From NCBI GenBank assembly GCA_025359965.1, contig JANYDC010000031.1:95900-159899 (forward strand): a stretch of 64,000 nt of DNA, written 5' to 3'. How positions within the stretch are numbered: the first letter of the stretch is position 1; each line of letters begins with the position of its first letter. Shown one piece after another: positions 1 to 64,000 of the stretch. This DNA is from Pedosphaera sp. (GTDB lineage Bacteria > Verrucomicrobiota > Verrucomicrobiia > Limisphaerales > SXQI01). The notes beneath the pieces were generated by a model that did not search any database, was not told where the DNA came from, and was given only the letters and a program-made list of their open reading frames with translations. The position numbers and the translations under genes were made by a program.

Positions 1-1
1 G

Positions 2-553
2 AGCGAGGCCCGGGAAATGCCCGAGATGCCGGCCATAGGGGATGGCGAAGCCAGCGCGGTGGCCTTCTCCAGCGATGGAAAATGGTTGGCCATCGCCCGA
101 AACGACGCGTCCATCACGCTGTGGAATATTCCTGCGAGCCAGGCGGCCAACAGGCTTACGGGTCACACTTGGGATGTGGCAGGCATTGTGTTCTCACCGG
201 ATTCCAAATTGCTCGCATCCGCAAGTTGGGATCGCACCGTTAAACTTTGGGATATAAAGGGGGGGACGATTCAAGGCACTCTCACCGGCCATCCGCTGGG
301 TGCGGGCGCACTCTGCTTTTCCCCTGATGGACGCACTCTTGCGGTGGGTTCTATGGGCACTGCCGTAACCCTGTGGTCGGTCCCGGCGCAACAGGATTTG
401 ATGACTTTCCAATGGAATGGAGCTTTTCTCGGGGAGCTTTTCTTTTCACCGGATGGAAACCTCCTGGCTGCAGGAGCCTTCCCGCTGGCCGTAACGAGCG
501 GCTTCCCCATGCCCGATCGCGTACAATTCTGGCGGGGGACTCCCTCGGAATAG
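2..553 (+). CDS. WD40 repeat protein, C-terminal part (5' end outside window)
   Basis: Frame is open from the left edge (SEARE-MPEM...). Repeated 'FSPDG..LA....D..I.LW' blades, e.g. GHTWDVAGIVFSPDSKLLASASWDRTVKLWD. Confidence 0.85.
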   Translation, partial: SEAREMPEMPAIGDGEASAVAFSSDGKWLAIARNDASITLWNIPASQAANRLTGHTWDVAGIVFSPDSKLLASASWDRTVKLWDIKGGTIQGTLTGHPLGAGALCFSPDGRTLAVGSMGTAVTLWSVPAQQDLMTFQWNGAFLGELFFSPDGNLLAAGAFPLAVTSGFPMPDRVQFWRGTPSE

Positions 554-624
554 TTCAGAAAATCTCAGAAATTTTCCGAGCTTCGGTGCAACCTCATTCT
601 ATTTTTCCGGTAGCAGGCATTAGA

Positions 625-3600
625 ATGACAATTCCACAACCGAAACAACCTGACCGCAAAAATCATGAGCCGTCAGCGAACCTGAGTAAACGTCTTTACG
701 GTCGAGTGAAGTCGTTCCTTGTTATGGCCAGCATCTGGGGCGTTCTGACCGGCACGGCTTTTGCCCAATCATCCTACGCGCTCTTCGCCACGACGGTGGA
801 CTCGTCACGTCCAGCTCCAACCATGGATGGCGTATGCTCCACCGAAGAATATCGGGCGGCCTGGCGACTCACACGCCTGATCTACCGTCCGCAACTTAAC
901 TTCAGCCCTGCGCAGGCCTATCTTTTGACCAGGGGCTCGCAGCTTTTCGTCTGTCTCACCGGTCTGCCTGGGCCTGACCCTCAAAATCAATTCTCCAAAC
1001 TCTCCCTCCATTTCGATTCAAGCGCTGGCCGAGGGCCGTTGGCTGGAACAGACGCGCTTCGACTCGAACGCAGTCAGGCAGGGGTTTTCTTCACCTATCG
1101 CGGAGACGGGGCGGGGAACTTCGTCAGAACGACAAGCGAACAAGGGATCAGAACGTTCGGTCGAACAGACGGAAACACTTGGACGGTTGAGTTTCAAATC
1201 CCCTTGGACCTAATCGGTGGGGGCGCCCCCGGTTCGACCATCAGTTTTCAGATGCAGCATGAGGATGTGGGCGGGACCGGAACAACTGTTGCGTGGCCTC
1301 CGGGCAGTCGACCCGAAGTGCCAGACAGTTGGGCGACGCTTTATTGGTTTAGTAATTCAGGCGTAAGTTACCCCGAAGTCGATCTTTATTCGATCAACCA
1401 AGGGCTCTCAGTCGATGCGAATGCCGGGGTAGAAACCCATCTCATCGCCGACAAGGAAACCGTCGTCCACGCACAATTGTTCACTCGCGGAGCGGTCCGG
1501 CAAGTCTCCAGTTTTCAAGTGCGAGTCACAAGGATAAGCCCAGATCGCTCCCTGCCTGTTATCGTGAACGGGCGAGCAGCGCTTTCCGGGGTCGGGGGCG
1601 AATATCTGGCAGACACAGCGCAAGGCTCATTTCATGGTACGGGCGAATTTGCCGCGTGGCTGCCCCGCACCGCAGTGAATAAGCCCGGGGAGTATCTGTT
1701 TGAATCCTTGGTCTCGCTGGAAGGGCAGCCCGGCCCGCCTCAAGTATTGGTTCTGGGGACGAAAACCTTTCTACCCACCGGGGATCTCAGGCTTCTTGTG
1801 CAGCCTTGGAGAGTCCGCTTCCTGGGTGATGATACCCCGTGGACACCGGCTCACACTGCCAATGTGCCGGTCATGCTTCGCGATACGGCACGCATGTATC
1901 CCTTGAGAGCGGGAGTGGGTGTCATTGGGGACAACGCTCTCGATGTGGCACGCAGAGATGCGGCTGGCATCCGCTTTCGGCTGGTGCCGATCACCTCCTG
2001 CCTGGATTCGGACACAACTGCCGAGGAATGCGATCACCGCACACGAAGCCAGATGACCGACCGGATCAATTTTCTCAACGCCTATCTGGACCGTCAGGAC
2101 CGGGAGTCTCCCTTGCCGTTCGGGCTTAGAGAACGATTTGATTATGGCATGGTCTGCACGAGCTCCAGCGGAACGGGCGGTGGACAGGCCCAAACGGGGT
2201 GGACACCCCCATCCCCCGGAGTCGGGTTTGATGCTTCACCTACAGGGGGAACTTCCTACGTAATTGCGCAGGAAGTGGCCCACTGCCTCGGGCAGGTTGA
2301 ACCCGACAGCCCAAACTCCATGCCAGGCAACGCCGTCCACTCGATGAATCAGACCATACCACTTTGGCACGGGGAAGCTGCTGCTCACCTCATCAACCAA
2401 AACTTCGTGCAAATCCCACAATCCGCTCTTTACGGCACGAGCGCTGGAAACGTTGGCAACATATTTATGGAAGGCTTTGAATGGAATCGACTTCACGACC
2501 GACTGCTAAGACGGGTGGGTCTGGCTTCCAAAAACCAGGGAAACCGCGTGCAGGCGGCCAGCGGCAACAGCCCGGCCCCTACCCTGTTCCATCTTATGGG
2601 TCGCGTTGATCGGAAAAATGCGGTCACAGCGGAATACTCGCAGAGGGTCGATGATCTTGCCCTGCCGCTGACTCCGGAGAAGCAAGGCAGCCCATGGCAT
2701 TTCTTGCTTCTGGATAAGACGGGCAAACCACTCAATGGAACAGGCCTGAGCTTTGCCGTCGAATTCGACGAAGCTACCCATCACCACGATGATCCGCCTT
2801 CCGAGTGGGCTCCGCTCCAACTTACCACCATTTTGCCCGAAGGAACGCGTCGCATCGAAATCCGAAATCTGGACAGGCTTCTGTATTCCATGGACGTAAC
2901 GGACCAGCCTCCGGGGGTCAGCAATGTCGTCGCGAAGACACAGCCCGACGGGAATATACTGCTCACTTGGGAGGCTGCCGATGAGGACAGCGCAACCGTA
3001 TGTTTCAGTGTGTTTTACCTCGACCATCCGGGTGGTGCAAACATCCAGGAGGGCGCGCCCATTCTATTGATGACCGGCCTGCAGGAGAAATCATTCACCC
3101 TTTCCACCGAACTGTTGGCTGCGACAGAAAAAGGAACGCTCAGGGTCGTGGCCACCGACGGCTTCAATACCGCCCAGGCGGAAAGCAATCCATTCAGCAT
3201 TATTGCAAAACCGCCTTTCGCAACCATCAGTGGTCCCGTTGAAACCCCTGTGCCAGTGGGCAGGCCAGTTAGATTAATCGCCTCGGCCTTTGATCTGTCG
3301 GATGGGATGATTGGAGGGGCTTCTCTAGAATGGCGGGATGAAAAAGGCGCAGTGATCGGTACGGGTGAGTCGGTCGAGACCACCTTCAAAACCGAAGGTT
3401 CGCATGAGGTGTCTTTGAGTGTGAAAGCCTCCTCGGGACTTTCTGCCAGAACCAAGGTTCAGATCAATGTTATAGCAGATGCCGACGGTGACGGACTACC
3501 GAACGCCTACGAACAAAAGTTGCCATGTCTTTCTGATAAACTGGCTGACTCCTTCGATGACATCGATAATGACGGGCTTTCCTCACTTCAGGAATTTGCG

Positions 3601-4203
3601 CTCGGCACCGATCCCTGCGATCCGGATTCTGACGGCGATGGAGTGAGTGATGGCGACGAGGTCCGTTTGGGCAGCAACCCTCTCGATGCCAAATCCCTCC
3701 CGCGCGCGGACACACTGTTTGTCTCCCCTGCTTCCCTCCAGCTCAAGTGCGACAGCGGAGCCACCGTGAAAGCCACCCTCAATCTGCGCACTGCAGAATT
3801 GGGAACTGCTTGGCATTCTGGCTCGGATGCATCGTGGCTCACTGCGACACCTCAAGGGGAAGGGGGGATGATCGTCGACGCATTTGCTGATAGCAAGGGG
3901 CTTCCGGACGGAATTTACACCACCAAGATCTTGTTCCAGTCGGCTCGTGGTCAATCCCGCGAAGTGCCTGTAACCCTGGTGATCGGCAAAACTGATACAC
4001 CTCCGCAAATCGGCTTCCAAACCACAGCCAGCGGCGAAATCGTGCTCTCGTGGATGATCAGCCTTCTGCGTTTAGAGGCGACGGAGACGCTGCAATCTCC
4101 CAAGTGGATCGTGAGCGAAGCAATACCTGAACAGAAAACCGACCACATGGAGGTCACCATCAAACCTGACCAATCGCAGAAATTCTTCCGATTGGTCCAG
4201 TAA
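625..4203 (+). CDS. Large secreted multidomain protein: N-terminal CBM9-like segment, degenerate zincin-like segment, TSP3/EF-hand Ca-binding linker, BACON-like domain, C-terminal FxR tail
   Basis: The ORF track start (373) overlaps the WD40 gene. The in-frame ATG at 625 (MTIPQPKQ...) precedes a hydrophobic signal-like stretch ending TGTAFAQ. DADGDGLPNAYEQ / DIDNDGLSSLQEFALGTDPCDPDSDGDGVSDGDE are TSP3-like. 'SPASLQLKCDSGATVKATLNLRT...SWLTATPQGE' is BACON-like. Confidence 0.75.
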   Translation: MTIPQPKQPDRKNHEPSANLSKRLYGRVKSFLVMASIWGVLTGTAFAQSSYALFATTVDSSRPAPTMDGVCSTEEYRAAWRLTRLIYRPQLNFSPAQAYLLTRGSQLFVCLTGLPGPDPQNQFSKLSLHFDSSAGRGPLAGTDALRLERSQAGVFFTYRGDGAGNFVRTTSEQGIRTFGRTDGNTWTVEFQIPLDLIGGGAPGSTISFQMQHEDVGGTGTTVAWPPGSRPEVPDSWATLYWFSNSGVSYPEVDLYSINQGLSVDANAGVETHLIADKETVVHAQLFTRGAVRQVSSFQVRVTRISPDRSLPVIVNGRAALSGVGGEYLADTAQGSFHGTGEFAAWLPRTAVNKPGEYLFESLVSLEGQPGPPQVLVLGTKTFLPTGDLRLLVQPWRVRFLGDDTPWTPAHTANVPVMLRDTARMYPLRAGVGVIGDNALDVARRDAAGIRFRLVPITSCLDSDTTAEECDHRTRSQMTDRINFLNAYLDRQDRESPLPFGLRERFDYGMVCTSSSGTGGGQAQTGWTPPSPGVGFDASPTGGTSYVIAQEVAHCLGQVEPDSPNSMPGNAVHSMNQTIPLWHGEAAAHLINQNFVQIPQSALYGTSAGNVGNIFMEGFEWNRLHDRLLRRVGLASKNQGNRVQAASGNSPAPTLFHLMGRVDRKNAVTAEYSQRVDDLALPLTPEKQGSPWHFLLLDKTGKPLNGTGLSFAVEFDEATHHHDDPPSEWAPLQLTTILPEGTRRIEIRNLDRLLYSMDVTDQPPGVSNVVAKTQPDGNILLTWEAADEDSATVCFSVFYLDHPGGANIQEGAPILLMTGLQEKSFTLSTELLAATEKGTLRVVATDGFNTAQAESNPFSIIAKPPFATISGPVETPVPVGRPVRLIASAFDLSDGMIGGASLEWRDEKGAVIGTGESVETTFKTEGSHEVSLSVKASSGLSARTKVQINVIADADGDGLPNAYEQKLPCLSDKLADSFDDIDNDGLSSLQEFALGTDPCDPDSDGDGVSDGDEVRLGSNPLDAKSLPRADTLFVSPASLQLKCDSGATVKATLNLRTAELGTAWHSGSDASWLTATPQGEGGMIVDAFADSKGLPDGIYTTKILFQSARGQSREVPVTLVIGKTDTPPQIGFQTTASGEIVLSWMISLLRLEATETLQSPKWIVSEAIPEQKTDHMEVTIKPDQSQKFFRLVQ

Positions 4204-4231
4204 CTTGAGAGTGTTGCAAGAGAAACTGCTG

Positions 4232-5149
4232 TTAAGCTTCGGGGATTAGCAGCGGTTCGAGGGTCTTGCGGGCAATTAACAAGCCGGTGGTTTCCAATTG
4301 GAGACCACCGGGATGATCGCGATAGACTGGGTCATGCCAGCCTTCGATGTTTAGATCGTGAGTGTAGCCGGAGCGAACGAGCAGGTGGAGGATTTGCGCC
4401 CAATCGGACTGACCCAAGCCGGGAAAACGGTGTTCGGCCACTCCTGCATGGCAGATGCCGTATTTCCTCATGAGCGAATGGTCCACCCAGGCGTCCTTGG
4501 CGTGGACGTGGAAAATTTTACGGCCAAACATGCGAAGGTTTTCCAACGGGTCGATGCCTTGGCAGATAAGGTGGGCAGCGTCCCATTCGATCCCGATATT
4601 GGCATGCGGGCAGGCGTCAAAAAAGGCTTCCCACAGCGCGGGCTGACCAAAGAAATTGTAGCCCATCACAGAAAGGTGATGGAGGCCTTGGGGGCAATGC
4701 TCAAAAGCAATATGCACTCCGGACTGGTCCGCCTTCAAAGCAAGTGGGCCCCAGAATTCTAAAATTCGTGGAATGTCGTTGGTTGAAGATTGGTAGACTG
4801 GATTGCCGCCGCGTTGATTGATCACCGGATTGATGACTGCACCTGGGAAGGCTGACACCACAGGGATACCCAGCAGGGCGGCCACATCGATGGCGCGGGT
4901 CAATATCCGGCAGGCTGCTTCCGTTTGCGCGGGGTCGAGGGGATTTGCATAGTAGGCCGCAATGGCAGAACAACGGAGACCGAGCCCAGACCAAAGCGCA
5001 CGGGCACGTTCTGCTTCCGATTGCCAGTCAGATCCAAGGGTTGCACTCGGGTGCTGGCCAAAACGCACCCATTGAAAGCAGCGGAGGCCAAGACCATTAA
5101 GAAAGGTCAATTCCGATTCCTCCGCCCGGGCAAGCATTCCTAAACGCAT
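4232..5149 (-). CDS. Sugar phosphate isomerase/epimerase (xylose isomerase-like TIM barrel)
   Basis: Motifs ...IGIEWDAAHLICQGIDPLENLRMFGRKIFHVHAKDAW... and FEHCPQ, typical of the AP_endonuc_2/XylA-like TIM barrel family. Confidence 0.85.
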   Translation of the reverse strand: MRLGMLARAEESELTFLNGLGLRCFQWVRFGQHPSATLGSDWQSEAERARALWSGLGLRCSAIAAYYANPLDPAQTEAACRILTRAIDVAALLGIPVVSAFPGAVINPVINQRGGNPVYQSSTNDIPRILEFWGPLALKADQSGVHIAFEHCPQGLHHLSVMGYNFFGQPALWEAFFDACPHANIGIEWDAAHLICQGIDPLENLRMFGRKIFHVHAKDAWVDHSLMRKYGICHAGVAEHRFPGLGQSDWAQILHLLVRSGYTHDLNIEGWHDPVYRDHPGGLQLETTGLLIARKTLEPLLIPEA

Positions 5150-5205
5150 GGGTGCAGATTATCCTCCACACCCGTCGCCGGGAAGGAAACTCTCGACTGG
5201 AACCG

Positions 5206-8200
5206 TTAATCCTTCAGGTGGATGCGGTAGAAGCGGCTTGGTGCGTCAGGCAGTTGGGGCTGATAGATCATCATTTCACCATCACCGATCAGACTGTTCT
5301 CCAAAACGGTCCACTCAGGAGTGGTCAGTGTGGGCGAAGACTCAAGGCTGTAGACGGCATTGGTGCCAGTGGGCCAACGAAGCGTGAAGATGCCATCCGC
5401 GTGCAATGAATTGAGTTTAAGCTTGGAGCTGAAATCGGTGGGATTAGTCCCAGCCTTGAACTCGGCCATGTTGGACATGCCATCACCATCAGCGTCGGCA
5501 TCAGGTGCGGAAAGCATATTGAGGAGCGAACCAAAATACTTAATGCGCCATGCATCGGGAATACCATCGTTCCAAGGTTTGGCACTGCGGGCACTCATGG
5601 TGATCAGTCCATCAGAGGTGGTAGCAGGAAGAACGGAGATGCCGTTGGGCGATCCTGACATGTGCTCGATATGCACGAGGAACGCGGTGTTGGGGCTGGC
5701 ATTAGTGGGGATGTTGACACGGAGAACACCCACGATGGCAGAATCCTTAATCCCGGCCTTCGAAGTATCCAGCCATGACGCTGCATAAATATTGTTTTGC
5801 TCCACGCCACCCTGGGTGGGCTGCCCCATCTCGGCAGATGGAACGAAGCTAACTGGCTGGGTCAGTTGGGTGTTGCCGTCAACAGACTCAACTTTCAACC
5901 GCATTAATAAAGCACGGATGGGGAAACCGCCTTTGATCACCGCCCGGATGGGGATATCAACGACCTGGCCGGGAGAGACGACCGCGCCGTCTGCGGAAAA
6001 CGCAACCGATACCGCCTCTCCATTGCCTTCATCCAGCGCTTGAGCATGGACAACTCCGGCAACTCGCAAGGGATCGCCACGGAACAAATTGGAGACCGCT
6101 ACGGATTGGAGAAGCCCGTTGCTCCAGTATCTCTCATAGTTCACCAAAGCTGGATCAAGGGATCGACGGAACGCCACATAAAGATCGGCGACATCCAACT
6201 GACCATCTCCAAACCCAATTTCATTTACGATTCGGTCATTGCCATCACTATTCACAAACGAACCCGCCGCATTCAAATAAGTTGGAGCGAGAAAGAAGTT
6301 CGTGGTGGTAACCAAATTAGTAAGCACCGCGATGTTGGTGACCGCAAAATCATTGGTGGTAAACCCGCTGATATTGGTGACGGTCACCAAATTAGTGGTG
6401 ATGATGTCGTTGGTGACGAAGGTCAGATTGGTGGTGATATCCTGAACATTGGTGGATGAGACCAGGTTTGTAACCACGTCAACAAGATTGGTCACCAAAA
6501 CGAAGGTGGTTGCGTCCAAATAATTGGTAGTCACCACGTAATTCGTGAGCACCTCGTAAAGATTCGTGGTGATCAGATTGGTTGAGAAGGCAAAGTTGGT
6601 GGTGACGATAGGATTCGTCAGGTAATCGGCAAAATTCACCACATCGAAATTCGTGGTCAGATTGACGATATTTGTCACGAAGATGTTGGTGACAATGGCC
6701 AGATTTGTGAAAATGGTCAGGTTGGTGGTGAAGCCGGTGATGTTGGTGGTGACGCAACAAGTGTCCATCGCGTCCAGCATGTCACTTCCGGGAGGGGGCA
6801 GATTGAGTCCGTAAGCCACGGATTGATGAAGTTGCTCAAGGTCGTTGTTGACGATTGTGTTGTCGCCAAAATCGCCCGCGTTGAACCACCGGAAAGGGGC
6901 GACATCGCCCACCAAGTAGTGCCGGCTGGCCACAGTGACGGTCTGCACGGCCTTGATCGGAACGGTGGGATCGGAGCCGTTCGGAGCCTCAATGAGCACA
7001 TCCTCTGAAACGCCATCTGAATTGCCGGAAGCCCTGCCGATTTTCATCTGATAAGTGTCGCCAATGGCTGCGGAACCCGGAACCACAAAGGAAGCGGCGC
7101 CCATCACCACTTTACGGTTCTTGCTGGAGAAAATGGTGTCGTGAGGCTGTGAATAGCTGATTAGATCCTGAGCTGAGGTGTCGTATAGATTCTTACTGCC
7201 GGCACGTTCAAGCCAACCCACTCCAATCAGGTTTTCCGCAAAATCATAGGTGAAAAGGTTTGTGAACACCGGCACTTGATTGGTGAAGAAAACCGTGTTG
7301 GTGACATTGTTGATGACCTGCTGAAAACTGCTGATGGAATTCAACAGACCAACGTAGGCTGCATTGGTGATTGTCAGGTAGTTATCACCAAACTTTTGCT
7401 TGAGACTGGAGGTGAAAGAGAGGCTGTAATCCGAGTTGAACGCCGGAGCCGGACCCGTCAGGTTCTCAACCTTTAGATTGAAACTCATGCCGTAGATTTT
7501 CTGATTCGGCAGGGTGGTAAGTGTCACTGGAGCGTAAAAGCGCTGGCCAGGCGCAGCCACAAACTCGCTGGATGCCTCTCCACCGCTAAACCCAAGGCTG
7601 ATTCGGTTATTGATGAAATTTGTAGGGGAGAACGTGGCGCTGGCCGTTTGGCTGGAAGCAAAGTTATCCAGGTAACCGCGCGCCTTAACCACCAAATTGC
7701 TTCTACCGATCACGAGACCAATTTTTTCGGAGTTGAAAATGGGGCCGTGAGTCGCAGGATTTACTCCGGGCACGTTGGAAGGATCGCTTCCATCCAGAGT
7801 GTAATACATTTGAGCATTGGTGGTGCTGTTGAGGAAGGTAATGTTCCCCGGTGTGGAGACGGCATCAATGCTCGGGGTTGCCACTTGAAACCGGAAGGTG
7901 GCCTCCACAATCCCACTGGCGGTTCGGCCGGGCGCGGAGCTAAGCGCCTTTACAGTGAGAATGGGTAACTGACCGGTCAGCGTCGCCGGACGTTTCGACG
8001 GGGGGAGTCCATCGAAGTACTCCGGGGCAGTGGGTGAATTCACATCCGGTTTGGGGAGCAAATCCGGATCAAACACGTTGGTTCTTCCAGGACCCGCCGT
8101 CCAAAGATGGCGGACATTTGGTTCGCCGCGTATGCCAATGGTCACATCATTATTGAAGATCGAATCGGTCACGGGGAATAGTTTTAGCACTTCGCTGCCC

Positions 8201-9258
8201 GAAGTAGGGTCCACAATGACTTGAATGTAGCCGATGGCGGGGTCGGTAATGCGCGGAGGCACGGGGCTCACCAGAATCTGACGAACGGCGCGGTTCAACT
8301 CGTCGACCAAAAGAAAGCCGGTTGAAAACCTTACCAACGACGCAGGAGAATTGAAACGCGCAGCTGAGAGCAATCCATCGGCAAAACCCGAGGTTCCAGG
8401 AAGGCCTGCATAGGTCTGGACGGAATACCCTCCGATTTCGGGATCGGTAAAGACACGACGTAGCGAATGATTCTCGGAGTCGGTAATGAGCAAACCGAAA
8501 TTGGTTCCAAGCCAGATGACTCCGTCAGGCAAACTGAAAGAAGCGTCAAGACTGGCCTCGGCATCCAAGGCGCCTATGGATCCTGAACCGGCAAATACGC
8601 TCACCATCCCGTTGGTATCCACGGCGCGAATCAGATTGGCCGCGCGATCGGCCACGAACAGCCGTCCATCGTCCGCCATGTCGATCCCGGAAGGACCGGA
8701 AAAACCCGTGGCATAAGTGGTGACGGAGTCTGAGTTATCCAATCGCCGGATGTTCTTTGAGCGAAAATCCGAGATGAAGATATTGCCGAGTTTATCAAGC
8801 GCCAGTCCGCGTGGAAGACGGAACTGGGCGATGCTGCCCGGTCCATCCAACTGACCCGAAACACCCGTTCCCGCCAGAGTGGTGACAGTGCCGCTCGCCA
8901 GGTCAATGAAGCGAAGGGAGTGGTTGCCCGAATCGGCCACCACCAAACCGCCGCGTGCGTAAATGATCCCATGCGGATCGTTGAAGCGGGCTTGAGCCAG
9001 AGTTCCATCCACATGGTCAGCCACGCCGGATTTACCGGCGAGGACTGTGTATTCCCCGGTGGACATCCTGAAGCGGAAGATGCGCTGGGTGGCCGGATCG
9101 GTCATGTACAGATTGTCATCCGGGTCGGCGGCCACGCCGTAGGGCTCCAAGGGCCCTGATGTCGGCGAGGTACTGCGCACAATCGTGCTGACTGTTTGCG
9201 CCATCCCCTGCCCGACAAGGGCGGTAAGCAGCCAAAGGAATGCCAATCTAAGTTTCAT
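5206..9258 (-). CDS. Giant secreted NHL-repeat protein with chitobiase-C-like, cohesin-like and split dockerin-like modules, a TN-rich insertion, and a TSP3/FYR C-terminus (paralogue 4)
   Basis: Signal-like start MKLRLAFLWLLTALVGQGMAQ (in-frame ATG at 9258; ORF open to 9297). NHL blades (GVADGLL..ARFN.P.G). YYTLDGSDPS (CHB_HEX_C-like). YLVGD...NAGDFGDN and FGDGQLDVADL (dockerin-like). DADADGDGMSNMAEFKAGTNP. Ends SRFYRIHLKD. Confidence 0.85.
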   Translation of the reverse strand: MKLRLAFLWLLTALVGQGMAQTVSTIVRSTSPTSGPLEPYGVAADPDDNLYMTDPATQRIFRFRMSTGEYTVLAGKSGVADHVDGTLAQARFNDPHGIIYARGGLVVADSGNHSLRFIDLASGTVTTLAGTGVSGQLDGPGSIAQFRLPRGLALDKLGNIFISDFRSKNIRRLDNSDSVTTYATGFSGPSGIDMADDGRLFVADRAANLIRAVDTNGMVSVFAGSGSIGALDAEASLDASFSLPDGVIWLGTNFGLLITDSENHSLRRVFTDPEIGGYSVQTYAGLPGTSGFADGLLSAARFNSPASLVRFSTGFLLVDELNRAVRQILVSPVPPRITDPAIGYIQVIVDPTSGSEVLKLFPVTDSIFNNDVTIGIRGEPNVRHLWTAGPGRTNVFDPDLLPKPDVNSPTAPEYFDGLPPSKRPATLTGQLPILTVKALSSAPGRTASGIVEATFRFQVATPSIDAVSTPGNITFLNSTTNAQMYYTLDGSDPSNVPGVNPATHGPIFNSEKIGLVIGRSNLVVKARGYLDNFASSQTASATFSPTNFINNRISLGFSGGEASSEFVAAPGQRFYAPVTLTTLPNQKIYGMSFNLKVENLTGPAPAFNSDYSLSFTSSLKQKFGDNYLTITNAAYVGLLNSISSFQQVINNVTNTVFFTNQVPVFTNLFTYDFAENLIGVGWLERAGSKNLYDTSAQDLISYSQPHDTIFSSKNRKVVMGAASFVVPGSAAIGDTYQMKIGRASGNSDGVSEDVLIEAPNGSDPTVPIKAVQTVTVASRHYLVGDVAPFRWFNAGDFGDNTIVNNDLEQLHQSVAYGLNLPPPGSDMLDAMDTCCVTTNITGFTTNLTIFTNLAIVTNIFVTNIVNLTTNFDVVNFADYLTNPIVTTNFAFSTNLITTNLYEVLTNYVVTTNYLDATTFVLVTNLVDVVTNLVSSTNVQDITTNLTFVTNDIITTNLVTVTNISGFTTNDFAVTNIAVLTNLVTTTNFFLAPTYLNAAGSFVNSDGNDRIVNEIGFGDGQLDVADLYVAFRRSLDPALVNYERYWSNGLLQSVAVSNLFRGDPLRVAGVVHAQALDEGNGEAVSVAFSADGAVVSPGQVVDIPIRAVIKGGFPIRALLMRLKVESVDGNTQLTQPVSFVPSAEMGQPTQGGVEQNNIYAASWLDTSKAGIKDSAIVGVLRVNIPTNASPNTAFLVHIEHMSGSPNGISVLPATTSDGLITMSARSAKPWNDGIPDAWRIKYFGSLLNMLSAPDADADGDGMSNMAEFKAGTNPTDFSSKLKLNSLHADGIFTLRWPTGTNAVYSLESSPTLTTPEWTVLENSLIGDGEMMIYQPQLPDAPSRFYRIHLKD
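6295..6757 (-). repeat. Coding (T)TN-rich low-complexity insertion, ~154 aa with 23 TN dipeptides
   Basis: Read directly from the protein: VTTNITGFTTNLTIFTNLAIVTNIFVTN...ITTNLVTVTNISGFTTNDFAVTNIAVLTNLVTTTNFF. At DNA level, repeated ttggtggt/ttggtga units on the + strand. Confidence 0.93.
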
Positions 9259-9303
9259 GATATTTCGCAGTTCACCCACTGGAGACATTGATCCCACGAC
9301 TCT

Positions 9304-12300
9304 CTATTCAGCACGCATCCGATAGAACTTGGTCTTATCCAAGGTGTTGGAATCAAGGATCTCCTTGATGGTTCCATCACCTTTGACAGCCGTCGCAATC
9401 TTGACCCACGAGGCTGGATCAGCAGGCGTGGTGGTGCATTCGATGATGTATTGCTTGCCGGGGAGGGTCAGCCAGCGGATTTTGAACCCGGGCTTAAACT
9501 GATCGGCAAGGGCCTGCTTCACTTGGAAGCGGAGCTTCGCAGGATTTGATCCACGTTGAAATTCCTCCCAATTGCTGACGCCATCGCCATCTGCGTCCTG
9601 ATCGGGCTTCGAGAGCACGTTGCTCAAGGAACCGAAGAAGTGGGAGCGCCATTCGTCGCTCAGGCGGCCGAAGTTGTTGGTGCCAGCAGTGCCAACCCAG
9701 ACGCAGCCGGGGAGCGATTCCAAATCGTACTGAACCCGGATGCTCGGGGCGCCGTCCACGTTGAGGAAGCGCACGGTGTAGCAATCACCTTGCACGGCGG
9801 TCAGCGGAACAGTGAATTCCACATACCCAATCAAGGTGCGGCCGCTCAAGCTAAGGCCGGAGTCCAGACTCCAAGCATGGCCCACTTTATTGGAAGGCAG
9901 TCCATCCACGGTGATACCATTGGGTAGACCTTCTGCCAGAATAAAACTAACTGGAGTAGTGATAGCACCGTGTGCGGACTGTACTTCAGCCAGGAATTGC
10001 AAAGCTGAAATGGTGCGACCCGGTTTGATATCCACATAGATCGGTAGTCGGGCCACGCTTCCAGCCTGGGCGTTGTTGACAGATTCAGCCTCGACGAGGG
10101 CCTGGCGGAACCATTCAACTGCGGGCGCATCGGAAACGGCTGCCGCAGTCACACGTCCGTGATTGGCCGAAGTTGGGCTGGGGGCAAGGCCGCTGCTGAC
10201 GGTGTCCAGAAGACCATCGGTGCTCCAGGAGCGCATCCAGTTCTGCGGATCGATGCGGAGGGAGCGGAACAAAGTAACCTGCCAGTCGAGCAGACGAATC
10301 TGACCGTCGCCGCCAACAAATCCATCTTCATCAGCCGGGAAGCTATCCATGGCGTTGAACGCATCCGAGTACGTAAACGGACTATGGATTTTGAGGGAGG
10401 CATAAAACGCATTGTTCACGTCGGCATTGTCCAGATTGCCATCACCGAAATCACCAGCGTTGTACCAGACTCCAGGGGAGGAATCACCCACCAGATAGGG
10501 TATGTTGGCAACGGTGATGGTCTGATCAGGAGCGGGCACCAATTTAAGGATTGCTTGTGAGGCGTTGGTGGTACCGGAGGGTTCGAGGATTCGAATCGCG
10601 TAAACATCACCTGGTTTGGCTGTTTTTGGGATCTCCACTGCAAGCAGGTTGACGGTCGCGTAATCCTTGAGCAACAAGTGGGCACCGGTGCCGATGAACG
10701 ACATGGCGATCTCGTTGGTCCGGATGGGGGTCGTCGTCTGGTTTCTGAACCATTCATTGGTGGAAGTCACATCCGACTGGCTGCCTGTTATCACCACGAA
10801 ATCGTTGGTGCCGAAATCCAGACTGCTAAACGATGTTACGCTGTCCAAGTTGGGTGCGGTCCCGGTTGGCCACACTTGCACTCGATATTGCAGGCTGCGC
10901 AATTGATCGGTGGGCTTGAGGCCAACCACGACGGGAACAACAATCTTGGAGCCGACGCCGCCTTTGGCCGCGCGGGCTATTCCGATGGTGCTGTTGGTGG
11001 CCAGTGAACCCGAAGTAAGAAGGCTCGGCAGAACCCTGTCTGCAAATGCGCGGGAACGCACCGCACGGAGGTCCGGCGAAGAGGCACTCACCCCATTGAG
11101 TGGGATGGGTCCGGTGTACAAAGGGCTGCTCTCGGTTGGGTCGCTGCCGTCGAGTGTGTAGTAAATTTTGGAGGTCGTGCTGAAAGCAGACCCGTTGGTG
11201 CGCGACACAGTGAGGGTAAGAGAAGTGCCATCCTGGAAGAATCCGCGCGGGGGGTTCATGACTGGCGCGTCGGCTTGAATAAAGACATCCTGCGAGGCGA
11301 TTGTGCTGTCCTCAAACACGTTCAAGTCGGAGTCATTGACTCGTGCGGCAGCTTTAATAGTTGCGTTCGTGTCCAAGCGGATCAAACCCGAGGTGAAGGT
11401 CTGCTTTGTCGTGCTGACCAGCGGCGAGGTTCCATCCAGAGTAAAGTAGACCACTGTATTAGGATTTACTGTCGCTGTTGTAAGTTCGGCATACATCACA
11501 TTGATGTTGGTGGAGCCGGATGCAGGTGTGCGTGCCGCGTCGGAATAAAGCTGGATGACGGGTGTTGCCGCCTTCAGGATGATGGCGGTGGAGGCAGTGT
11601 CGCTGTTAATAAACCCGCTACGAACCGCAGAAACTGCAAGCAGGCCAGTGCGGTTGAGAGTTATTGTAGCGCTTTTGCCAACCGCGGCGACACTAAGGAT
11701 ATTGGTGTGTTGCGGATCCGAGGCATAATAAAAAGTTGCATCGGATGTTGCGGTGGTAAAGACGACCTGCACCGCGTTGTCCGATGGATTGCTCGAAACA
11801 GCAATGGTTGGAGTAGCCACTTTGAGGTCAAATTTTGCCGAGACCACCTTGCTGCTCACATAACCGTCACCAGCAGGCCGGTAAGCGATGACCTTGAAAA
11901 CACCGTTGGTACCAATTACAGTTTCAATTCCATTTCCGATCGGCAACCCAAACTCTTCTGTTGGATTAACAGCTGAGTCCTCGCTGACAATAACGTACCG
12001 CAACAACGCGCCCACCGTACCGGTATTCACTTTGACGACAATCGAATTATTGGTCGAAGCGCTGGCAGGTGTGATCACTGGATCTGCGACTGTGAAGCTG
12101 AAATCGTTGGTAATTACAGGGCTGGGCGTATAACCCGCACGAAAGGCACGGAGCTGGATCTTGCCCGCAGGCAGGGAATGACGAGTGCTCCAGACGGGGC
12201 TGGACTCGGTCGGATTCTCACCATTGTTGCTGTAGTGGATGACCGCATTTGTGGTCACCGTGAATGCCGTTATTTCCACATCATTGGTGAAACTGCCGCC

Positions 12301-13767
12301 GGTGGGCGACATCGCGATGGGATCGACAAAGAAATCAAAGCGGTTGCTGACGATTCCAGATGCGTCGTAACCATCCTTAAAACCACGCACAATAAGTGTC
12401 GTGTTGCTGCTTAGAGTCCGGTCGCTCCACACTGATCCGGAAACAATCGGCTCTGCGCTGTTGTTGACACTCGCAGTGAACCGGATGCTGGCATCCGCTG
12501 TCAGAGTCGAGATGACAACGTCCACATCATTGCTGAACTTTCCGCCCTGAGGTGTGAACGCGATCGGGTTAACTCCGAATGTGTAGTTGTTGCTGACAAT
12601 CAAGCTGGCCGAAAAATCAGGATTATAAGCACGAATCTTCAGCGGCAGAGGCCCACCTGTCACAGCGAGGCCGGATACGCCGGAAGGAAACAAAGCAGAG
12701 GTTGGGATGGGGTCGGAGCCATCGGTCGTGTACCGGAATACCGAACCGGGTGTGGTCACAGGCACGGGCTGTTTAGCCAGAACATTGACCGTGTTGGTGG
12801 AAATAATAGTGCCAGGAGTAACGATGGGAGCTTGAGCAACACCGCGTGTAAATTTACGCAGCGAATTGTTCTTTAAGTCCGCGATCAAGATATCGCCGTT
12901 GTTATCAACAGCCAGACCCACAGGCTCGCTCAGGCGAGCGACCGTAGGAGCCCCTTCAACATTGCCCGAGGTTCCCAATTCGCCAACCAAAACTGTCTTG
13001 GCCGATCCTTTGGAACCCAGCACATAACGAATCACGGAATTGGCGGTATCGCTAACAAGCAAGCCGGTCTTGCCGCCAACCCAAAGCAAACCGCGCGGCC
13101 CATCAAAACCGATAATTGTGGTCGTCAGGCTGTCGGCATTCGCCAGATCAAATTCTTTTACCGAATTGTGGCCGCTGTCCGCGACGAAAAGACGACTGCC
13201 ATCCAACGCGACTGCGGCGGGACGCAAAAAGCTTTCAGAAGCGGCCACCGTGGTCACTGAGGCAGCTGCATTGTTTTCGATTCGGCGAACCAGATTGTTC
13301 TGAAGGTCAGCGACGTAGATGGAACCGTCGGGCCCGGCAGCGAGGCCGGCCGGTGAGAAGAAGCGGGCGTTTAGTCCGCTAGTATTGTTTTGGGCGCCAT
13401 GAACATGATCCGCCCCGGCCAGAATATCTGTCTTTCCGTCAGACAATCGGTAATAGCGGATGGTGTGGGCTTCGGTGTCGGCAAACACGAGCACACGGCC
13501 CAACCCGGCCCGGTCGGCAATGGCGATACCCTCCGGTGTGACGGCCAACACGAGAGCTGTGGTCTCACCGGTGACGGGATCATAACGCACGACGCGTGAG
13601 TTTGATCCATCGCTAATGTAATAATCCCCAGTGGCGCTATCGACGGCTACGCCAAACGGCTCAAAAAGCGCATCGGTGGGGACGGTGGAAACGACCTGTG
13701 AGAGCGCAACACCGCAGAGCGCTGCAAATCCCAGCAGGGTGGAGAGAAGTTTGCGTGTAGTTAGCAT
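9304..13767 (-). CDS. Giant secreted NHL-repeat protein with a multi-copy chitobiase-C-like array, cohesin-like and dockerin-like modules (paralogue 3)
   Basis: Signal peptide MLTTRKLLSTLLGFAALCGVALSQ. NHL propeller. Repeated 'P..G.F.NDV.I...T..A.I.Y...G..PT..SP.W' segments. YLVGDSSPGVWYNAGDFGDGNLDNADVNNAFYASL...GGDGQIRLLDWQVTLFRSLRID. DQDADGDGVSNWEEFQRGSNP. Ends KFYRMRAE. Confidence 0.86.
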   Translation of the reverse strand: MLTTRKLLSTLLGFAALCGVALSQVVSTVPTDALFEPFGVAVDSATGDYYISDGSNSRVVRYDPVTGETTALVLAVTPEGIAIADRAGLGRVLVFADTEAHTIRYYRLSDGKTDILAGADHVHGAQNNTSGLNARFFSPAGLAAGPDGSIYVADLQNNLVRRIENNAAASVTTVAASESFLRPAAVALDGSRLFVADSGHNSVKEFDLANADSLTTTIIGFDGPRGLLWVGGKTGLLVSDTANSVIRYVLGSKGSAKTVLVGELGTSGNVEGAPTVARLSEPVGLAVDNNGDILIADLKNNSLRKFTRGVAQAPIVTPGTIISTNTVNVLAKQPVPVTTPGSVFRYTTDGSDPIPTSALFPSGVSGLAVTGGPLPLKIRAYNPDFSASLIVSNNYTFGVNPIAFTPQGGKFSNDVDVVISTLTADASIRFTASVNNSAEPIVSGSVWSDRTLSSNTTLIVRGFKDGYDASGIVSNRFDFFVDPIAMSPTGGSFTNDVEITAFTVTTNAVIHYSNNGENPTESSPVWSTRHSLPAGKIQLRAFRAGYTPSPVITNDFSFTVADPVITPASASTNNSIVVKVNTGTVGALLRYVIVSEDSAVNPTEEFGLPIGNGIETVIGTNGVFKVIAYRPAGDGYVSSKVVSAKFDLKVATPTIAVSSNPSDNAVQVVFTTATSDATFYYASDPQHTNILSVAAVGKSATITLNRTGLLAVSAVRSGFINSDTASTAIILKAATPVIQLYSDAARTPASGSTNINVMYAELTTATVNPNTVVYFTLDGTSPLVSTTKQTFTSGLIRLDTNATIKAAARVNDSDLNVFEDSTIASQDVFIQADAPVMNPPRGFFQDGTSLTLTVSRTNGSAFSTTSKIYYTLDGSDPTESSPLYTGPIPLNGVSASSPDLRAVRSRAFADRVLPSLLTSGSLATNSTIGIARAAKGGVGSKIVVPVVVGLKPTDQLRSLQYRVQVWPTGTAPNLDSVTSFSSLDFGTNDFVVITGSQSDVTSTNEWFRNQTTTPIRTNEIAMSFIGTGAHLLLKDYATVNLLAVEIPKTAKPGDVYAIRILEPSGTTNASQAILKLVPAPDQTITVANIPYLVGDSSPGVWYNAGDFGDGNLDNADVNNAFYASLKIHSPFTYSDAFNAMDSFPADEDGFVGGDGQIRLLDWQVTLFRSLRIDPQNWMRSWSTDGLLDTVSSGLAPSPTSANHGRVTAAAVSDAPAVEWFRQALVEAESVNNAQAGSVARLPIYVDIKPGRTISALQFLAEVQSAHGAITTPVSFILAEGLPNGITVDGLPSNKVGHAWSLDSGLSLSGRTLIGYVEFTVPLTAVQGDCYTVRFLNVDGAPSIRVQYDLESLPGCVWVGTAGTNNFGRLSDEWRSHFFGSLSNVLSKPDQDADGDGVSNWEEFQRGSNPAKLRFQVKQALADQFKPGFKIRWLTLPGKQYIIECTTTPADPASWVKIATAVKGDGTIKEILDSNTLDKTKFYRMRAE

Positions 13768-13775
13768 GATATCGA

Positions 13776-16700
13776 TCAGTTCTGAGGTATTGCGGACATT
13801 CTGAAAAATTGAGCATTATTACCAACTGGAGACTGACGAAGCAGTGTCATCCAGTCGTTGCCGCCCAAGAGAGGGGTGGATACCTCAAGCCAGGGGCCCG
13901 CTGGGCTTGAGGAAGATTGTAAGGAATACTTGACCGTTTTGTGGCCAAACCATTTGACCTGAGAGAATCCGTCCGCCCCACTGGTCACTTCCAATTTTAA
14001 ATCACTCTTGGTGGGATCGGTGCCGGCCAAGTATTCCGTGTAGTTCGAAGCCCCGTCGCCATCATCATCGGATGAAGGCAGGATTGAATCGGCCAGGAGT
14101 GGACCAAAAAAGTATTCACGCCATTCAGGGGGAAGTGGGTTATCAGGCTGAAGGGCCGCCGAACTCACCCAGACGTTTGCGGACAGAGTTTCCCAATCGA
14201 TCGATGTCCTAATATCCGGCGCGCCATCCGCGTGGTCGATCCTAACCGAATAGGCTGTGCCCGATGTCGCACCGGCAGGAACCTTAAAGTACAGATTGCC
14301 AAGCAGCGTGGTTCCAGACAATGCGGGAGTAAAAGCCCCTAGATTCCAAGACACAAACAGGGAGGCGGGTTCCTGACTGCCCGATCGGTCGGCAGGCGGT
14401 ATAGATTCTCCAGGTGCGAAGTTGAGACTATCGATGGCGGGCGAGCCGGCAGGCGCAACCACTCGCGCCACAAACTGAAGACCGGATACGGTGGTCCCCG
14501 GCTGAAGGACGACATAGACAGGCACCAACATGGTGATTGACTGGGGAATCCCGGTCACCGTGTGAGCCTCAACTCGGGCGGGACGAGCCCATGAGCGGGG
14601 ATAACTCGATGATTTGGCTGAAACTTTACCGCTGTGGCTGCTGAGAGTTGCTCCTGGAAGCTGGCCCAGAGGCGTCGCCATGAGATCTCCATGTGAGTCC
14701 CGACGACGCGTCCAATTGCCGGGGTCAATCCTCAAAGAACGCAAAAGAAGCAGTTGAAAATCGAGATAACGCAATTGGCCATCACCGCCGGGACGCTCCA
14801 CGGAATCAACCGGAAAGGCGTCCATGGCATCGAAAGCGTCAGTGCCCGCATAAGGGGTGCGGTAACCCAGCGTGGCCAGGAACACCCCGTTGACATCATC
14901 GTTCTTAAGATCGTGATCGCCGAACTCGCCGCTGTTGTACCAAAAGGCATGGGCGGAATCACCGACCAGATAGGACAGATTGGTATCAATGGTGATGTGG
15001 CGGATAGGGAAATTGGTCATGGCGACATCCGTGTTGACGCCGTCGGAAGTGGCGGATGCCTGCAACACTGAGATCGAATATTGCTCATTGTTGGTGGCAT
15101 TGCCAGGCAGGCGCACCGAAAGCATGGTGACAACCGAAGTGGACGTAACTGCGGGACTGCCCGGGCCGGATGAAAGGTAGGCCAAACCCAAACCGTTGGT
15201 GGTGCCAATGCTGTACGAAACACCCTGCTGATCGTTAAAGCCTGCCGGGTTGACGAGAATGAATGAATCGCTGCGCACCGGGAAGGTTCCCAACGAAGGA
15301 GTTGGGCGGTTTGTCTGAGAGATGACTTCCACGCGAAATTGGACCGAACGGAGCGCATTGCTCGGAGCGGGTTGAAGTTCAATCGGCAAGACAATCAGCG
15401 AGCCGGGTGCCCCCTTGAAATCGCGAGTGAAGCCAACGCTGTTAATCTTTGCGTCAGTAACTTTAAAATCGTGCGTGGTGACCGCGCTGGGCAGGTATCC
15501 AACACGAAAAGCGCGAACTTTGATGGAAACGTCAGAGCCTAAAAAAACATTAAGAGGCGTGTTTGCTTTAAACAAGTGGCTCACCGCGTTGGTCGGACTG
15601 GGGTCGGGAATGTCTTGAGTTGGGCCAACCGTATACCAGAGTTCGGCATCACGGGTATCGGTGCTCAGGCCAAATTGCACGGGGTTGGAACCATTTACTA
15701 CTGGATTGGCGCAGCGAAAATCAAAGATGGCGGTTGCCACTCCACTGGCCCGTCGATTGATTTGGGTGCTGATGGCTTTGATAACGATATGACCGGAGCG
15801 TCCAGGAATCACAGCGAGTAGATTGATAGGAAAACCAGGCTGACACTCAAGGTAGGCAGGCGGGGTCAGAGATGCGGTCGTAGGATCGGCTAGATCCTCC
15901 GTGTCCGACACATTCGAATAGGTAAAATAGGTGCTAGATCCCAACTCGGTGCGGATGGCGATCACAGGATCATTGTTGAAAGTGCCGGTCTGAAGAGGGC
16001 TTAGGGTTGCCCCGCATCCGTTTAAGGGGAAATCAACCGTGCCGAAAATCGGAAGCTGAACCTGCTTTTGATTTGAGGCTGGAGGCAGAAAACCTTTTAG
16101 GGCGTTGTCCTTGCGATCAGACACCACCAAAACATCATCGAGATCGTAGGCCATGGCCACAGGGGAAATCAAAGCCACCCCGGCGCCGGCAATGGGAATG
16201 GTGGACACCATGGGGGATGCCGTGTCGGCATCCGTGATTCGGCGGATCAGTCCGTTGCCCGCATCGGCGACCAGCAGTTCGCCCGATGACTTGTAAAGCA
16301 AACCACGGGGATTGTTAAAAAGAGCGCTCGTGGCATTGTCACTGTCCTTATAGCCGGAGAGGAAAGTTGAATTGCCACCGGCCAGCAATGTCCTTAAATA
16401 GCCATTCGTGGAGGGAGTCAGCCGATAAATTGAATGAGTGGCTGCGTCCGCCACAAAAAGAGTTCCAGCAGGCCCAACCGCCACTGCTGATGGGCGGTTG
16501 AAACCGACACTTAACGTGGTCAACGCCTTGGTGGCCAAGCTGAGCTTCCGAATGGCCCCGTTGAGGGAATCGGCAATATAGATATCATCGCCGTCCACCG
16601 CTAGTCCGGATGGAGCGTGAAGCTGTCCATTCACGCCATTGGCAGCGTCCTTAAAACCGAAATTATCGGGTTCCTCTCCGATCTCATGTGAGGCAAAGGC

Positions 16701-17135
16701 CAGACCCAGATTTCCGGCCACCGTTAAAACTACTCCGTTTGTATCAATGGTCCGGATCAAATTGTTTGCCGTATCCGCAACCACAAGAAGGCCGCGGCTC
16801 ATAACCAAACCCTGTGGGCCGTAAAAGCGCGCCAGCGTGCCGGTGTTATCCACCGCACCCTTGTTGTCAGAACCGCTCCGACCGGCGAATTCCTCAACGA
16901 GACCAGATGCCTGGTTGTAACGGACGATCCGGTTGTTGGCGCTGTCGGCGACAAAGATTCGATTATTCTCGGTGACGACCAGGCCGTAAGGCTCAAAGAG
17001 GTTGGTGGTCAAGACCAAGGTCAACACTTCGGCGTGTGCGGAAGCTGTCAAAACGAGAGCCAGACCGAAGGCCAGAACGGCGGCTCGTCCCCGGCTAAAA
17101 GCGTGGACCAGAATGGATGTGCGCTCGGTGTTCAT
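13776..17135 (-). CDS. Giant secreted NHL-repeat protein with chitobiase-C-like, cohesin-like and dockerin-like modules (paralogue 2)
   Basis: Signal-like N-terminus (...AAVLAFGLALVLTASAHAE). NHL blades. YLVGDSAHAFWYNSGEFGDHDLKNDDVNGVFLATL...GGDGQLRYLDFQLLLLRSLRID. DDDGDGASNYTEYLAGTDP. Ends FFRMSAIPQN. Confidence 0.86.
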   Translation of the reverse strand: MNTERTSILVHAFSRGRAAVLAFGLALVLTASAHAEVLTLVLTTNLFEPYGLVVTENNRIFVADSANNRIVRYNQASGLVEEFAGRSGSDNKGAVDNTGTLARFYGPQGLVMSRGLLVVADTANNLIRTIDTNGVVLTVAGNLGLAFASHEIGEEPDNFGFKDAANGVNGQLHAPSGLAVDGDDIYIADSLNGAIRKLSLATKALTTLSVGFNRPSAVAVGPAGTLFVADAATHSIYRLTPSTNGYLRTLLAGGNSTFLSGYKDSDNATSALFNNPRGLLYKSSGELLVADAGNGLIRRITDADTASPMVSTIPIAGAGVALISPVAMAYDLDDVLVVSDRKDNALKGFLPPASNQKQVQLPIFGTVDFPLNGCGATLSPLQTGTFNNDPVIAIRTELGSSTYFTYSNVSDTEDLADPTTASLTPPAYLECQPGFPINLLAVIPGRSGHIVIKAISTQINRRASGVATAIFDFRCANPVVNGSNPVQFGLSTDTRDAELWYTVGPTQDIPDPSPTNAVSHLFKANTPLNVFLGSDVSIKVRAFRVGYLPSAVTTHDFKVTDAKINSVGFTRDFKGAPGSLIVLPIELQPAPSNALRSVQFRVEVISQTNRPTPSLGTFPVRSDSFILVNPAGFNDQQGVSYSIGTTNGLGLAYLSSGPGSPAVTSTSVVTMLSVRLPGNATNNEQYSISVLQASATSDGVNTDVAMTNFPIRHITIDTNLSYLVGDSAHAFWYNSGEFGDHDLKNDDVNGVFLATLGYRTPYAGTDAFDAMDAFPVDSVERPGGDGQLRYLDFQLLLLRSLRIDPGNWTRRRDSHGDLMATPLGQLPGATLSSHSGKVSAKSSSYPRSWARPARVEAHTVTGIPQSITMLVPVYVVLQPGTTVSGLQFVARVVAPAGSPAIDSLNFAPGESIPPADRSGSQEPASLFVSWNLGAFTPALSGTTLLGNLYFKVPAGATSGTAYSVRIDHADGAPDIRTSIDWETLSANVWVSSAALQPDNPLPPEWREYFFGPLLADSILPSSDDDGDGASNYTEYLAGTDPTKSDLKLEVTSGADGFSQVKWFGHKTVKYSLQSSSSPAGPWLEVSTPLLGGNDWMTLLRQSPVGNNAQFFRMSAIPQN

Positions 17136-17138
17136 CGG

Positions 17139-20100
17139 TCAGCGAATTTTAAAACGGTAGTACTGATTGCCCCCGGTGGCCGAGGTGTCGTTGTAGATCA
17201 GCATTTGATCCTGGCCGATCTGCGATGATCCCACTTGCTGCCAGGCTTCGAGATCCTGACTGCGTTCGATCGTGTAGATGGAATTTGCCCGGCCGAACCA
17301 GCGAATCCGGGCGCCTGACTCAGAGACCGCAACCCGCCAATCGGAGGAAACAGGGTCCATTGAGCCAGCGAATTCCTCGAAGTTACTAAAGCCATCATGA
17401 TCAGGGTCAGCGCCAGCCTGAGCATCCTCATCAGTGAGACTTCCAAAATGGTACATCTTCCATTCATCGGGCAGAGGATCGGCCGGAAGCAGGGGGCCCC
17501 CACCAATCCACACGTCGCTGCGAAAGCTTTCGAAGTCGTACATCGTCACCAAGTCGTCGGAGGCCCCATCCGCCTTTTCGAAGTGAATCTGGTACCGTCC
17601 GCCGGACAAAGCCGAGGCAGGCACACGGAAAACGAGATAACCGAGAATCACATTGCCATGAAGGGGTGCGAACAATGCCCCCACATTCCACGAGCAAAAG
17701 ATCGCGTTGTTGATGGTGCCAAAGCCGGGAATACTATTGCCACTGGGGGAGGCTGCCGGCAAACCCGATGACGCCCTGAAGTTGACCAGGCTGACCGTCG
17801 GCTCACCCTGATCTCCGGTCACATAAGCAATAAACTGCAATCCCGCCAGGGATGCGCCGTCCTTGATCCGGAGGCGGACAGGCACTTCTATCAACTGATC
17901 AGGTTGGACATGACTAAAGGCGTCGGCGCTGATTTGAATACTGCGATGATAACCGGATGGACTTGCCTTGGCTGTGACCTCGGACACCGAATCCAAGGGC
18001 TGGCTGTCAGTGCCAATGTAGGGCTTGAGTACGCCATCTTTGGTCCATGTGCGCTTCCACAGTTTGGTGTTGAAACCAAGCGAACGGCGCAACAGAATCT
18101 GCCAGTCCAGAAAACGTATTTCCCCGTCGCCGCCGACCCCGGAGGCGCTGTCCTCAGGGACAACATCCATGGCGTTGAACGCGTCGGAGGATGCATAGGG
18201 AACCTTGAAACCGAGCGAGGCGTAAAACGCATTGTTAACGTCGGCATTGTTGGGAAGATCACTGAGACCAGAGCCGAAATCCCCAGCATTATACCATCCG
18301 CCCGGGGCGGTATCACCCACCAGATAACCCTTGTTGACCACGGTGATCAGCCGATCCGGCATGGGCTGCAAAGGCACAGCGGTCTGGCCATCGCTGGTTC
18401 CACTGGCCTGCGAGATATGGACGAGGTATTGGGATCCCACACTTGATTTTTGGCCGAGTGAATCTGCCTGCGAAGGGATGGGGATCGAAAGAACCGCGAC
18501 CGCTCCAAAAGGGCTGACCCTGAACACTTGGTTAGTGCCGATGTACACCACGGCAAGACGGCTGGTGCCACCCGAATTCGAGAGGAAAGTCAGCGGAGTA
18601 TTGGTGCTCGCCAAGGCCATCGACACAAAGTCGTTACTGGACATGGTAAGAGCCTTGGGTTGGAGGGGAGGCTCAATGCGTGCGGCACTTCCCACCTTGG
18701 AAATCTCGACCACCATCTGAAGGGATCGCATCACGGCGTTACTGCGCAGGTTCACTACCACCGGGAGAATGAGCGTCGATCCCAGGCCGGCGGTAAAATT
18801 AGTGCCGTTCAGGCTTGGAGCAATTCCCACTTCGCCCTGGATCGGAGTGGTATCAAACGTGGAGGCCACGCCGCGCGCCACCAGGCTAAGATTGGTTTCC
18901 GATTGGAACCGCACGCGGAGACTTGTCAGATCCAACGAAGACAAATTCCATTCGACAATCCTCTTGCCCCCGATGCTTGGGACCACTGGGCTGTTAGTGG
19001 TGGGGTCAGTGCCGTCGGTGGTGAAATACACCGTGGTGTCGGGGCCGAAACCGGTGGAAGAAATCGGGCTGGAAACCTCCACCTTAACACCCATGGGATA
19101 ATAGCCGGAATTGGGCGTCAATACCGGCGCTTGCAGCACAACGTTGGTACCTGATCCATTGGTGTTTCCACTGCCGTTCGTATTCCCGCCAGCACCGCCG
19201 CCGCCGCCGCAGAAGGCCGGATAAGTGAACCCGGTCCCCGCACGAATCAAGTGATAATAAACTTCGCTCCCATAAACTGTTCCATCCTCACCAACCGTGA
19301 GGCCCACGGGATCGCGTGACTCTGCGTACTGCACCGAACCATCAGCCCAGCCAGGAAAAAGATTTGCCCCGGGAAAATCCTCCCAAAGACTCGGATCCAC
19401 TCCATAGAAAGTATCAAGCGTGCCGTCGCAACCCAGTACTCGGACGCGATGGTTGCCTCGGTCAGCGATTACCAGGCTATTGTGAAGCCCAACCGCAATG
19501 TTCCAAGGTTGGTTGAGCAGCCCGTAACCGGGAAGGCCATTGCCGAAACCGGGCATGTTCAAGGTTCCGCCAAAAAGAATGGGAGCATCACCAGGCGTGT
19601 TAAAAATCCAGATCACATGATTACCGGCATCGCTGACGGCCAACTTGCCCTCATCCATCACGGCGACCCCGCGAAATTGAGCCAAGCCATCGACAAATTG
19701 GTAGGTAGCCACTAACGCGCCGGCTGAGGAATATTTAGTGACGATTCCGTTCAATTCCGCCACATACAAACTCGTCCCCTGCCCTATGGTAAGGGCCGTT
19801 GGCACACTCACAGTGGTGGCAACTTTCGTCATAAAGTTGCCAAATCGATCGTACTTTTGGATGTCGTGCGTGATTTCGTTGGCAACGTAAATCACGCCGT
19901 TGGTGTCGACCGTGACAGCCACCGGCTTCTGCAAATGGTTTGCCTTGTTGAGCTGTGGGATGAACGTGGTGACAAATTGATCGGAAGCCCTGATGGATCG
20001 AATCATGTTGTTGGCTGAATCCGCCACAAGGATGTTCTTATCCTTGGTCAGGGCCAAACCCATGGGGCCATCGAATTGAGCGGTGACGTTGCCGAAGCCA

Positions 20101-20249
20101 TTGGCAAACCCTGCGAATGCTCCAGCAATGGTATCGAGCGATCCACCAGTCTGGGCATCAACCCGGCCTGTAAAACAGAGCAACACCAGCACAACCACAC
20201 ACCAGAGCGCTGCCCTGGTCTTTCTTTGAATGAAGCGTTCCATACTCAT
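17139..20249 (-). CDS. Giant secreted NHL-repeat protein with cohesin-like and dockerin-like modules (paralogue 1)
   Basis: Signal-like N-terminus (...[20 protein letters not shown]). NHL blades. [40 protein letters not shown]...[41 protein letters not shown]. Ends QYYRFKIR. Confidence 0.86.
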   Translation of the reverse strand: [1036 protein letters not shown]

Positions 20250-20284
20250 GCGCGGTATTGATGCATCCCATCGGTGGTGGTTGA

Positions 20285-22372
20285 TTACTTACCGCCTTCG
20301 TTGGTGTTAATGGATGCTCCCGGCTCGTTGTCACCCGATGGCGACACACTGGCCTGTTTGCGAGCTTGCTTGATCTCTTCTGCGGATTTCCCACTGTTCA
20401 TGGGGCCGACAATTTCATCACTGTTTTCGGGCACCTTGGTGTTCAAAAACTCAGTGTGCGTGGCCTGGAAATCCTCAAACTCGATAATAGTGGGGGTGAG
20501 GAATATGATCAGATTTGAACGCAGGCGTTCCTTCGTTTCGTGGCGGAATGCCCAGCCAAGAATGGGAAGATCGCCCAGTATGGGCACCTTTGCATAATTC
20601 TTCGCCGTGGAATCGCTGACCAAGCCACCCATCACCAAAGTGTGTCCGCTCGGGATTACCACCTGGGTGTCAATTCGGGAGGTGGAGAAAATATCAGCCT
20701 CATTCACTTTGCCGTTAATGACTTTGCGCGAAGGCTGACCTTCGACTTTGGATATCTCAGGTTTGAGTTTGAGCGAAATATTGGTGCCACTAATGCGCGG
20801 AGTTACGATCAGGATGGTTCCTACGTTGGTATAATTCGGCTTGGTGCTGGAAACCGTTGTTCCACCCGAGCCCACACCCTCACTGCTGTCAAAAATGGGT
20901 ATTGCACGTGTCACTTCAAGGCGTGTTTCCTGGTTATCCAAAGTTACCGCGCGGGGAGTGGCCAACAGTTTCGAGTCCAGCTCAGTGTTAAGGAAGGACA
21001 AAGCGGCGTTGACCCCGTCTGCATTAAGGAAAGCCACGCTCGGGTTGAAACCACTGGCAGTGGAGGCGGTCAGGCCTCCCGCACCAATAGTGGTGACCTC
21101 ATTCTTGGTCACGTTCTGAACGGTGGTGCTCGAAGGCGAAATCGTAACCGGTCGGCCACTGGGCAGAGTGGTTGTGGTGGGGGCGCCAGGCGTGTCCGTC
21201 GACAAAGTGCGGGTGGAAGTACCGGCGATCTTGCCGTTGCCAAAGCTGAAGTGCTGGGCGGAAAGCGTGTCCGTCCAGTCCAGGCCCTTGGCTGATTTCG
21301 GATTTTGGATGGTCTCCAGAAAACGGGCCTCAATTAGGACCTGCTTGGTTGGAGTATCAAGGGATGCCAATAGATTGGTTAGATTCTGGTAATCCTTCTG
21401 CGTCGAGGAAACCACCAACTGCGCAGTGCGCGTATTGGGAAGTATTTTAGCGAGAGGGAAGGCGTTTTGAAACAACGTCACCATGTTGGTCGTGCTGCTG
21501 TAGTGGAGCTGGATGACATAGTTGAAAACAGGGTCCTTGGCGGTTGGATCCTTAAAGGTCACCTGCGAAAAACGAGTGCGAGGATCAGAGATCAGGGTCA
21601 GTCCGAAATTGTTCAACACAGCCTCAAGCGTTTGCTGTGGTGAAACACCACCAAAACTCGAAAGTGAAACCGTGTTGGTTGACACGGGGGGAAGATCCAC
21701 AATGTTCGTTCCGACATAGCGCACGCCGCCACTCTTAATCTTGGGATCGATCAGCAGATTCACCTTGGCCAGTTTGGCCAGCACAGCGACCGCCGTCAAA
21801 AGCGGCACTTCCTTGTTGGGTTCAAAATAGGCTTCCAGCTCCTCGTCGTCCTTTTTAAGCACTTCGCTGATCGGTTCTTCCAGAGCCTGTAGTCCGGAGT
21901 CCTTGGTGGCGACGATCAGCGTGCCTGGAGTATTGGTGGAGTGGCCCAGCATCAAACCCTCCTTGTCAAGAAGGCGGAGAAGGGCCTGCCGGTAGGTAAT
22001 CTGCTCGAACCGCTGCGATCCAACGCTTTGCATCAGCAGATCAACAGGCTTGCCGCCGTTCATGAGCTCGGGCGCAAACTCAACATGCAATTTCGCCTGC
22101 TCGGCCAGGCTCTTGATGGCTTCGCCCAATTGGAGCTCGGCATCAAGGGCAACCAGCGCCACCACCTCCGTGGAGGGCGAGGGCGCTGAAGAAGACGGCG
22201 CTGCCTGCGGATTGGCAGCCGCCGGGACAGCGTTGTTGGTGTCGGCGGGAATCCCGGTCTGGCCTTGCGCAATGGGGGCACAGGCTAGGATCAGGGACAT
22301 CAGCGTGGAGAGAATCACCTTCATATTAGCGTGAGTTAAGGGACAGGCGCGAACAAAGCTTGGCATCGACAA
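20285..22372 (-). CDS. pilQ: Secretin (PilQ/GspD family)
   Basis: Secretin C-terminal signature VPILGDLPILGWAFRHETKERLRSNLIIFLTPTII. VLIEARFLET and N-domain-like repeats. Last in M-N-O-P-Q gene order. Confidence 0.9.
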   Translation of the reverse strand: MSMPSFVRACPLTHANMKVILSTLMSLILACAPIAQGQTGIPADTNNAVPAAANPQAAPSSSAPSPSTEVVALVALDAELQLGEAIKSLAEQAKLHVEFAPELMNGGKPVDLLMQSVGSQRFEQITYRQALLRLLDKEGLMLGHSTNTPGTLIVATKDSGLQALEEPISEVLKKDDEELEAYFEPNKEVPLLTAVAVLAKLAKVNLLIDPKIKSGGVRYVGTNIVDLPPVSTNTVSLSSFGGVSPQQTLEAVLNNFGLTLISDPRTRFSQVTFKDPTAKDPVFNYVIQLHYSSTTNMVTLFQNAFPLAKILPNTRTAQLVVSSTQKDYQNLTNLLASLDTPTKQVLIEARFLETIQNPKSAKGLDWTDTLSAQHFSFGNGKIAGTSTRTLSTDTPGAPTTTTLPSGRPVTISPSSTTVQNVTKNEVTTIGAGGLTASTASGFNPSVAFLNADGVNAALSFLNTELDSKLLATPRAVTLDNQETRLEVTRAIPIFDSSEGVGSGGTTVSSTKPNYTNVGTILIVTPRISGTNISLKLKPEISKVEGQPSRKVINGKVNEADIFSTSRIDTQVVIPSGHTLVMGGLVSDSTAKNYAKVPILGDLPILGWAFRHETKERLRSNLIIFLTPTIIEFEDFQATHTEFLNTKVPENSDEIVGPMNSGKSAEEIKQARKQASVSPSGDNEPGASINTNEGGK

Positions 22373-22401
22373 CGGGCGGTGCCACTTGAGCAGCCAGAGA
22401 A

Positions 22402-22962
22402 CTATTTTTTCTTGAAAACATTGAGTACGATGGGTTGAGGCTGCCCGTTGATCAGGAGAGTGATGGAACCGCGCATAATTTTGGTGGCTCGGACGCGGAC
22501 TTTTTGCTCGTGCCCGTCCAGCACCACGCTGAGCCAGGTGTCACGATCCAATTCAAGCGTGGCGTTGTTGATTAGTGCGACTCTGTCCACACCTACACCA
22601 ACGATGCCCTGAAAACCTGCCTGCAAAGCCAGCATCAGCGCATTACCGGTTGTCTCCTGTTTCCGCCCCGACTCGGGCTCTGTGGCGGCGCGCACAACGG
22701 CATCAGAGATGCGGGAGGAGCCTGGAAAAAATGGATTCTTTGAATTTGACGAGGCTACAAATACGGATTGCACGGAGGAGGCTGGCTTTTTGACTTCGGC
22801 GGCTGCTACCCCGGCTTTGGCTGCGGGCGGGCGGGCGGGGGCCGGGGCGGTAGCCGGCGGCTTGGATCCGCAGCCGGAGGCGGCGAGCAACCCCGCTGTA
22901 AGGATCACACTAAACAGACCACTCCGGAGCGACTGTGAAAAATTGAAGATCTGGGCTGGCAT
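22402..22962 (-). CDS. Putative lipoprotein in the PilP position of a pil operon
   Basis: Lipobox-like ...LLAASGCGSKPP, Pro/Ala-rich linker, small C-terminal domain. Identified mainly by position between PilO-like and secretin genes. Confidence 0.6.
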   Translation of the reverse strand: MPAQIFNFSQSLRSGLFSVILTAGLLAASGCGSKPPATAPAPARPPAAKAGVAAAEVKKPASSVQSVFVASSNSKNPFFPGSSRISDAVVRAATEPESGRKQETTGNALMLALQAGFQGIVGVGVDRVALINNATLELDRDTWLSVVLDGHEQKVRVRATKIMRGSITLLINGQPQPIVLNVFKKK

Positions 22963-22972
22963 CGGTTTGTCC

Positions 22973-23614
22973 TCAGAGGGTGGTCGGGCGGATCAAGGTT
23001 ACAATCCTCAGTTCGACCGCCAGTTTTTCAGCGCTTTCCGGAAGCCCGGCACTGCCGCGAACCGAACCATTGGGCAGCTCATTTCCGCCCATTAGCCGGT
23101 TTCTGGCCGCACCCTCGGGGTGAATGCTCACACTCAGAAGGCGCCAATACGGAAAGGTGTTTTCCATGTCCGCCATGAATCGCCCCAAATCACTGTAATA
23201 TGCCGAGAGAACGACATTAAAAGTCGCCGCCTTATAAGGAAAATTAGGCAACAATCCCGCATCCCCTAAAACTGGCTGGCCGATATCTATAACTTCAACC
23301 GCGTATGCCTTGCGGAACCGCTCCATCATTTGAAAGAAGGAATAATAGGGATCGCCCCTCAGAACCATATCCTCCTGCTTGGCTTCAAGATTCTTTTTTA
23401 GCCCTCCCAGTTGATCAAGAATGGCAGGTCCCATTTTCGACATCAGTTCAGCTTTGGAAACCTTGTCGGCCAGTCCCGCAATCTTAACCTGATTCTGCTG
23501 GATTTGCTCCTGCTGGCCGGAAATCACGAACAAATAGAGCATTGCTATTACTCCGCCGCCGCTTAAGGAGGCGATGAGCAGTTTGTCGCGTCGTTCTTTC
23601 GAGAGCTTAATCAT
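22973..23614 (-). CDS. PilO-like inner-membrane assembly protein
   Basis: N-terminal TM (LLIASLSGGGVIAMLYLFVISGQQEQIQQNQ) plus coiled-coil and C-terminal ferredoxin-like domain. Overlaps the pilN-like gene by 8 nt. Confidence 0.7.
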   Translation of the reverse strand: MIKLSKERRDKLLIASLSGGGVIAMLYLFVISGQQEQIQQNQVKIAGLADKVSKAELMSKMGPAILDQLGGLKKNLEAKQEDMVLRGDPYYSFFQMMERFRKAYAVEVIDIGQPVLGDAGLLPNFPYKAATFNVVLSAYYSDLGRFMADMENTFPYWRLLSVSIHPEGAARNRLMGGNELPNGSVRGSAGLPESAEKLAVELRIVTLIRPTTL

Positions 23615-24506
23615 TCGTCAGAATCCTTTCCTGCAACCGGCACTCGATGGTGAAAGGCACAAACAGTGCGCTGGGATTGGCGGCGTCGCCCGAATCCGGA
23701 CGGGCTTGGGCTGGGCGGTCCGTAAACTTCAAAGCCTGGCCTTCCGATTGATGGAGGCGATCTCGGAAATAAGGCAAATTGACCAGATTGCGGGTAAATG
23801 AATCGATGTGGGAGCCTGGTGGATTGCTGTAATCCCGGCCTTTGATTTCGATCAGAGTGGATTCCACCATCGCCGGCACCATCGTGTATTCAGCCCGTGC
23901 TGTCACCGTCTTGGTGGTCGTATTGGTTGAGAGAATGGAAAGTTTTAAAGCGAGCTTTACCTTGTTGGTGCTGAAAGGGGGGCGGGTCGCCAAAGCCTTG
24001 AGTTGATTGGTTATGGCTGTGAACACTTCAGCATCCGGCGCGCTTGAAGCCCAGAACTTCCAGCCAGGCTGCGAATTTAGAAACGCGGCGGTGAGGTTGG
24101 TGGAGAAAAATTTTGAAGTGTCGTTCGTGGCGTATTTCTGGCTGGCGTTAAACTCAACGATTCGAACATTGTCCATAGTGGCCAACTGAAAAGCGTTAAG
24201 CGCGGTCGCCCAGAAAAACCGATTGGAGGAGTAAACCTCCAGCGAAGACATGCGGCGGTCGATATCCGTTGCCAGAGTCCGGTCCGTGCGCACCTGTTTG
24301 GAGGCCTCCTCGATGCGCTTAAGGCGGTTTTCGTAATCCTCCAACGTGGACCTGCCCGCCGCCGTTTGCATTTGGAGAACACCAATCCATGCAACGAACA
24401 GAAAAACCAGAAGCACAGCACCCCAGATGACACGCTTGACGGGATCCTTCCGCCGCACCTCTTCTGCCGCCTGCTCCTCCGCCAATAAGTTAATGCGTAT
24501 CGGCAT
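23607..24506 (-). CDS. PilN-like inner-membrane assembly protein
   Basis: MPIRINLLAEEQAAEE... start is PilN-like ('INLLP'), followed by TM VIWGAVLLVFLFVAWIGVLQ. Located between PilM and PilO. Confidence 0.75.
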   Translation of the reverse strand: MPIRINLLAEEQAAEEVRRKDPVKRVIWGAVLLVFLFVAWIGVLQMQTAAGRSTLEDYENRLKRIEEASKQVRTDRTLATDIDRRMSSLEVYSSNRFFWATALNAFQLATMDNVRIVEFNASQKYATNDTSKFFSTNLTAAFLNSQPGWKFWASSAPDAEVFTAITNQLKALATRPPFSTNKVKLALKLSILSTNTTTKTVTARAEYTMVPAMVESTLIEIKGRDYSNPPGSHIDSFTRNLVNLPYFRDRLHQSEGQALKFTDRPAQARPDSGDAANPSALFVPFTIECRLQERILTND

Positions 24507-24512
24507 ATCTTA

Positions 24513-25592
24513 TCAAAAAGTTCCCATCGCTGCTCCGACCGCAACACCCAGCAAAGGTGCCATTTGCTCTACTTCACCCATCTGCTTGGGTGGTAGGGAC
24601 ATCCGTAAAAAGCTCAGTGGGTTCCACAGTTTGCATGGAATCATCAGCTCGCTTTGCAACGTTTCCACCACCAGCGCCGAACGTGCCGAGGCGCCTGACA
24701 AATAAATCTGCCCCACGGTCTTGTCCGCCTGATGCTCGAAAAAATCGATCGAAGCCCTCAACTCGCGCCCCAATGGCATCAGCAACGATTGCAAAGGAGC
24801 CTGCACCTCCTCGGGCAGACCGATCTTGATGCCTTCCGCCTCATCGTAACTGGTGCCCATGGCCTCCGAGAGCCCGCTGGTGATCTTATCTCCTCCAATG
24901 CCCACCACTCGGCTCAGCGCCAGCTCTCCTCCGCTAATGATACTGATGGTCGTATTCTTAAAACCAATGTCCACCAAAGCAGAAACCTCAGAATTGAATG
25001 CTTCAGGCAGCGCCATCTCGAATGCATTCGGCAGTGCAGCCAGGCTCGGAGTGACTTGCTCTAGAGTTAAGGAAGCGGATCGGGCGGCCTGCGTTAAAAA
25101 ATCCAGATGTTCCCTCCGGGCTCCGCCCACCAATACGCGGCACTTGGTGTTTCCTTTGCCGACGTCGCCTATCGGCAACTCCTTGCCGGGCAGGATTTGA
25201 CAGTCAAAAACGTAATCCGGCAGTTCCTGCTGCAGATAGTTTTTGCTGTTGTACTTTAACATAAGCCTCATGTCCCCCACCGGCACCATCGGCAACTCGG
25301 CCTGGCGCAACATTGAATCGCCCACCCCTAGCACTACCACCACCGCCTTTGTTTTATCCGCCACTGCCTGGGTGATGGCCTTGAAAAACTCTCCTAAAAC
25401 GTCGGTGGTCAACCCCTTATCGGAAATGGGTGTCTCCAATGTGGCAAATCCCAGCAGTTCGAACCCATCGTTCTTGCGAACAATATGAACCCCCTTGGCC
25501 ATCCTCGCGCCCAAATCAATAGCCACAACTTGCGTGCGCTTCCGAGGAGACCCTGATTGCAATGTTGACCACATGTTCTGTTTGTTTTCCAA
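24513..25592 (-). CDS. pilM: PilM-like actin-fold ATPase
   Basis: VVAIDLGARMAKGVHIV ... ALVDIGFKNTTISIISGGELALSRVVGIGGDKIT ... IYLSGASARSALVVETLQ; FtsA/PilM fold motifs. Confidence 0.85.
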   Translation of the reverse strand: MENKQNMWSTLQSGSPRKRTQVVAIDLGARMAKGVHIVRKNDGFELLGFATLETPISDKGLTTDVLGEFFKAITQAVADKTKAVVVVLGVGDSMLRQAELPMVPVGDMRLMLKYNSKNYLQQELPDYVFDCQILPGKELPIGDVGKGNTKCRVLVGGARREHLDFLTQAARSASLTLEQVTPSLAALPNAFEMALPEAFNSEVSALVDIGFKNTTISIISGGELALSRVVGIGGDKITSGLSEAMGTSYDEAEGIKIGLPEEVQAPLQSLLMPLGRELRASIDFFEHQADKTVGQIYLSGASARSALVVETLQSELMIPCKLWNPLSFLRMSLPPKQMGEVEQMAPLLGVAVGAAMGTF

Positions 25593-25717
25593 AACTGAGA
25601 CTTTTTAGGACTACCTACATTACTCGGCAAAAAGTGACAGGTACTTAAGCCGTTTTTTTAAATAGGAACAAAATACCCAATCACATGACCTGTTCGATTC
25701 CCATCAAGCTGGCTGGT

Positions 25718-26941
25718 TCAGCTAAGCAGAAAATAAACCAAGGCAATCGCCCCCAGCCCACACAGCCCAAAAAAGAGCCGTTTGTAAGTCACAACAGATT
25801 GATATTCTTCAGGTTGAGAAATTGGCTTAACCAAGTCAAGCACTCCTCCACCACGTCGAATTCTGTCCGTACTCGGGACGTTCCGGTGGTTGGGTGAGAC
25901 AGTGGGCTTCTCGGAAGACGCCTTGGCCACACCCTGCGCAACATCCGAAGCTGCTCCGGCCACCTCCTCTAACAAGTATTCGGGAAGGGCTGTGGAAGGC
26001 TGTTTCTTATGAGAAACCAGGCCAAGCGAAGCAAGCGCCCCCGTTGCGCTCGCTTTGCAAATATCCTCAAGCGTTGGAATGGCATCGGCTGGCGCGCAGC
26101 AACAGCGTCCTAGAAACCGAGTCAACATCACCACCTCTGTGGAGGGCGATCTTTCCAGGCTTCTCCAAATCTGCGTGTAATTGGGGTGCTTGAGATCGTC
26201 AGCGTGGAATATCAAATTGTCACCACTCTGGAATGTTTTCCACAGCGATGGATCTGCGGCGATGGCCAGGAACGACAGATAAATGACCAAGGCTGAAAAA
26301 CGATCCAAAGTTTCGTCGTAGTCCTCCTCGGTTCGTGCGGCGTGCTGAAAATTGGCGTGTCCGAGCTCCGGACTGCGCCCCTTGCCAAAGGCCGGGCAAT
26401 ACATCCCGTCGTAATCCACCAAACGCAACTCGTGCTTGGAGGTCACCATGATATTGCCATGCTGCAAATCCCCGTGCGCCAAATTATTCTGGCCAAGGTC
26501 CACAATCAGCTTCCTCCACTGCTCAGCCAGGGAATTCAGTTTTGCCAGATCAGCGTGGTGCTCCTCAAGATACTGATTCAACGGCAAGCCATTGATCCAC
26601 TCCATCTTCACCACTGGAAACCACTCGCTTTGAACCAAAACACCCTTGGGGATATAATCAAAGGCCACCAACCAAGGAACCTTTACACCCGCCAGATACT
26701 GGCTCAGCATCGCGTACCTGCCCTGCTGCCCAGAAACTTGGCGCACAAAACAACGCAAGGCCCATTTCTTACTCTCCTGCGTGGTGATCTCGTAAACACT
26801 CGCAAAATTGCCCGACGTCACGCGCGGCAGGCCGAACAAATCCGTCGCCACCGTGCTGTCGCGCAGCTCCTGCGAATCAAAGGAGTGCTTCGGTTCCTGG
26901 AGCGACTCCAAGTAGTCTGTATGTGTGGGCCAGGTGATCAT
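25718..26941 (-). CDS. Serine/threonine kinase-like protein with C-terminal TM (TerY-P triad kinase-like)
   Basis: HGDLQHGNIMV catalytic loop and LVDYDGMYCPAF (DFG variant DYDG). C-terminal TM RLFFGLCGLGAIALVYFLLS. Next to PP2C and vWA genes. Confidence 0.8.
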   Translation of the reverse strand: MITWPTHTDYLESLQEPKHSFDSQELRDSTVATDLFGLPRVTSGNFASVYEITTQESKKWALRCFVRQVSGQQGRYAMLSQYLAGVKVPWLVAFDYIPKGVLVQSEWFPVVKMEWINGLPLNQYLEEHHADLAKLNSLAEQWRKLIVDLGQNNLAHGDLQHGNIMVTSKHELRLVDYDGMYCPAFGKGRSPELGHANFQHAARTEEDYDETLDRFSALVIYLSFLAIAADPSLWKTFQSGDNLIFHADDLKHPNYTQIWRSLERSPSTEVVMLTRFLGRCCCAPADAIPTLEDICKASATGALASLGLVSHKKQPSTALPEYLLEEVAGAASDVAQGVAKASSEKPTVSPNHRNVPSTDRIRRGGGVLDLVKPISQPEEYQSVVTYKRLFFGLCGLGAIALVYFLLS

Positions 26942-26957
26942 GGGTAAACTCCCGATT

Positions 26958-27812
26958 TCATGGATGTTTTCCTTTTTGGAGCCTTGCCCCGGATATGGTT
27001 GAAAGACGGCTTGTCGGCCAGTGCAGGCGCAGCAGCGTTGTGTCGTCGTTCTTTAAAGTTTTACCCTTGCGCAACTGGCCCACCAAGGTGGTGAAATCCT
27101 TTTGGGTATCCAATTTCTGAAGCAGTTCCCAGGGGCGCGCCCCGCTTTCAAACCGCTCCAAAAGCCAAAACGACAGCGCATCGGTCGCCAGTAGAATTGT
27201 ATCCCCGGGACTAAGTGAGCCTTTGTGCAGTCGTGGTGGAAAAATCCGGACCGGATTTTCCTCTTCCAACCCGCTTCCCACCAAAATCGGGCGCGCCGTG
27301 AATTCCTGGCTTCTTTCAATCGGGAAGGACTCAATTAATTCCCCTCCACGGATTTGGAACAGACAGGTGTCGCCCACCGTTACAACGGTATAGGGCCTTG
27401 TGGGAAGATCCTCACTATCCGACCTCCAGAATGCCAGCTTGCGCATAATCCTCTTTAGGGCACTCGGCACAGGCGGGTAGATTGCCAGGCCAAGAAGCGT
27501 GGAATGCGCCCCCTGACGAGCCTTTTCTTCCGCATACCAAGGCAGCACATCCCAAGGGATTCCATCGTGCCACTCATGCCGCAATGGAGTCAGCCAGGAC
27601 GTCCACTGAGACTCCGAATCGAGATCCTGCGGCGGCGCCGCTGCAAACTGCCTCACCAGCATCTGCGCCCAGCGATCGGCGAATGACGATTCGGACGCCC
27701 CATCGGCCACTGCGTAGAGATTCTGTTCTGGTGAGTATGCCACGGCATCCTCATATTCCTCAACCGAGTTACCCGCCTTCGGCAACCAAAACGCCTGCGC
27801 TTCGAGCTGCAT
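26958..27812 (-). CDS. PP2C-family protein phosphatase
   Basis: EDAVAYSPEQNLYAVADGASESSFADRWAQ, ILLATDALSFWLL, KNDDTTLLRLHW match PP2C motifs. Confidence 0.82.
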   Translation of the reverse strand: MQLEAQAFWLPKAGNSVEEYEDAVAYSPEQNLYAVADGASESSFADRWAQMLVRQFAAAPPQDLDSESQWTSWLTPLRHEWHDGIPWDVLPWYAEEKARQGAHSTLLGLAIYPPVPSALKRIMRKLAFWRSDSEDLPTRPYTVVTVGDTCLFQIRGGELIESFPIERSQEFTARPILVGSGLEEENPVRIFPPRLHKGSLSPGDTILLATDALSFWLLERFESGARPWELLQKLDTQKDFTTLVGQLRKGKTLKNDDTTLLRLHWPTSRLSTISGARLQKGKHP

Positions 27813-27821
27813 ATCGGCGCA

Positions 27822-28658
27822 CTAACGGAGGTTTCCCGCCCGTGTGCCGATATCAAGAAACCGGATCAACTCAACCAGATCGGCGTTAAAGGCGAAACCC
27901 CGCGCGTGCTCGCCCACCTGGCGATGCTCCACTTGGGCCATCTTGCGAATGGGCTCGGGCAACTCGCTCGAAACCGAAAAAAGTGTTCGGGCCAATTCAT
28001 CAGGCAACTCTGCCTCTGATTGCGGGAAAAGAATGGGCGACTCCAGCCGGCCCGAAATGTGGCAATTGAAGAGAAGCGTGTTGCCATCATTGGTGGCCAG
28101 TGCCTTGAGTGCCTCTCCTTGATTCATCGGCCCTGAATCTGTGGCCTCTCCATCGGTGATATTGATAACAATCGGCGGGTGAGAATCCATATGCGCTCCC
28201 ACCCACTCTGTCAGCCATTCACGGGCCATGTCCAATGCCTGCCCCATTGGCGTCATCCCTTTGGCGACTGGCTCGAACCAAATGGGAAATTTAACCGTTC
28301 GTTGCGACGTCCCACCCTTGCCATCCGGTACGGAGCGCGTGCGCTCCTCTACCCTCGCCGGGGCCGCTGCCACTTCGCCAATCGAAACCAGCTTCCTCCC
28401 GGCCAGCGGGCCTGAAAATGCCGGTGTCACCTCTTGGCCGTATCCAATCACTCCCACGTCGTAAAAATGGCGCACACCTTCCCCGCGCGCACATTTAAGG
28501 ATTAGATTGTGAACAAGCTTGTTAATGGCATCTGCCACGCTGTCACACTTCCTCAAATTCTGATGACCAGCGAACGCTTCCGACATGGAGCCGGAGCGAT
28601 CCACCAGAAACAGAAAACAGCTCGGATTCGAGCGACTTATTTCAGCGGTATATGACAT
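27822..28658 (-). CDS. vWA-domain protein (TerY-like)
   Basis: MIDAS motif FLFLVDRSGSMSEAF near the N-terminus; VINITDGEATDSGPM. Confidence 0.85.
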   Translation of the reverse strand: MSYTAEISRSNPSCFLFLVDRSGSMSEAFAGHQNLRKCDSVADAINKLVHNLILKCARGEGVRHFYDVGVIGYGQEVTPAFSGPLAGRKLVSIGEVAAAPARVEERTRSVPDGKGGTSQRTVKFPIWFEPVAKGMTPMGQALDMAREWLTEWVGAHMDSHPPIVINITDGEATDSGPMNQGEALKALATNDGNTLLFNCHISGRLESPILFPQSEAELPDELARTLFSVSSELPEPIRKMAQVEHRQVGEHARGFAFNADLVELIRFLDIGTRAGNLR

Positions 28659-28905
28659 GCTGCTATTGATTCGCCCCCTTCAAGAGACGATCTTCTGTAC
28701 CCTATCGGCAGAAACTGACCGGAGTTTTAGCCCTTCTCTCAAAAATCTGTCGCCCAACCCCTTTGCTGGTCTATTTTTGCCCATCTGCCCCTTCCGTAGA
28801 GCGCAGCTGTGTTCCTCGCCCAAAGGAATCAAGTGCAACAAACACTCTTTAAGAAATATTCACGCTTGCCTTCATTTCTTATAAGCTGCCCCCCGGAACT
28901 CACGC

Positions 28906-29391
28906 TTAAAATCGCTGTTCCCCTGTCCCTTTCAGCAAACTCAGCAGCCGTTCAATCAGCTCAAACTGCGATTCCTTCAGTTTAAATCTTGCCTCTTTCA
29001 TGTCAAAGAAACTGGATCGATCCATTTCCAAAAACTCCCGTTTCATGCCTGATTTCGGGGGCCATTCCATCAAATAAGTATTGGATTGATGCTTCCACCC
29101 CACTGGAATATCCCCATAAAATGCCCACGCATGGACTGTTTTGCCGCCTTTTTGTAAAATGGATCCCAGAGACACATAGGGTCCGGCCGGCTTGATCCCC
29201 ACCTCTTCCTCGAACTCCCGCTCTGCCGCTTCTAACAGGGGCTCGCCTTTCTTGCACTCCCCCTTGGGAACGCTCCAATACCCCTCGTCTTTCGACGCGG
29301 AAAATGGCCCCCCAGGATGCGCCAGAAACACTTCCAGCCCAACCTCCCGCACACGATACATCATTAACCCAGCACTAACTCTCTCACCCAT
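28906..29391 (-). CDS. Nudix hydrolase
   Basis: Nudix box GECKKGEPLLEAAEREFEEEVGI fits Gx5Ex7REUxEExGU. Confidence 0.93.
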   Translation of the reverse strand: MGERVSAGLMMYRVREVGLEVFLAHPGGPFSASKDEGYWSVPKGECKKGEPLLEAAEREFEEEVGIKPAGPYVSLGSILQKGGKTVHAWAFYGDIPVGWKHQSNTYLMEWPPKSGMKREFLEMDRSSFFDMKEARFKLKESQFELIERLLSLLKGTGEQRF

Positions 29392-29462
29392 TCAAGACAC
29401 TATCGGTAGAAACATCAAATCACGTCAATCGAGTTTCACGATATCAAGGTTGGGAGGAACTC

Positions 29463-29584
29463 CCGCAGAGACGCTGAGGCGCAGAAAAATGAGGGAAAGA
29501 GCAAGGGCCACCAACGGCTCGCCCCCATTGCTTCGGAATTTGAATGATTTTTTCTTCTCTCCGCGCCTCAGCGTCTCCGCGGGA
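29463..29584. repeat. Imperfect inverted repeat (arms ~28 bp) between Nudix and dinG genes
   Basis: Left cccgcagagacgctgaggcgcagaaaaa. Right arm reverse complement cccgcggagacgctgaggcgcggagagaa. Confidence 0.85.
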
Positions 29585-29596
29585 AAACCTTCCATA

Positions 29597-31690
29597 TTAA
29601 ACAACTTCCAGCGGACAAGCTGGCACCGCCTTCAAAAAGGTTTGCCCGTATTTCTTGGTCAAAACCCGGTTATCCAACACCGCCACTATCCCCACATCGC
29701 TCTTGGTGCGGATCAACCTGCCCACTCCCTGGCGGAACTTAAGGACCGCCTCCGGGAGGCTGAACTCCGAAAATGCATTCCCTCCCCTCGCCTCGATCTG
29801 CTCAATGCGCGCCTCAATCAGAGGGTGATCAGGCACCGCAAACGGCAGCCTTGTGATAATCACGTTCGAGAGGGATTCACCCGGCACATCCACCCCCTGC
29901 CAAAAACTGTCCGTGCCAAACAACACCGAATCCTTGTCCGCAGAAAACCTCTGCAATAATAGCGTGCGCGGCACACCCGTCCCCTGCACATGACATTCAA
30001 TGCCCAGCTCATCAAAGAAGGCCTCCAGTTTATCCGCCAATGAAAGCATTAGGCGATGACTTGTAAACAGCACCATCGCCTTGCCATGAGTCTGCCGGAT
30101 GAAGTGCTGAATCCACCGCCCCAGCTCGGTTTCATAACTGGGCTCACGCGGATCAGGCATCTTTCCCGCCACGTAGACCTTCATCTGCCTCGCGTAATCG
30201 AAAGGCGACCCAACCTGCAACTGCTCCACCTTGTCCCCTCCGACTCTCTTCGCGTAATACTGCAAACCCTGCCGCGCCGCCCGGGCGTTATTGGAGCTTT
30301 GCGCATCAGTGGAAAGCGTGGCGCTGGTCAGGATCACCGATGTGTCCGCCTCGAACAATGCTCGCCGCAGAAACTCGGCCACATCCACTGGCGCCGTGTG
30401 CAGCGTCACATTTCGCTGCGTTTTCCCAGTCCGCTCCACCCAATGCACCGCCCCCGGTGAGTCATGCATCAAAAACGCCTTAATCCCCTCGTGCAACTCC
30501 GCCAGACGGCGATTTGCCTCCAGCAACTCCTGCCCGGTATCCTTGTCCTCGGTGATTTTGATCAGCTCGCTGACCGTTTCACGCAGCCGCGTCAATGGCA
30601 GCGAGACACTATCCTCCACCATGTCGGGACGACGGATGCGCATTTCGCTCCAGACTCGCGAAGATTTGGAATACCCATCGCCCGACGCTTTGTTGGAGCT
30701 GCTCTGCGACTGCAATTCGTCACAAGTCGCCTCCACCTCCGCAAAAAAACGTGTCGATTTATCCAAAAGATCCGAGGCGACCCTCGCCGCCTCCCCCTTG
30801 CGCAAAACCCCCAGCAACCCCTTCCCCGTCGTGGGATTCCACAAACGCTGCACCGCAAAACGCATCTGCGCGCTCGACACCGCGCTTCCCACATGTCGCG
30901 AAGCCACCTGCTCCACCGTGTGCGCCTCGTCAAACACTACAAAATCGTTCCGGAAAAGTATCCCCCCTTCCACATCATCATCCACGCCCCCCAACAAGGT
31001 GAAAAACAACGTGTGGTTCAGCACAATCACATCCGCCGACATGATCCTCGCCCTCGCCTTTTGAAAAAAACACGGTGCCCCGTGCTGCTGTGCGAATTCC
31101 GAGCCCGATCCGCACAACTTCGTCGCGCACAACCCCCGCTCCGAGCACACCTGCGCCCAAACCTTGTAGTCTGGCTCAAACTCAAAATCCGACAGGCTTC
31201 CGTCCTCCGTCTGCTGCGACCACTCCATAATCCGCTGCAGCTCCGCCTGCTCCGGACTCGTAAACAACCCGTCCGCCTGCCTCATCGCCTTGTGCAATCT
31301 ACGTGGACAAAGATAATTGCCCCTCCCCTTCAACATCGCGTACCGAAAATCCACCGGCAGCAGCTTCTTCAGCATCGGCAGATCCTTGCCCATGAGTTGC
31401 TCCTGCAAATTGATCGTGTGCGTGGAAATCACCGCCTTTTTCTTGCGCGCCACTGCATGCAAAATCGCCGGAATCAAATAACCCAAACTCTTGCCCACCC
31501 CCGTCCCCGCCTCCACCATCAAATGCTCCTTGCGCTGCAACGCTCGCGCCACCGCCACCGCCATCTGCTGCTGCTGCGGGCGGTACTCAAAATTCTTGGC
31601 GGCGCTAAGGAGTCCCTCGGCGGAAAAAATCGCTTCGACCTCCGTAACGAGATCAGGACCGCCGGCACTGGGATCGGGAAAACTAATCAT
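29597..31690 (-). CDS. dinG: DinG-family (XPD/Rad3-like) ATP-dependent helicase
   Basis: Walker A MVEAGTGVGKSLGYLIPAI, DEAH box VVFDEAHTVEQVASRH, motif VI QGVGRLIRTKSDVGIVAVLDNR. Confidence 0.9.
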   Translation of the reverse strand: MISFPDPSAGGPDLVTEVEAIFSAEGLLSAAKNFEYRPQQQQMAVAVARALQRKEHLMVEAGTGVGKSLGYLIPAILHAVARKKKAVISTHTINLQEQLMGKDLPMLKKLLPVDFRYAMLKGRGNYLCPRRLHKAMRQADGLFTSPEQAELQRIMEWSQQTEDGSLSDFEFEPDYKVWAQVCSERGLCATKLCGSGSEFAQQHGAPCFFQKARARIMSADVIVLNHTLFFTLLGGVDDDVEGGILFRNDFVVFDEAHTVEQVASRHVGSAVSSAQMRFAVQRLWNPTTGKGLLGVLRKGEAARVASDLLDKSTRFFAEVEATCDELQSQSSSNKASGDGYSKSSRVWSEMRIRRPDMVEDSVSLPLTRLRETVSELIKITEDKDTGQELLEANRRLAELHEGIKAFLMHDSPGAVHWVERTGKTQRNVTLHTAPVDVAEFLRRALFEADTSVILTSATLSTDAQSSNNARAARQGLQYYAKRVGGDKVEQLQVGSPFDYARQMKVYVAGKMPDPREPSYETELGRWIQHFIRQTHGKAMVLFTSHRLMLSLADKLEAFFDELGIECHVQGTGVPRTLLLQRFSADKDSVLFGTDSFWQGVDVPGESLSNVIITRLPFAVPDHPLIEARIEQIEARGGNAFSEFSLPEAVLKFRQGVGRLIRTKSDVGIVAVLDNRVLTKKYGQTFLKAVPACPLEVV

Positions 31691-31706
31691 TCTGGAACGT
31701 CCCAGT

Positions 31707-32393
31707 CTACTCGCCCCGCAATCGTCGCACCACCACTTCCATCAAAGCCTTGTTCTTCACAATCATGTGGCTGGGCAGCACCCCCCGCCAACTCGTGTTG
31801 GGATACATCACACTGCCGCGCCCAATAATACTCCCAGGATTCAGCACCGAGTTGCACCCAATATCCGTATAATCCCCCAGCAACACCCCAAACTTTCGCA
31901 ACCCCGTGTCGAACGGTGTCCCCTCCACCTCCACCATCACATTGCCCGGCATCAACTTCACATTCGAGACCTTCACCCCCGCCCCCAAATGCGCCTTGTA
32001 ACCCAAAATCGAATCCCCAATGTAACTGAAATGCGGTACCTGACACCCGTTAAACAACAGCGAATGCTTTAGCTCGCACGAATTCCCCACCACACAACCC
32101 TCCCCCACAATCACATCCCCGCGAATATAAGCATTATGCCGAATTTGGCAGTTGCGCCCGATAATCGTCGGCCCCTTGATCATCGCCCCCGCCTCCACCA
32201 CCGTCCCCTCCCCAATGAACACATCCGGCCCAATATGCGATGGCCCATCCGCCGAATGATGCAGCGCCGGGCGCAGATTCGCCTTCAGATAACCTTTCAG
32301 CCTCTTCAGCGCATCCCAGGCGAACTCAACCCCATCAAACAAAGCAGCATGCTCGCTTTGGCTAAGATCAAACAAATCAACAGGTCGGAACAT
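31707..32393 (-). CDS. Left-handed beta-helix (hexapeptide) nucleotidyltransferase/acyltransferase-like protein (GlmU C-terminal-like)
   Basis: Hexapeptide repeats IGPDVFIGEGTVVEAGAMIKGPTIIGRNCQIRHNAYIRGDVIVGEGC. Start set at MFRPVDLFD (32393). Confidence 0.82.
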   Translation of the reverse strand: MFRPVDLFDLSQSEHAALFDGVEFAWDALKRLKGYLKANLRPALHHSADGPSHIGPDVFIGEGTVVEAGAMIKGPTIIGRNCQIRHNAYIRGDVIVGEGCVVGNSCELKHSLLFNGCQVPHFSYIGDSILGYKAHLGAGVKVSNVKLMPGNVMVEVEGTPFDTGLRKFGVLLGDYTDIGCNSVLNPGSIIGRGSVMYPNTSWRGVLPSHMIVKNKALMEVVVRRLRGE

Positions 32394-32464
32394 CCGCCAA
32401 TCATAAGCCCCACTCCCAACCCCGAGCAAGACCAAGGGTAGAGCGGGGGGTCCCACCACGCACT

Positions 32465-32560
32465 GAAGCCCGAAGGGCTGCCCCGAAATTAGCCGGTGGC
32501 GTCAGCCACCGGACGTCAGAACACAGATCAAAACCCGCCCCTGCGGGGCGGTAGGAGGGC
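32465..32560. repeat. Cluster of short GC-rich palindromes in an intergenic region
   Basis: gcccgaagggc; gccggtggcgtcagccaccgg; cgcccctgcggggcgg in succession. Confidence 0.75.
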
Positions 32561-32741
32561 CGGTCAACAAAACACACCGCTCTCACCACCTGCCACCGCA
32601 GTCTCACCCTGCCCCTCCGGTAACAATTCATTTGGCGCAATTCGCTCCCCACGCCCCCGCACCAAACATTGACATCCCCCGCCAAAAACACCATAAACAG
32701 CCCAGAAACAAATCCCAAAACCCCGCTAAAGCAAGAAACCC

Positions 32742-35108
32742 ATGCCAAAGGCACTCACACAACTCACCAAAACCCTGTCCCAACGCACAACCTTTCGGGC
32801 GACCACCCCTGCCTTGATCCGGTATTTCATATCTCTGTCCCTCCTAACACTTTGCGTCGCCGCGCACGCCCAGTTGTTCTACACCACCAACAGCGGAGCT
32901 ATCACCATCACCGGCTATTCTGGAAGTGAAACAAATCTAATCATCCCCGAAACAATTGGTGGGCTGAGCGTGAGGGCGATAGAGACAAATGGTTTTTCAA
33001 CAGCTTGGACCCTAAGGAGTGTGGCCATTCCCAAAAGCGTGACCAGCATCGGGCACGGCGCGTTCTCTCAGTGCTTCAACCTGATTGATATTTCCGTGGA
33101 TGAAGCCAATCCAACCTATAGCAGCGAGGAAGGGATTCTGCTCAACAAGGGCAAGACGTTACTCATCCAATACCCGAGATCAAGGGGGGGCGACCCCTAC
33201 GCAATCCCCAACAGCGTGACCACTATCGGGAACTCTGCGTTCTATGGATGCTCACTGAAGAGCCTGAACATCCCTATAAGCGTGACCAGCATCGGAGAAT
33301 ATGGATTCAAAGGCTGCTACTACCTGACCAGCATTTCCGTGGAGGATGCCAATCCATCCTTTAGTAGCGTGGAAGGCGTCCTGTTCGACAAGGACCAGAC
33401 GAAACTCATCCTTTACCCGATGCGAAAGGGAGGGTCTTACACCATCCCCAGGGGCGTAACCACCCTAGGTGACGGCGCCTTTTATGAATGCTTCAATTTG
33501 AGAGCCATTTCCGTGGAGGAGGCCAACCCATCCTTTAGCAGCGTCGAAGGCATTCTGTTCAACAAGGATCAGACGACACTCATCCAGTACCCGAGTTCGA
33601 GGGTGGGGACCTCCTACACCATTCCTGATAGCGTCACCATCATTGGGGATAGTGCGTTCCTCAATTGTGGCCTGGCTAGCGTGACCATCCCCAACAGCGT
33701 GACTCTTATCGGCAATTCTGCCTTCCTTAGCTGCTATTGGCTGACGAACGCGACCCTTCCAAACAGTTTGACGATTATCGGCGATTCTTCGTTTTATGAC
33801 TGCTTCAGGCTGACGTGCGTCAGCATCCCCAACAGCCTCACCAGCATCGGGGAGGAAGTGTTCCTCGGGTGCTACAGCCTGACGAGTGTGACAATCCCCA
33901 ATGGCGTCACCAGTATCGGGACCCGTGCCTTCGCGGGCTGCTCAGCCTTGACGAACGTGACGATCGCGAGCAGCGTGACCAACATCGGAGATTTTGCGTT
34001 CGCTTCCTGCACCAGCCTAGCGAGCGTCATCATCCCCAACAGGGTGACCAGCGTTGGAGACGCTGTGTTCCTAAATTGCTTCGGACTGAGAAGTGTGACA
34101 ATCCCGAACAGCGTCATCAGCATCGGACCCTCTGCGTTCTATGGCTCCGGCCTGATGAGCGTTACCATCCCTACCAGTGTGACCAGCATCGGAGATTCTG
34201 CGTTCTATGACTGCTTCAGGCTGACGAGCGTCACCATTCCCAACAGCCTCACCAGCATCGGGGAGGAAGTGTTCCTCGGGTGCTACAGCCTGACGAGTGT
34301 GACAATCCCCAATGGCGTCACCAGCATCGGGACGCGTGCCTTCGTGGGCTGCTCAGCCTTGACGAACGTGACGATCGCGAGCAGCGTGACCAACATCGGA
34401 GATTTTGCGTTCGCTTCCTGCTCAAGCCTGGCGGCAATTTCTGTGGATGCTGAAAACCCCTCCTTCAGCAGCGTAGGAGGAATTCTATTCAACAAAGACC
34501 TGACAGTGCTCATCCAGTACCAGATATCAAGAGAAGGAGCCTATACCATTCCCAGCACTGTGACCACAATCAAGGATCTTGCGTTTTTTTCCTGCCACGG
34601 CTTGACGGGTGTCACCATACCCGACAGCGTCACCACCATCGGAAACTCTGCGTTCCAGTACTGCTACGGCTTGACGAACATGGTGGTCGGAAACGGCATC
34701 ACCACCATAGGCAACAGTGCGTTCGATTACTGCATATACGTACAAACAGCATATTTTAGAGGCAACCAACCTCCTGCCGAATTTGGTTCCTTTGGCTCGG
34801 CATTTACGATGGTCTATTACCTGCCGGGCACTACCGGCTGGGGAACGACCTTCGCTGGTTACCCTGCGGTTCTTTGGAATCCATCCGCCTCGACAGCGGA
34901 TCCAGACTTTGGAGTCAAAGCTGGAAGCTTTGGTTTCAACATCACCGGAAGCCCCGATATCACGGTCGTCGTGGAAGCCTGCTCAGACTTGGCTAATCCC
35001 GTCTGGACACCCCTCAGCACCAACACCCTCACCGGTGGCTCCTCCTACTTCAGCGACCCAACGTGGACCAATCTTCCCTCCACCACGTACCGCTTCCGCT
35101 CCCCCTAA
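32742..35108 (+). CDS. Secreted BspA-type leucine-rich-repeat (LRR_5) protein 1
   Basis: Signal-like TM segment. Many ~23-aa 'SVTIPNSVTSIGDSAFYGCSGLT' repeats. Shared C-terminal tail ending YRFRSP. Confidence 0.92.
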   Translation: MPKALTQLTKTLSQRTTFRATTPALIRYFISLSLLTLCVAAHAQLFYTTNSGAITITGYSGSETNLIIPETIGGLSVRAIETNGFSTAWTLRSVAIPKSVTSIGHGAFSQCFNLIDISVDEANPTYSSEEGILLNKGKTLLIQYPRSRGGDPYAIPNSVTTIGNSAFYGCSLKSLNIPISVTSIGEYGFKGCYYLTSISVEDANPSFSSVEGVLFDKDQTKLILYPMRKGGSYTIPRGVTTLGDGAFYECFNLRAISVEEANPSFSSVEGILFNKDQTTLIQYPSSRVGTSYTIPDSVTIIGDSAFLNCGLASVTIPNSVTLIGNSAFLSCYWLTNATLPNSLTIIGDSSFYDCFRLTCVSIPNSLTSIGEEVFLGCYSLTSVTIPNGVTSIGTRAFAGCSALTNVTIASSVTNIGDFAFASCTSLASVIIPNRVTSVGDAVFLNCFGLRSVTIPNSVISIGPSAFYGSGLMSVTIPTSVTSIGDSAFYDCFRLTSVTIPNSLTSIGEEVFLGCYSLTSVTIPNGVTSIGTRAFVGCSALTNVTIASSVTNIGDFAFASCSSLAAISVDAENPSFSSVGGILFNKDLTVLIQYQISREGAYTIPSTVTTIKDLAFFSCHGLTGVTIPDSVTTIGNSAFQYCYGLTNMVVGNGITTIGNSAFDYCIYVQTAYFRGNQPPAEFGSFGSAFTMVYYLPGTTGWGTTFAGYPAVLWNPSASTADPDFGVKAGSFGFNITGSPDITVVVEACSDLANPVWTPLSTNTLTGGSSYFSDPTWTNLPSTTYRFRSP
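33783..34431 (+). repeat. Near-identical ~240-bp internal tandem duplication, copies offset by 411 bp (33783-34020 and 34194-34431)
   Basis: ccagcatcggggaggaagtgttcctcgggtgctacagcctgacgagtgtgacaatccccaatggcgtcacc occurs at 33841 and 34252 with near-identical flanks. Confidence 0.9.
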
Positions 35109-35119
35109 AATCGCGGAGC

Positions 35120-35153
35120 GCGCCTGTGTTCCGCTCCGAGCGGAATCAGGCGC
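35120..35153. terminator. Intergenic hairpin downstream of LRR protein 1 (possible terminator or small palindromic element)
   Basis: GCGCCTGTGTTCCGCTC-cga-GCGGAATCAGGCGC folds with one small internal mismatch, 12 bp after the stop codon. No clear poly-T tract. Confidence 0.5.
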
Positions 35154-35429
35154 AGCGCATAGGCTTGCGGAGAAGGACGAACCTACCCATGCCGGGCGTC
35201 ACCATCGCCGTCAGAATCCTTTCATCTCATTACCAACTGCGCGTGACAATCATGCTCGGCCGCGGAACACACCAGCATTGCGACGGAGCAGTGGGACACC
35301 GCACATCATCTCAAGAGGAACGGCGTGGCGAGTCACCCAAAACAAAATTTGACGCCGAGATGGGGAGCCATAATCTGAATTTATAATCCTGAGCCATCGA
35401 ATAGACCCAAACATTAACACCCCAAAAGC

Positions 35430-37286
35430 ATGCACACCGATGCACTCACCCAAAGCCGCCCGACCTTCGCCTCTCGCGCAGGACGGTTGCTCCTGTTCTG
35501 GGCGCTTATCCTCCTGCCTGCTTCCGCCCTCCGCGCCGAACTCACCTACACCACCGCCGAAGGAGCCATCACCATCACTGGCTATTTAGGGGTCATCGGC
35601 TCACTAACCATCCCCGGCACTATCGACGGGCTGCCGGTCAAAGGCATTGCGAACTATTCGTTCTCGGGCCGGTCGGACATGACCAGCGTGACTCTCCCCA
35701 CCAGCCTCACTTCCATAGGGGACGGGGCGTTCGATGGCTGCACCGGCCTGACCAGCGCGTCCCTCCCCGATAGCGTCGCTTACATCGGTGAATATGCGTT
35801 CAATGGCTGCACCCACTTGACCAGCGTGGTCCTCCCCAACAGCCTCGCCTCCATCAGGAAATATACGTTGGGTGGCTGCACTCGCCTCACGAGCGTGACC
35901 CTACCCAACAGCTTGACGTCCATAGGGTACGCGGCATTTAGTGGCTGCGCCGAAATGTCCAACGTGACTCTACCAAATAGCCTTGCCGCCATCGGGGACT
36001 ACGCATTCGATGGCTGCTCCAGCCTAACGAACGCGACCGTACCCATCGGCGTCACTTACATCGGGGTCGCGGCGTTCCAAGGCTGCTCCAGCTTAAAGAG
36101 CGTGAACATACCCACCAGCTTTACCGGGATCATGGATGGTACATTCCGGGATTGCTCCAGCCTAACGAGCGTGAACATCCCCGGCAGCGTCACCAGCATT
36201 GGACGCATTGCGTTCTCTGGCTGTTCCAGCCTAACCGGCGTGGCCCTCCCCAACAGCCTCACCTTCATTGGAGAATCTGCTTTCGAAAACTGCTCCGGCC
36301 TCACCAGCGTGAATCTCCCCAACGGTCTCACCGATTTCCGATCTGCGTTTAATAACTGCTCAAGCCTGACCAACGTCACCTTCCCCAACAGCCTCGCCTT
36401 TATCCCCCAAGCCGCGTTTGCTGGCTGCTCCAGCCTGACCAACGTGACCCTTCCTAACAGCCTCACCGAAATTCGGGCGGCGGCCTTTACTCGCTGCACA
36501 GGCCTGACCAGCTTAACTTTCCCCAACAAGCTCACCTCCATCAATGACGATGCCTTCCACGGTTGCTCCAGCCTGGGTGGCGTGACTTTCCCCGACAGCG
36601 TCACCTACATAGGAAACCATGCGTTCCAAGACTGTACCGGCCTGATCAGCGTAAACATCCCCAACAACTTCACCCCTATCGGTGACTATGCTTTCCAAGG
36701 CTGCACCAGCCTAACCAGCCTGAACATCTCCAACGGCGTGACCTCCATCGGACGCGGTGCATTCCTTGATTGCACCGGCCTGACCAGCGTGACGCTCCCC
36801 AACAGCGTCACCAACATCGGGTATGAAGCGTTCAGGGGCTGCACCGGCCTGACGGATATGAGCCTCGGAAATAGTGTCGCCGCCATCAACGAGTATGCCT
36901 TCTATTACTGCACCAACCTAAAAACGGTATTTTTTAAAGGTAATCAACCTCTTGCCCCGAAGGGCCTTTTCGACTTGGCTTCTCCAACTGTGTATTTCCT
37001 GCCGGGAACCACCGGCTGGGGACCGACCTACGCCGGGCGGCCCGCCGTGCTCTGGAATCCCACCGCCCCCACGGAGGACCCAGGCTTTGGCGTAAAAGCT
37101 GGAATCTTCGAGTTCAACATCACCGGAAGCCCCGATATCATAATCGTAGTGGAAGCCTGCTCAGACTTGGCTAATCCCGTCTGGACACCCCTCAGCACCA
37201 ACACACTCACAGGTGGCTCCTCCTACTTCAGCGACTCCGATTGGACCAACCAAGCAAGCCGCATTTACCGCTTCCGCTCCCCTTGA
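35430..37286 (+). CDS. Secreted BspA-type leucine-rich-repeat protein 2
   Basis: Signal-like segment GRLLLFWALILLPASALRAE. LRR_5 repeats. C-terminal tail ...SSYFSDSDWTNQASRIYRFRSP. Confidence 0.92.
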   Translation: MHTDALTQSRPTFASRAGRLLLFWALILLPASALRAELTYTTAEGAITITGYLGVIGSLTIPGTIDGLPVKGIANYSFSGRSDMTSVTLPTSLTSIGDGAFDGCTGLTSASLPDSVAYIGEYAFNGCTHLTSVVLPNSLASIRKYTLGGCTRLTSVTLPNSLTSIGYAAFSGCAEMSNVTLPNSLAAIGDYAFDGCSSLTNATVPIGVTYIGVAAFQGCSSLKSVNIPTSFTGIMDGTFRDCSSLTSVNIPGSVTSIGRIAFSGCSSLTGVALPNSLTFIGESAFENCSGLTSVNLPNGLTDFRSAFNNCSSLTNVTFPNSLAFIPQAAFAGCSSLTNVTLPNSLTEIRAAAFTRCTGLTSLTFPNKLTSINDDAFHGCSSLGGVTFPDSVTYIGNHAFQDCTGLISVNIPNNFTPIGDYAFQGCTSLTSLNISNGVTSIGRGAFLDCTGLTSVTLPNSVTNIGYEAFRGCTGLTDMSLGNSVAAINEYAFYYCTNLKTVFFKGNQPLAPKGLFDLASPTVYFLPGTTGWGPTYAGRPAVLWNPTAPTEDPGFGVKAGIFEFNITGSPDIIIVVEACSDLANPVWTPLSTNTLTGGSSYFSDSDWTNQASRIYRFRSP

Positions 37287-37575
37287 CCAGTAGATAGGGC
37301 GAAGTGCCTTATACCTCGCCCCCCTTGCCCCGATCCAAATCCCCCGGCAGCAACTCCACCTCCCAAAAGATCCTTCCGTCCCCTCATCCAGCCAAACGGA
37401 CTCCTCCCTAGCCCCCCCTCTCCGGTCCCCTCCGCGTCTCCGCGCGATCAAACTGCCCCGAACAGCAGTCGGCAAACCACAATGCAACATTTCCAACCAA
37501 ATTAAGAGCGAATGTATGTTTTTTAAGTAGACACACAAACTTCATTAAGCTACTATCCGCACAACATACAACATC

Positions 37576-38031
37576 ATGAACACAAACCTTGCTCACAACC
37601 TCACTGAAACCACCGCCGATTTCACCGCTACCCACCTCGCGCTTCTCCAAGAATTCCATGACAAAGCCGTCGCAATCCTCCGCAAAGACGACCCCAAAAT
37701 GTCCGAACTCAATGCTGCCCTCACCATCCTTATCAAAGTAGAAAAGCAACGCTACTACATCACACACCGCCGCCCTCACGGCCAAAAAAGAAAACATTCC
37801 TCCATCATTCCATTTAACCCCGCAGAGGCCGATAATACTTCTCTACCACCCGAATCAGCCACCGCGAATCCCCCAAACCCTGATGAAAAAGCTGCAAAAT
37901 CAGCACCCTCTCCAGCTTCCGATCCAGCGTTCGCCCAACCACTCCTCCCCTGCCACAACAAACTCTACGGCTACCCCAACTCTTCCTGCCCCGGTTGCAT
38001 CGGCGGTGCCTGCACTCAGCCCAAAAAGTAG
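37576..38031 (+). CDS. Hypothetical 151-aa protein with C-terminal Cys cluster
   Basis: ATG-initiated ORF between two co-directional LRR genes. C-terminus CHNKLYGYPNSSCPGCIGGAC. Confidence 0.55.
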   Translation: MNTNLAHNLTETTADFTATHLALLQEFHDKAVAILRKDDPKMSELNAALTILIKVEKQRYYITHRRPHGQKRKHSSIIPFNPAEADNTSLPPESATANPPNPDEKAAKSAPSPASDPAFAQPLLPCHNKLYGYPNSSCPGCIGGACTQPKK

Positions 38032-38179
38032 CCAACCTTCGCGGAATCTTAAGATGAACGGTGCCAGCGTTGACGACACCATCGCAAAGTTGCGTAACAA
38101 CGATGTAACCTCAAAAAATCGGCGTTTTCATCTGAAGGCCCACCCCACTACCATTCAGCAATAGCTAAGGAAGGAACCC

Positions 38180-40705
38180 ATGAAGAATTTCCCACCCGAG
38201 AAAAATTCAACGAAAAACAGTTCATTCTGGATGGCGAAGCACATTTTTTGGCTACTCCTGCTGACCCTGCCCGCCACTTCGCAAGCAGGACTCACCTACA
38301 TCACCAACAACGGCGCCATCACCGTCACTGGCTCTTACTTTCGCGATGATCCTTTGATCATACCCGACATGATCGACGGCCTCCCGGTCACCGCCATTAG
38401 CGACTCAGCCTTCCAATACCACCAGGCAAACAGCGTCGTGATTGGCAAGAACGTGACCCACATAGGCGATCACGCTTTCGGACTCTGCTACAAATTAACC
38501 TCCATCTCAGTCGAACCGTTGAATCCCTCCTTTGCCAGTGGCGGCGGTGTTTTATTCAACAAAGACCTGACCACACTCATCCAATACCCGATCGCCAAGG
38601 ATGAACCCGACTACAACATTCCCTCCAGTGTGACGAAAGTGGGGAATGACGCATTCCTTGCCTGCGAGAACCTCACAAGCATCCCGCTCCCCAAGGGTCT
38701 TACCTCCATTGGAGAGTCTGCGTTCGACTATTGCAGCCGACTGAGTACCGTGACCATCCCCAGTGGCGTGACCACCATCGGAAATCATGCGTTCCATGGC
38801 TGCGGAGACCTATACGCGTTGCAGGTGGATGCCTTGAATTCATCCTTTAGCAGCACGAACGGAGTGCTGTTCGACAAAAATAAGTCCCTGCTCCTTCAAT
38901 TCCCCATTGGCCGAGGCGTAACCACCTACTCAATTCCAAACAGCGTGTCGACCATCGGAGACGGCGCTTTCTACGGTTGCTCGGATCTTACGGATCTCAC
39001 CATCCCGGTTAGCGTGACGAACATCATGGATTCCGCCTTCTACTATTGTACTGGCCTGACAAACGTAACAATCCCCTCCAGCGTCAGCGCCATCGGAAGC
39101 AACGTCTTCTATGGCTGCTCGGGATTAACCAGCATCAACCTCCCAAACAGCTTAACCAGCGTCGGAATCTCGGCGTTCCACTACTGCGCCAGTCTTGAAA
39201 GCATCGCCATACCCAACAGTGTGACCAACATTGGTGATTTTGCTTTCGCTAGCTGTGGAAAACTGTCGGGTGTTATGCTTCCCGGCAGTCTGGAGAAAAT
39301 GGGTTTTGCTGCTTTCGGCTCCTGTACCAGCCTCACGAACATCACCCTCCCCAATAACCTTGCCAGCCTTGGGAACTCCGTCTTCACCGGTTGCTCCGCG
39401 TTAACCAGCGTCACCTTCCCAGACAGCATCACCAACATCGGAAACTCTGCATTCAATTACTGCTACTCCCTGACTAACGTCATCATCCCCGGCAGCGTGC
39501 AAAACATCGGAAACAATGCGTTCAGCTTCACCGGCCCGAACGATGTCACAATCCCCCCCGGCGTGATCACCATCGGGGCCTCTGCTTTTTATGCCTGTAG
39601 CAGCCTCACCAAGATTACGATCGCTGACAGTGTAACCACCATCGGAGACGAAGCTTTTGTTTCCACCAAGTTATCCAGCATTAAACTTCCGGAGAAACTA
39701 ACCAGCATTGGCAACTATCTGCTGGGCGACTGCTACTCCCTGACGAACGTCACCATCCCCGACGGCGTGACCAATATCGGCAGCCATGCGTTCGTTGCAT
39801 GCCACTCCCTTTCTGCCATCGTGATCCCAGGCGGTGTAAAAAGCATTCAGGATCAGGCATTCCTTGGCTGCACGGAACTGACGGAAGTCACATTGCCCAA
39901 CAGCCTTACGACCATCGGGGAATCTGCCTTCTCCTATTGTGTCGGCCTCACGAGCATCACCATCCCTAAAAATGTGGCCAGCATCGGAGTCGCTGCTTTC
40001 TCCAATGGCGATCGGATGACCAATATCTGGGTTGATACATCCAACCAGATGTACTCCGACTCAGACGGGGTCTTGCTTAATAAAACTAAGACGACCCTCA
40101 TCGAATACCCCTTTGGCAGAACTGAACAGACCTACCAAATTCCGAACGGCGTGACCACTATCGGTGAGCGTGCTTTTTTTGCCTGTGGCGGACTGACAAA
40201 AGTTTTAATCCCCACTAGTGTCAACGTCATCGGCATCGCAGCGTTCGCTAACTGTATCAATCTGACCGACGTCACATTCCCCAAAAGCATCAGCACCCTC
40301 AGCCACGCTGCTTTCAACCAGTGTGCTCACCTCAAAAACGCTTACTTTCAAGGAGATGCGCCCAGTGGGGACGACTTGGCTCTGTTCAACTGGGACACAA
40401 ACCCAACCATCTACTATCAACCGGGGGCCACCGGCTGGGTCTCAACCTTTGCCGGGCGTCCCACGGTGCTTTGGAACCCGGTCGCTTCAACCTCTGAAAT
40501 AAGCTTCGGCATCAACGCGGACATATTTGGCTTCAAAATCGCTGGCGGCAAAGATATCCAAGTAGTCGTCGAGGCCTGCAACAACCTCACAAATCCGGTG
40601 TGGATTTCAGTGGGAACAAACACCCTGACAGTAGGCTCTTCGCTCTTTAGCGATGCGGACTGGACCAACCACTCCAGCCGAATCTACCGCTTCCGTTCGC
40701 CCTAA
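38180..40705 (+). CDS. Secreted BspA-type leucine-rich-repeat protein 3
   Basis: N-terminal hydrophobic segment IFWLLLLTLPATSQA. LRR_5 repeats. C-terminal tail ...SSRIYRFRSP. Confidence 0.92.
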   Translation: MKNFPPEKNSTKNSSFWMAKHIFWLLLLTLPATSQAGLTYITNNGAITVTGSYFRDDPLIIPDMIDGLPVTAISDSAFQYHQANSVVIGKNVTHIGDHAFGLCYKLTSISVEPLNPSFASGGGVLFNKDLTTLIQYPIAKDEPDYNIPSSVTKVGNDAFLACENLTSIPLPKGLTSIGESAFDYCSRLSTVTIPSGVTTIGNHAFHGCGDLYALQVDALNSSFSSTNGVLFDKNKSLLLQFPIGRGVTTYSIPNSVSTIGDGAFYGCSDLTDLTIPVSVTNIMDSAFYYCTGLTNVTIPSSVSAIGSNVFYGCSGLTSINLPNSLTSVGISAFHYCASLESIAIPNSVTNIGDFAFASCGKLSGVMLPGSLEKMGFAAFGSCTSLTNITLPNNLASLGNSVFTGCSALTSVTFPDSITNIGNSAFNYCYSLTNVIIPGSVQNIGNNAFSFTGPNDVTIPPGVITIGASAFYACSSLTKITIADSVTTIGDEAFVSTKLSSIKLPEKLTSIGNYLLGDCYSLTNVTIPDGVTNIGSHAFVACHSLSAIVIPGGVKSIQDQAFLGCTELTEVTLPNSLTTIGESAFSYCVGLTSITIPKNVASIGVAAFSNGDRMTNIWVDTSNQMYSDSDGVLLNKTKTTLIEYPFGRTEQTYQIPNGVTTIGERAFFACGGLTKVLIPTSVNVIGIAAFANCINLTDVTFPKSISTLSHAAFNQCAHLKNAYFQGDAPSGDDLALFNWDTNPTIYYQPGATGWVSTFAGRPTVLWNPVASTSEISFGINADIFGFKIAGGKDIQVVVEACNNLTNPVWISVGTNTLTVGSSLFSDADWTNHSSRIYRFRSP

Positions 40706-40801
40706 GCCGAGTCGTACAAACGCTGCGCCCCAATCGATAGACTGAATCATTAACGCCACGCGCATTTGTCAGCGACGTTGATATCAGTTAAAGTGGCTTC
40801 C

Positions 40802-41131
40802 ATGAAACTATCCCTCTGCATGGTTGCGGTCGCAGGACTTATTGCCGGATGCGGCGATAAGAAAGATGAGCCGCCTAAGAGCAACCTTCTAACCGCCCCA
40901 GTGGACTACGTCGGAGCAGTTGGCAAAGCTAAAAAAACGGCCGAGCGCGTCGTCGATGTGGTTGAGGTTCGAAAAGCCATTGAACTATTCCACGCTTCGG
41001 AAGATCGCTTTCCCACCAGTTTGAAGGAACTTTCCGATACGAAGTATTTTCCCACTTTGCCCACTCCCCCGCGCGGCGCGAAATTCTTCTACGACCCCAA
41101 AACAGGTGCGCTCAGCCTTGTGAAGGAGTAG
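40802..41131 (+). CDS. Small lipoprotein with GspG/pseudopilin-C-terminus-like sequence
   Basis: MKLSLCMVAVAGLIAGCGDKK lipobox. RKAIELFHASEDRFPTSLKEL...LPTPPRGAKFFYDPKTGALSLV resembles the soluble part of major pseudopilins. Confidence 0.6.
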   Translation: MKLSLCMVAVAGLIAGCGDKKDEPPKSNLLTAPVDYVGAVGKAKKTAERVVDVVEVRKAIELFHASEDRFPTSLKELSDTKYFPTLPTPPRGAKFFYDPKTGALSLVKE

Positions 41132-41170
41132 TAGCGGGTTGATCAAATAGCGCATCCGTCCAAACCTTAT

Positions 41171-41304
41171 GGAGTGCGGTGGCAGAGCGAAGCGTCGACA
41201 CCGCTTTGGGTTGCGGTTGTAATTTTTACTGGGCCAGCTGCCTTGTTCAGAGTGCCCGTCTTGGAAAGCGGTGTCGACGCTCGGCGCGCTGCCACCGCAC
41301 TCCA
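41171..41304. repeat. Imperfect inverted repeat with ~37-42 bp arms flanking a ~55 bp spacer
   Basis: Left ggagtgcggtggcagagcgaagcgtcgacaccgcttt. Right arm reverse complement ggagtgcggtggcagcgcgccgagcgtcgacaccgctttcc. Confidence 0.9.
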
Positions 41305-41319
41305 CATCTCCCTATCGGG

Positions 41320-41856
41320 TTAACGCCGGCCAAAAAACGTATCCTCTAAACTCCCCCGTTCAGTCCGGATAACCGCACCGGGCGCAACGCCATTCCGTTC
41401 AAACCAGCCCTCTCTCATCTCAAGCACGTACTGAACCCGGTCAGTTGCGGCCACAATGGGGGTTTCGTCCTTGGCTTTCATCTGGACTACTTCCAAAATC
41501 GAACCCTCGGGGTCAATATACGCCCCCGCCAGCGGGATCAGCGTATTGTGCATCCAGAAAGAAGCCTGAAAGGGCTTGTTGAAGACAAACAGCATCCCTT
41601 CAGAATCAAGGATGTTGGTGCGAAACATCATGCCCGTCTGTATTTCGTTCACGGTGGTAGCCAGTTCAGCCGTAACCTCCTTGGTGCCCAAATACAGCTT
41701 TAAAGTTTTAAGCTTGGGTTGGGCGGCCATGGCGGACGCCGGATTGACGTCACGCGTGGTGGCAAGAACCGGCTCGCGCGAAGGCTGTTCGCAACCGCTA
41801 ACCAGCCCAACCGCAAGAACCACCAGGAGGAAAAACCAATGACGTCTCATGAACAT
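41320..41856 (-). CDS. DUF192 family lipoprotein
   Basis: GMMFRTNILDSEGMLFVFNKPFQASFWMHNTLIPLAGAYID...YVLEMREGWFERNGVAPGAVI matches the DUF192 pattern. Lipobox LVSGCEQ. Confidence 0.85.
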   Translation of the reverse strand: MFMRRHWFFLLVVLAVGLVSGCEQPSREPVLATTRDVNPASAMAAQPKLKTLKLYLGTKEVTAELATTVNEIQTGMMFRTNILDSEGMLFVFNKPFQASFWMHNTLIPLAGAYIDPEGSILEVVQMKAKDETPIVAATDRVQYVLEMREGWFERNGVAPGAVIRTERGSLEDTFFGRR

Positions 41857-41877
41857 GGTTTGAACGCTAATGGACCA

Positions 41878-44800
41878 TTACGGATTGGCCATCATTTTTT
41901 GATACTCGGGCAGTTGTCTTAAACCAATAAAGCTGGGTTCAACTTCGGCACTTTTTCGAATGTCCTTGGCCGTTGGCTGTGCCGCCAGCCGGGCCTTGCT
42001 CAACTCAATGGAGCGGCCCAAGGAAACGATTGCTTCAGCATTCTTCCTCGTGACTGCCTGCGCCCGCGCCAGATCAAACCAAGCCTCGGGATTCTCAGGC
42101 ATGATCTTCACCAATTTAGCCAAAGCCGATTCCAACCCGCTCATGCTCCCCACCTGTGAATAAGCCTGCGCCACCGAAAGCAGACCTCGGGCGTCCGCTG
42201 TGGGGGACGCCACCACGGCATCAAAAATCTTCATGGCGTCGTTGGTGCGCTGGACTTGCAGGTACGCCGAGGCCAGCTTGAAAACCACATCAAGATTCGT
42301 AGGGGCTGCTTTGTACAGCGACTCCAGCTCAGCCAATTGGGGGATCATTGTCTGGGGAGCGGCCTGACCTGCCTGGCCCGCCTGGCCTTTTTTGATATCC
42401 CTCAATTGGGATAGCAGGTTGAAGATGTTTTGATTGTCAGGATCAAACTTGTAGGCGGTGGCAGCCACCATCTCCGCATCCGAGGCGCGACCCAGATTGA
42501 CGAGCAGGTTGACATACTTGAAAACCGCTTCAGGGCTGTAGGGACAAAAGGCAAAGGACTGGCGGAAGGCGAATTCTGCCTCCTTCACCATGCGCTTGTT
42601 TTCCTCAACGTTCTTGGAATTTCCAATGCGCCAGAAGTACACCCCGCCAAGGGCCGAGCGCAGCTTGGAAAACGCCTTCTGCGCGTTGTCATCACGCACA
42701 AATTTCGTATCCCCCTTAAACCCTGTGTAATCGCGGCGCAAATAAGTCTTCTCCGCAAAATCGCAGATTTCCTTCACAGGTGTGTCGTAGGTAATCCAAT
42801 CCCCGATGAACCGCTCGGAATATTTGGTCCAGAACAAATGATCCTTCTTAACCATTTCCTCGGTCATTTCCGGCACCTTCTCGCGGTTGATCTTCATGAT
42901 GATCCCGGCCGGAGTCAGGTAAGGAAACATCCAGTCCAACGCGAAACTTTCCTCAAGGTAAAACTCATGAGTCGGGTTCTTGTCAAAGATGACCTTGGTC
43001 AGCAGCCCGTTGATGGCCATAACCGCCACCTGCCCTGACACAGAGATTTTTCCATCCTGGAGGTGCACATCCTCACCGGGCCGGATTTGCTTGGGCTCGT
43101 TGGGGAACTGCATGTCATGCTGCAAACGTTTTTGTGCGTCCCCAAGGTAGGTCTGGAAGGCGACTTGGTAATCCTCGGTGTTCGGGGTGTTGATTTCTTT
43201 GAGGGGATAAACGCCTTCCTTTCGACGGCGGGCTTCGATATCAGCACCCAGTTTGGTGAAATAATTGTCCAGCGGGACACTCATCCGAGCCACGAAATTG
43301 GTTCGGCCTTCCTCCTCCTCCTTCTGGCTGCGCAGGAAATTGACGAAAAAAGGAGGATCAATCTGCGTGCTCCGGTTGTAGTGCGCCCTGATGTAGCTCA
43401 GGTAAGTGCCGTCCGCCAAAGCATTCTGCGTGATCAAATAGCAGTCACGGCGGTCAAAATCAGGGTCGAGACGTTTTGATGGCGGAATGAAGCTCTCACA
43501 AAAAATCATGTAAGTGGGACAAAACCGGCCTGGGTCAGTGCCCCCAAAGATGATCGAGTCTTTCGGCATCTTGGGATAAACCTCAAAAGGCGGGGTGAAC
43601 ATGTCGTGGCCGAAATAGAACCCGAACAAATGTCCGCGCTGTTCGTTCTCTGCCCAGTGCCCCATAACGCTCCAGATGGGAATACAGGCAAATGCCGCCA
43701 GCAGAATAAGGCGTGGAACCCGCGTTTTCATCAGGAAAAAGAGCGCCATCAAAGATGCGGTAAGACACAGAAAAAAGAGCGCGTTGATGCGATCAATCGG
43801 AAACTGCGTCCTCAAGGAAGTGAGGGCATAAAGCGAAAAACCAACCGCCACAGCGGCACCGATGAGCAGTTGTTTGCGGTACGCCTCGTATTGGGTGGCC
43901 ACTAGGCCACCTATCAGCGTCAATCCGTAACCCACCCAAATGGCGATGATGAGGTGGGACGCCGTGAAAAAGACGCGCGTCTGCTCCTTGGCCTGCCGGT
44001 CAATGCCTGGGTTGAGCAAGACCAAGAGAAGCAATGCCAGACAGAGATAGATGGCCGTCAACCCGATCATCCAAGCCTTCTCCCTCTTTTGCATCTTGGC
44101 GAAGAATAGGAATGGCACGACCGCAATGAGCAGGCACACCACGTTGAACTCCTCCTTGGCTCCTTCGATATAAGTGCCGATTTGTTCGACCAAACGGCCG
44201 ACTTCAGCCGTGGGGCTGGTTTTGTCGTACTGGCCCCGGGTTAGCGCATGCCAAAAACCCTCTTCAGTGCGAGGGTACCCCCAGTTCATGGGTGGGTTGG
44301 TCATGGAGGCGATGGGCATGTAAAAATAAAAACTCGCGCCCAGCACAAACATAAGACCCATGACCGAAGGCGGAATGATGGTGCCGATCAATTTTTTGAA
44401 CTTCAGTTCGCAAGCCTCTGAAACCATTTCAACCAACTCACCCATCGTTTTGAAGATCATCACCAACGAGACAAGGGCGGAGCCGACTCCAACCAGATTG
44501 TAGATGAAGAACAAAGGCGGGTTATTGTCAAAGGAGGTCAAAATGCCCTTGCCCTTGGCCCACAATCCAAGGAGGTAAACAATGGTGTTGATGAGGAATA
44601 AATCACGTCCCAGCCGGGGTGCCGCCGCCAGCACCGCCACTTCAATGCCCATGGCCGCCACGATTAAGGTTTGATGGTTGGTGAAACAAATGCCGAACCA
44701 GAAGGCCGCAAGATAGAGGTACCTCAACTGGTGCGGCGCGTAGGTCCAGCGCAACATGGCGCACAAAAGCAGCATGAGCGAGAGCACACTGAGCGTGTAC

Positions 44801-45369
44801 ACCTCCACAATCACCGCCTGGCTCCACATAAAGCCGTTGAAGCCTAAAAGTGCTCCCGCCACAAAACCGGATACGAGACACAGGCCGTCCTCCCATTTCT
44901 TATCCATGTTCTTGAAGGAGGCGATCCCCTCCAAAATCATGCTGCTGCCACGCGACACCAGTAATGCCAGCAAACCGCAGGAGAACGCCGCCGCCACTGC
45001 GCTGGAAAGGCTGACCCGCCATGCGATGTTGGAGAAGGGAACCAATTGGGTGAACAGCCATGTGTAGATGGTCCACACCGGATAACCCGGCGGATGGGGC
45101 ACGCCCGCGTAAAACGAACCCACGGCCAATTCGCCGGAATCCTCCAGCGTCAAATCAGGAGAGAGCGTGTAGAAATAGCCGGCAAAAACGATGAGTGTGG
45201 TGATGAAAAAGGTAATCCAATCCACCCTGCGGAACAGCGGTGGGATGGCACCGATGGGCGCCTCGGCGGGCTTTGACAGACCGGGACGGCTCGGAGTGGT
45301 TTGCGGTTTACTCATTGCTCTTGATGCTTCTGATGATTTGCCACCTGGCTTCTGACTCTCGTTACTCAT
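41878..45369 (-). CDS. DUF2723-family multi-TM protein with C-terminal TPR-like region
   Basis: YTLSPDLTLEDSGELAVGSFYAGVPHPPGYPVWTIYTWLF signature, about a dozen TM segments, C-terminal TPR-like helices. Confidence 0.85.
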   Translation of the reverse strand: MSNESQKPGGKSSEASRAMSKPQTTPSRPGLSKPAEAPIGAIPPLFRRVDWITFFITTLIVFAGYFYTLSPDLTLEDSGELAVGSFYAGVPHPPGYPVWTIYTWLFTQLVPFSNIAWRVSLSSAVAAAFSCGLLALLVSRGSSMILEGIASFKNMDKKWEDGLCLVSGFVAGALLGFNGFMWSQAVIVEVYTLSVLSLMLLLCAMLRWTYAPHQLRYLYLAAFWFGICFTNHQTLIVAAMGIEVAVLAAAPRLGRDLFLINTIVYLLGLWAKGKGILTSFDNNPPLFFIYNLVGVGSALVSLVMIFKTMGELVEMVSEACELKFKKLIGTIIPPSVMGLMFVLGASFYFYMPIASMTNPPMNWGYPRTEEGFWHALTRGQYDKTSPTAEVGRLVEQIGTYIEGAKEEFNVVCLLIAVVPFLFFAKMQKREKAWMIGLTAIYLCLALLLLVLLNPGIDRQAKEQTRVFFTASHLIIAIWVGYGLTLIGGLVATQYEAYRKQLLIGAAVAVGFSLYALTSLRTQFPIDRINALFFLCLTASLMALFFLMKTRVPRLILLAAFACIPIWSVMGHWAENEQRGHLFGFYFGHDMFTPPFEVYPKMPKDSIIFGGTDPGRFCPTYMIFCESFIPPSKRLDPDFDRRDCYLITQNALADGTYLSYIRAHYNRSTQIDPPFFVNFLRSQKEEEEGRTNFVARMSVPLDNYFTKLGADIEARRRKEGVYPLKEINTPNTEDYQVAFQTYLGDAQKRLQHDMQFPNEPKQIRPGEDVHLQDGKISVSGQVAVMAINGLLTKVIFDKNPTHEFYLEESFALDWMFPYLTPAGIIMKINREKVPEMTEEMVKKDHLFWTKYSERFIGDWITYDTPVKEICDFAEKTYLRRDYTGFKGDTKFVRDDNAQKAFSKLRSALGGVYFWRIGNSKNVEENKRMVKEAEFAFRQSFAFCPYSPEAVFKYVNLLVNLGRASDAEMVAATAYKFDPDNQNIFNLLSQLRDIKKGQAGQAGQAAPQTMIPQLAELESLYKAAPTNLDVVFKLASAYLQVQRTNDAMKIFDAVVASPTADARGLLSVAQAYSQVGSMSGLESALAKLVKIMPENPEAWFDLARAQAVTRKNAEAIVSLGRSIELSKARLAAQPTAKDIRKSAEVEPSFIGLRQLPEYQKMMANP

Positions 45370-45384
45370 GAAAAAATCGATCGA

Positions 45385-45807
45385 TTAATGATCAATCTGG
45401 TTGGTCATGGGGGGGATCACTGCACGCTCGCGGGGAGTTGTCGTGGCCAGTGTCATGTTTAAAGTCGTTCTGGGGAGGTTGTTCATCTCGCTGTGGCTTG
45501 AATCGGTGCCGTAGCCGCTCCATGATGGAGAACTCCAACCCAGGGCGGCAATCAGCCCATTGGTGGATAAATTGGAGCCGCCGTTGCTGGCAACAGGGTG
45601 GGAAGGAGCCGAAGCCACCACCAAAAGCGCGCAGCCGGCCACTGGTACAAGCCATTGAAACAGCTCCCGCCACGCCAGCGTGATATGGGGCTGTGCACCC
45701 GCCCGGCCAAACAAAGCGGCCGAGATGCGGTCAGCGGGCTGCCGCAGCTTCCAACTTGATACCATCTTCTCCAAAGGTTCCCGTTGATTCGTTTTCATGG
45801 GTGGCAT
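45385..45807 (-). CDS. Small single-TM protein directly after and overlapping an ECF sigma gene (possible anti-sigma-type regulator)
   Basis: TM LFQWLVPVAGCALLVVASAP after a cytosolic N-terminal region. Position after and overlapping the sigma gene. Confidence 0.55.
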   Translation of the reverse strand: MPPMKTNQREPLEKMVSSWKLRQPADRISAALFGRAGAQPHITLAWRELFQWLVPVAGCALLVVASAPSHPVASNGGSNLSTNGLIAALGWSSPSWSGYGTDSSHSEMNNLPRTTLNMTLATTTPRERAVIPPMTNQIDH

Positions 45808-46285
45808 GGGTCGTTAAACAATCTCGCAATTTCTTCATTCCGTATCGGTACCGGCCGGAAGCGGTGTTGGGGGAAATCCCCAGCATTTCCCCAATCAGCT
45901 CAAACGTCAGCTCGTGCCAGATTTTCAGCACAATCACCTCGCGCTGCTCCGGCGGCAGCCTGGTCAGGCACTTCATAGCCGCCTCCTCAGCTGGGTTCGC
46001 TTCCGAATCTCTCTCAAACCAGCGGGTCGATTCGATCTCCCGCTTTAGCCGCCTCCACAAACTGCGGCGAAAATTCGAGCAGCGGTTACGGAACGCGCCG
46101 ATGCAATAGAACTCCGGCTGCGGCGGCTCAACCGGCAGCGCCAGCAGAGCGACAAACGTCTCCTGCAACACATCCTCCGCCTCCGAATGACTCAAGCCCA
46201 AGGCTCGGCCATACAAAAGCAATTGGGCGGCCTTCGCCTCATAAAGGCTGCGGCACCAATCATCTGTGTTCGGACAACTGCTCAT
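45731..46285 (-). CDS. ECF-type RNA polymerase sigma factor
   Basis: Region 2-like LLLYGRALGLSHSEAEDVLQETFVALL and region 4-like LPPEQREVIVLKIWHELTFELIGEMLGISPNTASGRYRYGMKKLRDCL. Start MSSCPNTDDW at 46285; the ORF-track extension is not supported. Confidence 0.85.
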   Translation of the reverse strand: MSSCPNTDDWCRSLYEAKAAQLLLYGRALGLSHSEAEDVLQETFVALLALPVEPPQPEFYCIGAFRNRCSNFRRSLWRRLKREIESTRWFERDSEANPAEEAAMKCLTRLPPEQREVIVLKIWHELTFELIGEMLGISPNTASGRYRYGMKKLRDCLTTHATHENESTGTFGEDGIKLEAAAAR

Positions 46286-46751
46286 GCTCTCACACTGGAA
46301 ACACCGCACCGCACCGTTTTTGTATACCGGGACAAAAGAATAGTTCGTCGCTGTGTATCGACGTAAAAGGGAAGTCTGAACGAATCCCGCCCCTCCCGCA
46401 AGCCCGCCTCCGCCCAGCCAATCGCGTAAATCCAACAGCCACTGCCCCGCGCTGAGGTTCCAAAGCCCTAACGGCGCGGACGACCACTTCTTTGCCAAAA
46501 AAAATGGGGCAGACGCAAATCTGGCCCAATCCCATGTCACAATTAACGCCAATACCGCTGAAGGCAGAGTATTTGGCCATCTTTCCAGCACGAATCGATT
46601 GGCTTCTTCGCTGGCAGGTGAGCGGCTTTGTGCTAAAACCCCGTGCCGCTCCGAAAGAATGTCCACTACTCGCCATTGAGGCGGCGACGTTGCTGGTGTT
46701 AGTACGAGAGATTGACGAGCAAGCCAACGACGATGCAACTTCCTTACACGC

Positions 46752-47675
46752 ATGGCCTCTCATATCAAACCGACAATCAAGCCTCAAGTCGCCGAAGCTG
46801 GCCTCAACAAAACCACGCACCCAGATGGAAGTCCGTCGTCAGAATACACAGTGAAAAATGGAAGGCGGCACGGCATTTACCACCAGTGGCATGAAAATGG
46901 GGGGCTCGCAGAGGAAGGCCGCTACCGAAATGGGCTGCTGCACGGGGTTATTCGAAAATGGAACGCAAAAGGTCAATTATTGGGAAAATGTAAATTCGAC
47001 AACGGCACTGGCATGCTCCGCATATGGCATGACAACGGCCAACTTAGTTGCGAGTGGTCCTACGTGCACGGCGTAATGACTGGCCGGATGAAGTTTTGGG
47101 ATGAGGAAGGAATGCTCTACGGACAACGCTACTATTTTAATGGCCGTCCCATTTCAAAAAAAGCTTACGTGCAAAAATGTGATAGCATGCCGCAACTCCC
47201 ACGCTTTGAGGATGAGAAGACCGCAAATACCCTAGGCAACTATGTTAGGCGGTTGCGCCGAGCAAAACGGGAACAGCGCAAATCTGGCCCGACCCAAGAC
47301 GAACTTGCAGAGCAAAAATGTTTCGACGAGCAATGTGAACTCGAAGCAAAGGAGAAGAGCTCGAAGGAACTCCTTGTATGGCTGACGAAAGGCATCAAGC
47401 AGCACAGGGAAATCGGCGAGATGTCCAAAAGACAAGCCCTGCGGTTTGCCCGTAAATTGTATTCTCTGGGAGCGGTCAAGGCCTGGGCGACTGACATCGA
47501 GCTGGACGGGGATGGGGCCGAGTACTCAAATAGGCTTATTATCGCTTTGCCCGAAATATCAACCAAGCAAAGCAAGATTTATGATCTGTGCGTCGACCCA
47601 GCACGTCCATTAATGGATGGAAGCGCCCCCGCCATTAGGGTTGGAAGGAAATACATGAGCATATCCTTGTTGTAA
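46752..47675 (+). CDS. MORN_2/YwqK-like repeat protein with distinct C-terminal domain
   Basis: NGRRHGIYHQWHENGGLAEEGRYRNGLLHGVIRKWNAKGQLLGKCKFDNG... repeats, followed by LYSLGAVKAWATDIELDGDGAEYSNRLIIALPE. Confidence 0.75.
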   Translation: MASHIKPTIKPQVAEAGLNKTTHPDGSPSSEYTVKNGRRHGIYHQWHENGGLAEEGRYRNGLLHGVIRKWNAKGQLLGKCKFDNGTGMLRIWHDNGQLSCEWSYVHGVMTGRMKFWDEEGMLYGQRYYFNGRPISKKAYVQKCDSMPQLPRFEDEKTANTLGNYVRRLRRAKREQRKSGPTQDELAEQKCFDEQCELEAKEKSSKELLVWLTKGIKQHREIGEMSKRQALRFARKLYSLGAVKAWATDIELDGDGAEYSNRLIIALPEISTKQSKIYDLCVDPARPLMDGSAPAIRVGRKYMSISLL

Positions 47676-47829
47676 TGAACGTTTAATAGCGCGGACGGTT
47701 TGGTCCAATCTTGCTAGAATCGGGGGATTGACGGAGGGCTCTGGCTGGAGGCGCAACACGAATCCGTTTGGCAATATTTATCTACCCAACCGGACTCAGT
47801 GGTTGTGGGTGATGTAGTGGAAGCGGAGA

Positions 47830-47998
47830 GCGGAAAGAAGGTCCGGAACAGCCAACCCGTTCTTCCAAACCTGCTTGTGGTATTCTACTGCGTCGCCTCG
47901 GGGTAAAACTAAAGGATTGAGTCGCGAAACTCGTCTGGATCAGGATTCACCGATTGGTCCACGATCGATCGGCAATCGTCGAAGCGCAGCATGGCCTT
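47830..47998 (-). pseudogene. Decayed partial copy of the VOC/glyoxalase-family gene at 49921-50280
   Basis: Minus-strand translation AMLRFDDCRSIVDQSVNPDPDEFRDSIL*FYPE... then, after a frameshift, EYHKQVWKNGLAVPD. Intact copy reads AMLRFDECRLMVDQSINLHPGQFRDPILYLYPEDLVEYHKLVRKTGLAVPD. Confidence 0.9.
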
Positions 47999-48007
47999 TT
48001 TTGGGGC

Positions 48008-49804
48008 TCAATCCCACCCAATGGTTCGGCCTTTATTTTGGTCCTGTAACCAGGTCATGAGGGGTTTGAAGTATTCCACCATGGCGCGGGTGGATAGATC
48101 CTCGCCGGTGAGGTCACGCAAAACTTTGCGCCAATCCTCGGTGGCACCTTTGACCAGATAACTCCTCAGAAAATCGCCGACTGCCTTGTTATTGGCGTAA
48201 TTGCACTGCTGCGGTGGCTGATGAAGGATTTTGCGCGCGATGTGATCGTGCAACTGAAACTTAAGCACGGTGGCGATGGCGTAGGAATAGTAGTAACAAG
48301 GATTATCATTGATGTGCGTCTTGGTGGCTGCGTCGCAGAATTCTTCGCCTCTCGAGGTCGGTGGTTCCACTCCTTGTAGGTTGCGCACATATTCCCACCA
48401 GCGGGTGTTCCACTGGTCGGGAGGCAGGTTTTTGCCGTACACGTCGGCCTCCCAATGGGTCATCGTGCCGCTGGACCAGAAGATGAATGGGAGGGACCGG
48501 GAGAGTGAGTCGCTCAACAAAAAAGCGGTGGCATCAGGTTCAAAATCAGCGGGCAAAACCTTCACCGATTTAAGATAAGGCACCTGCGACGCGGCCAGGG
48601 CGATCAACTCGCCGGTGCCCTCATGGAACGCGGGGTTCGCTCCGGTCCTTAAAAGGTAGGGCACCTCAGGACGCGTATAGCTCATGAAATAATAGCCGTG
48701 ACCCAATTCATGGTGAGTGGTGAAGAACCATTCGGAATTGGGCTCCACGCTCATGAGTGAGCGGATATCGCGATCCAAATCGACATGCCAGCAGGAGGCA
48801 TGGGTGTTTTTCTTCCGTTTGTCACCGAGCTTCACCGGATACAAATCAGATTTCTGCCAGAAAGAATCGGGCAATGGGGAGAACCCCAGGCCGGTGTAGA
48901 ATTGTTCCGCCGTTTTCACGATGGATTCGGCGGAGCGATTGGTGAAATAAGAATCTAGTTTGGCGGCCTCAACGATTCCGTCCCATTGCTGGCTCCAACG
49001 GTTATTGATCCAGTGGGCCGGAATTAGTTTGGGTACTGGCTGCCCATATTTTTTGGCGAGTTCATATCGCACCCATGTGTGCAGTTGCAAATAGAGCGGG
49101 CGGAGTTCGCGCATGAAATCGTCCTGCATCTTCAACATGGCGTCGCTGGTCATTTGATATGCGGCCACTTGAAGGGCAAAATAATCGGAGTATCCCAACT
49201 CTCGCGCGCAACCGTTGCGCAAATCACGCAGCTTGACCAAGCCTGGTTTCAAGGCAGGACCGGATTCTTTGGATGCCTCCCACACCGCTCGGCGTTCGGT
49301 CAGATTGGTGCTTGTTTGGAGCAAGTCATCAATCGCGTTCACGCTGATTGGTTTGCCTTTCATCTGGAACTCGAAGCCGTTCAGAGTGGAGGATTGCTTG
49401 GTCTCAGCAGCGATGCGCATGGCAACCAACTCGGGGTTGGACATGGGACCTTCGGCTGCATTTAACAAGGATTGCTCCAACTGGCGCACCGTCAACTGAT
49501 TCAATTTGGTGCGATGTTCCAGCAGTTTTTTGGCACGGGTAATCACAGCGGGATTGCCATTGAAGGAAGCGCGGGCCTTCCCCGCCACTTCGGCACCGGC
49601 ATCGTGTTCGGGCGAAACATCCGTCAGGGCCAGCCATTGCGCCTCGTTCTCAACCCTGTAAACGCCCTGATAGCCTGCGTTCACCACCGAAAGAAAAATA
49701 TCGGCCTCCTCTTGGGGCGTCGCTGCAGCAATCGCAGAATGGGAGGGGATGAAAATCGCGAGAGCCAAGACAAAAGCCCAACAAGCAAATGTTCGAAATT
49801 TCAT
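48008..49804 (-). CDS. Peptidase family M2-like (ACE-like) zinc metallopeptidase, secreted
   Basis: HEXXH in FTTHHELGHGYYFMSY, followed by NPAFHEGTGELIALAASQ. Signal-like MKFRTFACWAFVLALAIFIPSHSAIAA at 49804. Confidence 0.88.
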   Translation of the reverse strand: MKFRTFACWAFVLALAIFIPSHSAIAAATPQEEADIFLSVVNAGYQGVYRVENEAQWLALTDVSPEHDAGAEVAGKARASFNGNPAVITRAKKLLEHRTKLNQLTVRQLEQSLLNAAEGPMSNPELVAMRIAAETKQSSTLNGFEFQMKGKPISVNAIDDLLQTSTNLTERRAVWEASKESGPALKPGLVKLRDLRNGCARELGYSDYFALQVAAYQMTSDAMLKMQDDFMRELRPLYLQLHTWVRYELAKKYGQPVPKLIPAHWINNRWSQQWDGIVEAAKLDSYFTNRSAESIVKTAEQFYTGLGFSPLPDSFWQKSDLYPVKLGDKRKKNTHASCWHVDLDRDIRSLMSVEPNSEWFFTTHHELGHGYYFMSYTRPEVPYLLRTGANPAFHEGTGELIALAASQVPYLKSVKVLPADFEPDATAFLLSDSLSRSLPFIFWSSGTMTHWEADVYGKNLPPDQWNTRWWEYVRNLQGVEPPTSRGEEFCDAATKTHINDNPCYYYSYAIATVLKFQLHDHIARKILHQPPQQCNYANNKAVGDFLRSYLVKGATEDWRKVLRDLTGEDLSTRAMVEYFKPLMTWLQDQNKGRTIGWD

Positions 49805-49920
49805 GCTGTCCAGCATAGTCAAACCCGCACCAACGGCGAAAGCGTCGAATTCGTTTGCGGCGGGTGCGGCATTGGTCACGCCTGGCTCCTTATTGGGCAT
49901 TCAAGCGCCCATTGTCTGCC

Positions 49921-50280
49921 TCATGCGGAAGTATTTTGGCCGATCCACAATCGGTTGCCATCGGGATCGTCGATTCGAAATTCCTTCATGCCGTAGAAGG
50001 TGACCTCCAAATCCGGCACGGCCAATCCGGTCTTTCGAACCAGCTTGTGATACTCGACCAAATCCTCCGGGTAGAGATAAAGGATTGGATCGCGAAACTG
50101 GCCGGGATGTAGATTGATGGATTGATCCACCATCAATCTACATTCATCGAAACGGAGCATGGCCCAGCGCCATTCGTCGTTTCGTTGCTCCACCTCAAAC
50201 CCCAACATGCCGCAGTAAAAATCCACGCTCGCTTGGATGCTTTTGACGGGGAGCATAGGAATCATTCTGGTCATCTTCAT
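49921..50280 (-). CDS. VOC/glyoxalase-bleomycin resistance family protein
   Basis: MIPMLPVKSIQASVDFYCGMLGFEVE...EFRIDDPDGNRLWIGQ. Confidence 0.88.
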   Translation of the reverse strand: MKMTRMIPMLPVKSIQASVDFYCGMLGFEVEQRNDEWRWAMLRFDECRLMVDQSINLHPGQFRDPILYLYPEDLVEYHKLVRKTGLAVPDLEVTFYGMKEFRIDDPDGNRLWIGQNTSA

Positions 50281-50387
50281 AGATTTATGGCTCTGCGTTG
50301 CTGCAAAACAAACGTGGCCGGCAAGGAATCCGGCCCTTCCAGATTAGGAGGTTTCGGATTGGGAAAACATCAGGCTGATTATCGGGC

Positions 50388-51635
50388 CTATTTTTTAAGC
50401 TGGAGATGTACGAAGGCACCTCGCTTATTTCCCACAACAATATCTGGCAGACCGTCGCCGTTGACATCACCGACCACCACTTGAGTGCCGACGCCGGATT
50501 CGCTGTCGATCAAATGGGGCACAAAATCGACTGAGTGATCAGCCGCGCGCACCAGTTTGAACCAGTAAAGAACCGCCGCTGAGTTGCGATCAGGATCGCC
50601 GGTCCGTCCGTGCGACCAGAAGCGCTTGCCGGTAACGATGTCCTTCACGCCGTCACCATCCATGTCCACCAGTTCGATGGCATGCAGCTCGGAGAATTTT
50701 ACGCCGTATTTGTTGTCGGTGGTCTCCTTGTTCATGATGATGTGCTCGCGGAATTTGATCTCTTTGCCCTCACGATATTGCTCATACCAAGCCAGCCCAA
50801 AGCCATGTGCAGCCAGACCTGTGATGATATCATTCAAGCCATCGCCATTAACGTCGTAGGCGTACATTTGTGAGCCGCCTGCGCCAAAAGTCCATGGATG
50901 TAGCGCCCACAGTGGATTTCCGGACAGGGATGAGGGTTGCTCCCACCAACCATCCTTCTCAATCAAATCCAGCTTCCCATCGCCGTTGACGTCTCCGACG
51001 CCCATGCCATGGGTGAAATTGCCATATTTGTTATCCGGCGAGATGGCGTGGAACAACCATGGTTTGGTGGGATCGGATTCGTCCGGCCCGGCGTACCCAT
51101 ACTGCCCTTTGGTGATGCAAACCAACTCGGGCCGGCCATCGCCTGTGATGTCCGTGAAAGTGGGAGATTCGTTGTCAGTTTGGTCGAAGATTTTGTGGCG
51201 CTTCCAAGGCCCCTCAAGCCCCTTGGGGTTTTCAAACCAAGAGGTATCCTGACCAGGAAAACCAATGATCAATACGTCCTTCCAGCCATCCTTGTTGAAG
51301 TCGTAGGTGTACGCGAAAAAGTTGTCGGAATAGGTGTTTTTTGAGCCAAGCGTGCCTTCGAAGCCGGGAGCCTTAACGCTGGTCATGGAGCTTAAAGCCA
51401 GATCGAAGGTTTGGGTGGCCGGGTAAATTTCGTGACGTTTCTTGAAATCGGGCCCTTCCCACCACCACGGCCCGGCCACGATGTCGTTCTTGCCGTCGTT
51501 ATTCAGGTCGCCAAAGGTGGCACCCTCGCTCCAAAACTGATCATGAAGCTGAATCTTTTGAAAACCACCGGCGACATCAGCGCGAGAAGCGGAGGCCATA
51601 CTCAGCAGAGCAACAAGAATAAAAGGAGTTTTCAT
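50388..51635 (-). CDS. Secreted FG-GAP/VCBS-repeat beta-propeller protein
   Basis: Repeats such as VGDVNGDGKLDLIEKDGWW, YDVNGDGLNDIITGL, VVVGDVNGDGLPDIVVG. Signal peptide MKTPFILVALLSMASASRA. Confidence 0.88.
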   Translation of the reverse strand: MKTPFILVALLSMASASRADVAGGFQKIQLHDQFWSEGATFGDLNNDGKNDIVAGPWWWEGPDFKKRHEIYPATQTFDLALSSMTSVKAPGFEGTLGSKNTYSDNFFAYTYDFNKDGWKDVLIIGFPGQDTSWFENPKGLEGPWKRHKIFDQTDNESPTFTDITGDGRPELVCITKGQYGYAGPDESDPTKPWLFHAISPDNKYGNFTHGMGVGDVNGDGKLDLIEKDGWWEQPSSLSGNPLWALHPWTFGAGGSQMYAYDVNGDGLNDIITGLAAHGFGLAWYEQYREGKEIKFREHIIMNKETTDNKYGVKFSELHAIELVDMDGDGVKDIVTGKRFWSHGRTGDPDRNSAAVLYWFKLVRAADHSVDFVPHLIDSESGVGTQVVVGDVNGDGLPDIVVGNKRGAFVHLQLKK

Positions 51636-51856
51636 TAAAATACGGGCATTAACGATTATTGACTGCAAAAGCGGTGCAAAGCTTCACCAAAAAAGCATCA
51701 CATCGGCGGTAGCTCAGAGTGAATCAGCCGCCGCTATGCCGCAAGGAGGATAAACGAAAAAGGAGAAGGCGCCATTTTTACACAATGTCTTACTTTTTAA
51801 CTTACGTCTTACTTTTCTCATATGACACACCCCATCGAATGCGGAATCCTGGCTTG

Positions 51857-52132
51857 ATGAGTGCCACCAAGAAAACCGACGCCGTTCGGTTCACCACCAA
51901 AGGTCAGGTTGTGATCCCGGCTAGGCTGCGGAAGCAATTCCACATCGAGGTCGGCACCAAGGCAATGGTGCAAGCCACAGCCGATGGCATTCTCCTCATT
52001 CCGGTGACGACCGCCTTGGTCCGTCAAGGACGTGGCATCCTCAAGCGTAAAGCAGGCCATAAATCCCTCGCCGAAGATTGGGCCGACCACAAAAAAGCCG
52101 AGCAGGAACTGGGAGATCGCCATGCCCGTTAA
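51857..52132 (+). CDS. AbrB/SpoVT-like DNA-binding antitoxin
   Basis: RFTTKGQVVIPARLRKQFHIEVGTKAMVQATADGILLIPV is a classic AbrB swapped-hairpin motif. Overlaps the PIN toxin start by 11 nt. Confidence 0.9.
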   Translation: MSATKKTDAVRFTTKGQVVIPARLRKQFHIEVGTKAMVQATADGILLIPVTTALVRQGRGILKRKAGHKSLAEDWADHKKAEQELGDRHAR

Positions 52133-52526
52133 GGTGCTCGACAGCTTCGCTCTCATCGCTTATTTCAGCAACGAAACGGGTGCGGAGGAAGTTGAGAACC
52201 TGCTGATCGCGGCGGGACAGACGGCCGTCCCGCTTCACATGACCGACGTCAACTATGCGGAGGTCAGGTATTCCATCGCGAAGAAACACGGGGCTTCCTC
52301 ATGGGCAGCGGCCTCGAAAATCCTCCAAGGCCTGCCGATAGATTTCCACTCCACTTCCAGAGCTCTGGCAGACATTGCCGCTGAATTCAAAACCCGCTTT
52401 AAAATGAGGTTGGCTGATGCCTTCGCAGCAGCGCTTGCCAAGGATATGAATGCTGAACTGGTCACCGGAGATACCGAATTTAAGGTTCTGGAAAAAGAGG
52501 TCAGGATAAGGTGGCTGAAGGAGTAG
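52122..52526 (+). CDS. PIN-domain toxin (VapC-like)
   Basis: MPVKVLDSFALIAYF...TDVNYAEVRY...MRLADAFAAALAKDMNAELVTGDTEFKVLE. Confidence 0.9.
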   Translation: MPVKVLDSFALIAYFSNETGAEEVENLLIAAGQTAVPLHMTDVNYAEVRYSIAKKHGASSWAAASKILQGLPIDFHSTSRALADIAAEFKTRFKMRLADAFAAALAKDMNAELVTGDTEFKVLEKEVRIRWLKE

Positions 52527-52595
52527 AGTTCCCCGCACACCTTTCAATTGCCATAAACACGCAATGGTCCGTAATCTGAGGCGACCTTCAACTAG

Positions 52596-55500
52596 ATGAA
52601 CCTGATTACCTCAGCGCTGCGCCGACCGTTCTCCGTCTTGGTTGCCGTCGTTGCGATCGTGCTGACCTCTTTATTCGCGCTGCAAAAAATGCCGCGCGAC
52701 ATCTTCCCCAGCCTCGGTGTTCCGGTCCTCTACGTCGCGCAGCCTTATGGAGGCATGGACCCGGCGCAAATGGAGGGATACCTCACTTATTATTACGAAT
52801 ATCACTTCCTCTACGTGACCGGCATCGAGCACGTTGAATCAAAATCCATTCAGGGGGTGGCCCTCGTTAAGCTCCAGTTCCACCCCGGGACGGACATGGC
52901 CCAGGCCCTCGCCGAGACGATCGCCCAAGTCAACAGGGCCCGCGCATTTATGCCGCCCGGCACTGTGCCACCCTTCGTGATGCGCTTCGATGCGGGGAGC
53001 GTGCCCGTGGGCAATCTGGTGTTTACGAGCGATACTCACACTGTGGCGGAGCTTCAGGATGCGGCCCTTAATCGGGTGCGCCCCCTGTTCGCCACCTTGC
53101 CGGGCGTCTCGGCGCCGCCGCCATTTGGCGGTAGCGCACGGGCCATTGTGATCCGAGCCAACCCTGACCGCCTGCGTGCCCACAGCCTGAGCCCGGACGA
53201 TGTGGTCAAGGCGCTGGTTGGAGCCAACACCATCACGCCGTCGGGAAACATACGCATTGGCGACCAGATTCCCATGGTGCCGCTAAATTCGGTGGTTAAG
53301 AGCATCAAGGAATTGGAAAACGTGCCGCTGAGGGCCGGAGTCAATCCGGCCGTGTTTATGCGCGATATCGGCACAGTGGAGGATGCCTCTGACATTGCCA
53401 CCGCTTATGCACTGGTGAACGGACGCCGAACAGTGTTCATCCCTGTCACCAAACGCGCGGACGCATCCACACTCAGCGTGGTCAAACTGGTGAAAGAGAA
53501 TCTGTCCAAATTCCAATCGGCTCTGCCTGATGGGATGAAGGTCAGCTATGAGTTTGACCAATCCCCCTATGTGACACGTGCTATTGCGGGCCTTGCCATG
53601 GAGGGCGCTCTCGGCGCGGTGCTGACGGGCTTGATGGTGTTGCTCTTCCTGAGGGATTGGCGGACGGCCTTGGTGGTTGTGCTCAACATTCCGCTGGCTG
53701 TAATGGCTGCGGTGATAGGACTTTGGCTGACGGGCCAGACCATTAATCTCATGACATTGGGCGGGCTGGCACTGGCCATCGGCGTGCTGGTGGATGAGGC
53801 CACCGTCTCCATTGAAAACATCCATACCCAGCTTGCGCTAGGGAAACCGGTCGCGCTGGCCGCCTTCACTGCCACAGTCGAAACCGCTGGGCCAAGATTG
53901 CTGGCCATGTTGAGCGTGGTCGCAGTGTTCATCCCGGCATTGTTCATGGTCGGCCCCGGACGCGCACTCTTTCTGCCGTTGGCCCTGGCAGTTGGTTTCG
54001 CCATGGCAGCCTCCTACCTTCTGTCCACCACGCTCGTGCCTGTGCTCTCGGCATGGCTGCTGAAATCGAAGCCGCACGGCTCGGAGGTCGATCAAGGTTT
54101 TTTCAGCAGGATCCAAGCTGCGTACACCAAACTTGTGCAAGGAATCATGGAACTCCGCTGGCTCGTCGCAGTCGTTGCCCTGGCCCTCGCCTGTGGCGTC
54201 ATCTGGCAGGTTGGAGGCAAGCTGGGCACCGAAATTTTCCCAACCGTCGATTCCGGCCAATTCCAAGTGCGCCTGCGCGCACCGGCCGGAACCCGCATCG
54301 AACGGACTGAAGTGCTTGCAACCAATGCCTTGGCTCTCATCAAGTCCGAAGTGGGCGCGACCAACGTGGAAATCACCCTGGGTTTTGTCGGTGTCCAGCC
54401 GGCATCATTCCCAATCAATACCATTTACCTGTGGACGGGCGGCCCTGAGGAGGCAGTGCTGCAGGTCCAGTTGAAATCAGGTTCAGGAGTTCGCATTGAG
54501 GCATTGAAGGAACGGTTGCGCCAGAGGCTCACCGCAGCCATGCCCGAGGTTAAATACTCCTTTGAACCCAGCGACATCGTCAGCCGCGTCATGAGCTTTG
54601 GATCCCCCACCCCCATTGCCATTGCGGTGAGCGGGCCCAACCTTGGGGCAAGCCGCGAGTACGCTGAAAAAATTCGTGACGCGCTGGCAGCAATTCCCCC
54701 GCTGAGGGATCTGCAATTCGAGCAGTCGCTGGATAACCCCACAATCGAAGTGAACGTGAACCGTGAGAGGGCCGGGCTGATGGGGGTTACAGTGGGCGAT
54801 GTGGCGCGATCACTGGTGGCAGCCACTTCGTCGAGTCGCTTTACCGCACCGGTCTATTGGGCCGACCCAGCCAGCGGCGTCGCATACCAGATTCAGGTGG
54901 AGATTCCACAGGCACGCATGAATTCGATGGAAGAGATGCGAAATATTCCTGTGAACACCAAGGGAGAAAACCCGCTCCTGCTGCGCAGCGTGGCCAGCAT
55001 CCAAAAAGGGACAGCCGTTGGCGAATATGACCGCTATAATATGCAGAGGCAGGTGACCCTGACCGCCAATCTTTTCGGTGAGGATTTGGGAGCCGTGTCG
55101 CGCAAGATATCTGAGGCTCTGGCCAAAGTGGGCGCCCCGCCGGCACGAGTGGCGCTAAACGTGCGCGGTCAGATCGCCCCAATGACCCAGATGTTCGAGA
55201 GCCTTAACTCAGGCCTGCTGCTGGCTGTCGTGGTCATCTTCCTGCTCCTCGTGGCGAATTTCCAATCCATCAAACTTTCAATAGTGGTTGCATCCACAGT
55301 GCCCGCAGTAATCGCCGGGGTTGCGCTTTCACTTTGGCTTACCGGAACAACCCTCAACATCCAATCCTTCATGGGAGCCATTATGGCGGTGGGTGTCGCC
55401 GTCGCGAATGCGATACTGCTGGTGACATTTGCGGAACGGGCGCGCATGGCCGGAGCCAGCGCCCGCGACGCCGCAGTGGAAGGCGCTCGGAGCCGTTTGC

Positions 55501-55769
55501 GCCCTATTCTGATGACCAGCCTCGCAATGACTGCGGGGATGGTTCCCATGGCGATCGGCCTTGGAGAAGGAGGAGAACAAACCGCTCCGCTGGGCCGGGC
55601 GGTAGTGGGCGGCCTCGTTGCCGCAACCTTTGCCACACTTATTGTGCTGCCCGCAGTTTTTGCCATAGTTCAAGCCCGTGCAGCCCGGCATTCGGCATCA
55701 CTTGATCCGCACGACGCAAACAGCAGCCGTTACCTCACACCGACTGTCAGCCAGCGCATGGCACCGTAA
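52596..55769 (+). CDS. RND-family efflux transporter permease (AcrB-like)
   Basis: About 1057 aa. [30 protein letters not shown] clusters, [20 protein letters not shown]. Confidence 0.93.
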
Positions 55770-55775
55770 GAATTT

Positions 55776-56849
55776 ATGAACCGCTCGCTCCCCTCCCTAC
55801 TCTGCCTGATGGCGTTCGCCACGCTGCTGGCTGGTTGCAAGCCGGTGGCCACTGAAGCCACCAAGCCCTCAGCGCCGGCAAAGACCGATGTTCGAGTCAC
55901 CCAGGCTAAACGCGGGCCAATCACCCGAAGCATCAGCCTCCCAGCCAACGTGCGCGCATTCCAACAGGCCACGCTCTACGCCAAAGTGGGCGGCTATTTA
56001 AAGAACATCAATGTGGACCGGGGCGACTCGGTCAAAACAGGCGATGTTATTGCCGAGATTGAAGCACCAGAATTGCTGGCCGACTCGGCGAAGCATCAGG
56101 CAGAAGTAGAGATCGCGAAAGCTGATCATCAGCGCCTCGCGGAGGCTCTCAAAAAAGCACCCGATCTGGTGGTGCCTCTTTCGGTGGATGTTGCCAAAGG
56201 CAAGCTGGAGATGGCCCTGGCCGGTGCCAAACGAAACCAGACGTTGCTTGAATTCTCCCGATTGACCGCACCGTTCCCCGGTGTTGTGACCAAGCGTTGG
56301 GTGGACACAGGAGCCCTCATCCCCGCAGCCACGGCCAACAGCTCGCCTCAGGGTGCGGCGGTGGTGACACTGGCCGATTTCAGCAAAGTGCGAGTCGAGG
56401 TTTTTGTGCCCGAGCAGGAGGTTCCATTACTCAAAGTTGGACTGGCGGCTGAAGTCAAAGTGGAAGAGCTGCCCGGCAAATCATTTTCCGCCCAGGTGTC
56501 ACGCATCGCCTGGTCTCTTGATGAATCCACCAAAACCATGCCGATTGAGATCGACCTGCCCAACCCGGATGCCACGTTGCGTCCCGGGATGTTCGCTTCG
56601 GCGAAAATTGCTGTCAGCCAGAAGCCAGACGCACTCCTGCTTCCCATGGAGGCGCTGGTCATCGAGAAGGCCAAAACCTCGATTTTCATCCTCACGGATG
56701 GCAAAGCCAAAAAAATTGTCGTCAAAATTGGCTTTGAGGACGGTAAATCGTTTGAGATTTTGGATGGAGCCACTGCCGAGACCGTGGTCATCCTCACTGG
56801 CAAACTGCCTCTGGCCGACGGACAGCCGGTCAACCGATTGGAGGATTAA
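55776..56849 (+). CDS. RND efflux periplasmic adaptor (membrane fusion) lipoprotein
   Basis: LLAGCKPV lipobox. ATLYAKVGGYLKNINVDRGDSVKTGDVIAEIEAPELLAD. LRPGMFASAKIAV. Confidence 0.92.
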   Translation: MNRSLPSLLCLMAFATLLAGCKPVATEATKPSAPAKTDVRVTQAKRGPITRSISLPANVRAFQQATLYAKVGGYLKNINVDRGDSVKTGDVIAEIEAPELLADSAKHQAEVEIAKADHQRLAEALKKAPDLVVPLSVDVAKGKLEMALAGAKRNQTLLEFSRLTAPFPGVVTKRWVDTGALIPAATANSSPQGAAVVTLADFSKVRVEVFVPEQEVPLLKVGLAAEVKVEELPGKSFSAQVSRIAWSLDESTKTMPIEIDLPNPDATLRPGMFASAKIAVSQKPDALLLPMEALVIEKAKTSIFILTDGKAKKIVVKIGFEDGKSFEILDGATAETVVILTGKLPLADGQPVNRLED

Positions 56850-56851
56850 GA

Positions 56852-58195
56852 ATGCGCACCCCTGTCTATACCCTTGTGATGGCCCTACTGGCCGGGGCTT
56901 GTTCGGCGCAGACTAATTTCACAGCCGGTTCGGGCACCAACGTGCTGGCGATCGACCTCCCCTCCACACTCCAACTCGCCGGTGCGCGCAGTCTTGATGT
57001 GCAAACCGCCCGTGAGAAATTAACGGAAGCCAAGGCCATCCATGAAAGCTCCGTCTGGCAGTTCTTTCCATCCATCACCCCGGGCATCGGATATCGTCGG
57101 CATGACAACTTGATTCAAGACGTGGCAGGCAATATTACGGATGTGCACAAGGACTCCTACACCGTGGGGCCGACCATTGCGATGCAGTTGGACCTGGGAG
57201 ATGCCATCTACAAAAAACTGGCTGCACGCCAATTGGTCACAGCGGCAGAATCCGCGCTTGAGACACAGCATCAGGAAAGCGTGCTGAACGCCGTTAAAAG
57301 CTATTTCGACCTCACCAAAGCGCAGGCGGCGACAAGAGTGACCGCAGAGGCGGTGCGCATCTCCAACGACTACGCCGCGCAAGTAAAACAAGCGGTCACA
57401 GCGGGGATTGCCTTCAAAGGAGACGCGCTTCGGGCAGAGGTGCAGGCGGACAGGAACAAGCTGGCGCTGCGCCAAGCAGAGGAGGAATCCGCCGCGGCTG
57501 CGGCCCGGCTGTCCAGCGCATTGCACCTCGATTTCAAAATCATCCTCGCCACCCCTGTTAACGACTTAGTGCCGCTTGCTCTTGTGGCCACCAATACCGC
57601 GCTGGATTCGCTGGTCTCCCAGGCATTGGCAGCGCGACCAGAGGTGAAGCAAAGCCACGCGCAAATTGAGGCGGCACGAAAGCTTAAGGACGGAGCCAAA
57701 TATGGGCCACTGGTTCCGGCTCTGGGTGCTCAAGTGTTCGCGGGCGGTCTCGGCGGCGGCATCGACGGAGGTCCCGGCCGCTTCGGTGAATCGGAAGACT
57801 ATCAACTCACGCTCGGGTGGAAGATTGGTCCAGGCGGATTGTTTGACCGCGGACGAATTCGAGCCAGCGAAGCCAGACTCAAGATCAGCCAGATCGAGGA
57901 TGTAAAAACGTCCGATAAAATCACCCGAGAAGTCGTCGAAAGTCAGAATAGGATGCTGTCATTGTCCGACCAACTGTCAACCGTCCGCCACACGGTACAA
58001 GCCTCGGAGGAGGCGCTTAGACTTGCAGATGAGCGCAAGGAGTTTGCGGTGGGGCTGGTCCTGGAACACGTTCAGGCTGAGCAGGAGTTAACCAGGGCAC
58101 GACTTGATTACCTGACCACGGTCTCGGAGTTCAACAAGGCTCAGTTCACGCTTAAAAAAGCGATCGGACCTGTACCCGGAACAGCTGGGCAATAA
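56852..58195 (+). CDS. TolC-family outer membrane efflux protein
   Basis: Two OEP-like coiled-coil halves and an N-terminal signal; follows the RND and adaptor genes by 2 nt. Confidence 0.88.
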   Translation: MRTPVYTLVMALLAGACSAQTNFTAGSGTNVLAIDLPSTLQLAGARSLDVQTAREKLTEAKAIHESSVWQFFPSITPGIGYRRHDNLIQDVAGNITDVHKDSYTVGPTIAMQLDLGDAIYKKLAARQLVTAAESALETQHQESVLNAVKSYFDLTKAQAATRVTAEAVRISNDYAAQVKQAVTAGIAFKGDALRAEVQADRNKLALRQAEEESAAAAARLSSALHLDFKIILATPVNDLVPLALVATNTALDSLVSQALAARPEVKQSHAQIEAARKLKDGAKYGPLVPALGAQVFAGGLGGGIDGGPGRFGESEDYQLTLGWKIGPGGLFDRGRIRASEARLKISQIEDVKTSDKITREVVESQNRMLSLSDQLSTVRHTVQASEEALRLADERKEFAVGLVLEHVQAEQELTRARLDYLTTVSEFNKAQFTLKKAIGPVPGTAGQ

Positions 58196-58202
58196 GCGGC
58201 CG

Positions 58203-58952
58203 CTATTCTTTTGGAGCTGCTTCAGCCGCCCACCAAACCCCTTTAAGAGTCAGCAGCGGATCGACCACGCAATCGACTCCCAATCCTTTGGCAATTAAAG
58301 CGGCATAGCCGCCAGTCAGGACTACGGGAAGTTTCCGGGCGCCGAGTTCAGTCCGCAAGCCTGCCAGCAATTCCTTAATTAAACCGCGATAGCCACGCAC
58401 TGCGCCGATGAGCATGGCCTCGCTGGTGCTTTTGCCGATGAAGGCGGCGGTATCGCGGATTTTGACAATAGGCAGCAGAGCCGTTTTTTCGTGGAGATAA
58501 TTGGTCATGGCGCTGAGACCCGGAGCGATGATGCCCCCCACGTAATCCCCTGCGCGGTTCACGACATCAAAAGTCACGGCGGTTCCAAAATCAACCACCA
58601 CCACCGGGGCCCCATAGGCACGACGTGCAGCCACCGCGTTGGCCAAGCGATCCGCGCCGATACTGGAAGGCTTCGGGTAATCAATGCCGATCCCCACGAC
58701 GGTGCGCGCAGTGAGTTCGAAGACAGAAGTGATTCTGCCTGGAAGCGAGGCCTTCACTAGGGGGGTGGCTGTTGGAACCACACTGCATAAAGCCACGCTT
58801 TCCGGGCTGAAACCGTCCAGCCACAGCAGAAGCTCCCGGCCTGAATCACCGCTCTTCCAACCGGCGGTTTTCAAGTTGATGGTGCGGCCCAGTTTGCCAC
58901 GCTTGACCAAACCCAGATGGGTGTGGGTGTTGCCAACATCAATCAAAAGCAT
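58203..58952 (-). CDS. coaX: Type III pantothenate kinase
   Basis: MLLIDVGNTHTHLGLV start; GADRLANAVAARRAYGAPVVVVDFGTAVTFDVV; GGIIAPGL. Confidence 0.93.
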   Translation of the reverse strand: MLLIDVGNTHTHLGLVKRGKLGRTINLKTAGWKSGDSGRELLLWLDGFSPESVALCSVVPTATPLVKASLPGRITSVFELTARTVVGIGIDYPKPSSIGADRLANAVAARRAYGAPVVVVDFGTAVTFDVVNRAGDYVGGIIAPGLSAMTNYLHEKTALLPIVKIRDTAAFIGKSTSEAMLIGAVRGYRGLIKELLAGLRTELGARKLPVVLTGGYAALIAKGLGVDCVVDPLLTLKGVWWAAEAAPKE

Positions 58953-58957
58953 TGATT

Positions 58958-59944
58958 TCAAGCGCCCACCCTCCCCACACGAACATCGCCTCCGACCACG
59001 CGCTCCAAACGCCCGTGCTCTGAACGCACCAGAAGCGCTCCGTCGACATCCAAAGCCTCGGCGCGGCCCACCAATTGGCGCCCCCCCATGGTAATACTGA
59101 CCTCGCGCCCGATGGTCTGGCACCGTTCCATCCACTCGGAGGAAATCTCGTCAAAACGCCCCAGCAAAAGCCGTGCGTAATCAGCATCCAGCTCCCTCAA
59201 AATCTGAGTGGCCAGCCGAGCGCGATCCACTGCACGACCCGTGACTGCACGCAGAGAAGTGGCCAATTCCCTGACATCCTCCGGGAAGTCCGCCTCGTCG
59301 ACGTTGACGTCCATGCCGATCCCCACGACCACATGCCTCACCATCTCAGGCTCTGCGGATAGCTCAGTCAAAATGCCGGCAAATTTTTTACCGTCATGCA
59401 GCAAGTCGTTGGGCCATTTAATCTCGGGGTAAATTCCGGTCACGCGGCTCACGGCGCGGGAGAGGCTGACTGCCGCCGTGATGGTGATTTGAGTAACTTG
59501 CGAAGGGGGCCATGGTGGACGCAATAGCAGGGAAAACCACAACCCGCGCCCGGAAGGCGACACCCATTTGCGGCCAAGCCTGCCGCGCCCTTTGGTTTGG
59601 GATTCCGCAAAAACAACAACGCCCTCGGGCACCCCATCACGGGCCAGCCGTTCCACAATATCATTCGTGGAAGTGGTCTGCTGAAAAACTTGAATATCCC
59701 GGCCAATCACACACCCATCGTCCAGCCTCGCCAGTAAATCATCAGAGTGGAGTAGGTCGGGGGTTGCGGTCAGTCGATAGCCCTCGTGAGGGCTTGCCTC
59801 AATTTGGTATCCCAATGTGCGCAAGTCCTCGATTCTCGCCCAGACGGCCGCACGCGAAATGCCCAGATGCTCAGCCAAATCGGCCCCCGAAGCCGATCCG
59901 CTTTTCCGATGCAACGCGCGCAGGATTTGCGAATCCACGCTCAT
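58958..59944 (-). CDS. birA: Bifunctional biotin operon repressor / biotin-[acetyl-CoA-carboxylase] ligase
   Basis: N-terminal HTH (SGADLAEHLGISRAAVWARIEDLRTLGY); AESQTKGRGRLGRKWVSPSGRGLWFSLLLRP. Confidence 0.94.
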   Translation of the reverse strand: MSVDSQILRALHRKSGSASGADLAEHLGISRAAVWARIEDLRTLGYQIEASPHEGYRLTATPDLLHSDDLLARLDDGCVIGRDIQVFQQTTSTNDIVERLARDGVPEGVVVFAESQTKGRGRLGRKWVSPSGRGLWFSLLLRPPWPPSQVTQITITAAVSLSRAVSRVTGIYPEIKWPNDLLHDGKKFAGILTELSAEPEMVRHVVVGIGMDVNVDEADFPEDVRELATSLRAVTGRAVDRARLATQILRELDADYARLLLGRFDEISSEWMERCQTIGREVSITMGGRQLVGRAEALDVDGALLVRSEHGRLERVVGGDVRVGRVGA

Positions 59945-60834
59945 GAGGGAAGCCCCTCCGCAGGCTCCACAAAATCCAAACCGATATCCACGGCGCGAGC
60001 CGAATGGGTGATGGCCCCCACGGAGACAAAATCGACGCCGGTTTGGCCAATAGCATGAATGGTTTCGAGAGTTACGCCTCCGCTGGCCTCAAGTTGAACC
60101 CGACCCTTGAACGAAGCGACCGCCGTTCGCAATTGATCCAGGCTCATGTTGTCCAGCAGCACGATATCAGCGCCGGCCTCCGCCGCCTGCCCGGCCTGCT
60201 CCAAAGTATCGGCCTCAATCTCCACGCGCAAGTGCGGGTAGGCGGCCCGCGCCCGCCGCACCGCCGCAGTCACCGCGTTGGGTTGTTCGCCAGCCAATGC
60301 GGTCAAGTGGTTATCCTTCACCAACACCATGTCGTAAAGGCCATGACGATGATTCTTCCCGCCGCCGCAACGAACGGCAAATTTCTCCAAAACGCGCCAG
60401 CCGGGAGTTGTTTTGCGGGTATCGAGCAACTGCGCCGAAGTGCCCTCCAAAGCTTGGACATACTTTGCCGTTATCGTTGCCACGCCGGACAACCTTTGCA
60501 GAAAATTCAACGCAACGCGTTCACCAGCCAGAACCGCGCGTGTGCTTCCCTCGACCTGCAACAACACTTCACCTCGCTGCACTTTCTGCCCGTCATGGCA
60601 CTTGGAATCGACGGACACCGAAGGATCGCACTGGCGGAAAGCTTCGCACGCAAGCGCCAATCCGCAGATCACCATAGGCTCGCGAGCCACCATCCTCGCC
60701 ATACTGCCGGACTCAGCCGGAATGGTGGCCACACTGGTCACGTCGCCACTGCCCACGTCCTCAAGCAAGGCGGTCCGCACCAACTCGGCCACCAGCAACT
60801 CAGGCAGACGTCCGAAATCACGAATCGCAGTCAT
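59941..60834 (-). CDS. nadC: Nicotinate-nucleotide pyrophosphorylase (carboxylating)
   Basis: GERVALNFLQRLSGVAT, DTRKTTPGWRVLEKFAVRCGGGKNHRHGLYDMVLVKDNH, LEASGGVTLETI. Confidence 0.95.
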   Translation of the reverse strand: MTAIRDFGRLPELLVAELVRTALLEDVGSGDVTSVATIPAESGSMARMVAREPMVICGLALACEAFRQCDPSVSVDSKCHDGQKVQRGEVLLQVEGSTRAVLAGERVALNFLQRLSGVATITAKYVQALEGTSAQLLDTRKTTPGWRVLEKFAVRCGGGKNHRHGLYDMVLVKDNHLTALAGEQPNAVTAAVRRARAAYPHLRVEIEADTLEQAGQAAEAGADIVLLDNMSLDQLRTAVASFKGRVQLEASGGVTLETIHAIGQTGVDFVSVGAITHSARAVDIGLDFVEPAEGLPS

Positions 60835-62099
60835 GAGCGCAGAGCCTCCACTGGTTTCAGCCGTCCTGCATTCCATGCCGGAAATAGGCCCGCAATGAGA
60901 CAGGCCACCAAAGCGCCCACGCAGATAATGACCACATCGCTGGTAACAATCAGCGCAGGCAATTCCTTGAATGCGTAAATCTTTTGCGGGAAAAGTTCGA
61001 AACCGGTCACCCTCCGCATGAAAAATAGAAATTCATTGCGATAGCGAAGGGCCAGCAAACCCAAAGCCAGACCCAACACCACGCCCACCACGCCAACGAC
61101 CAGGCTCTGCCCTAGGAACACGGTCATGATCTGGCTGTTCTGGGCTCCCAAAGCCTTCAACACTCCGATCTCTCTCGTTTTTTGCACCACGAAAGTAATC
61201 AGCGCGCTCATGATCCCGAAAGCCGCGACGATGGTGATGAAAAACAAAAGGTAAAACATGACGTTCTTTTCGGTGGCAAGGGCCTCCAGAAAGAATTGCG
61301 CGGTGGACATCCATGTGGTCACCCGAGCCTCAGACCCAAGTGATTCAGTCAGAGATCTGGCCACTCCTTCGACTTGGTAAGGGTCGGTGACCCGAGCCAT
61401 AAGCCCGTTGACCGAATCGCCCAAATCAAACAAGTCCTGCGCGTTTCCCAGGGACATTAAAATGAAGGCCGAATCGTACTCATAGTAGCCCACCTGAAAG
61501 ATTCCGGAGATGAGATAATCCTCAGGCAGCGGGGCTTCCCCTTTGCCTGAGTTGTTAGCCTTTTTCAGCTTCTGCAAATCCCTGGGCGCATAGAGTGAAA
61601 GCCGATCACCCACATGGAGTCGAAGTTCCGAGGCAAAGGAACTCCCAATAAGAATCCTGTTGCCGCGCAAATTCATCTCACCTTCCACCACCGAATTGGT
61701 CAGGGTAGAGACCCGCCCTTCCGCCGCCGGATCAAACCCGCGCACGTATTGCGCCACGCTGACAGGCTCGCCCACGTCAGGCTGCGTTTCAATCAACACC
61801 TGACCGATCACGAAGGGGCTGACACCAAGGATATCCCGGTTTTTCTCTACCTCTTTGGCCAGAGCGTGATAATCCCTGACGCGCCTTGACTGGTTGGATA
61901 TCTGAAGGTGGGCGTTGAAGCCAAGAATCTTGTCGCGCAGAGAGTGGTCAAAGCCGTTCATCACGCTGATAACAATGATCAGCACGGACACTCCGAGCAT
62001 GACCCCCATGACACAAATCAAAGTGATCACCGAGACGAAGGTGCGCTTGGGGCGCAAATATCTCAGTGCTAACATCACCTCAAAAGGCAGGCTCGACAT
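60831..62099 (-). CDS. LolC/LolE-family lipoprotein-releasing ABC transporter permease
   Basis: FEVMLALRYLRPKRTFVSVITLICVMGVMLGVSVLIIVISVMNGF; MacB/FtsX C-terminal TMs. Stop overlaps nadC ATG by 4 nt. Confidence 0.9.
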   Translation of the reverse strand: MSSLPFEVMLALRYLRPKRTFVSVITLICVMGVMLGVSVLIIVISVMNGFDHSLRDKILGFNAHLQISNQSRRVRDYHALAKEVEKNRDILGVSPFVIGQVLIETQPDVGEPVSVAQYVRGFDPAAEGRVSTLTNSVVEGEMNLRGNRILIGSSFASELRLHVGDRLSLYAPRDLQKLKKANNSGKGEAPLPEDYLISGIFQVGYYEYDSAFILMSLGNAQDLFDLGDSVNGLMARVTDPYQVEGVARSLTESLGSEARVTTWMSTAQFFLEALATEKNVMFYLLFFITIVAAFGIMSALITFVVQKTREIGVLKALGAQNSQIMTVFLGQSLVVGVVGVVLGLALGLLALRYRNEFLFFMRRVTGFELFPQKIYAFKELPALIVTSDVVIICVGALVACLIAGLFPAWNAGRLKPVEALRS

Positions 62100-62250
62100 G
62101 CGGCTCAAACTACGGAGCCACTGCCCCATTTGTCAACGAGTGCCGAGAAAGCCGTCGATTTGCCAGAGCAATCGAATGATACTGGACTAAGCTTGGCAGC
62201 AGTTAATTCCTTGGTCCGCCACTCAAATTCCCTTAAACACTTGGGAAATC

Positions 62251-63504
62251 TTGAAAACAATCTCATCCAGCGCGGTCCCCAAGGAAACCCAGGTTTCACG
62301 ACGCAGGTTTTTGCATCAAAGCGGACGGGGTCTAGCTTCGGTTGCTTTGGGATCGTTGGTCAAGCAAGAGCCAGCATCGGCCGCTGATGCCGTTCACCAC
62401 TCCCAAGACTTAATCGGCTTTACTGAATACCAAACGAACCTTCCGGGCGGACGTCACGCCAATGCGATTACCATGCGCGCAGCGGTCGTACGAGTGGACG
62501 GCACGCACGTGCGCCGTGTGGCCAAGGAACTCATGCGTAAACCCAATACTTGGACTCAATTCGCCGGATGGTCGCCCAATGGTCGGCAAGCCATCATTGG
62601 CTGCGGTTGGGAAAGCCTGGAAAATGGCGCATGGGAAGAGGAGCACAAAACCTTTCGCTTCAACGCGGAGGGTTGGTTGTACGACACCCTGCTTCTGGAT
62701 TTGGTTAGCGGTAAAACTACGAATGTCACCTCCATCGAGCGAGCCAGTTTCTACAACACCGGGGTCTTTTTTTGGCCGAATGATCCTAAGCGGCTTGGTT
62801 TCCAGGCTCTCATCAATGGGGACTCCCATCCTTTCAGCATGGATCTTGATGGGCGTAATAAAAAAGATCTCACGGCTGAGTCCAAGGAGTTCGCCTACGG
62901 CTTCAACGCCTCGCCGGATGGCAGGCAAATTGCGTACCACAAAAGCTACCAGATTTTCATCGCCGACGCAGATGGATCGAAGGCCCAACACATAGAAACC
63001 CGGCAGCCATTTAATTTTGGGCCGCAATGGTCACCGGATGGCGAGTGGCTGTTGTTCCTCGCGGGCGAACATTACAACTGCCACCCCTACATCGTACGCC
63101 GAGACGGTACGGAACTCCGCAAGGTTGCCGACCGACAAGGACATCGCGGAGAGATTACCATTTTTGACGTCGCTGATTTTCACGGAGGCAGCAGTGATAC
63201 TCCGCTCTGGTCGCCTGATGGAAAGTGGATCTATTACACCGCCAAAATGGGCGAGAGCGTCGAGCTCATGCGCGTCTCGATCTCAGGGAAAATAGAATCA
63301 CTGACTCAGACAGCGAAGGGTCGGTTGAACTATCACCCCAAGTTTTCACCGGAGGGCCAATGGGTAGTCTTTGGATCCAATCGGACCGGCACGCGTCAGC
63401 TTTACGTAATGCCCGCCGATGGCGGCACCCCGCGCGTCATCACCCACCTCAAACCTGGGTGGGGAGCCATGTGGCCGCATTGGCAGCCTAAGTTCATAGC
63501 TTGA
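62251..63504 (+). CDS. Tat-exported TolB-like (PD40) beta-propeller protein
   Basis: Twin-arginine-like SRRRFLHQSGRGLASVALGSL; repeated SPDG..I.Y / WSPDGKWIYYTA blades. Confidence 0.82.
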   Translation: MKTISSSAVPKETQVSRRRFLHQSGRGLASVALGSLVKQEPASAADAVHHSQDLIGFTEYQTNLPGGRHANAITMRAAVVRVDGTHVRRVAKELMRKPNTWTQFAGWSPNGRQAIIGCGWESLENGAWEEEHKTFRFNAEGWLYDTLLLDLVSGKTTNVTSIERASFYNTGVFFWPNDPKRLGFQALINGDSHPFSMDLDGRNKKDLTAESKEFAYGFNASPDGRQIAYHKSYQIFIADADGSKAQHIETRQPFNFGPQWSPDGEWLLFLAGEHYNCHPYIVRRDGTELRKVADRQGHRGEITIFDVADFHGGSSDTPLWSPDGKWIYYTAKMGESVELMRVSISGKIESLTQTAKGRLNYHPKFSPEGQWVVFGSNRTGTRQLYVMPADGGTPRVITHLKPGWGAMWPHWQPKFIA

Positions 63505-63544
63505 AAAATTCGCTCATGGATTGGTTTCCTTGCGTCCAATTAAG

Positions 63545-63850
63545 CTAAGTCGGACGCACGACACCGATATTTTGGTAGCGCCGAAAATCAGATTCATTGA
63601 AGGTTATTACGTGATCAATCCCATACACGTTCATGGCCGCAACCAAACGTGCATCGTGCACATTTTTTCCCGAAACGCCCATTTTGAGCACAAGACTGTG
63701 CCATTCAGTAAAAATGGCCTGCGTTTCCGGTAAAAGTTTTATCGCGGAAGGAATCCCTCGAACAGCGGCATCTGCTTGGCTCGGACTCCAGCCAAGCCCA
63801 TTTACGTTGGGTGGTCGAGTGACTACAGCCCAGAACTCCACTATGACCTT
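63545..63850 (-). pseudogene. PIN-domain (VapC-like) protein lacking its N-terminus, probably interrupted at ~63850
   Basis: VIVEFWAVVTRPPNVNGLGWS...GKNVHDARLVAAMNVYGIDHVITFNESDFRRY is PIN central/C-terminal sequence. The N-terminal D-containing strand is absent, and the ORF start (MGTFQTGS) lies in IS-end-like sequence. Confidence 0.65.
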
Positions 63851-64000
63851 AGAGCCTGTCTGAAAAGTGCCCAATGTTAAAATGATGAAAAAACGAAGAA
63901 AAGGCTTGATTACAGTGTGCGGGTGAAAGCTCCCCGCCTATTAGCGCAGCTCCATTTGGGGCGATGAAAATCGCCGTTTTTGAAACCAATCTCACCGATG
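63850..64000. mobile_element. Possible terminal region of an insertion sequence running off the right edge
   Basis: gagcctgtctgaaaagtgcc resembles a transposon terminal inverted repeat and sits exactly where PIN homology stops. No transposase is visible in the window. Confidence 0.4.

Follow-up and report, generated by a model that had tools for sequence, protein, structure and literature searches.

The host protein and its gene neighbourhood

The window, by which the whole analysed stretch of 64,000 nucleotides is meant, carries on its reverse strand a gene for a secreted NHL-propeller protein of 1363 aa (5206-9297 (-)), recognised from the list of open reading frames and from Pfam. A signal-peptide-like start is followed by an NHL beta-propeller (E=5e-19), a region resembling Fn3_assoc and CHB_HEX_C (Fn3_assoc, E=7.7e-5), a weak cohesin-like beta domain (E=0.025, under the cut-off), a two-motif FGDG domain that is split by an insert, a second beta domain and a TSP3_bac motif (E=0.0016, under the Pfam cut-off). 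The first half of the FGDG domain (...WFNAGDFGDNTIVNNDLEQ...SDMLDAMDTCC; 6754-6925 (-)) and the second half (APTYLNAAG...DGNDRIVNEIGFGDGQLDVADLYVAFRRSL...; 6120-6291 (-)) were delimited approximately from an alignment of 67 orthologues and from AlphaFold, and both carry the repeated motif FGDxxLxxxD together with a helix. In the AlphaFold model of the domain with its insert, built on this alignment of 67 sequences, pLDDT values reach 94-97 over most of the first half and 92-94 over the conserved part of the second, and lie at 33-55 in the insert, where no confident strands are predicted.

An earlier sequence-only reading of this DNA had called the split domain dockerin-like, which the searches did not confirm. 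No Pfam dockerin match was obtained at E≤10 for two representatives and all 30 aligned orthologues, and a PDB-sequence profile search with the FGDG domain returned no dockerin, its best match being an EF-hand protein at E=0.1. Foldseek with two AlphaFold models found nothing at E≤0.001, a negative result that weighs little on the dockerin question, because one of the two, the short-linker model, reaches no more than moderate confidence (mean pLDDT 73.8). Yet the FGDxxLxxxD-helix motif is present in both halves, and when the F-hand ligand positions (D/N at 1, 3, 5 and 12) are read by eye in the alignment, the aspartates at positions 5 and 12 are largely conserved while ligands at 1 and 3 are not evident.

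Three tandem NHL paralogues lie beside the gene (9304-13767, 13776-17135 and 17139-20249, all (-); open reading frames and Pfam) and have a short linker at the insert site, as had been noticed from the sequence; in the neighbour of the block-bearing gene it measures 11 aa. All four NHL genes are located downstream of, and on the same strand as, a PilM/PilN-like/secretin cluster (20285-25592). This cluster comprises PilM (24513-25592 (-); PilM_2, PF11104, 1.9e-23), a PilN-like protein with a partial Amuc_1101-family match (23607-24506 (-)), two small proteins called from their open reading frames (22973-23614 (-), PilO-like by position only, and 22402-22962 (-)) and a secretin (20285-22372 (-); PF00263, 7.9e-41). 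The Amuc_1098, Amuc_1099 and Amuc_1101 models give weak matches to the cluster, all of them far under the curated cut-offs. Read from translations, the arrangement PilM, secretin, NHL recurs in two genomes of two other families (G074 and G233), and this shared gene order suggests a dedicated export or pilus-like system for the NHL proteins. Elsewhere in the window, three tandem BspA-like leucine-rich-repeat proteins (32742-40705 (+)) were recognised by reading of the translations, two of which account for 69-bp tandem repeats.

A block of TN hexads within the FGDG domain

The insert is a block of 154 aa (6292-6753 (-); residues 849-1002 of the 1363-aa protein), bounded by DAMDTCC on its N-terminal side and LAPTYLNAAG on its C-terminal side. 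The limits first proposed, 6295-6757 for a block of about 154 aa, were at most 4 bases off, and both flanks are as originally quoted, with the frame open throughout. The earlier inference of an in-frame insertion confined to one paralogue is thereby supported. Recounting likewise returned the 23 TN dipeptides and the mean spacing of 6.7 residues of the sequence-only reading. Across 20,000 shuffles of its residues, the TN count averages 6.5 and never exceeds 15. The distance from one TN to the next is 6 residues in twelve cases, 7 in six, 5 in two and 12 in two, so that roughly one unit in three departs from the regular spacing by a single residue, and the best period of N is 6.15. A hydrophobic residue (L, I, F, Y or V) directly follows TN in 20 of the 23 units, in agreement with the first description of the motif as TTN-[LIFVY]; the leading TTN was overstated, being found in only 10 of 23. 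The repeat unit is really a TN hexad, TN-phi-x-x-x, rather than TTN. T, N and beta-branched residues abound in the block; V, I, L, F, M, Y and W make up 44% of it, and it holds 8 acidic residues (D/E) and no K or R.

Searches of Pfam and the PDB with the block gave no significant match, consistent with the earlier remark that it belongs to no named family, and no description of TN-hexad-type repeats was found in the open-licence literature. Protein-level and pattern searches of the own genome found no second TN-hexad block. A smaller TN-rich patch, NVTNTVFFTNQVPVFTNLF (7260-7370 of the window (-)), lies further towards the N-terminus, within the weak cohesin-like domain, and one orthologue (G034) has an enlarged TN patch at approximately the corresponding position.

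At the DNA level the block is a degenerate repeat, as had been proposed, albeit a weak one: Tandem Repeats Finder reports 46 bp in 2.2 copies only, and the longest exact repeat is 12 bases long, no longer than synonymous-codon permutations give (mean 13.3). Repeated 12-mers number 2 against 4.3 expected (P=0.82), and codon identities between successive TN units number 19 against 19.5 expected, with codon use similar to that of the rest of the gene. The slippage or unequal crossover suggested at first is hence not supported as a recent process, since the codons are fully randomised (P=0.82 and 0.93 against synonymous permutations), and a recent tandem DNA repeat was rejected on these permutations. 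Because the DNA is no more repetitive than its synonymous permutations, any slippage must be old, and an old repeat expansion is a possible origin of the block. The pattern persists at the level of the peptide, not of the DNA, and the fact that the period has been kept although the codons are randomised suggests that selection acts on the peptide and that the pattern is no new product of slippage.

The codon data also bear on two less favourable accounts of the block. That it stems from faulty assembly or binning might be considered for a draft genome in 162 contigs, but it appears very improbable given the frame that is open throughout, the gene-like codon use, the flanks that fit together and the comparable block that occupies this site in a genome of another family, described below. 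According to the other account, the block is neutral low-complexity filler, i.e. an old expansion in a tolerant loop that now drifts harmlessly and has no function of its own. Randomised codons are what would be expected of such an old expansion, the length and content of the loop vary widely across the order, and TN is over-used in the order generally. Drift should, however, erode the hexad as well, yet the hydrophobic follower is kept in 20 of 23 units and the period stays at 6.0-6.15 in unrelated proteins; in addition, other inserts at this site (116-127 aa, families f61 and f24) have been kept in length and sequence, at identities of up to 0.61. The neutral account is rather unlikely.

The insert site across the order

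Of the 321 genomes searched in the order, 87 gave matches, and HMM anchors defined 77 sites, 76 of which entered the linker statistics, one of the window's own paralogues being left out. The linker has a median length of 39 aa (interquartile range 27-44) and its lengths fall into two classes: 67 of the 76 sites have 19-49 aa, none has 50-89 aa and nine have at least 99 aa. Among the large ones, the linker of the own genome (G000) measures 184 aa and that of G027 measures 209 aa with 25 TN and an N period of 6.05. The linker of G109 has 127 aa with 11 TN, those of G236, G205, G243 and G240 have 116-122 aa with 6 TN each, that of G035 has 99 aa and that of G072 has 389 aa. The loop of G072 holds a complete FG-GAP repeat propeller, nested in the orthologous domain, while G027, which belongs to another family, has a TN-hexad insert at the same loop as the own genome. 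The inserts of G109, G205, G236, G240 and G243 are mutually related (z 7.5-32 against residue shuffles, identity 0.39-0.61); they represent a T/V/Y-rich type of 116-127 aa that is distinct from the TN hexads and that, in families f61 and f24, several genomes have kept in length and sequence. With linkers ranging from 19 to 389 aa, the block is not an equal-length part of a known domain shared by all orthologues, the case that had been named as speaking against an insertion.

On a tree of the flanks, from which a few short fragments were left out, the large inserts amount to 7 parsimony changes, and at least 4 of them are forced by well-supported branches. The loop thus takes large in-frame inserts independently in several lineages, while the host half-domains stay conserved. 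Since related bacteria independently place different inserts there, the loop is a landing site for extra modules. The flank tree places the TN blocks of G000 and of G027 at a great distance from each other; their alignment strongly beats residue shuffles but beats shuffles of whole units only at P=0.014, and in the G027 block repeated 12-mers are slightly more numerous than expected (P=0.036). The two blocks may have arisen by convergence or may share a very old common origin. No orthologue was matched in the close relatives G001-G004, and the GTDB collection, scanned with a single protein, yielded no relative.

TN hexads in other proteins of the order

A strict DNA pattern of three TN-phi-xxx units was found in 48 of the 321 genomes of the order, and the reversed pattern, used as control, in none. 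In a sample of the phylum it was found in 8 of 390 genomes including the own genome (7 of about 388 others), and at least 4 of these 7 other matches are near-exact DNA tandem repeats. Within the order, most matches lie in long open reading frames whose codons are diverse, and a few consist of near-identical DNA units. A scan of the GTDB collection with a four-unit DNA pattern was dominated by satellite repeats.

Dense TN-hexad blocks, defined here by at least 8 TN, a modal spacing of 6 and an open frame, occur in G000, G027, G149, G023, G013, G214 and G220. Their codons are diverse; only G214 and G220 have units that are near-identical in DNA. The N period is 6.0-6.15 in blocks of unrelated proteins, the blocks other than that of the window having 6.0-6.1. 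The G149 block is part of a protein without a Pfam domain, and the hexads of G214 and G220 precede DUF481. In G023 and G013, which represent two families, the hexads split a CotH kinase domain between profile positions of about 97-115 and 131, whereas the CotH domains of the order are mostly unbroken among the matches listed. TN hexads therefore occur in unrelated proteins of the order and interrupt a further domain, that of CotH kinase.

A search with variable gaps recovered sparse TN triplets in 182 of 196 genomes, and both gaps were in frame in 62 of 84 parsed matches, where 9 would be expected. Spacings of 5 to 8 are similarly common among these triplets, and strict hexad spacing was dropped as a general signature of the order. 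For the same reason, the hexad characterises the dense blocks alone and is superimposed on a more widespread preference for TN. Such TN repeats are a habit of the order for which there is no name, and the general bias of its proteins may lie behind part of the pattern seen in the block.

Structure and possible role of the block

Left-handed beta-helices have a period of six residues. The hexads might accordingly be read as a regular beta-solenoid of this or a similar kind, serving either as a stiff rod that stands out from the host domain or as a surface for docking, for which the six-residue period and the beta-branched composition of several unrelated blocks would speak. The block, however, contains 4 single units of the left-handed beta-helix consensus [LIV][GAED]xx[STAV]x compared with 2.4 in shuffles, no tandem pair of them and no Pfam hexapeptide match. 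Together with the one-residue slip of spacing in about a third of the units and the lack of confident AlphaFold strands in the insert, this makes a regular solenoid quite improbable. As pLDDT in the insert is 33-55, the term beta-rich is drawn from composition only. Motifs of curli-like functional amyloids (curlin QxGxxN) and of RTX proteins (GGxGxD) are both absent from the block. Motif counts lend no support to the glycosylation suggested at first: the block contains 5 NxS/T sites and no glycosylation motif of the form D[ST][AILVMT], which is of the Bacteroidetes type and may not be that of the present organism.

We favour, with a probability of roughly 0.6, the reading that the block is a surface-exposed, beta-prone insert in a permissive loop of a secreted NHL protein, probably serving as a spacer or in self-association. 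The TN hexads would fill a hypervariable and probably surface-exposed loop of the two-motif domain and, owing to their content of T, N and beta-branched residues and their lack of positive charge, might form a beta-prone spacer that reaches out from the domain surface. Such a spacer could let the extracellular protein associate with itself or reach a surface, and the NHL protein may be exported by, or work together with, the adjoining PilM-PilN-secretin system. Against a role as spacer or in association stand the lack of a confident structure for the insert and the occurrence of just one such block in the genome. A bolder and unlikely extension of the favoured reading would be that TN hexads are an undescribed, portable, beta-forming self-association repeat of the order that has been inserted repeatedly into loops of secreted domains and is here carried by an NHL protein delivered by the PilM-PilN-secretin system for adhesion or matrix building. 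The block is best described as an insert made of a low-complexity repeat; the probability that it represents a previously undescribed portable structural repeat is small.

A single domain loop that, throughout a bacterial order, has come to hold unrelated inserts of separate origin, ranging from a low-complexity hexad repeat to a whole propeller, provides a natural experiment on the tolerance of domains to insertion. A hexad repeat that lacks a Pfam match and breaks known domains such as CotH can, moreover, confuse annotation, and the link between large NHL proteins and a conserved PilM-secretin cluster offers a first handle on a possible export route.

Comparison with known systems

With respect to the neighbourhood, the nearest named system is the pilus-like Amuc_1098-1101 cluster of Akkermansia, in which Amuc_1098 is the outer-membrane PilQ secretin (PMC4960237). 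The two resemble each other in that PilM-like, PilN-like and secretin genes, here adjoining the NHL array, are found together; the model matches are far under cut-off and the array of NHL proteins after the secretin sets the present locus apart. The FGDG domain shares with type I dockerins, which bind calcium through paired F-hands, two related acidic-loop and helix motifs (FGDxxLxxxD) beside a weakly cohesin-like domain, but differs from them in matching none in Pfam, the PDB or Foldseek and in its missing evidence for ligands 1 and 3.

The block itself is similar to the hexapeptide repeat of left-handed beta-helices in its six-residue period with recurring Thr and aliphatic residues, and dissimilar in departing from the consensus and the Pfam hexapeptide family, in its slipping spacing and in the low confidence of AlphaFold. 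In composition, in the absence of positive charge and in having a secreted multidomain host, it is comparable to the Thr/Asn-rich low-complexity linkers of secreted bacterial proteins; unlike these, it repeats as a hexad in which a hydrophobic residue comes after TN, and it is placed within the loop of a domain, not between domains. This position is shared with domains that bear nested insertions, where a whole module is accommodated within a loop and the parent domain stays intact, as seen here for the FG-GAP propeller and for the TN hexads in CotH. In contrast to the usual nested insertions, most of the inserts at the loop of the FGDG domain are not homologous to one another, and one type among them is of low complexity.
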